DNA of 24,349 nucleotides from a virus. Where the stretch lies: the IMG/VR virus record IMGVR_UViG_3300009164_002862, positions 1-24,349 of that record; one strand, given 5' to 3'. Below, in pieces: positions 1-24,349 of the stretch (the stretch's first letter is position 1; each line of letters opens with the position of its first letter). The notes under the pieces are model-generated. The model was not told where the DNA came from and did not search any database. It saw only the letters and a list, made by a program, of their open reading frames with translations. Position numbers and translations under genes: made by a program.

Positions 1-2
1 AG

Positions 3-76
3 GCGGGGTTGGAGTAATGGTAACTCAACAGACTTTGACTCTGTCGTTCCTGGTTCGAGCCCAGGGCCCTGTTCCA
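3..76 (+). tRNA. tRNA-Gln (anticodon TTG)
   Basis: Cloverleaf with acceptor GCGGGGT pairing (three wobble pairs) with GCCCTGT, D-stem GAGT/ACTC, anticodon stem ACAGA/TCTGT with loop CTTTGAC, T-arm CCTGG-TTCGAGC-CCAGG and an encoded CCA. It is the first of two TTG-Gln tRNAs in the window; the second is at 1376-1449. Confidence 0.9.
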
Positions 77-93
77 TTTTTTAGGAGAAAGTA

Positions 94-234
94 ATGAAAC
101 TTAAGATGATCGTCAAGCAACGTAATCGCTTCGTTGCTTTGGCATTACAACGCAAAGCGGGAGTCCATCGTAAAAGCAATAAAGCTTTGCGAAGGCAACA
201 TAATGCGAGTATAGCTCAGTTGGTAGAGCAGTAG
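94..234 (+). CDS. Small basic phage protein, 46 aa
   Basis: An ATG preceded by AGGAG (83-87) opens a 46-residue ORF rich in Lys/Arg (MKLKMIVKQRNRFVALALQR then KAGVHRKSNKALRRQ). The pattern RNxFVxLALxRKAGxHxKSxKAxRR resembles very short basic proteins that recur in tailed phages, to my recollection; no function is known to me. The last ten codons run into tRNA-Lys, and the stop TAG lies in its D-arm/anticodon-stem region, so a ribosome finishing this gene would translate through the tRNA. A good ribosome site and the coherent composition favour a real gene; the overlap with the tRNA argues for some caution. Confidence 0.55.
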   Translation: MKLKMIVKQRNRFVALALQRKAGVHRKSNKALRRQHNASIAQLVEQ

Positions 235-280
235 ACTTTTAATCTATTGGTCGTGGGTTCGAATCCCCCTACTCGTACCA
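205..280 (+). tRNA. tRNA-Lys (anticodon TTT)
   Basis: Acceptor GCGAGTA/TACTCGT, canonical D-arm AGCTCAGTTGGTAGAGC, anticodon stem GTAGA/TCTAT with loop CTTTTAA, T-loop TTCGAAT and encoded CCA. Confidence 0.95.
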
Positions 281-285
281 TATAA

Positions 286-361
286 AAGCACTCTTGTCAG
301 CACTGTGGGAAGCGCAGATAGACAATACTAGAACAAGGTTCGAATCCAAACAAGAGTGTTT
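286..361 (+). ncRNA. Structured tRNA-array spacer, possible tRNA relic or small RNA
   Basis: An 11-bp outer helix (286-296 AAGCACTCTTG with 351-361 CAAGAGTGTTT) encloses an inner hairpin, CTGTG-GGAAG-CGCAG flanked by TTGTC/GACAA. The enclosed stretch keeps a T-loop-like GGTTCGAATCC at 338-348, but it is separated from the outer helix by 3 nt and no anticodon arm or CCA can be placed. It is therefore not a canonical tRNA. It could be a decayed tRNA, a processing element, or a distinct small RNA. TTGTC overlaps the outer helix by three bases (294-296), so the two pairings partly compete. Confidence 0.35.
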
Positions 362-375
362 CTATATGGTAATAT

Positions 376-451
376 GCAGTTGTTAGTGTAACGGTTAACA
401 CCACGGATTGTGATTCCGTTAATATGGGTTCGATTCCCATACTTCTGCCCA
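376..451 (+). tRNA. tRNA-His (anticodon GTG)
   Basis: Anticodon stem ACGGA/TCCGT with loop TTGTGAT; T-arm ATGGG-TTCGATT-CCCAT; G at -1 (376) opposite the discriminator C, the tRNA-His identity mark; CCA at 449-451. The acceptor carries two T-T mismatches at positions 4 and 5, unusual but both ends of the stem pair. Confidence 0.85.
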
Positions 452-452
452 T

Positions 453-532
453 GGGTTGGGATATTTCAATTGGTTAGAAACGGGGATGTATAAGCCGCGT
501 AATGTGAGTTCGACTCTCACTCCCACCCTCCA
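453..532 (+). tRNA. Degenerate tRNA-like gene, possibly tRNA-Tyr (GTA)
   Basis: A D-arm (TTTC...GAAA with GG in the loop), a perfect T-arm GTGAG-TTCGACT-CTCAC and a CCA at 530-532 are clear. The acceptor pairs as 453-460 with 521-528 with one mismatch but is 8 bp rather than 7. The anticodon arm is poor: the only loop with T33 reads ATGTATA, giving GTA, and needs two mismatches at the top of the stem. It may be a decaying tRNA or one with an unusual fold; the amino-acid assignment is weak. Confidence 0.45.
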
Positions 533-539
533 TATGAAA

Positions 540-642
540 GCATTCTTAATATAAGACAAAGCGGGAGAAGAAACTTAGTGTCTGCAGATGCAAAAGTTTC
601 AGAGCTTGACTCCTCCTAGGCTTGCATTCGAGAGTGCCTCCA
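540..642 (+). ncRNA. Second structured tRNA-array spacer
   Basis: About 100 nt between two tRNAs that fits no cloverleaf but has strong internal pairing: GCATTCT (540-546) with AGAGTGC (631-637), GAAACTT (570-576) with AAGTTTC (594-600), GGGAG (563-567) with CTCCT (610-614), and a palindrome TCTGCAGA (581-588). A rival local hairpin GCATT-CGAG-AGTGC (624-637) would compete with the outer helix. The 10-mer CCTCCATATG lies at both edges (527-536 and 637-646). No open reading frame of note. Its outer helix GCAYTCT/AGAGTGY resembles that of the spacer at 286-361. Confidence 0.3.
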
Positions 643-645
643 TAT

Positions 646-720
646 GGTGATGTAGCATAACGGTAGTGCACCAGCTTCATACGCTGTCAAGTGTAAGTTC
701 GATTCTTACTATCACCACCA
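646..720 (+). tRNA. tRNA-Met (anticodon CAT)
   Basis: Acceptor GGTGATG/TATCACC, anticodon stem with loop TTCATAC, T-loop TTCGATT, encoded CCA. The paired first base argues against a bacterial initiator. An Ile2 identity (lysidine-modified CAT) cannot be excluded because a second CAT tRNA lies at 4081-4157. Confidence 0.9.
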
Positions 721-724
721 CATT

Positions 725-800
725 GCGCGGTTAGCTCAGTTGGTAGAGCGTCTGCCTTACACGCAGAATGTCGGCGGTTCGACCCCGTCACCGCGTACCA
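725..800 (+). tRNA. tRNA-Val (anticodon TAC)
   Basis: Acceptor GCGCGGT/ACCGCGT, D-arm AGCTCAGTTGGTAGAGC, anticodon stem TCTGC/GCAGA with loop CTTACAC, T-loop TTCGACC, encoded CCA. Confidence 0.95.
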
Positions 801-804
801 AATT

Positions 805-880
805 ATTTCTCCCTAGTGTAATGGCAGCACGTCGGTCTCCAAAACCGTTAGTAAGAGTTCGAGTCTCTTGGGGGATGCCA
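805..880 (+). tRNA. tRNA-Trp (anticodon CCA)
   Basis: Acceptor ATTTCTC pairs with GGGGGAT using several G-U pairs; anticodon loop CTCCAAA between TCGGT and ACCGT; T-arm AAGAG-TTCGAGT-CTCTT; encoded CCA. Confidence 0.9.
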
Positions 881-888
881 GATTTTGC

Positions 889-917
889 TTGACATATGAT
901 ATTAAGTATGTTATAAT
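889..917 (+). promoter_or_regulatory. Consensus sigma70 promoter in the tRNA array
   Basis: TTGACA (889-894), an exact 17-bp spacer and TATAAT (912-917), with an extended TGn just before the -10. The expected start is near 924, at the very 5' end of tRNA-Thr. It would transcribe tRNA-Thr, tRNA-Arg and the GroES-like gene by host RNA polymerase early in infection. Confidence 0.85.
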
Positions 918-924
918 AAATTTT

Positions 925-999
925 GCCGACTTAGCACAGTGGTAGTGCAATCGCCTTGTAAGCGATAGGTCATCAGTTCGAATCCGATAGTCGGCACCA
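925..999 (+). tRNA. tRNA-Thr (anticodon TGT)
   Basis: Acceptor GCCGACT/AGTCGGC, anticodon stem ATCGC/GCGAT with loop CTTGTAA, T-loop TTCGAAT, encoded CCA. It begins eight bases after the -10 box of the promoter at 889-917, so the transcript may start at or just before the mature 5' end. Confidence 0.95.
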
Positions 1000-1004
1000 A
1001 ACCA

Positions 1005-1080
1005 TCTGGCGGTAGTATAATGGATAATACAGTTGCCTTCTAAGCAATCAATCCAGGTTCGATTCCTGGTCGCCGGACCA
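1005..1080 (+). tRNA. tRNA-Arg (anticodon TCT)
   Basis: Acceptor TCTGGCG/CGCCGGA, anticodon stem GTTGC/GCAAT with loop CTTCTAA, T-arm CCAGG-TTCGATT-CCTGG, encoded CCA. It reads AGA/AGG, codons frequent in the AT-rich late genes of this window. Confidence 0.95.
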
Positions 1081-1102
1081 CTTATTTTTTAGAAAGAAAA
1101 TT

Positions 1103-1372
1103 ATGAACTTTATTCCATTGCATGATCGTATCGTTATTCGTGAAGAAAAACTTCCTGAAGAAACAGAGAGCGGTATTATTCTACAAGGTGCACTTGCATC
1201 TAATGATACTAGAATTAGTATTGTTGTTTCTGTAGGGCCAGATGTACAAGAAGTAAAAGCAGGCGATAAAATTTACTTGGCATGGAGCAAAGTAAAACCA
1301 TTCAAGAATGGTGAAGAATTCTTAGGCATTATCAATGAAGAAGATGTTCTTGCTGTTATTGAAGAAGAATAA
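1103..1372 (+). CDS. GroES-like co-chaperonin
   Basis: An 89-residue protein of the GroES/Cpn10 type: N-terminal IPLHDRIVIREEK (compare the family's L-x-DRVVV-x-x), TESGIIL, the mobile-loop region around residues 25-35 (ILQGALASNDTR), then a beta barrel with GDKIYLAWSKVKPFKNGEEF and a terminal DVLAVIEEE. GroES caps GroEL; T4 encodes its own cap, gp31, needed to fold the major capsid protein gp23. This protein is close to bacterial GroES in length and sequence style, unlike gp31, and probably helps host GroEL fold phage proteins. Its usual bacterial partner, groEL, is absent here. It lies between tRNA-Arg and tRNA-Gln and is likely read from the promoter at 889-917. The ribosome site (AGAAAG) is weak. 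Confidence 0.85.
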   Translation: MNFIPLHDRIVIREEKLPEETESGIILQGALASNDTRISIVVSVGPDVQEVKAGDKIYLAWSKVKPFKNGEEFLGIINEEDVLAVIEEE

Positions 1373-1375
1373 TGT

Positions 1376-1449
1376 TGGGGGTTAGTTAAATGGTATAACA
1401 TCGGATTTTGATTCCGAGATCACAAGTTCGATTCTTGTACCCTCTGCCA
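1376..1449 (+). tRNA. tRNA-Gln (anticodon TTG), second copy
   Basis: Acceptor TGGGGGT/ACCCTCT with an open U-U first pair as in glutamine tRNAs, D-stem GTTA/TAAC, anticodon stem TCGGA/TCCGA with loop TTTTGAT, T-arm ACAAG-TTCGATT-CTTGT, encoded CCA. Its sequence differs clearly from the copy at 3-76, so this is not a recent duplication. Confidence 0.92.
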
Positions 1450-1451
1450 AA

Positions 1452-1528
1452 CGGTCCGTAACTCAATGGATTAGAGTGCTGGTCTTCGAAACCAGAGGTT
1501 GGGAGTTCGAGTCTCTCCGGGCCGGCCA
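1452..1528 (+). tRNA. tRNA-Arg (anticodon TCG)
   Basis: Acceptor CGGTCCG/CGGGCCG, D-stem ACTC/GAGT, anticodon stem CTGGT/ACCAG with loop CTTCGAA, T-loop TTCGAGT, encoded CCA. It starts two bases after the CCA of tRNA-Gln. Confidence 0.95.
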
Positions 1529-1543
1529 TTTAAAGGAGCAAAT

Positions 1544-1723
1544 ATGAAAGTAGTTATATTTGAAAATCAATTCAATAAGACTGAAAAGTTTTATTGCGAC
1601 AATCTACGTAATGTACAATTGATTGATGGAGTAGAGTATTTGCACGTTAGGCGGATCGAGAATAATCGAAAATTTCTAATCCGAAAAGATTCGTTACGAC
1701 GAATAGAAGAAAAAAGAATTTAG
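1544..1723 (+). CDS. Small uncharacterised protein, 59 aa
   Basis: The ATG at 1544 is preceded by AAGGAG (1533-1538), which decides the start over the upstream in-frame ATG at 1499 lying inside tRNA-Arg. The 59-residue product (begins MKVVIFENQFNKTEKFYC) is rich in charged residues, has alternating hydrophobic stretches suggesting a small beta-rich fold, and ends in a basic tail (KDSLRRIEEKRI). I do not recognise it. The last base of its TAG stop is the first base of tRNA-Ser, showing extreme compaction. Confidence 0.7.
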   Translation: MKVVIFENQFNKTEKFYCDNLRNVQLIDGVEYLHVRRIENNRKFLIRKDSLRRIEEKRI

Positions 1724-1810
1724 GAAATGTGGTCGAGTGGTCTATGGCTCTAGTCTTGAAAACTAGCGACTCGAAAGGGTCCGTGAGTTCGAATCTCACC
1801 GTTTCCGCCA
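1723..1810 (+). tRNA. tRNA-Ser (anticodon TGA)
   Basis: Class II tRNA: acceptor GGAAATG/CGTTTCC, anticodon stem CTAGT/ACTAG with loop CTTGAAA, long variable arm CGACTCGAAAGGGTCC, T-arm GTGAG-TTCGAAT-CTCAC, encoded CCA. Shares its first base with the stop codon of the preceding gene. Confidence 0.95.
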
Positions 1811-1814
1811 TATA

Positions 1815-1903
1815 GGAGAGTGGGCAGGATGGTAATGCAGCAGATTGCTAATCTGTCATCGGGTTATACCGGTGAGTGGGTTCGATTCCCACACTCTCCG
1901 CCA
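1815..1903 (+). tRNA. tRNA-Ser (anticodon GCT)
   Basis: Class II tRNA: acceptor GGAGAGT/ACTCTCC, anticodon stem GCAGA/TCTGT with loop TTGCTAA, long variable arm ATCGGGTTATACCGGT, T-arm GTGGG-TTCGATT-CCCAC, encoded CCA. The stop codon of the convergent J-domain gene lies at the very next base. Confidence 0.95.
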
Positions 1904-2470
1904 TCACATATTGGGCAAGCTAATTAGCCCGTATTCGTAGTCTTTTAGTATTTCAATAACGACATCGCAAACTTCTAGTCTTCTTTTGAATTCTAGATTT
2001 TCCTGCTTGCGAAGTTCTACGTGTTTTTCCAGAAACTGTAATATGATATTCTCATCTTCAGTCTTTATAGATAGACGCTCGATAACCCTATTGAGTTTTT
2101 GTAAATGATTATTGCAACTATCTATATTTTGCATGACACCAGCTTTAACACCAATGACTTCGTTAGTCATTATTGCAATTAAGTTATCGTGTTCTGGATT
2201 GAAGTTTGGGACAATATTGAACAGCATTTGAGCAATACGTTCAAGCGCTTCACCTCTGGTGCCACGGGATTCTGAAGTATTTCCCGTTTTATCATAGTCT
2301 TTTCTACGAATAAAATCGCTTAGAATTTCATAAGCAAGTTTTATGCGTTTGAATACTTCCTCATCTCCTCCTTTATCGGGATGATGAAATTGAGCAAGTG
2401 TTCTATATCGTTGTTTTATTTCTTCAGTGCTTGCATTTTTAGCAACACCAAGTTCTTCGTAGGGATTCAT
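1904..2470 (-). CDS. J-domain (DnaJ-like) co-chaperone, 188 aa
   Basis: The N-terminal 65 residues are a J-domain: MNPYEELGVAKNASTEEIKQ leads helix I-II, and HPDKGG (residues 30-35) is the HPD motif that stimulates DnaK ATPase. Helix III (EEVFKRIKLAYEILSD) and the ending RRKDYDKTG follow. The remaining ~120 residues are a helical, probably coiled-coil region with no Cys-rich zinc domain, so this is a class C J-protein, presumably directing host DnaK to a phage-specific client. The reading frame stays open upstream for 76 more codons, but that extension overlaps the divergent gene at 2574 and lacks J-domain character, so the ATG at 2470 is preferred. It is the only gene I place on the minus strand. 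A late-type box lies 20 nt upstream on that strand. Confidence 0.9.
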   Translation of the reverse strand: MNPYEELGVAKNASTEEIKQRYRTLAQFHHPDKGGDEEVFKRIKLAYEILSDFIRRKDYDKTGNTSESRGTRGEALERIAQMLFNIVPNFNPEHDNLIAIMTNEVIGVKAGVMQNIDSCNNHLQKLNRVIERLSIKTEDENIILQFLEKHVELRKQENLEFKRRLEVCDVVIEILKDYEYGLISLPNM

Positions 2471-2490
2471 AATAGATAAAATAGTTTTTA

Positions 2491-2498
2491 TATTTATT
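2491..2498 (-). promoter_or_regulatory. Possible late promoter for the J-domain gene
   Basis: On the minus strand the sequence reads AATAAATA, one base from the T4 late octamer TATAAATA, 20 nt from the start codon at 2470. That spacing matches the plus-strand late boxes in the window. The region is AT-rich, so chance occurrence is possible. Confidence 0.35.
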
Positions 2499-2543
2499 AG
2501 CAAAAATAAAGTTTGAAAAATTGAAATAGAACCATGTAGCCTG

Positions 2544-2551
2544 TATAAATA
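2544..2551 (+). promoter_or_regulatory. Late-type promoter box TATAAATA
   Basis: An exact T4 late octamer 22 nt upstream of the ATG at 2574. It lies in the divergent intergenic region shared with the J-domain gene. Confidence 0.5.
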
Positions 2552-2573
2552 TAATTGACAACGGGACTTAGTT

Positions 2574-3005
2574 ATGATATATAAACCAAAAAATTTAGAT
2601 GACCCTATTCTTCGAGTAATCGATGATGACCCTGTCCGCCCTGAGATTCCTGTCGATTTTCGAATCACCGAAAATAGGGAAGTTCTCATACTCCTCAAAG
2701 ATGAAAAACCTCAAGCAGTAGTTTGTGTTGCCTATATGGACAGCATTCCTAAAAACTGCGAGGAACTTTTCTTCAAATCAAATGAACCAGATACCGTTAT
2801 ATTCTACACCATTTGGAGTTATACTCCAGGTGCAGGTCGTGAACTAATATTCAAAGCCAGAGAACATATAGCAATCACTCGTCCAAGTATAAAACGATTC
2901 GTTACACTAAGCCCTCCGACAGAAATGGCAAAAAGATTCCATTTGAAAAACGGAGCAACCGAATTTAGAAAGAATTTGGACACCGTAAATTACGAATATG
3001 CTTGA
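2574..3005 (+). CDS. GNAT-like protein, conserved in T4-like aquatic phages
   Basis: A 143-residue protein whose layout suggests the GNAT acyltransferase fold: a beta hairpin EVLILLKDEKPQAVVCVAYM (about residues 36-55), a strand VIFYTIWSYTPGAGRELIFK (about 75-94) where SYTPGAGRELI sits where the acetyl-CoA-binding V-x-x-xxRGxGxG/A loop plus helix would be, and a C-terminal strand-helix (IKRFVTLSPPTEMAKRFHLK) ending in NGATEFRKNLDTVNYEYA, like the GNAT motif in which the helix is followed by NGF. The key loop lacks the usual Arg, so enzymatic activity is uncertain. I recall near-identical architecture in uncharacterised proteins of marine T4-like phages. The ATG at 2574 follows a late box; its TGA stop overlaps the next promoter's -35. 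Confidence 0.6.
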   Translation: MIYKPKNLDDPILRVIDDDPVRPEIPVDFRITENREVLILLKDEKPQAVVCVAYMDSIPKNCEELFFKSNEPDTVIFYTIWSYTPGAGRELIFKAREHIAITRPSIKRFVTLSPPTEMAKRFHLKNGATEFRKNLDTVNYEYA

Positions 3006-3030
3006 CACAAAATAAGTATTCTGTTATAAT
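3002..3030 (+). promoter_or_regulatory. Consensus sigma70 promoter for the mazG-like gene
   Basis: TTGACA (3002-3007), 17-bp spacer, TATAAT (3025-3030), with extended TGn. The -35 box contains the stop codon of the GNAT-like gene. Transcription would start near 3037 and leave a short leader before the ATG at 3050; tRNA-Leu, rubrerythrin and rubredoxin lie downstream in the same orientation. Confidence 0.85.
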
Positions 3031-3049
3031 ATGTTTTTAAGGTGACAAT

Positions 3050-3346
3050 ATGAACGAACTTAACAAAGATCAAACAGCAATTCTTCAAATTTTACAAGAA
3101 GAATGCGCAGAGGTAATTCAAGCAACATCTAAAGTATTTAGATTCGGATTGTTTGATACCCACCCAGATACCCCAAACAAAACAAATACCTTTCACCTAG
3201 AAGAAGAATTAGGCGATGTTCTCGCAATGATTGAATTACTAGCTTTACATAAAGTTATTTCTTACGACCATTTACTAATGTTCAAACAAGCAAAGTTTGA
3301 AAAGCTGCGTACTTGGTCTGACATTGATGTAGACTACAGGAGATAA
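3050..3346 (+). CDS. MazG-like nucleotide pyrophosphohydrolase
   Basis: A 98-residue all-alpha NTP-PPase of the single-domain MazG type. The metal-binding motifs are visible: EECAEV (17-22, the E-x-x-E of helix I) and EELGDVLAM (52-60, the E-x-x-D of the second motif). Family members hydrolyse (d)NTPs to NMPs and PPi; phage versions are proposed to trim nucleotide pools or lower host (p)ppGpp. Length fits phage MazG proteins. The leader has AAGGTGA as ribosome site. It is immediately downstream of a strong host-type promoter, fitting an early role in reprogramming metabolism. Confidence 0.85.
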   Translation: MNELNKDQTAILQILQEECAEVIQATSKVFRFGLFDTHPDTPNKTNTFHLEEELGDVLAMIELLALHKVISYDHLLMFKQAKFEKLRTWSDIDVDYRR

Positions 3347-3352
3347 ACAAAA

Positions 3353-3437
3353 GCCTGAGTGGTGAAATAGGTAGACACAAGAGACTTAAAATCTCTCGCC
3401 GCAAGGTGTACCGGTTCGATTCCGGTCTCAGGTACCA
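3353..3437 (+). tRNA. tRNA-Leu (anticodon TAA)
   Basis: Class II tRNA: acceptor GCCTGAG/CTCAGGT, anticodon stem AGAGA/TCTCT with loop CTTAAAA, variable arm CGCCGCAAGGTGT, T-arm ACCGG-TTCGATT-CCGGT, encoded CCA. It reads TTA, the dominant Leu codon of the AT-rich genes here. Confidence 0.95.
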
Positions 3438-3458
3438 TTTTTATATTAAGGAAAAATT

Positions 3459-3938
3459 ATGTCTATTACATTAAAAAATTTAGAAAGCGCTTTAGCCGGC
3501 GAATCAATGGCACATATTAAATATCGTTACTTCGCTAAGATTGCGCGAGACGAAGGATATGAAGATATTGCAAAACATTTTTGGCATACCGCAGACCAAG
3601 AACTTCTACATGCATGGGGTCATTTGGATTTGCTTATAGGTACACCAACTACTAAAGAATGTTTGCAACTAGCTATTCTAGGTGAAACATACGAATACAC
3701 TAAGATGTACCCTACATTCAAAGCACAAGCTGAGCAAGAAGGAAACGAGTTTGCTGCTAACGAAATTGAGCATCAGATTCAAGAATCAAAAGAACATGCT
3801 GAGCATTTCATGGAAATCATGAAAAAAGCAGAGAAGCGGTTCTCAGCTTTAGCAAAGGTTGAAGAGCGCCATGCTAAAGCATATGAAGATAAGTTAAATA
3901 GTCTAGAGTTCAAAGAAGCTCTTTTGGGAGGCAAGTAA
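3459..3938 (+). CDS. Rubrerythrin-like diiron protein
   Basis: A 159-residue four-helix ferritin-like protein. Iron ligands of the rubrerythrin type are visible: E15 in LAGESMAHIKY, E48 and H51 in DQELLH, an ILGETYEY segment in the third helix, and a C-terminal E-x-x-H cluster (QESKEHAEHF). Rubrerythrins reduce hydrogen peroxide with electrons from a rubredoxin domain, usually fused at the C-terminus. Here that domain is absent and a stand-alone rubredoxin follows one base after the stop, so the pair probably works as a split rubrerythrin system against oxidative stress. The C-terminal part after the last helix (KRFSALAKVEERHAKAYED) is helical. Ribosome site AAGGA precedes the ATG. Confidence 0.85.
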   Translation: MSITLKNLESALAGESMAHIKYRYFAKIARDEGYEDIAKHFWHTADQELLHAWGHLDLLIGTPTTKECLQLAILGETYEYTKMYPTFKAQAEQEGNEFAANEIEHQIQESKEHAEHFMEIMKKAEKRFSALAKVEERHAKAYEDKLNSLEFKEALLGGK

Positions 3939-3939
3939 T

Positions 3940-4074
3940 ATGAGTGAAACACACGTATGCGTAGTTTGTGGTCACGAACATAATGAGGCAACTGAAGGTA
4001 AATGGAATGATTTGCCAGAAGACTTTACTTGCCCAGAGTGTGGTGTAGGCAAAGAAGATTACGAAGTAATTTAA
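3940..4074 (+). CDS. Rubredoxin, 44 aa
   Basis: A very small protein with the rubredoxin pattern of two iron-binding knuckles: CVVCG (7-11) and CPECGVGK (31-38), with EATEG between them and the DLPEDFTCPECG signature typical of rubredoxins. Four Cys bind one Fe as an electron carrier. It starts one base after the rubrerythrin-like stop in a different frame and has its own ribosome site GGGAGG (3926-3931) inside that gene, so the two are co-translated. The likely role is electron donor to the preceding diiron protein. It is shorter than typical free-standing rubredoxins (about 52-54 residues) and closer to a rubrerythrin C-terminal domain. Confidence 0.88.
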   Translation: MSETHVCVVCGHEHNEATEGKWNDLPEDFTCPECGVGKEDYEVI

Positions 4075-4080
4075 AAAGTT

Positions 4081-4157
<77 letters not shown>

Positions 4158-4163
4158 TTTAAA

Positions 4164-4559
4164 ATGATTAACATTCTTGTTAACGGCACCTTTGATATTG
4201 TCCATAGAGGACATATCGAATTGCTTAATTTTGCCAGAGGTTGTGGTCAACAACTTATAGTCTGTATTGATTCGGATAGACGAGTTAAAGAATTAAAAGG
4301 CAATAGTAGACCTATTAATAATCAAGATGATAGAAAACATCTGTTACAAAATTTAAGAGCAGTTAATGCTGTTCATATATTTGATTCAGCTGAAGAATTA
4401 GAAATGCTTTGTAAAAAGTATTCACCTATAATGGTTAAAGGTAGTGATTATAAAGATAAGCCTATCGTTGGAAGTCAATATTGTAAAGAGATTAGATTTG
4501 TGGATTTGGTAAATGGATATTCAACAACAAAAACAATTCAAAATATTATTGCTCGGTGA
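4164..4559 (+). CDS. hldE2 (rfaE2-like): HldE-type heptose-1-phosphate nucleotidyltransferase
   Basis: A 131-residue cytidylyltransferase-fold protein: NGTFDIVHRGHIELL carries the H-x-G-H nucleotide-binding motif (residues 14-17), followed by IDSDRRVKELKG, RPINNQDDR, VKGSDY and a terminal VNGYSTTKTI. This order is that of the C-terminal domain of HldE, which transfers AMP from ATP to D-glycero-beta-D-manno-heptose 1-phosphate. Glycerol-3-phosphate cytidylyltransferase is a relative, but LKG-x-x-RP, KG-x-DY and GYSTT favour the heptose enzyme. It begins seven bases after the tRNA CCA with no obvious ribosome site, and overlaps the next gene by 47 nt. In bacteria this domain is C-terminal to the kinase; here it is a separate, upstream gene, so the pair is not a broken bacterial hldE. 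Confidence 0.85.
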   Translation: MINILVNGTFDIVHRGHIELLNFARGCGQQLIVCIDSDRRVKELKGNSRPINNQDDRKHLLQNLRAVNAVHIFDSAEELEMLCKKYSPIMVKGSDYKDKPIVGSQYCKEIRFVDLVNGYSTTKTIQNIIAR

Positions 4560-5265
4560 TAATTGTATTGATGTTTATCAGTATGGTACTGTAGATCGTA
4601 TCAGTCCTGAAGCACCTGTTCCTGTATTCAAATTTTCTCACGAAGAAAAACGAGCAGGCATGGCGGGCAATGTTAAGAATAATCTAATTTCACTTGGTGC
4701 AGATGTTACATTTTTACATGGTGAAACTTCTACAAAAACTAGATTGGTTGATCTTAAAAGCAAACAACATATTGTTAGAATTGATAATGATGTTTTATCT
4801 GATGCATTTGTTTTTGATACAAGTATTCCAAAATTATATGACGCAATAGTGATTTCCGATTATAATAAGGGAACAATTAGTTATGAGATGGTCGAAGAAT
4901 TAATTGCAGACTTTAAAGGTCCTGTGTTTATAGATACAAAGAAAACGGATCTTAAAAGATTTGAAGGCGCAATCGTTAAAATTAATAGTTTAGAAAATAG
5001 TTTGGCTAAGACTTTACCTACAGAGTTAATTGTAACTATGGGTAGATATGGGGCACAATATAAAGATCAACAATATTCCGCACCTCACACCGAGGTGTTT
5101 GATGTTTGCGGTGCTGGAGATACATTTCTTTCGGCATTGGTTCTTGAATTCTTAAAGACAAACAATATGGAAAAGGCAATTGAGATTGCCAACATTGCAG
5201 CTAGTATTACAGTAAAGCATATCGGAGTATATGCACCGACATGGGAAGAAATAAATGAGGCTTGA
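4513..5265 (+). CDS. hldE1 (rfaE1-like): HldE-type heptose-7-phosphate kinase (pfkB family)
   Basis: A 250-residue ribokinase/pfkB-family protein. ISPEAPVPV (30-38) is a hallmark of the HldE kinase domain, followed by GMAGNV (49-54), ISDYNKG (114-120), the N-x-x-E-type NSLEN (158-162) and the anion hole/catalytic CGAGDTF (199-205, catalytic base D203). HldE kinase phosphorylates D-glycero-beta-D-manno-heptose 7-phosphate at C1. It is about 60 residues shorter than bacterial domains (around 310), with trimmed loops in the middle, but the catalytic parts remain. The ATG at 4513 lies inside the upstream gene; later candidates would cut into the first strand (KILLLGDN), so the overlap is real and suggests translational coupling. 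Confidence 0.88.
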   Translation: MDIQQQKQFKILLLGDNCIDVYQYGTVDRISPEAPVPVFKFSHEEKRAGMAGNVKNNLISLGADVTFLHGETSTKTRLVDLKSKQHIVRIDNDVLSDAFVFDTSIPKLYDAIVISDYNKGTISYEMVEELIADFKGPVFIDTKKTDLKRFEGAIVKINSLENSLAKTLPTELIVTMGRYGAQYKDQQYSAPHTEVFDVCGAGDTFLSALVLEFLKTNNMEKAIEIANIAASITVKHIGVYAPTWEEINEA

Positions 5266-5611
5266 GGGTTTTGTTAAAAAAGGTTGGGGCCACGAATTAA
5301 TCTGGGCTACTAACGATAAGTATTGCGGCAAGTTGATGAAGTTCAACAAAGGTGCAAAATTTAGTATGCACTTTCATTCTGAAAAAGATGAATCATGGTA
5401 TGTACTTGATGGGATATTCTTTGTTAAATGGATTGATACCAAAACAGCCAAAGAACAAATTAAGTATCTTAAAGCTGGTGATACTTGGCACAATCCCCCA
5501 TGCTTACCACATCAATTGGTTTGTCAGGAAGAAGGCACTATTATTGAAGTTAGTACTCCTGATTCGGTAGAAGATAATTATAGGGTTGCACCTGGAGATA
5601 GTCAAGCATGA
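5255..5611 (+). CDS. Cupin-domain protein, possible sugar-phosphate isomerase
   Basis: A 118-residue single cupin: motif 1 GAKFSMHFHSEKDESWYVLD (about 33-52) supplies metal ligands H39, H41 and E46, and motif 2 (GDTWHNPPCLPHQLV, near 75-89) supplies the fourth His. The sequence WGHELIWA and the YVLDG/PP-x-x-PHQL pattern resemble sugar-phosphate isomerase or epimerase cupins of polysaccharide clusters. Its place between the heptose kinase and the phosphatase/epimerase genes suggests it makes or shapes the heptose precursor; no GmhA-type sedoheptulose-7-phosphate isomerase is visible, so a stand-in role is conceivable but unproven. It overlaps the kinase gene by 11 nt and the next gene by 4 nt. 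Confidence 0.75.
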   Translation: MRLEGFVKKGWGHELIWATNDKYCGKLMKFNKGAKFSMHFHSEKDESWYVLDGIFFVKWIDTKTAKEQIKYLKAGDTWHNPPCLPHQLVCQEEGTIIEVSTPDSVEDNYRVAPGDSQA

Positions 5612-5922
5612 AATACATTGTAGATATTGATGGAACAATTTGCAATAATACATTTGGTGATTATCATAGTGCTCAACCTTTTGTAGATCGAATTGCACAT
5701 TTTAATAAACTGTTTGATAAAGGACATGAGATTCATTATTGGACAGCAAGAGGCGGCAATTCTGGTATTGATTGGACAACCCTTACAAGACAACAATTTG
5801 CCAATTGGCAAGTTAAGTATACAACATTAAAATTAGGTAAACCCGCATACGATATTTGGATCGATGATAAAGCGGTAAACAGCGAGGTATATTACAATGA
5901 GAATATTGCTAACAGGCCATAG
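5608..5922 (+). CDS. Small HAD-superfamily phosphatase, possible GmhB stand-in
   Basis: A 104-residue HAD-fold protein: MKYIVDIDGTICNN gives motif I (nucleophile D6 and D8), HYWTARGG supplies motif II (Thr), and YDIWIDDKA gives the motif IV acidic pair. Lys between them (for example in KLGKPAYD) could serve motif III. It is much smaller than GmhB (about 190 residues) and resembles the cap-less HAD proteins of capsule and sugar clusters. In ADP-heptose synthesis a phosphatase must remove the C7 phosphate between the kinase and nucleotidyltransferase steps, and this gene sits in exactly that company. That substrate is inferred from context only. It shares ATGA with the cupin gene stop and overlaps hldD by 26 nt. 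Confidence 0.75.
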   Translation: MKYIVDIDGTICNNTFGDYHSAQPFVDRIAHFNKLFDKGHEIHYWTARGGNSGIDWTTLTRQQFANWQVKYTTLKLGKPAYDIWIDDKAVNSEVYYNENIANRP

Positions 5923-6676
5923 AGGATTTATTGGTTCTAGACTATTGACAGCCTTGCAGGGTCGAGGCGATGATGTTACTACGTATGAATTTGACGATGG
6001 CGTAAGACCCGGTGTTATGGATTTTGAGTGGGTTATTCATGCTGGTGCGATCAGTTCAACAACAGAAAAAGATATTGATAAAGTACTAAGACAAAATTAC
6101 GAATTCTCTATGGACTTATACGACGAGTGTAAGACATTCGGAATTAATTTACAGTATTCTAGTTCTGCTAGTGTGTATGGATTGAATAAAGAGTTTTGTG
6201 AAAATTCTCCGTTGGATCCAAGAACGCCTTATGCTTGGTCAAAGTATTTGTTTGAAAGATATGTAAAACAACATCATCATGATAGCCCTACTGTGCAAGG
6301 ATTTAGATATTTTAATGTATGGGCCTGGGAAGGTGAAGAACATAAAGGCAATCAGGCAAGTCCATTTGCTCAGTTTAAGAGACAAGCGTTAGAAACAGGT
6401 AAGATTAAGTTATTTGAGAATAGTGAAAATTATCGCAGAGACTTTGTTCATGTGGACACTATTGTAGATTATCATTTAAAGTTCTTGGAATCAAGTAGAT
6501 CTGGAATCTTTAATATGGGCACAGGTAAAACTATGAGTTTTTATGATGTTGCGGATATGGTTGCAGAAGAATATCATGCGGAGATTGAAATAATCCCGAT
6601 GCCAGAAATTTTAAAGTCAAGTTATCAGGAGTATACTTGTGCAGATATGCGCAAGACAAATGAAGTAGTATTGTAA
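5897..6676 (+). CDS. hldD: ADP-L-glycero-D-manno-heptose 6-epimerase (HldD-like), C-terminally short
   Basis: A 259-residue extended short-chain dehydrogenase/reductase. TGHRGFIG (6-13) is the NAD(P)-binding glycine motif; SSSASVYG (88-95) and Y112-x-x-x-K116 in PYAWSKYLFERY form the catalytic triad. Specific HldD features are HAGAISSTTE, GFRYFNVW, EGEEHKGNQASPFAQF, KLFENSENYRRDFVHV, GIFNMGTGK and the YQEYTCADMRK stretch, so the call rests on more than the fold. HldD converts ADP-D-glycero- to ADP-L-glycero-beta-D-manno-heptose. Bacterial HldD has about 310 residues; this one stops soon after the DMRKT stretch, losing roughly the last 25-30 residues, and has a shorter N-terminal half. tRNA-Gly begins two bases after the stop. 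Confidence 0.88.
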   Translation: MRILLTGHRGFIGSRLLTALQGRGDDVTTYEFDDGVRPGVMDFEWVIHAGAISSTTEKDIDKVLRQNYEFSMDLYDECKTFGINLQYSSSASVYGLNKEFCENSPLDPRTPYAWSKYLFERYVKQHHHDSPTVQGFRYFNVWAWEGEEHKGNQASPFAQFKRQALETGKIKLFENSENYRRDFVHVDTIVDYHLKFLESSRSGIFNMGTGKTMSFYDVADMVAEEYHAEIEIIPMPEILKSSYQEYTCADMRKTNEVVL

Positions 6677-6678
6677 AT

Positions 6679-6752
6679 GCGGGGTTGGCATATTGGTTGT
6701 GTCCTAGCCTTCCAAGCTAGTCAAAGGAGTTCGATTCTCCTACCCCGCTCCA
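6679..6752 (+). tRNA. tRNA-Gly (anticodon TCC)
   Basis: Acceptor GCGGGGT/ACCCCGC, anticodon stem CTAGC/GCTAG with loop CTTCCAA, T-arm AGGAG-TTCGATT-CTCCT, encoded CCA. The terminal A of CCA is also the first base of the AGGA ribosome site of the gene at 6762. Confidence 0.95.
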
Positions 6753-6761
6753 GGAATAAAA

Positions 6762-7232
6762 ATGAAATTCGATTTCGTAAAAATTAAAGAGTATATTGAT
6801 GCTCAAGGTCCAGATACAAAAATTTATATTGGTTGCGATTCAGAACGTTTCCGTAAAAATGATATGTGGTTTGCCGATTATACTTTGGCAATTGTAGTTC
6901 ATATAGATGGTAAACATGGTTGTAAAATTTTTGGGGAAGTTCAAACCGAAAAAGATTATGACCAGCGTAAAAACAAACCTCGTATGCGTTTGATGAATGA
7001 AGTAATTAAAATTGCAAATTTATATCTTGAATTAGAAAAACTAATTGATGATAGACCAATCGAAGTTCATTTAGATATTAACCCAGATGAAATGTTTGGC
7101 TCTTCTTGCGTTGTAAGTGAAGCCATTGGGTATATTAAGGGTATGTGTAATGTGGTTCCTTTTGTCAAACCAAAAGCATTCGCGGCAACATACTGTGCAG
7201 ATCGTTTAAAAGAAATCGTAAAGGTAGCATAA
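6762..7232 (+). CDS. DUF458/YkuK-like RNase H-fold protein
   Basis: A 156-residue protein resembling Bacillus YkuK (DUF458), a family predicted to have an RNase H-related fold. Visible elements are IYIGCDSER (21-29, with D26 as likely first acidic residue), the strand TLAIVVHI, the helix MRLMNEVIKIAN, the strand EVHLDINPDE (second acidic cluster), SSCVVSEAIGYIKGM and a terminal KPKAFAATYCADRLK. Nuclease activity is a prediction for the family and has not, to my knowledge, been shown. The ribosome site AGGA overlaps the CCA end of tRNA-Gly. The stop overlaps the next start as TAATG, so the two are co-translated. Confidence 0.75.
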   Translation: MKFDFVKIKEYIDAQGPDTKIYIGCDSERFRKNDMWFADYTLAIVVHIDGKHGCKIFGEVQTEKDYDQRKNKPRMRLMNEVIKIANLYLELEKLIDDRPIEVHLDINPDEMFGSSCVVSEAIGYIKGMCNVVPFVKPKAFAATYCADRLKEIVKVA

Positions 7233-7453
7233 TGTCAAATCAAATTACATCAGAAGATGCAGTTAACATGGTAGGTAATCGTTATGATCTGGTGCTAATT
7301 GCATCAGCTCGCGCCAGAGAATTGCGCAAAGGATATGCACCAAAAATTGATGCAAAACATCATAAGCCAATCGTAACTGCTTTGAATGAAGTTGAGCAGG
7401 GTTTTATTGGTAGAGAATATTTGAATAAGGTCAAGAAGCCACAAAAAGGCTAA
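7232..7453 (+). CDS. rpoZ-like: RNA polymerase omega subunit-like protein
   Basis: A 73-residue protein matching the bacterial omega subunit along most of its length: [20 protein letters not shown] (5-24) corresponds to the family's [31 protein letters not shown] to ARRARQMQ-x-G, and [15 protein letters not shown] to KTTVIALREIEEGLI. Omega clamps the beta-prime subunit and aids RNA polymerase assembly; in many bacteria it forms part of a (p)ppGpp site. It keeps the MGNRYDLV-type core and is shorter than E. coli omega (91), ending soon after [10 protein letters not shown]. A phage copy could replace or compete with host omega to retune polymerase. It starts in TAATG with the YkuK-like gene. 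Confidence 0.88.
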   Translation: [73 protein letters not shown]

Positions 7454-7461
7454 CTAAGTGC

Positions 7462-7490
7462 TTGACAGATACAGCTAAATGCTGTATAAT
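7462..7490 (+). promoter_or_regulatory. Consensus sigma70 promoter for the winged-helix gene
   Basis: TTGACA (7462-7467), 17-bp spacer, TATAAT (7485-7490). It lies just after the omega-like stop and reads toward the gene at 7566 through a leader of about 68 nt. Confidence 0.85.
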
Positions 7491-7499
7491 AGTTATATA

Positions 7500-7524
7500 C
7501 AGTAATGTAAGGTCGCCGTTACTG
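7500..7524 (+). promoter_or_regulatory. Leader inverted repeat (possible operator or attenuator)
   Basis: CAGTAA (7500-7505) and TTACTG (7519-7524) form a 6-bp inverted repeat with a 13-nt loop starting at about the expected transcription start of the 7462-7490 promoter. The distance fits an operator for the downstream DNA-binding protein, or an RNA hairpin in its leader. Autoregulation is inference only. Confidence 0.35.
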
Positions 7525-7565
7525 ATATATTTTGAAGCGACTGTTTTATTTAATGGAGATATTAT

Positions 7566-7817
7566 ATGGTTAAAGACCGTGTATTGAAAGTTCTTTTGTC
7601 TGGTCGTCAATTCACACCCGCCCAATTGGCAGGTTTGACTGGCACTTCTGAGGGCAGCGTTCGTCCTCGTATCAGTGAGCTTCGTTCTGAAGGTCACGCA
7701 ATCTATACCAATTCTACTAAGAATGGTAAAACAGCATATCGCTTGGGTACCCCATCCCGCACAATGGTAGCAGCAGCTTATGCTACTATGGGTAGCGATG
7801 CTTTCACTCGTGCTTAA
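7566..7817 (+). CDS. Winged helix-turn-helix DNA-binding protein
   Basis: An 83-residue protein with a clear HTH: VLKVLLSGRQFTPAQLAGLT (helices 1-2), GTSEGSVRPRISELRSEGHA (turn and recognition helix), then a wing with YTNSTKNGKTAYRLG. The recognition helix SVRPRISELRSEG resembles the MarR/ArsR-like pattern of splitting DNA-binding helix and wing. The C-terminal 20 residues (TMVAAAYATMGSDAFTRA) are alanine-rich. I know similar short phage proteins but not their targets. Strong ribosome site GGAGA at 7555. It stands alone behind its own consensus promoter and a leader inverted repeat, as expected for an abundant early regulator. Confidence 0.8.
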   Translation: MVKDRVLKVLLSGRQFTPAQLAGLTGTSEGSVRPRISELRSEGHAIYTNSTKNGKTAYRLGTPSRTMVAAAYATMGSDAFTRA

Positions 7818-7830
7818 TTAACTCGAGTCG

Positions 7831-7888
7831 AACACTTCTACCATTCGAGCCACATTCGACAAAGTGTTTCCGCATGGCGTAAGCGGAA
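7831..7888 (+). terminator. Hairpin cluster after the HTH gene, possible terminator
   Basis: Two palindromes in tandem: AACACTT (7831-7837) with AAGTGTT (7862-7868), then TTCCGC (7868-7873) with GCGGAA (7883-7888) followed by TAAATTTT. The second could be a weak intrinsic terminator, though its loop is 9 nt and the T-run is interrupted. The direct repeat CATTCGA lies inside the first loop. Confidence 0.35.
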
Positions 7889-7906
7889 TAAATTTTAAAG
7901 TATATC

Positions 7907-8197
7907 ATGCCATTATTCATCGTTGAAACTATTACTACATTTCGTCATTATTATGCTATTGAATGCGAATCAGCTGAGCATGCTGAAGATACAGTTGTAA
8001 TGGAAGAAGCCACAGAACTAGACCAAAAATGTTTAGGCGAGACTATTGTATCAACTAGAGAAATTACTCTAGCAGAATATGATAGGCTTGCAAGAGAAAG
8101 CATAAATGGTCATTTAGGTGACAGAATGATTCATAAAGTAGATTACGATAATCATACTCAACCTAATCACGCAAGTAATGTAGATGGTTATGTATAA
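7907..8197 (+). CDS. Uncharacterised phage protein, 96 aa
   Basis: A 96-residue acidic protein beginning MPLFIVETITTFRHYYAIEC. The first 55 residues alternate strand-helix-strand (FIVETIT, YYAIECESAEHAEDTVVM, ETIVSTREIT), like a small ferredoxin-like fold; the sequence ESAEHAEDTV is a helix. The tail (HKVDYDNHTQPNHASNV) is polar. I recall similar proteins in other large phages, always without known function. No good ribosome site is visible. It overlaps the next gene by 14 nt. Confidence 0.7.
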   Translation: MPLFIVETITTFRHYYAIECESAEHAEDTVVMEEATELDQKCLGETIVSTREITLAEYDRLARESINGHLGDRMIHKVDYDNHTQPNHASNVDGYV

Positions 8198-8750
8198 TTT
8201 TGAAGATCCTAAAGTTCGTAAAGAAGCAAAACGTCTACATCAGATCAGACGTTTAGATGCCAGACCACTTACTACAGAAGAAGACGCTCTTGCTACAGCA
8301 TTTGGTAAATGGGATTATCAAAAGAAAAAAGAGAGCTTAACTCCTGAGCAAAAAGCGGCAATTAGAGTCAAAACTCGTATTGCGAATAGAGCAAAGAAAG
8401 CATCTCCTGAAAAATTCGGTATTACTGAATACGTTGCTCTAAAGAATCGAGTTGCCGCTCATGAGAAAAAGGGTCGTAAGATGTCGTTTAATCTTACTCC
8501 ACAATATATTCAGAGTAAGTTCGACGCATGCGAAGGTAAATGTGCTATTACTAAACTTCCTTTTAGTATGGAACTTGGCACAAAGGGAAATCGAAACCCA
8601 TTCCGTCCTAGCGTAGATCGTATTAACTCTAAAAAGGGTTATGTCAAAGGCAATATTCAAATTATTTTGGCAATTGTTAACACTATGAAGATGGATTATA
8701 CTGATGATGTACTACATCCTGTAATTAAAGCATGGAATACTAACATCTAA
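8184..8750 (+). CDS. HNH-type endonuclease, probable free-standing homing type
   Basis: A 188-residue protein with a basic, helical N-terminal half (Lys/Arg-rich, 10-100) and a C-terminal HNH-like nuclease core: CEGKCAITKLPFSME (116-130) with two Cys, RPSVDRINSKKGYVKGNIQI (141-160) as the core beta-beta-alpha motif, and VNTMKMDYTDDVL. Phage HNH enzymes of this kind carry D-R-I-x-S-x-x-GY...N-x-Q. The usual first His is not apparent; D145 and N157 occupy the metal-site region. It may be a homing endonuclease or a phage-encoded nuclease against competitors. Two start codons are possible (8184 and 8190); the first overlaps the preceding gene. Confidence 0.75.
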   Translation: MVMYNFEDPKVRKEAKRLHQIRRLDARPLTTEEDALATAFGKWDYQKKKESLTPEQKAAIRVKTRIANRAKKASPEKFGITEYVALKNRVAAHEKKGRKMSFNLTPQYIQSKFDACEGKCAITKLPFSMELGTKGNRNPFRPSVDRINSKKGYVKGNIQIILAIVNTMKMDYTDDVLHPVIKAWNTNI

Positions 8751-8761
8751 TTTTGGTTTAT

Positions 8762-8769
8762 TATAAATA
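8762..8769 (+). promoter_or_regulatory. Late promoter TATAAATA
   Basis: Exact T4 late octamer, 27 nt from the ATG at 8797; continues as TATAAATAATT. It starts the virion module. In T4, such boxes are read by gp55-programmed RNA polymerase. Confidence 0.75.
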
Positions 8770-8796
8770 ATTAATCAATTATAGTTGGAGCAATAG

Positions 8797-9225
8797 ATGA
8801 GATCTTTACATGAATCAATCGCAGGTATGTTATTGGGAAAAATCATTAATGAAAATCACGATGAAATTGTTAAGCATTTGAATAGCTCCGCTGGTCCTCA
8901 TATTGGTGGAGAAACACCGGCATTTACCCATGGTTCAGGTGCAAATAAAGATGTGCCCGCAGAACCCAAACATACTTCTCCTGTAAAAGATCATTATTAC
9001 CACCAAGGACAATTTGCTACAGGTGGTGCAGACGAGCAACATGAACACCATATTACAGTAAGTCATCATGCTGATAATACTGCAACTGTTCAACATTCCT
9101 CATATCGTCAAAAATGGTCTGACAGAGCACAAGATTATAATGACTCTGAAAAACATAAAGAAAAGCATTTTAAAGATTTGCCATCTGCAATAGCACACGT
9201 TAAAACTCTGCATACTCCAGAGTAA
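8797..9225 (+). CDS. His-rich late protein, tandem paralogue A
   Basis: A 142-residue protein with 18 histidines (about 13%). The N-terminus MRSLHESIAGMLLGKIINEN is amphipathic; a polar middle holds KHTSPVKDHYYH and HHITVSHHADNTA; the C-terminus is FKDLPSAIAHVKTLH. The next gene is a clear paralogue with the same three blocks. I do not recognise the family. His clusters could bind metal, but no defined site can be assigned. Late promoter and strong ribosome site (TTGGAG) point to production during virion assembly. The SLHES start is a weaker match to the capsid-targeting pattern than those of the following genes. Confidence 0.75.
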   Translation: MRSLHESIAGMLLGKIINENHDEIVKHLNSSAGPHIGGETPAFTHGSGANKDVPAEPKHTSPVKDHYYHQGQFATGGADEQHEHHITVSHHADNTATVQHSSYRQKWSDRAQDYNDSEKHKEKHFKDLPSAIAHVKTLHTPE

Positions 9226-9229
9226 TTCT

Positions 9230-9237
9230 GATAAATA
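9230..9237 (+). promoter_or_regulatory. Late promoter GATAAATA
   Basis: One-base variant of the late octamer, 25 nt from the ATG at 9263 and followed by the same 15-bp leader segment (ATAGTTGGAGCAATA, 9247-9261) that precedes the paralogue at 8797 (8781-8795). Promoter and leader were evidently duplicated with the gene. Confidence 0.65.
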
Positions 9238-9262
9238 ATATCAAACATAGTTGGAGCAATAA

Positions 9263-9688
9263 ATGAGCACATTATACGAATCAATTGCAGGTATCCTGTT
9301 AGGAGAATCAGTTCCTATCAATCATCATGAGGAAGTTGTTAAAAAATTAAATGCTGCTAGCGGAAACAAAATACACGGAGAGACTCCTAATTTTACTCAT
9401 TTATCAGGTGATTCGGCCCGGAAACAGATCGAACCAGAAGATAAACCAAAGCATAAGTCTCCAATAAAAGATCATTATTTCCATGAACACGAGAACCAGG
9501 CGTATAATGTTCATGTTAGTCATCATAAAGATAATACCGCATCTGTTAAGATTGTTCATTATAAACAAGCCGGTAGTAACAAGACTTGGTCCGGGCAAGG
9601 TGACCAAGATGAGCATGTTCATGAAAAACACCTTAAAGATTTGCCTTCTGCAATAGCACACGTTAAAGCTCTGCATACTTCTAAGTAA
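9263..9688 (+). CDS. His-rich late protein, tandem paralogue B
   Basis: A 141-residue paralogue of the preceding gene: LYESIAGILLGE, HGETPNFTH, HKSPIKDHYFH, VHVSHHKDNTASV and HLKDLPSAIAHVKALHT line up in order. It holds 17 histidines. The 3' ends are unusually similar at DNA level (9635-9679 against 9172-9216, 43 of 45 bases), while the middles have diverged, which suggests gene conversion or strong constraint on the C-terminus. Function unknown; with its own late promoter and an intrinsic terminator behind it, it closes a two-gene late unit. Confidence 0.75.
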   Translation: MSTLYESIAGILLGESVPINHHEEVVKKLNAASGNKIHGETPNFTHLSGDSARKQIEPEDKPKHKSPIKDHYFHEHENQAYNVHVSHHKDNTASVKIVHYKQAGSNKTWSGQGDQDEHVHEKHLKDLPSAIAHVKALHTSK

Positions 9689-9699
9689 TATACTAAATT

Positions 9700-9723
9700 A
9701 AGCCGGCGTTTTCGCCGGTTTCC
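9700..9723 (+). terminator. Intrinsic terminator
   Basis: AAGCCGGCG-TTTT-CGCCGGTTT: a perfect 6-bp GC stem (9703-9708/9713-9718) extended by one G-T and two A-T pairs, four-base loop and a T-tract. It ends the His-rich paralogue unit before the next late promoter. Confidence 0.85.
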
Positions 9724-9747
9724 TACGAGTTCCGCAACTTTAATTTA

Positions 9748-9755
9748 TATAAATA
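9748..9755 (+). promoter_or_regulatory. Late promoter TATAAATA
   Basis: Exact late octamer 29 nt from the ATG at 9785, downstream of the terminator at 9700-9723. It would drive the genes from 9785 to at least 12926, which overlap each other. Confidence 0.72.
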
Positions 9756-9784
9756 TAAGTATAATTCGTTTCAATGGACTCAAA

Positions 9785-11185
9785 ATGCAAGAATTAATCA
9801 CATTCAAGGCGTATAATGCGCTTATCGAATCTCATGATTTCTCAAACCTAACCCCGTATCACAGTTATTCCACAGATGATGGACATAATGTAGACGTGCA
9901 TATCTTTCGCAATGGGGATCATAAAACCGCAATATTTCACAATAAAAGTTTAGACGCAATTACAAAGATTGTGGCCTTTCCGCATTCTTCTAATTTAAGT
10001 AAAGAAGAATTAATGCATGCAGGAAAAGAAGTTCAACAAAATGATCTTAAGGAATCTACAGAATTTATTCAAGAAAAAATGCAGACGTTGGCTCCTAGTG
10101 CAGGAGAACCTGCAACTAAACTAGATAACGATCCTGCAGGAAAAATTGCTGAGATTCATTTGTATAAAGAATTAGTAAATCATAGGCATAAACAAGCTGG
10201 AAGTTTTGGGTCTAAAGAACATAAATTTGAATTAAAACAGCATGATGATGAATTAACTAAAATTACTAAAGACCAAGATCAAAATCAAGTGGCTGTTAGA
10301 GCAGCCCACGGTAAAGCAATGGCAGCTGCTGTAATTAAGCATGTAGAAGAACATCATCCAGGTGCAACAATATCTCGTATAGGTAGAACATCAAAAGTCG
10401 GAGATATTGGTAGATTTACAAAAGGTGTACATACTGATGGTCAAGAAAATCCATCAGATGTAACTTTAGATTTAAAACATTCAGACGGAGAACAATCTTA
10501 TTTAGGAGTGTCTGCAAAGTCCACGGGCAAATCCTCCGGCAATATTACAGCAAAAAATCCCGGAGTTGCCGGACAAGATGAATTTTTATCCGGCGGACCT
10601 GCAACACGAAAATCTCAAGCAAACGAAATTGCCATGGCAGGTAAAGAAAAAATACTTAAAAAATGGAAAATGGATCATTTACCCGCTAGATCTAAAACAG
10701 GAGATTCTATACACGCAAGAGTTACCGACCCAGACCCTAAAACAGGCAAACCCGTAGTTAATGAACTTGGCAAAAAAATGAATGTGGATTTTAAACAAAA
10801 TAATGAAGAAACCGCGCGAGAATTGCAGATACAATTAGAACACCTTATGTCAAAGGGAGCAAAGGGTCATCAACATATAGCAAAATGGTTACATAATAAT
10901 TTAGTATCAGATAAAGGTATGACTTGGATCAAAGCAACAGGACATGGAAAAGAACTTAGTAAAGTCCATGCAGTAGTTAAACATGGAAGCGAGTCTCCAC
11001 TAAGTGATATCTTAAAAAATAAGAATACAAAATTTGCAATACATCGATCAGGATCAGCCGTGACACTACATAAGGTTGAGAAAGACGGCACACATACTCA
11101 AATTGTTCGAGTAGCAACAAAACCAAATTCGCACGGGGCATATTCAAGCCAAATGTATAATTTTACACCATCGAGTAATTTCTAA
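9785..11185 (+). CDS. Late protein with possible PD-(D/E)XK nuclease-like core, 466 aa
   Basis: A 466-residue hydrophilic protein. Residues 119-132 (GKIAEIHLYKELVN) give a helix with Glu at 123, residues 222-231 (NPSDVTLDLK) a strand with Asp at 225, and residues 239-247 (YLGVSAKST) a strand ending in S-x-K; Glu-Asp-(S)xK in that order is the arrangement of PD-(D/E)XK nucleases, with Ser replacing the usual acidic residue. This is a hypothesis, not an identification. The following lysine/glycine-rich part and C-terminal IHRSGSAVTLHKVEKDG...IVRVATKPN hairpin are unassigned. N-terminus MQELITFKAYNALIE has an L-I-E triplet like a T4 prohead-protease site. It ends in TAATG with the ligase-like gene. 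Confidence 0.7.
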   Translation: MQELITFKAYNALIESHDFSNLTPYHSYSTDDGHNVDVHIFRNGDHKTAIFHNKSLDAITKIVAFPHSSNLSKEELMHAGKEVQQNDLKESTEFIQEKMQTLAPSAGEPATKLDNDPAGKIAEIHLYKELVNHRHKQAGSFGSKEHKFELKQHDDELTKITKDQDQNQVAVRAAHGKAMAAAVIKHVEEHHPGATISRIGRTSKVGDIGRFTKGVHTDGQENPSDVTLDLKHSDGEQSYLGVSAKSTGKSSGNITAKNPGVAGQDEFLSGGPATRKSQANEIAMAGKEKILKKWKMDHLPARSKTGDSIHARVTDPDPKTGKPVVNELGKKMNVDFKQNNEETARELQIQLEHLMSKGAKGHQHIAKWLHNNLVSDKGMTWIKATGHGKELSKVHAVVKHGSESPLSDILKNKNTKFAIHRSGSAVTLHKVEKDGTHTQIVRVATKPNSHGAYSSQMYNFTPSSNF

Positions 11186-12354
11186 TGTTATCATTTAGCA
11201 CATATCTAGTTGAATCTGCGAACGAGGAAAAGTTAACACACCTTGAACACGCAGAAGATCATCCTATTAATGCTGGCGAAGAAGGCTTCAAACACGCATT
11301 TAATACTTTAAACGATACACATAACGCTTTGTTAGGTAAAAGATCAAAGGTATCCTTATCTACAAAGTATGATGGTTCGCCTAGTATTGTGTTTGGTCAT
11401 CATCCAGAGTTTCCTAGATTCTTTGTTGCATCTAAATCTGCATTCAATAAGAATCCTAAATTAAATTTTACGGAATCTGATATTGAAAAGAATCACGGTC
11501 ACGCACCTGGACTTGTTGCTAAATTAAAGGCAGCTCTACATCACTTACCTAAAGTAACTCCCAACGAGGGCGTGTACCAAGGTGATGTAATGTATAATAA
11601 GACAGATAAAGATGTATCTGATTCTGGTGGGTCATATCATTTTAAGCCAAACACAATTACATACTCGGCTAAAAAGGGCAGTGAAGAAGGTCAAAAAATT
11701 AAAGATGCAAAATTTGGTGTAGCAGTTCACACTGCATATCACGGCGATACACTTGAGAATATGAAGGCCGAGTATAATACAGACACTTCAAAGTTTAATT
11801 CTCATCCAGACGTCCATGTAATTGATACTAAGTTTGATCCAAAGACTGCACATTATACGCCAGATGCTCAACAAGAATATCATTCTCATATGTCTAAAGC
11901 AGTTGAGGCGCATAACGCTTTACCAAATTACGATCACCTCGAAGGGCATGATACATCTTTAAAGACATATATCAATTCAACTGTTAGAGAAGCCACAAAG
12001 CCATCTGTAGAAGGTTATAAGAAACATCTACAAGGTTCTCTGCAAAAAGATATTGATAAAGTTAAAACGGATAAGGCCAAACAAAATAAAGCTGCCGATA
12101 TGAATGAGAAGTTAGATCATATCGAAACTAATAAAGATGCATTTAAAACAACATTAGATATCCACAAACATCTGCAGAATGCTAAGAATGTATTAGTGCA
12201 GACTATGTCAAATGCAGATTATAAATTCCATCATAGCATTGATGGTAAAAAAGTTAAACCCGAAGGCCATGTTGCAGTATTAAACAACAGACCAACAAAG
12301 CTAGTAGATAGAGAAGAATTTAGTGCAGCTAACTTTGCAGCGAGACCAAGATGA
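11185..12354 (+). CDS. RNA/DNA-ligase-like covalent nucleotidyltransferase
   Basis: A 389-residue protein showing the motifs of the ligase/capping-enzyme nucleotidyltransferase fold in order: K61-Y-D-G in STKYDGSPSIVFG (motif I, with the lysine that would carry AMP), GVYQGDVMY (129-137, motif III-like), KFGVAVHTAY (176-185, motif IIIa-like), PEGHVAV (359-365, motif IV EG) and K372-LVDREEF (motif V). I recall a family of uncharacterised T4-like phage proteins with the same layout (probably DUF6267); activity has not, to my knowledge, been shown. Residues 225-340 form a long helical insert between motifs IIIa and IV, far longer than in small RNA ligases. The N-terminus MLSFSTYLVE closely matches a capsid-targeting sequence with a cleavable LVE. 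Overlaps both neighbours. Confidence 0.8.
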   Translation: MLSFSTYLVESANEEKLTHLEHAEDHPINAGEEGFKHAFNTLNDTHNALLGKRSKVSLSTKYDGSPSIVFGHHPEFPRFFVASKSAFNKNPKLNFTESDIEKNHGHAPGLVAKLKAALHHLPKVTPNEGVYQGDVMYNKTDKDVSDSGGSYHFKPNTITYSAKKGSEEGQKIKDAKFGVAVHTAYHGDTLENMKAEYNTDTSKFNSHPDVHVIDTKFDPKTAHYTPDAQQEYHSHMSKAVEAHNALPNYDHLEGHDTSLKTYINSTVREATKPSVEGYKKHLQGSLQKDIDKVKTDKAKQNKAADMNEKLDHIETNKDAFKTTLDIHKHLQNAKNVLVQTMSNADYKFHHSIDGKKVKPEGHVAVLNNRPTKLVDREEFSAANFAARPR

Positions 12355-12926
12355 AAAATTTTAAACAAGTAAGAGAAGAAACACAATCCGTAACAGAGGG
12401 CGACCGCCCTGGATTATGGGACAACATCCATGCAAAGCGTGAAAGAATCAAAAATGGTTCAGGCGAACGTATGCGTAAACCTGGAAGTAAAGGTGCTCCA
12501 ACAGCACAAGCATTTAAACAATCTGCTGAATCAGTAGAAGATCTATTTGACCTTATCGAAGATGTAATTGAAGATATTGCAAAAGAAAACAATGTTGATT
12601 CAGATGTGATTTGGGAAGACCTTAAAGACATTACGGATGAAGAGTTATTAGAAGTTGCAGCTTGGCAACGCAAAGAGGGAAAGAATCCTGAAGGCGGATT
12701 AAACAAAGCCGGCATTGCTTCATATCGTAGAGAAAATCCTGGTTCAAAGTTACAAATGGCTGTAACAACTAAACCATCTAAATTAAAACCCGGAAGTAAA
12801 GCAGCAAATAGAAGAAAGTCTTTTTGTGCTCGTATGGGTGGAATGAAGAAGCGATTAACATCCGCTAAGACTGCTAGAGACCCTGATTCAAGAATTAACA
12901 AAGCACTTAGAAAGTGGAACTGTTAA
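12351..12926 (+). CDS. DUF6321-like late protein, 191 aa
   Basis: Two recognisable phage modules. Residues 20-56 (PGLWDNIHAKRERI, then GERMRKPGSKGAPTAQAF) form a basic motif shared by many phage proteins. Residues 104-191 (AWQRKEGKNPEGGLNKAGIA, KPGSKAANRRKSFCARMGGM, ending ALRKWNC) match what I recall as DUF6321, including the invariant-looking SFCARMxGM and terminal RKWNC. Between them lies an acidic helix (VEDLFDLIEDVIEDIAKENN, 62-81). Its function is unknown; I know the domain from late regions of T4-like phages. The start overlaps the ligase-like gene by 4 nt (ATGA). N-terminal MKNFKQVREE is a looser form of the F-x-x-hydrophobic-x-E tag. Confidence 0.78.
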   Translation: MKNFKQVREETQSVTEGDRPGLWDNIHAKRERIKNGSGERMRKPGSKGAPTAQAFKQSAESVEDLFDLIEDVIEDIAKENNVDSDVIWEDLKDITDEELLEVAAWQRKEGKNPEGGLNKAGIASYRRENPGSKLQMAVTTKPSKLKPGSKAANRRKSFCARMGGMKKRLTSAKTARDPDSRINKALRKWNC

Positions 12927-13018
12927 TGCTTTTATCACTGAGCCTCATAGCATATAATAACATCATGTCAATAGAATGTCTATAACTTTTGGTTAACTTT
13001 GGATAAAACGGAGGTAAG

Positions 13019-13117
13019 ATGAGTTGGTTCAAACACAAACCTAAAAAAAATCCCCCTAAACCAAAACATCCTTACCCGGTACCTCCTGTAAACCAAACAT
13101 CCTTATTTTATAAATAA
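13019..13117 (+). CDS. Small Pro/Lys-rich protein, 32 aa
   Basis: ATG preceded by GGAGG (13010-13014), the best ribosome site in the late module. The 32 residues start MSWFKHKPKKNPPKPKHPYP and end NQTSLFYK. I recall short proteins with an M-x-WFKKKPPKK start in many T4-like phages, without known function. Its composition suggests an extended, nucleic-acid- or membrane-surface-binding peptide. The stop codon lies inside the late promoter of the next gene. Confidence 0.65.
   Translation: MSWFKHKPKKNPPKPKHPYPVPPVNQTSLFYK
13109..13116 (+). promoter_or_regulatory. Late promoter TATAAATA
   Basis: Exact late octamer 31 nt from the ATG at 13148. It overlaps the last codons of the 32-residue ORF, so promoter and coding sequence share bases. 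Confidence 0.7.
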
Positions 13118-13147
13118 TAAGTATCAACTATATTCTAATGGAAAACA

Positions 13148-15085
13148 ATGGACTTTAAACAATTCATCACAGAAGCGCCTGAAAAATCAGCCGCTTTTGC
13201 CTTTGGGCGATTCAATCCGCCTACCGTTGGACACGAAAAACTCATTAAAAAAGTCAAATCTGTTGCTGACGAGCACAATGCTGACGCACATATTGTAGCG
13301 TCCCATTCTGAAGGTACATCAAAAGATCCTGTCCCTGCTAAGGCTAAGGTAGGATATCTAAAACACGTAGCACCAGAAGGCACTAAAGTATCCGGTGCTT
13401 CTAAAGAATCTCCTACTTTCCTTCACGCAGCATCTAAATTGCATAGCCAAGGTTATAAACATTTGGTTATGGTTGCTGGGTCTGATCGCGTGGATGAGTA
13501 CCATAAGACATTAAACAAGTATAATAATGTTGCCGGTAAACACGGTCACTATAATTTTAAATCAATTAAAGTAGTTTCAGCAGGACAAAGAGATCCTGAT
13601 GCAGAAGGCGTAGAGGGAATGTCTGGAACTAAGATGCGTGCTCATGCCAGAGCAGGCGAAATGAAACAATTTAAATCTGGTCTACCTAAAGCATTACATC
13701 CTCATGCAGAGGAAATTGCCAACCACATTAAAGCGGTTAAAGAAGATTACGAAAATCCAAATAGATTTGATTGGGGTACACCTGCAGGCACAGACCATGC
13801 TATAGGTATGACTCCTGAAATGAAGATTGTGTGTCCAGTTGGTGAAGTATTCAGCAAGGATAAAGGAATGTGCGTGCCAGTAAGAGAATCTTACATAGCA
13901 GGCGAGATTTTTAAATTAAACGATTTAGTTGAATCAACTAACGGGACACGGGGCAAGATCGTATACAGAGGCTCATCATACGTTACTATACAACAAGAAA
14001 GCGGCGATACATCTAAACATTGGCTAAAAGACATACAAGAAATATTTGGCGAAAAAGAAGGTACAGGACTACACGTTGATCTACGCCCCAAATTATCTAA
14101 GACTTCGAAGTTACAAAACTTCAAGAAATTTTCTGATGGTCCGCAGGAAAAAGAAAAAATTAAATACAAAGGCGCATATAAGCCAACATATGTTGAGGGA
14201 AAACAAATCCCTGCATTGTTTTTATCTAAAGAGCAATTGGCTGAGATGAGCAACAGTAGAATGGAAGTTACATTCGATGGTTATACCACATCGTTTCTTC
14301 ATACGTGCCCAGGTGCATCTGCTCAATTAAAAGAATTAATTACAAGAGTTGAATTTCCAAAGAAATATGTTCTGCAAGCAATTATGGCAACAGATCAATA
14401 TCTTGAGATTGAAAAAGAAGCAAAGGCAAAAGGTTTTGCAGATCAAGATTTAATTCATGATTTTAATATGAAGTTTGCTATTGCTCATGACACAATGAAT
14501 GTACTTGGCGTTGAAGATAAGGATTTAATGTATATGCAAAAGCATTTGAAGGCAATGTCTGATCTTAATATGCACCGAGATGGTACTTATGCCAATGAAC
14601 CAGGTTCAACCGTTACAGTTGTTGGCGCAGGTGGCGTAGAAGAAGATGTTGCGTCTGCAGATTTTGAATATATTCCAAGCAAAGATCCAATGACAGGTAA
14701 AATAAAATACGTCAAGCATCGTGCTAGAATGATAGATACTTCTACCAAAGAACAACCAAAGACTTTATCTTCAATTAGACAAAGTCAAAAAGATAAAGAT
14801 GAGGAAAACAAAATGAAACTCAAAGAAGCAAGTGAGAGAGACGTCAACTTTACAGACAGTAAAGATGTGTTCCATGGCATAGATAAGCCTATTGCCGGTC
14901 AAGGACATCCCGACAAACCAGTAGGCATGGTATCATTTAAATCTTTTATGCAAGATCCTGCAAATCAAGCATTTAAAAAATATCATGAGAATGATAGACA
15001 AGAAGTTCATGCAGCACAAGTAGAAATTGCAGGTCAAAAGACAGCTGCATATAAAATGATGAAGAAAGCTAAACAGGTAGAATAA
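13148..15085 (+). CDS. Late protein with N-terminal nucleotidylyltransferase domain, 645 aa
   Basis: Residues about 15-185 form an NMN-adenylyltransferase/cytidylyltransferase-type domain: FAFGRFNPPTVGHEKLI (17-33) contains the nucleotide-binding T-x-G-H motif, VMVAGSDRVDEY (107-118) is the central strand-loop, and GMSGTKMRAHARAGE (157-171) is the family's GISSTxIR motif. Such enzymes make NAD or CDP-type products. The remaining ~450 residues have no domain I recognise; segments include a GKIVYRGSSYVTIQQESGD beta hairpin and the helical DQDLIHDFNMKFAIAHDTMN. This is a large fusion for the family (usually 170-350 aa). N-terminus MDFKQFITE is the best match in the window to the T4 head-targeting signal, with I-T-E cleavage site at residue 9, so the enzyme may be a packaged cargo. 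Confidence 0.82.
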   Translation: MDFKQFITEAPEKSAAFAFGRFNPPTVGHEKLIKKVKSVADEHNADAHIVASHSEGTSKDPVPAKAKVGYLKHVAPEGTKVSGASKESPTFLHAASKLHSQGYKHLVMVAGSDRVDEYHKTLNKYNNVAGKHGHYNFKSIKVVSAGQRDPDAEGVEGMSGTKMRAHARAGEMKQFKSGLPKALHPHAEEIANHIKAVKEDYENPNRFDWGTPAGTDHAIGMTPEMKIVCPVGEVFSKDKGMCVPVRESYIAGEIFKLNDLVESTNGTRGKIVYRGSSYVTIQQESGDTSKHWLKDIQEIFGEKEGTGLHVDLRPKLSKTSKLQNFKKFSDGPQEKEKIKYKGAYKPTYVEGKQIPALFLSKEQLAEMSNSRMEVTFDGYTTSFLHTCPGASAQLKELITRVEFPKKYVLQAIMATDQYLEIEKEAKAKGFADQDLIHDFNMKFAIAHDTMNVLGVEDKDLMYMQKHLKAMSDLNMHRDGTYANEPGSTVTVVGAGGVEEDVASADFEYIPSKDPMTGKIKYVKHRARMIDTSTKEQPKTLSSIRQSQKDKDEENKMKLKEASERDVNFTDSKDVFHGIDKPIAGQGHPDKPVGMVSFKSFMQDPANQAFKKYHENDRQEVHAAQVEIAGQKTAAYKMMKKAKQVE

Positions 15086-15520
15086 ATGGAAGCATTACAA
15101 TTATCATTGCAAAAGACTTTAGCTGACGCATTCACGCTATATTTTAAGGCACACACATTTCATTGGAATGTTGAAGGTCCTGATTTTAAACAGTATCATG
15201 ATTTGTTTGGCGGAATTTACGAAGAAGTTTTTGGTTCTGTAGATGATATTGCAGAACATATTCGTCAAATAGATGGATACACTCCAACATCTTTAAAACA
15301 ACTTTCTGGACTTACTATTATTTCTGAAGAAGATACCGTAATGCCAGCATTGCAAATGGTTAAAAATTTATTAGATGCAAATAATTTAATGCTTGTTTCT
15401 TTAATGAGATCATATAGAGAAGCAGATGCAGCATCGGAATTAGGTTTAGCAAACTTCTTACAAGATAGAATTGCTGCACATCAGAAACATGGTTGGATGC
15501 TAAAAGCAACACTAAAATGA
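15086..15520 (+). CDS. dps-like: Dps-family ferritin-like protein
   Basis: A 144-residue Dps-type protein. The ferroxidase residues typical of Dps are in place: H26 and W27 in AHTFHWNVEG (22-31), H38 in QYHDLF, and D53/D54/E57 in SVDDIAEHIRQID. Dps dodecamers oxidise and store iron and can bind DNA; they protect DNA from hydroxyl radicals. It lacks the Lys-rich N-terminal tail used by E. coli Dps to bind DNA. It lies one base after the nucleotidylyltransferase gene and shares ATGA with the next, inside a structural operon, rather than near the rubrerythrin pair at 3459-4074. Late expression suggests protection of progeny DNA or iron capture for the virion, which is inference. Confidence 0.9.
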   Translation: MEALQLSLQKTLADAFTLYFKAHTFHWNVEGPDFKQYHDLFGGIYEEVFGSVDDIAEHIRQIDGYTPTSLKQLSGLTIISEEDTVMPALQMVKNLLDANNLMLVSLMRSYREADAASELGLANFLQDRIAAHQKHGWMLKATLK

Positions 15521-15969
15521 TTACATTTCAAGAATTTTTAAGTACCGATATAACTGAAGAAGAGCTTGATGCTATTGTAGAAGAACTACAATGGGATGAT
15601 ATTGCTGATCTTTGGGAAGATTCAGAGTTTATCGATGACCTTGAAGAAGGCTTATCAGCAACTGCAAGAATGAAAAAATCTCAAAAGTTTAAATCCAGAA
15701 AGACTGCGGTAGGCCAAGCACGCAGATTAAAATTAAGACGTGCCGCATCAACAGATGTTATTAACAGTAGATCAAAAACTGCAGCAAGACGCTCAATTAT
15801 TAAAAAATTATTAAAAGGTAGAGATAAAAAACAATTATCTGCTGCTGAAAAAGACAGGATTGAAAAACAAGCATCTAATATTCTATCAGGACAAAAAGGA
15901 CTTGTTGTAAGAATGATTCCGAAGGTTAGAAGTTTAGAAAGATCAAGATTAGCTGGCAAAAAGAAATGA
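15517..15969 (+). CDS. Acidic-basic late protein, head/core-like, 150 aa
   Basis: The ATG at 15517 shares ATGA with the Dps stop, preferred over the out-of-place upstream in-frame ATG at 15493. The 150-residue product begins MITFQEFLSTDITEEELD (the F-x-x-F-L tag), continues with a strongly acidic helix (to about residue 45), then switches to a very basic helical region with repeated K/R (FKSRKTAVGQARRLKLRRAA, LLKGRDKKQLSAAEKDRIEK) and ends MIPKVRSLERSRLAGKKK. The latter half resembles conserved phage virion-module proteins of unknown function. The acidic-then-basic layout fits an internal head or scaffold-like component. Confidence 0.72.
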   Translation: MITFQEFLSTDITEEELDAIVEELQWDDIADLWEDSEFIDDLEEGLSATARMKKSQKFKSRKTAVGQARRLKLRRAASTDVINSRSKTAARRSIIKKLLKGRDKKQLSAAEKDRIEKQASNILSGQKGLVVRMIPKVRSLERSRLAGKKK

Positions 15970-15980
15970 TTTCGGTTAGC

Positions 15981-15988
15981 CATAAATA
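15981..15988 (+). promoter_or_regulatory. Late promoter CATAAATA
   Basis: One-base variant of the late octamer, 29 nt from the ATG at 16018; a second, overlapping AATAAATA follows at 15988-15995. Confidence 0.6.
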
Positions 15989-16017
15989 ATAAATAGAATT
16001 CATTAAAGGACCTAAAA

Positions 16018-17325
16018 ATGACAAGAATTACAAATGAATTGTTTGAATCAATCAGACAAATTACACACCCAACTCCAGTTCAAGAAGCAAAATTGGATCC
16101 AGTTGGAAAAGAAGACGCAGATATTAATAATGATAAAAAAGTGGATCAAAGCGATACCTATTTAAAGAATCGTAGAGATAAAATTGCTGCAACTGTTAAA
16201 GAAGGCAGAGTAGATGCTGCTCATTTCTGTGCCACACACGTTGAACACGATCTATATGGCGAAGGCGAGTGCATTTCAGAAGCACATGCTGATCCAGATG
16301 AAAATGGCAACATTGCTTGGTACACAGTACAATTTGCTGACGGTGTTCGCAAAGTACAAACAGAAGCAGTTAAAGTTAAAAAAGGCAAAATGCATGAACA
16401 TGCCGAAGCAGATGCAGAGTCAATTGAAGAAAAGAAACTACATCCTAATCAACAAGTGTTAGATGTGCATGAGCCAGAGAAAGACAAATTAACTGCTAAA
16501 GATTTTGAAATGCTTCGTGCAGGCAAAAAAACAAAAACAGTTAAAGAAGCAACAATGGGCCATGCTGGTTCTGTAACAATGAAACAAGTTAACAAAAGCA
16601 GCGCATCTCCTACAGTTAAAGCTGCAATTAAAAAAGTTGCACCTGATATTAAATCTTATGGCGATAGAGCAGCTGCTCTAACAGCTGCAGGTATTAAGAG
16701 AGAATCTGTTGAACAAGTTACAGAATTATCAATTGGTACATTGAACAAAGTAAAACATGCTGCAGTGCGTGATGCTAATGATGCTATTCGCGATGGGGAT
16801 GACGCAAAAGCAGATAAGCGATATAACCTTGCTGGCAAAGCAAGCAATAAAGCTGAAATGAAATATAGAGCAGCTGGATTAAAACCATCTGGTCAGCATA
16901 CAATGGAAGAAGTTGAATTGGATGAAGGCATTGCAGAAACTATTGTTAAGCATAATGACTTTACAATTGAAATTACTGATAATCCCACATATGGCGACTT
17001 CTTAAGAGCAGTGCAATCTATTGTTAGAACAGATGAAGAATCAATGCAACAAGAAATTGTAGCTATTGCAGAAGAAGCATATGCAGAAAATTATGAAGAT
17101 GTGATTATCGAATCATTCACTAGAATGGAAATTGACGATAAAATGGCTGCTCACCGTAAGGCGGGCAACACAGTATCAAACGATAAGTTTAGTACTAAAA
17201 ACGGACAACCTTATGCTGAGTATGTTGTGACTGATAAGGAAGGTGGACGTAAGAAATATATTCACCATGGAACGGTTCGTCGCATGGAATCAATGCCAAG
17301 CGCAACCAAAAGAGATAAAGAGTAA
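16018..17325 (+). CDS. Late virion/core-like protein with EF-hand-like motif, 435 aa
   Basis: A 435-residue hydrophilic, low-aromatic protein. Residues 35-46 (DINNDKKVDQSD) form an EF-hand/dockerin-type calcium loop (acidic or Asn at 1, 3, 5, 9 and 12), followed by TYLKNRRDK; such segments recur in phage structural proteins. A beta-rich region (IAWYTVQFADGVRKVQTEAV, about 99-118) and repeated short E/K-rich helices follow. N-terminus MTRITNELFE has a LxE-type site at 8-10, and further LxE/IxE triplets occur, e.g. in EQVTELS. It may be a prohead core or internal head protein matured by a protease, or a baseplate/neck component. Late promoter and AAAGGA ribosome site. Confidence 0.7.
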   Translation: MTRITNELFESIRQITHPTPVQEAKLDPVGKEDADINNDKKVDQSDTYLKNRRDKIAATVKEGRVDAAHFCATHVEHDLYGEGECISEAHADPDENGNIAWYTVQFADGVRKVQTEAVKVKKGKMHEHAEADAESIEEKKLHPNQQVLDVHEPEKDKLTAKDFEMLRAGKKTKTVKEATMGHAGSVTMKQVNKSSASPTVKAAIKKVAPDIKSYGDRAAALTAAGIKRESVEQVTELSIGTLNKVKHAAVRDANDAIRDGDDAKADKRYNLAGKASNKAEMKYRAAGLKPSGQHTMEEVELDEGIAETIVKHNDFTIEITDNPTYGDFLRAVQSIVRTDEESMQQEIVAIAEEAYAENYEDVIIESFTRMEIDDKMAAHRKAGNTVSNDKFSTKNGQPYAEYVVTDKEGGRKKYIHHGTVRRMESMPSATKRDKE

Positions 17326-17344
17326 TACGCACCCAAAGTGCTAT

Positions 17345-17352
17345 TATAAATA
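17345..17352 (+). promoter_or_regulatory. Late promoter TATAAATA
   Basis: Exact late octamer 20 nt from the ATG at 17373; followed by the ribosome site AGGAG. Confidence 0.75.
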
Positions 17353-17372
17353 ATTAAAATAGGAGACACAAA

Positions 17373-17921
17373 ATGTCAGCATGGGGAAAAAGAGATAGAG
17401 TAGACGTAAGCGCTACTGCAACTGCTAACAATGGTAGCAGTACGGTTGTTACTAGCGCACAGGTAGTAACTGCTGCAAATGGATTCCAAGTAGGATATTC
17501 ATTGGTAATTGCAAACGTAGATTATAGAATTAATACACTTAGCACAGCTAATACAATTGTTCTTGATACTACATACAAAGGCGCCAATGTCGCAGCCGCG
17601 AATATTGCAATTCAAGAAGATCCAAAATGGATTCACACAAATGGTTGGGGCTCAAATGTAAGCGTTGGCCGTGGTGCTAATACAGTTAACAAAGCAACTG
17701 TATATGGTATTGATCGTGTAGAAGCTAACATTGCTGGCAACAAAGCAAATGGTTTAATTGGCCCAGGTTGGTTGTCATATAAGACATATACAACTACACA
17801 AGGTCAAACACGTCGTAAGGCTGAGTTGTTGGTGGCGATGTCTAAAAACTTCAATGCTAATGCTACAGGTACTTTATTTGGTGATGCTAACGATGATTCT
17901 ATAATGCGCGAAACTCCATAA
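17373..17921 (+). CDS. Putative virion protein, 182 aa
   Basis: A 182-residue beta-rich protein. MSAWGKRDRV at the start and the run of Thr/Ser/Ala/Val-rich strands, then WGSNVSVGRGANTVNKATVY and GPGWLSYKTYTTTQGQTRRK, match a class of T4-like phage structural proteins in my memory, but I cannot give a specific role. The pattern WGKxD...VxxxG...GWxxYxxYTxxxGxxR occurs in small fibre- or neck-associated proteins. The end (GDANDDSIMRETP) is acidic. It lies directly upstream of the fibre gene, with 40 nt between, and is probably co-transcribed with it. Confidence 0.72.
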   Translation: MSAWGKRDRVDVSATATANNGSSTVVTSAQVVTAANGFQVGYSLVIANVDYRINTLSTANTIVLDTTYKGANVAAANIAIQEDPKWIHTNGWGSNVSVGRGANTVNKATVYGIDRVEANIAGNKANGLIGPGWLSYKTYTTTQGQTRRKAELLVAMSKNFNANATGTLFGDANDDSIMRETP

Positions 17922-17961
17922 TAGTATAAAGAGTTAATTTTAAACCTAACCAGGTAGAGTA

Positions 17962-20900
17962 ATGGCAGACGTAAAAATATCGGATCTGGTATCGGCCAAT
18001 GTAGTCAATAAGAACGACCTATTCTTATTGGTACAAGATGATTCTAGCAAGAATGTTTCAGCAGGAACGCTCTTTTCATCAATCACAGATCCTACATTAT
18101 CAGGAAATATCTTTATTAGCGGGCCTGTCCAAACCTTAACAGGTGTGGGCACCGTTAGTATTACCACAACTAGAACCGATTTATACGGCGGTGTATCTGC
18201 CGCTACTGCAGCCATTGCTAATGGCTCAGTATTGCCTTCCACTATCTATTTGTATACCAACGGCAAATCTGCTTCAGGTAGAGGTTTACAATTTGCAAAT
18301 GGTTCGCCATTCTTCAAGACCATTTATGTTCAACACATAAATGGCAAGATTAATTTGTCACTTGGTGCAAATGCAACAGGTACATTAAATCATGCACCGG
18401 AAGATTGGGTTGGTACAACTGGCCTAAGACCGTTTAATGATGGATTATATTTTGTTAAGGGCGCAGCATATACGTTTGACGTTAGCCACCCAACAAATGC
18501 TGGTAATATCATTGGATTATCTACATCCATTGATGGAACAAACACACTTGGTTTAGAATATACTGCAGGTGTTACTAGAACAGGTAGCCCAGGTAATGCA
18601 GGCGCTACCGTTGAATTTACTCCGGCTAATGTCAGTATTGACCAAGGCGGTAGAAATTATTTAGATATACCTAAGGGCGTAGATGGTCAATTAAAAGTTA
18701 TTAACTTAGTATCTACGAATGGCGGGCAGTTCGTAATATCAAGTAACATTCAAAACAACTTAGCAATTGAATTAAGAAGAGCAGGCGATTCTGCATTCTT
18801 AATGTATTCTGGTAATGCATGGATTTTAGTTGGGTCTAATCCAGGGTTACAAACTTCATTCTCTGGCACTTCTGACGATATTCCAGAAGGTCAAAAATTA
18901 TATTTCACAAACGCTAGAGCAAGAGCTGCCATTAGCGTTCCTGATAATACTTTAATTTATAATGCAACTACTGGTTCTATTAGAGCTAACGTATTAGCAT
19001 TAAGTAACATTAACCTAGGTAATATTATTCCCAATTCGGATAGTATTTCTGAAGGTGCAGTTAACCTATATTATTCAAATGCAAGAGTTCATGCTAATTT
19101 AAGATTAGCAAGCATTGATGCCCTTGCTGACGTTGATACAAGAACGATTGCGCCTCAAACCGGCTATGCATTAATTTGGAACGGCACTCGTTGGATACCT
19201 AACGTAGTTACCGCTACAGCTTTAACAGGCACAGTGGATTATTCAAACATAGCTGAAAGAGCTAATGTTTCTAATACGGTTTTATCGTTAAGTAACTTTA
19301 CAACTGCTAATTTATTAGAAAGCTCTTCTAATCTATATTACTCTAACGATAGAGTATTTGCCAATTTATCGTTGGCAAATATAAATGTATTAAGAGATGT
19401 TGATACTGTAACAGTTGCACCTGCATACGGTGACGCATTATCTTGGAACGGCAATACTTGGGTACCTAGCGCAATTAATGCTACAAGCGCATTAACGGCA
19501 AATTTAGCAAACCTTGTTTTATCGTTAAGCAATTTCACAACTGCTAATTTAACAGAAGGTTCAAGATTATATTATACTAATGCAAGAGTTAATGCTCAAG
19601 TTGAATCTAATTTAAGATTGAAGGCAAACGTAGTTGACTTAACAACAGCCAATGTAACAGAATTAAATAACTTATATTACTCTAACGATAGAGTTTATTC
19701 TAATATAAGTTTAGCAAGTATTAATGCTTTAGCAGATGTTGATACATTAACATCTCCCCCATCCGCAGGGCAAGCATTGGGTTGGAATGGAACAGCTTGG
19801 ATACCAACTACTGTTTCGGCATCAAATGCTAATACGGCGACTGTAGCAAATACAGTATTATCTTTAAGCAATTTTACAACAAGCAACATTGCCGAAGGTT
19901 CTAATCTATACTATACCAATGCTAGAGTTTATGCAAATGTAATTGGTTTACTAAACGCAAAAGCGAATGTAGTAGATTTAACAACTGCTAATGTAATTGA
20001 AACATCTGGTAATTTGTATTTTACAAATGCAAGAGTTTATGCAAATGTTTCTCCTCTTTTAAATTTAAAAGCGAATGTAGTAGATTTAACAACTGCTAAT
20101 GTAATTGAAACATCTGGTAATTTGTATTTTACAAATGCAAGAGTTTATGCAAATGTTATTGGTTTATTAAACACAAAAGCAAATGTAGTAGATTTAACTA
20201 CTGCGAATATTGCAGAATTAAATAACTTATATTACTCTAACGATAGAGTATATGCTAATATTTCATTAGCTAATATTAATGTATTGGCCGATGTAAATGC
20301 AATAAACCCGATTGCAGGTCAGGTACTTTCTTGGAGCGGCAACGCTTGGATAGCAAATAGTGTTACTATTCCGTCAACAGAATATTCAAATATTGCTAAT
20401 ACTGTTATTAGTGTTGTTGCAGCTTCATTAAACGCAAATACTGCGAACATTGCAAACTTAGTATTAACATTAAGTAATTTCACAACTGCTAATTTAGCAG
20501 AAGGTTCTAATTTATATTACACCAATGCAAGAGTTAATGCTCAAGTAGCACCTAATCTAGCGTTAAAAGCTAACGTAGTTGACTTAACAACTGCTAATGT
20601 TGTAGAGTTAAACAATTTATATTACACCAATGCAAGAGTTAATGCTCAAGTTGAACCTAATTTAAGATTAAAAGCAAATGTAATAGATTTAACAACTGCT
20701 AATGTTGTAGAGTTAAACAATTTATATTACACCAATGCAAGAGTTAATGCTCAAGTTGAATCCAATTTAAGATTAAAGGCAAACGTAGTTGATTTAACTA
20801 CTGCAAATGTACAAGAATCTGCTTCGAATTTATATTATACGAATGCAAGAGTTTATTCCAATGTTACTGAAAGATTTGGATCTATTAACACAAATCTTGT

Positions 20901-23811
20901 TCCAGATGAAGATGAAGTACATGATTTAGGTGCTCCTGGTAAAAAATGGAAAGATTTATACTTATCAGGATTCTCTTTAACATTAGGTAATACTAAGATT
21001 ACGTCGGGTGCAGGTGGCGCGCTATCTGTACAAGGTCTTGTTTCAAATACATCCGTTCTTACAACATCGATTACGTCAAATATATGGAATACCCTCTATA
21101 CTGCTAATGTAATAGAAACTGCGGGAAATCTATACTACACTAATGCAAGAGTCAATGCTCAAGTTGAATCCAATTTAAGATTAAAGGCAAATGTAGTTGA
21201 TTTAACTACCGCTAATGTTGCAGAATTAAACAACTTATATTATACCAATGCAAGAGTAAGATCTACATTATCTGGTGGTACCGGAGTTACTTATAACAAT
21301 ACGTCTGGTCTAATTTCAATTGGTCAAAATGTATCTACCACATCTAATGTAACATTTGGTGCATTGAACGTTACTGGTGAAATTAATTTCTACGGAAACG
21401 TAACAACCCATTCTTCAAATAATCTATCCATTTCGGATAATATGATTTATTTGAACAATGGATCTGAGACTTCTAATCCAGATTTAGGCTTTGCAGGTAA
21501 CTACAATGACGGTACATATCGCCATGCTGGATTCTTCCGCGATGCTACAGATGGTAAGTGGAAAGTTTATGATAATTATTCTCCAGAGCCAGATGCTAAT
21601 ATATTCATTGATACAGATCATGCGTCATTCAGATTAGCTAATTTATCAGCGGCAACATTCTTTGGTAACGTACAAGGCACAGTTTCTACATTAAGTAATT
21701 TTACAACTGCTAACTTAGCAGAAGGCACTAATTTATACTACACCAATGCAAGAGTTAATGCGCAGGTTCAATCTAATCTCGCATTGAAGGCCAATGTAGT
21801 TGATTTAACAACTGCCAATGTTAGAGAATTAAATAATCTATATTATTCGAATGCCCGTGTTCTTTCTAATGTTCAGCAGATGAGCATTAATGTTCTATCT
21901 GATGTAGATGTAACAGGCATTACTACAAATGGAACACTAATTTGGAATGGCTCAACCTTTATCGCAGGTGTAGCATCCACTGCAAGTGAAGCAAATTATG
22001 CAAATGCTGCAGGAACTGCTAATGTTGCAGTATTTGCAACAACTGCTAATGTTGCCAATACCGTATTATCAATAAGTAATTTTACAACTGCTAATTTAGC
22101 AGAAGGTACAAATTTATATTATACAAATGCCAGAGTATATGCTAATGTTACACCGTTATTAGAGAGAAAAGCAAATGTAACTGATTTAACAACTGCAAAT
22201 GTTGTAGAATTAAACAACTTATATTATTCTAATGCTCGTGTTTTATCTAATGTAGCGCAAATGAGCATTAATGTTTTTGCAGATGTTGATATATCTGGCA
22301 TTGGCAATAATGGTATATTAATTTGGAATGGTACTTCTTTTGTTGCCGGTGCGGCAACGACTGCAACATCCGCCAATTTTGCAAATACGTCGGGTTACGC
22401 TAATGTAGCAACTGAGGCTAATTTTGCAAATACTGCAGGAACAGCAAATGTATCATTAGTTACTAATTTTGCAAATACTGCAGGAACAGCAAATGTATCA
22501 TTAGTTACTAATTTTGCAAATACTGCAGGTTACGCTAATACAGCAACATCCGCTAATTTCGCAAATACTGCAGGTTACGCTAATACAGCAACATCCGCTA
22601 ATTTCGCAAATACTGCAGGAACTGCAAATGTATCATTAGTTACAAATTTCGCAAATACTGCAGGAACGGCAAATGTCGCAAATACAGTATTATCAATTAG
22701 TAATTTTACCACAAGCAATTTAGCAGAAGGCACAAACTTATATTATACAAATGCAAGAGTTTATTCTAATGTTATTGCAGCATTACCTACTTACACCGGC
22801 AATGTTGGTGCGGGTAACGTAACAATTGGTTCAGGGACAGGTGGCTCTATTGTTGGTGCTAATTTAATTAGCGCAGTTAATATTTCTGGTACTAATTGGC
22901 AAGGACTATACAGTGCAAATGTAATTGAATCACAATCTGCATTGTATTATTCAAATGCTCGCGTACTATCTAATGTAGCGCAGATGAGCATTAATGTGTT
23001 TGCGGATGTTGATATAACAGGTATCGGCAACAACGGCATATTAATTTGGAATGGCACTTCTTTTGTTGCAGGTGCGGCAACGACTGCAACATCAGCCAAT
23101 TTTGCAAATGTTGCCGGAACTGCCAATGTTGCTAATTTTGCAAATGTTGCTGGTACTGCTAATGTAGCAAATACAGTATTATCAATTAGTAACTTCACTA
23201 CAAGCAATTTAGCAGAAGGTACAGATCTATATTACACAAATGCAAGAGTTAATGCACAAGTTGAACCCAATTTAAGATTAAAAGCTAATGTTACAGATTT
23301 TACAACTGCTAATGTTATTGAATTAAATAATCTTTATTATTCTAATGCTCGCGTACTATCCAATGTAGCGCAGATGAGCATTAATGTATTTGCAGATGTT
23401 GATATTTCAAATATACAACCAAATGACACATTGGTATGGGATGGTACAAAATTCATTAAAGCTAATGCTGGGCAATCCACAGCAATTGTTGCAAATGTAA
23501 CAACAACTGGCAATGTTGAAATAACAAGATTTAGTACTGCTACATATTCAACAGCAAAATATGTTTATACTGTAAAAGGTACAAGTGTTGGTTATACAAA
23601 CAAATATAATTCTGGTGAATTGTTAGTAATGCACGATGATACTAGTAGTTTTATAACACAATATGCTATGATGTCAAATGATATTAATTTAGATCTATTA
23701 TCATTCCAGGCAGGCATAAATAATGGTAATGTTATAATTTATGGAAATGTTTCAGATCCAGCAATACAAGTTACGGTAAAATTGACAGGTGCTACATATA
23801 CCGCAAAATAA
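17962..23811 (+). CDS. Giant repetitive tail-fibre-like protein, 1949 aa
   Basis: The N-terminus (KISDLVSANVVNKNDLFLLV) resembles fibre attachment domains. Near residue 169 comes YTFDVSHPTNAGNI, part of a domain I recall from marine phage fibres. Then the motif LYYTNARV (or LYYSNDRV, LYFTNARV) occurs about 23 times, mostly in modules LSNFTTANLAEG...LYYTNARVNAQVESN LRLKANVVDLTTANV. Inserted are ADVDT...WNG-x-x-W blades, a VHDLGAPGKKWKDLYLSG segment (about 985) and SISDNMIYLNNGSE...NPDLGFAG (about 1155). A short-period array follows at 22375-22689. The last ~110 residues (from about 1840) are a different, beta-rich domain that may be the receptor-binding tip. The role as host-contact fibre is inference from architecture. 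Confidence 0.88.
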   Translation: MADVKISDLVSANVVNKNDLFLLVQDDSSKNVSAGTLFSSITDPTLSGNIFISGPVQTLTGVGTVSITTTRTDLYGGVSAATAAIANGSVLPSTIYLYTNGKSASGRGLQFANGSPFFKTIYVQHINGKINLSLGANATGTLNHAPEDWVGTTGLRPFNDGLYFVKGAAYTFDVSHPTNAGNIIGLSTSIDGTNTLGLEYTAGVTRTGSPGNAGATVEFTPANVSIDQGGRNYLDIPKGVDGQLKVINLVSTNGGQFVISSNIQNNLAIELRRAGDSAFLMYSGNAWILVGSNPGLQTSFSGTSDDIPEGQKLYFTNARARAAISVPDNTLIYNATTGSIRANVLALSNINLGNIIPNSDSISEGAVNLYYSNARVHANLRLASIDALADVDTRTIAPQTGYALIWNGTRWIPNVVTATALTGTVDYSNIAERANVSNTVLSLSNFTTANLLESSSNLYYSNDRVFANLSLANINVLRDVDTVTVAPAYGDALSWNGNTWVPSAINATSALTANLANLVLSLSNFTTANLTEGSRLYYTNARVNAQVESNLRLKANVVDLTTANVTELNNLYYSNDRVYSNISLASINALADVDTLTSPPSAGQALGWNGTAWIPTTVSASNANTATVANTVLSLSNFTTSNIAEGSNLYYTNARVYANVIGLLNAKANVVDLTTANVIETSGNLYFTNARVYANVSPLLNLKANVVDLTTANVIETSGNLYFTNARVYANVIGLLNTKANVVDLTTANIAELNNLYYSNDRVYANISLANINVLADVNAINPIAGQVLSWSGNAWIANSVTIPSTEYSNIANTVISVVAASLNANTANIANLVLTLSNFTTANLAEGSNLYYTNARVNAQVAPNLALKANVVDLTTANVVELNNLYYTNARVNAQVEPNLRLKANVIDLTTANVVELNNLYYTNARVNAQVESNLRLKANVVDLTTANVQESASNLYYTNARVYSNVTERFGSINTNLVPDEDEVHDLGAPGKKWKDLYLSGFSLTLGNTKITSGAGGALSVQGLVSNTSVLTTSITSNIWNTLYTANVIETAGNLYYTNARVNAQVESNLRLKANVVDLTTANVAELNNLYYTNARVRSTLSGGTGVTYNNTSGLISIGQNVSTTSNVTFGALNVTGEINFYGNVTTHSSNNLSISDNMIYLNNGSETSNPDLGFAGNYNDGTYRHAGFFRDATDGKWKVYDNYSPEPDANIFIDTDHASFRLANLSAATFFGNVQGTVSTLSNFTTANLAEGTNLYYTNARVNAQVQSNLALKANVVDLTTANVRELNNLYYSNARVLSNVQQMSINVLSDVDVTGITTNGTLIWNGSTFIAGVASTASEANYANAAGTANVAVFATTANVANTVLSISNFTTANLAEGTNLYYTNARVYANVTPLLERKANVTDLTTANVVELNNLYYSNARVLSNVAQMSINVFADVDISGIGNNGILIWNGTSFVAGAATTATSANFANTSGYANVATEANFANTAGTANVSLVTNFANTAGTANVSLVTNFANTAGYANTATSANFANTAGYANTATSANFANTAGTANVSLVTNFANTAGTANVANTVLSISNFTTSNLAEGTNLYYTNARVYSNVIAALPTYTGNVGAGNVTIGSGTGGSIVGANLISAVNISGTNWQGLYSANVIESQSALYYSNARVLSNVAQMSINVFADVDITGIGNNGILIWNGTSFVAGAATTATSANFANVAGTANVANFANVAGTANVANTVLSISNFTTSNLAEGTDLYYTNARVNAQVEPNLRLKANVTDFTTANVIELNNLYYSNARVLSNVAQMSINVFADVDISNIQPNDTLVWDGTKFIKANAGQSTAIVANVTTTGNVEITRFSTATYSTAKYVYTVKGTSVGYTNKYNSGELLVMHDDTSSFITQYAMMSNDINLDLLSFQAGINNGNVIIYGNVSDPAIQVTVKLTGATYTAK
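19959..20157 (+). repeat. Near-perfect DNA direct repeats in the fibre gene (period 108 bp)
   Basis: Bases 19959-20049 recur exactly as 20067-20157: 91 identical bases, period 108 bp (36 codons). They encode KANVVDLTTANVIETSGNLYFTNARVYANV twice over. The identity at third positions suggests recent unequal recombination. Confidence 0.9.
22375..22689 (+). repeat. Seven tandem 45-bp repeats in the fibre gene
   Basis: Seven units of 15 codons, consensus NFANTAGTANVSLVT or NFANTAGYANTATSA. Some units are nearly identical at DNA level; two unit types alternate, indicating slippage or recombination. The period of 15 residues fits a regular beta-structure. Confidence 0.9.
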
Positions 23812-23838
23812 AAATAATGGCATACAACAGGATTAGTA

Positions 23839-24349
23839 ATGCAAGATTTTAGAGTAAAATCAGGATTAAGAGTTTCAGGCAACGTCTATGGCGTAGATTA
23901 CCTGACCGCAAATAATATAAATGTAACCTACAATGGTATCTTTGGCAATTTAACTGTCAATGGATCTCTTGTTGGCAATGTTACTGGTACTGTAAGTAGT
24001 TTATCAAATCAAACAACATCTAATCTTGCAGAAGGCACTAATCAGTATTTTACAAATGCAAGAGCATATGCAAATTTAACAGCTGCAAGCATTAACGCAT
24101 TAGCGGATGTAGATACAGCTACAATTCCTCCAATCGCTGGATATGGATTAGTTTGGAACGGAACAAATTGGGTTCCTAATGTAATTACTGCATCATTTGC
24201 CGAATTTTCAAATACCGCAAATATAGCCACATTTGCTGCATCCTCAAATACTGCTAATATTGCTAATATTGCCAATGTTGCGTTAACTTCAAATATTGCT
24301 AACACCGCATTACGAGCAGTTGTAGCTTCTCAAGCCGATAACGCAAATA
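23839..24349 (+). CDS. Second fibre-like protein, 5' part only
   Basis: ATG with AGGA upstream (23829-23832), open to the end of the window (170 codons). The start MQDFRVKSGLRVSGNVYGVD is followed by NLTVNGSLVGNVTGTV and then the same modules as the preceding gene: SSLSNQTTSNLAEGTNQYFT NARAYAN, INALADVDT...AGYGLVWNGTNWVPNV and SNTANIA-type repeats. It is evidently a paralogue of the 17962 gene with a different N-terminal domain, so several fibre proteins with shared repeat vocabulary lie in tandem. The end is not seen. Confidence 0.85.
   Translation, partial: MQDFRVKSGLRVSGNVYGVDYLTANNINVTYNGIFGNLTVNGSLVGNVTGTVSSLSNQTTSNLAEGTNQYFTNARAYANLTAASINALADVDTATIPPIAGYGLVWNGTNWVPNVITASFAEFSNTANIATFAASSNTANIANIANVALTSNIANTALRAVVASQADNAN

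Follow-up and report, generated by a model that had tools for sequence, protein, structure and literature searches.

T4-type targeting tags on a late gene block suggest that aquatic T4-like phages package enzyme cargo

Introduction

Why do several unrelated late proteins of one phage begin with a similar stretch of about ten residues? The question arises from a 24,349-nt stretch of DNA (the window), a fragment, lacking head genes, of an aquatic T4-like (Kyanoviridae-type) phage. A sequence-only reading of the window had pointed to six N-termini resembling the T4 capsid-targeting sequence (CTS), in the genes starting at 9785, 11185, 12351, 13148, 15517, and 16018, and all six are indeed present there. 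It had proposed that the phage packages the tagged enzymes. In our analysis, the block is likely to be a late cargo operon, i.e., a CTS delivery system whose enzyme cargo would be targeted by the tag, cut by a protease, and ejected with the genome.

Results

The features of the block are collected in Table 1, with genes named by their first position and the proposed cut marked by an arrow. Eight of the nine plus-strand ATAAATA boxes lie 20-31 bp upstream of a gene start, compared with 0 of 20,000 random placements, which at the promoter level predicts late expression of the block genes. The Dps-like protein at 15086, which lies inside the block, carries no tag.

Table 1. Features of the block and its surroundings in the window
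Feature	Position	Strand	Evidence
T4-type late promoter box TATAAATA before 8797	8762..8769	+	
Late small protein, MRSLHESIAGMLL	8797..9225	+	paralogue of 9263; own late-type box; no CTS by profile
Late-type box ATAAATA before 9263	9231..9237	+	
Late small protein, MSTLYESIAGILL	9263..9688	+	paralogue of 8797; own late-type box
Late promoter box TATAAATA before 9785	9748..9755	+	
Degenerate tag MQELITFKAYNALIE↓S	9785..9832	+	profile score 2.1, p 0.20 alone
PD-(D/E)XK-like putative nuclease, 466 aa	9785..11185	+	alignment: invariant E123, D225, S243xK245
Tag MLSFSTYLVE↓S of DUF6267 protein	11185..11214	+	profile score 12.4 (FSTYLVES), p 0.0008
DUF6267 protein	11185..12354	+	PF19782 E=1.7e-98; invariant columns
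Tag MKNFKQVREE of DUF6321 protein	12351..12380	+	profile score 12.9 (FKQVREET), p 0.0005
DUF6321 protein, 191 aa	12351..12926	+	PF19846
Late promoter box TATAAATA before 13148	13109..13116	+	
CTS-like tag MDFKQFITE↓A of nucleotidylyltransferase	13148..13174	+	profile score 21.8 (FKQFITEA), p 0.0001
NMNAT/cytidylyltransferase-like enzyme, 645 aa	13148..15085	+	PF01467 above cut-off; phrog_3041/395 cytidyltransferase
Dps/ferritin-like protein, untagged	15086..15520	+	PF00210 E=8.4e-23; tag score at chance
Tag-like N-terminus MITFQEFLST	15517..15546	+	profile score 8.1, p 0.012; leave-family-out p 0.011
Small basic protein, 150 aa	15517..15969	+	weak phrog_23027 match
Tandem ATAAATA boxes before 16018	15982..15995	+	
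Late protein with DPVGKEDADINNDKKVDQSD EF-hand-like motif	16018..17325	+	tag score 0.0, p 0.41
Late promoter box TATAAATA before 17373	17345..17352	+	

A simple regular expression applied to whole genomes found modest numbers of matches in each, as tagged genes are scarce, so profiles were used instead. The tag profile was trained on metagenomic relatives, with internal windows of five phage genomes as the null, and leave-one-family-out profiles were started from the T4 IPIII tag as seed. The families of 11185, 12351, 13148, and 15517 are mutually unrelated, and their members share an N-terminal M..F..[FY][LI]xE↓[AES] tag. With each family left out in turn, 128 of 173 homologues scored above the 99% null threshold, where about 2 were expected (30/49 for the 13148 family, 28/44 for 12351, 6/7 for 15517, and 64/73 for 11185; 1% expected). 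In the loci around the block, 237 of 1663 proteins are tagged; without both query families, the count is 84 of 1436 (5.8%) versus about 0.75% expected. Clustering after residue 20 places the tag on at least 12 unrelated families in these loci. Together with the homologue N-termini, these families show the recurrence on unrelated domains that the sequence-only reading had named as support. As a positive control, the profile ranked T4 IPIII and IPII second and third of 228 proteins; both begin MKTYQEFIAEA, which confirms the IPIII start given in the earlier reading.

Not all six N-termini fared equally. Those of 11185, 12351, and 13148 stand as tags (leave-family-out p 0.017, 0.009, and 0.0001, respectively), those of 15517 and 9785 draw on their homologues, and that of 16018 is not supported. 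Homologues of 12351 begin MKTYNQFIAEI and MKTFKQFVNEE. The 15517 protein lacks the final Glu in the window; its homologues start MISFKEFIEV and MINFKDFIEEE, the latter keeping it, and T4 IPI, a genuine internal protein, likewise begins MKTFKEFTST. Many homologues of 9785 are clearly tagged and keep F..FLxE (MKSFKSFLTEQ, MDILSFNEFLTEA). The start of 16018, MTRITNELFES, is similar to those of T4 gp24 (MAKINELLRES) and Alt (MELITELFDED). We dropped it as a CTS protein, as its score is at chance and the Glu is not retained in its homologues (LFDA or no match). S-SCSM1 ORF92, which is 60% identical to 16018 over its 40-residue EF-hand-like motif, is annotated as a virion protein.

In the DUF6267 alignment, the tag is conserved at Glu10 (48/48), Leu/Ile at position 8 (46/48), Phe/Tyr/Leu at position 7 (47/47), and Glu/Ala/Ser at position 11 (45/47), and variable at positions 2, 3, 5, 6, and 9. 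Residues 1-12 of the modeled 11185 protein have a pLDDT below 50 and the domain has a pLDDT of 92. DUF6267, which corresponds to T4-GC71, contains K61xDG, QGD132-134, E360GxV, and K372, with K61, D63, G64, Q132xD134, E360, G361, V363, and K372 invariant in 49 sequences. These motifs (KxDG, a downstream G(D/E), EGxV, and Lys) predict a covalent nucleotidyltransferase of the ligase/capping type. A structure search against the PDB gave no match at E<=0.001; weaker matches (E > 1) include adenylation domains of NAD+-dependent DNA ligases and an Rnl complex. Neither DUF6267 nor the nucleotidylyltransferase domain retrieved anything useful in PDB sequence searches.

The 13148 protein carries TVGH and SGTKMR, matching the (H/T)xGH and SxTxxR motifs of the NMNAT/cytidylyltransferase superfamily, which suggests an NMNAT-like nucleotidylyltransferase. 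The two motifs occur in 91 and 76 of 115 homologues, respectively, some of which are fragments. Orthologues begin MKNFSSFLTEA (S-CREM2), MKSFLQFLKEA (S-SCSM1), MKKFSAFLNEA (S-SM1), MKKFSAFLTEA (S-RIM8), and MITFHVFITEA (P-RSM6). For 9785, the invariant Glu, Asp, and SxK columns and a fold match suggest a PD-(D/E)XK-like nuclease; the best Foldseek match of its model (pLDDT 72) is the restriction enzyme HinP1I (E=0.0037, prob 0.99), followed by MspI (prob 0.72).

Conservation of the N-termini among homologues, which the sequence-only reading had made a point of refutation, holds in part. Many homologues are tagged, but the DUF6267 proteins of most cyanophages looked at and the nucleotidylyltransferases of some freshwater contigs are not, and 30 of 81 nucleotidylyltransferase homologues with complete N-termini have no tag by regular expression. 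This distribution among lineages is consistent with a cargo label that can be acquired and lost.

A PF03420 search found no S77 protease in the 24 kb window; because the fragment lacks head genes, the phage's own protease is out of view. An S77 protease and gp23 are present in 9/9 long relatives that hold the head module, which supplies the gp21-like protease for which the earlier reading had suggested looking. The relatives' capsid propeptides end in AFLSE↓A, LLTE↓A, and ALFE↓A/T, and most match the tag site; HTVC008M (FLGE↓I) and others deviate only after the cut. With cut positions predicted from sequence, the specificity of the protease would agree with the tag ([LI]xE↓A/S).

According to published proteomes, a cytidylyltransferase/NMNAT is present in the virions of S-SM1, S-SCSM1, and S-CREM2, and the detected protein is tagged in all three phages. 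When trained without S-CREM2, the profile placed the cytidylyltransferase, a kinase, and a SAM hydrolase at ranks 1, 2, and 3 of 219 S-CREM2 proteins; all three were detected in the virion by mass spectrometry. With thresholds picked after the scores were seen, 6/13 MS-positive proteins outside the structural region exceed a score of 7 versus 3/167 MS-negative proteins (Fisher p 3e-6); for all MS-positive non-structural proteins, the count is 6/28 (p 3e-4). The S-CREM2 DUF6321 protein (ORF137) is detected in the virion and the untagged DUF6267 protein is not. In a second full proteome, that of S-SCSM1, the association is weaker: it reaches p 0.017 at threshold 9 (2/19 versus 1/223) but lacks significance at thresholds 5 and 7, and the tag is missing from most of the virion proteins there that have no assigned function. 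The proposal of a packaged enzyme set is supported by the relatives' virion proteomes, the protease, and the unrelated tagged domains.

Discussion

Given the tag set and the occurrence of the same or similarly tagged enzymes in relatives' virion proteomes, such phages probably inject ready-made enzymes along with their DNA. For the phage of the window, we infer packaging, cleavage, injection, and cargo function as follows. The T4-type CTS of about 10 residues at the start of each cargo protein would bind the protein into the core of the prohead. Cleavage after [LI]xE by the S77 (gp21-like) protease would follow, as in the propeptide of the major capsid protein, and the folded enzyme would stay inside the DNA-filled head until its ejection with the genome. 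The candidate cargo comprises the PD-(D/E)XK-like nuclease, the ligase-type nucleotidyltransferase (DUF6267), the DUF6321 protein, the NMNAT-like nucleotidylyltransferase, and the small basic protein. These would most likely act in the first minutes of infection, ahead of phage gene expression, with host DNA, damaged ends of nucleic acids, or NAD as their targets.

The same motif could be a real signal for prohead-core binding and cleavage on proteins that serve mainly as assembly helpers or structural core and are not delivered as effectors. Tag-like N-termini are also found on the products of core and protease genes adjoining gp23 (G005 MSSKSFKSFVLEDAEE; protease MKLITEITQELQYITEA), and neither the 16018 nor the DUF6321 family looks enzymatic. 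However, several of the cargo proteins are folded enzymes whose catalytic motifs are intact (NMNAT-like, DUF6267, nuclease-like, and the S-CREM2 SAM hydrolase and kinase), and the cargo content varies among lineages whereas the core scaffold genes do not. We regard a mainly structural role as unlikely.

Less probable still is that ordinary late or metabolic enzymes co-purify with virions and that the likeness of their N-termini reflects a common amphipathic helix with no packaging role. Co-purification is a possibility that the S-CREM2 and S-SCSM1 authors themselves bring up, and three MS-negative S-CREM2 proteins also score above 7. Against this stand the prediction of S-CREM2 virion proteins by a profile trained elsewhere, the placing of T4 internal proteins at the top by the same profile, and the invariance of the Glu at the protease site in DUF6267 while its neighbors drift. 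That chance alone brought these six short motifs together is very improbable: two of the six (9785 and 16018) are at chance in the window, but the leave-one-family-out recovery of homologues contradicts this explanation.

Returning to delivery by tag, a sequence rule of this kind would predict which of the many uncharacterized proteins in T4-like phages from the sea and from fresh water enter the host. A further use is to explain the presence of NMNAT, a SAM hydrolase, and a kinase in cyanophage virion proteomes; the S-SM1, S-SCSM1, and S-CREM2 papers, in their available portions, mention no targeting sequence and leave virion carriage open. More tentatively, with a chance that we place just short of even, aquatic T4-like phages may share a general delivery system in which a portable tag of about 10 residues serves varied enzymes. 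If the enzymes that bear the tag change by gain and loss from lineage to lineage, the injected set could be a fast-evolving arsenal against the host defenses met in the first minutes. That set would include a nuclease, an end-sealing ligase, an NAD-synthesizing enzyme, a SAM hydrolase, and a kinase. The rule could expose early-acting counter-defense enzymes in abundant ocean viruses.

The closest known parallel is T4 IPI/IPII/IPIII, CTS proteins processed by gp21. Both sets have an N-terminal M..[FY]..F[IL]xE tag common to otherwise unrelated proteins and late expression, predicted from promoter boxes for the block; a T4-type head with an S77 protease is common to T4 and the long relatives. 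The T4 internal proteins are diverse defense proteins with the conserved CTS as their sole common feature (PMC3012670). Unlike these small inhibitors, the cargo of the block would consist of larger enzymes (nuclease-like, ligase-like, and NMNAT-like). The T4 ADP-ribosyltransferase Alt is likewise an enzyme that travels in the head and enters the host with the DNA, but its start mismatches the tag (rank 118 of T4 proteins) and no sequence relation to the block was seen. The NMNAT/cytidylyltransferases of S-SM1, S-SCSM1, and S-CREM2 are homologous to 13148, whose C-terminal part is longer.

To our knowledge, enzymes of NARP, the NAD+ reconstitution pathway that counters NAD-depleting defense, are not known as packaged cargo. 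A phage nucleotidylyltransferase acting in NAD synthesis would fit such a pathway, but the window yielded no Adps/Namat partner for 13148. The giant phages SPN3US and phiKZ also have large sets of head proteins, several of them processed by the prohead protease and ejected, but they belong to a different lineage with different propeptides. Compared with T4, block-type tags have Ala, Glu, or Ser after the cut more often.

Results and Discussion

To avoid circularity, capsid-targeting-like N-termini (CTS tags) were scored leave-one-family-out, using profiles built from metagenomic homologues of three families, seeded with the T4 IPIII tag, to score the fourth; tag-score thresholds were chosen after inspection. 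The 99% null threshold was exceeded by 64/73 DUF6267 proteins, 30/49 nucleotidylyltransferases, 28/44 DUF6321 proteins, and 6/7 proteins resembling the small basic protein 15517, with p = 0.0001 to 0.017 for the window members. In an alignment of DUF6267 tags, the glutamate preceding the putative cleavage point is the same in 48/48 sequences, with L/I two residues ahead, F/Y before that, and E/A/S after, while the remaining positions drift, as expected from a protease site combined with a binding surface. The predicted DUF6267 structure combines a well-folded domain of pLDDT 92 and a low-confidence N-terminal stretch of exactly 12 residues.

The tag also occurs on unrelated proteins of relatives, as the sequence-only reading had proposed to check. 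Across the fetched loci, 237/1663 proteins are tagged; with two query families left out, the count is 84/1436 (5.8%) versus ~0.75% expected, spanning at least 12 unrelated families when clustered on sequence past residue 20. Within the DUF6321 family, the tag is kept and the downstream domain varies.

At 24,349 bases, the window covers part of a virus contig and contains no head genes. Its protein matches are marine and freshwater T4-like phages, all Kyanoviridae-type (Pelagibacter phage HTVC008M, Methylophilales phage Melnitz, cyanophages), and it shares with HTVC008M and Melnitz the order upstream protein, DUF6267, small proteins, nucleotidylyltransferase, and more late proteins. A gp21-like protease of the S77 type and the capsid protein gp23 are both encoded by 9/9 relatives holding the head module. 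Most capsid propeptides of relatives terminate in predicted cuts (↓) that match the tag site: FLSE↓A, LLTE↓A, or ALFE↓A; T4 gp23 contains FLTE↓A, its known cut. As a positive control, the profile applied below to S-CREM2 placed IPIII and IPII second and third among 228 T4 proteins. The top match, gp61.1, is by its N-terminus a candidate unrecognised internal protein.

Virion proteomes provided an independent test. Non-structural proteins of Synechococcus phage S-CREM2 detected by MS (PMC10665884) include a SAM hydrolase (MKDFDSFLEEF), a kinase (MKRFDAFLTEEE), a cytidylyltransferase (MKNFSSFLTEA), a Cas9-annotated protein (FASFMAEA), ORF13 (MKDLHSFLTEQ), and ORF136 (MQTFSMFFSED). A profile trained without S-CREM2 sequences ranked virion enzymes 1, 2, and 3 among its 219 proteins. 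At threshold 7, 6/13 MS-positive proteins outside the structural region scored as tagged versus 3/167 MS-negative ones (Fisher p 3e-6; p 3e-4 with all 28 MS-positive non-structural proteins). The orthologous NMNAT/cytidylyltransferase is likewise a virion protein of S-SCSM1 (PMC9602691; MKSFLQFLKEA) and S-SM1 (PMC3037559; MKKFSAFLNEA). S-CREM2 ORF137 (DUF6321) is also a virion protein, as is S-SCSM1 ORF92, which shares a motif with 16018. SAM hydrolase delivery at entry would fit anti-restriction.

The S-SCSM1 whole-proteome test was weaker: the tagged NMNAT ranked 1, and the association reached p 0.017 at threshold 9 (2/19 versus 1/223), with no significance at lower thresholds. Co-purification was allowed for by the authors of both proteomes (PMC10665884, PMC9602691). 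Many virion proteins lack the tag, which is thus at best sufficient, not necessary. S-CREM2 DUF6267 (gp87) is untagged and was not detected in that virion proteome by MS. The cyanophage DUF6267 proteins we looked at begin straight at the domain, and many freshwater nucleotidylyltransferases have an untagged N-terminus (MKSIHITQGRFNP). Such lineage-specific tags contradict a fixed arrangement and suggest, from these sequences, gain and loss among lineages.

Together, the evidence supports the proposed packaged enzyme set in the form of an enzyme-carrying variant of T4 capsid targeting. All six N-termini on which the proposal was built are present in the window, but the set is smaller: 16018 scores at chance by profile and its homologues lack a clear tag, so it is dropped. 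The putative PD-(D/E)XK-like nuclease 9785 also scores at chance in the window; it and 15517 are retained on their homologues, those of 9785 outside the window being clearly tagged.

By its TVGH and SGTKMR motifs, 13148 is assigned as an NMNAT/cytidylyltransferase-type enzyme. DUF6267 conserves KxDG, QGD, EGxV, and K, the set of ligases and capping-type nucleotidyltransferases; a structure search against solved folds gave no significant match. Conserved residues of the 9785 family are E, D, and SxK; among solved structures, the model of 9785 is closest to two restriction enzymes, HinP1I and MspI. We infer that the cargo would act early, with host DNA, NAD, or the ends of broken nucleic acids as targets.

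Plus-strand ATAAATA boxes in the window lie 20-31 bp ahead of a gene start in 8/9 cases, including 8797, 9263, 9785, 13148, and 16018. This placement fits T4-type late transcription; by count alone, the boxes do not exceed chance expectation.

Additional features of the window and of related phage genomes
Source	Coordinates	Feature	Observation
Window	1-6752	15 tRNA genes	Crowd the first 6.8 kb, amid sugar-nucleotide, groES-like, and other metabolic genes
Window	8797-9688	Tandem pair of paralogues	Nucleotide repeats 8774/9240 and 9160/9623; one late-type box each; conserved N-terminus L[HY]ESIA.LL, not CTS by profile, possibly another cut site (LHE↓S)
Window	15086-15520	Dps/ferritin-like gene	Untagged, within the tagged block; kept in many related loci (67 homologues)
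Window	17962-23811	Repetitive late protein, 1949 residues	LTTANV.ELNNLYYSN/TNARV repeats; probably a tail fibre
S-CREM2, S-SCSM1	L003:7302-11346, L246:42662-46947	Tagged virion proteins of unknown function, DUF6321 included	Adjoin terminase genes
S-SCSM1	44215-44535	N-terminus MKTFKQFMSES	Absent from the list of virion proteins
S-CREM2	L234:3837-13331	Second tagged virion-enzyme cluster, minus strand	SAM hydrolase, Cas9-annotated protein, kinase, ORF13, ORF15; far from the cytidylyltransferase
T4	L237:18966-19130	Gene 61.1, hypothetical gp61.1, 54 residues	N-terminus MKTFKEFIKED
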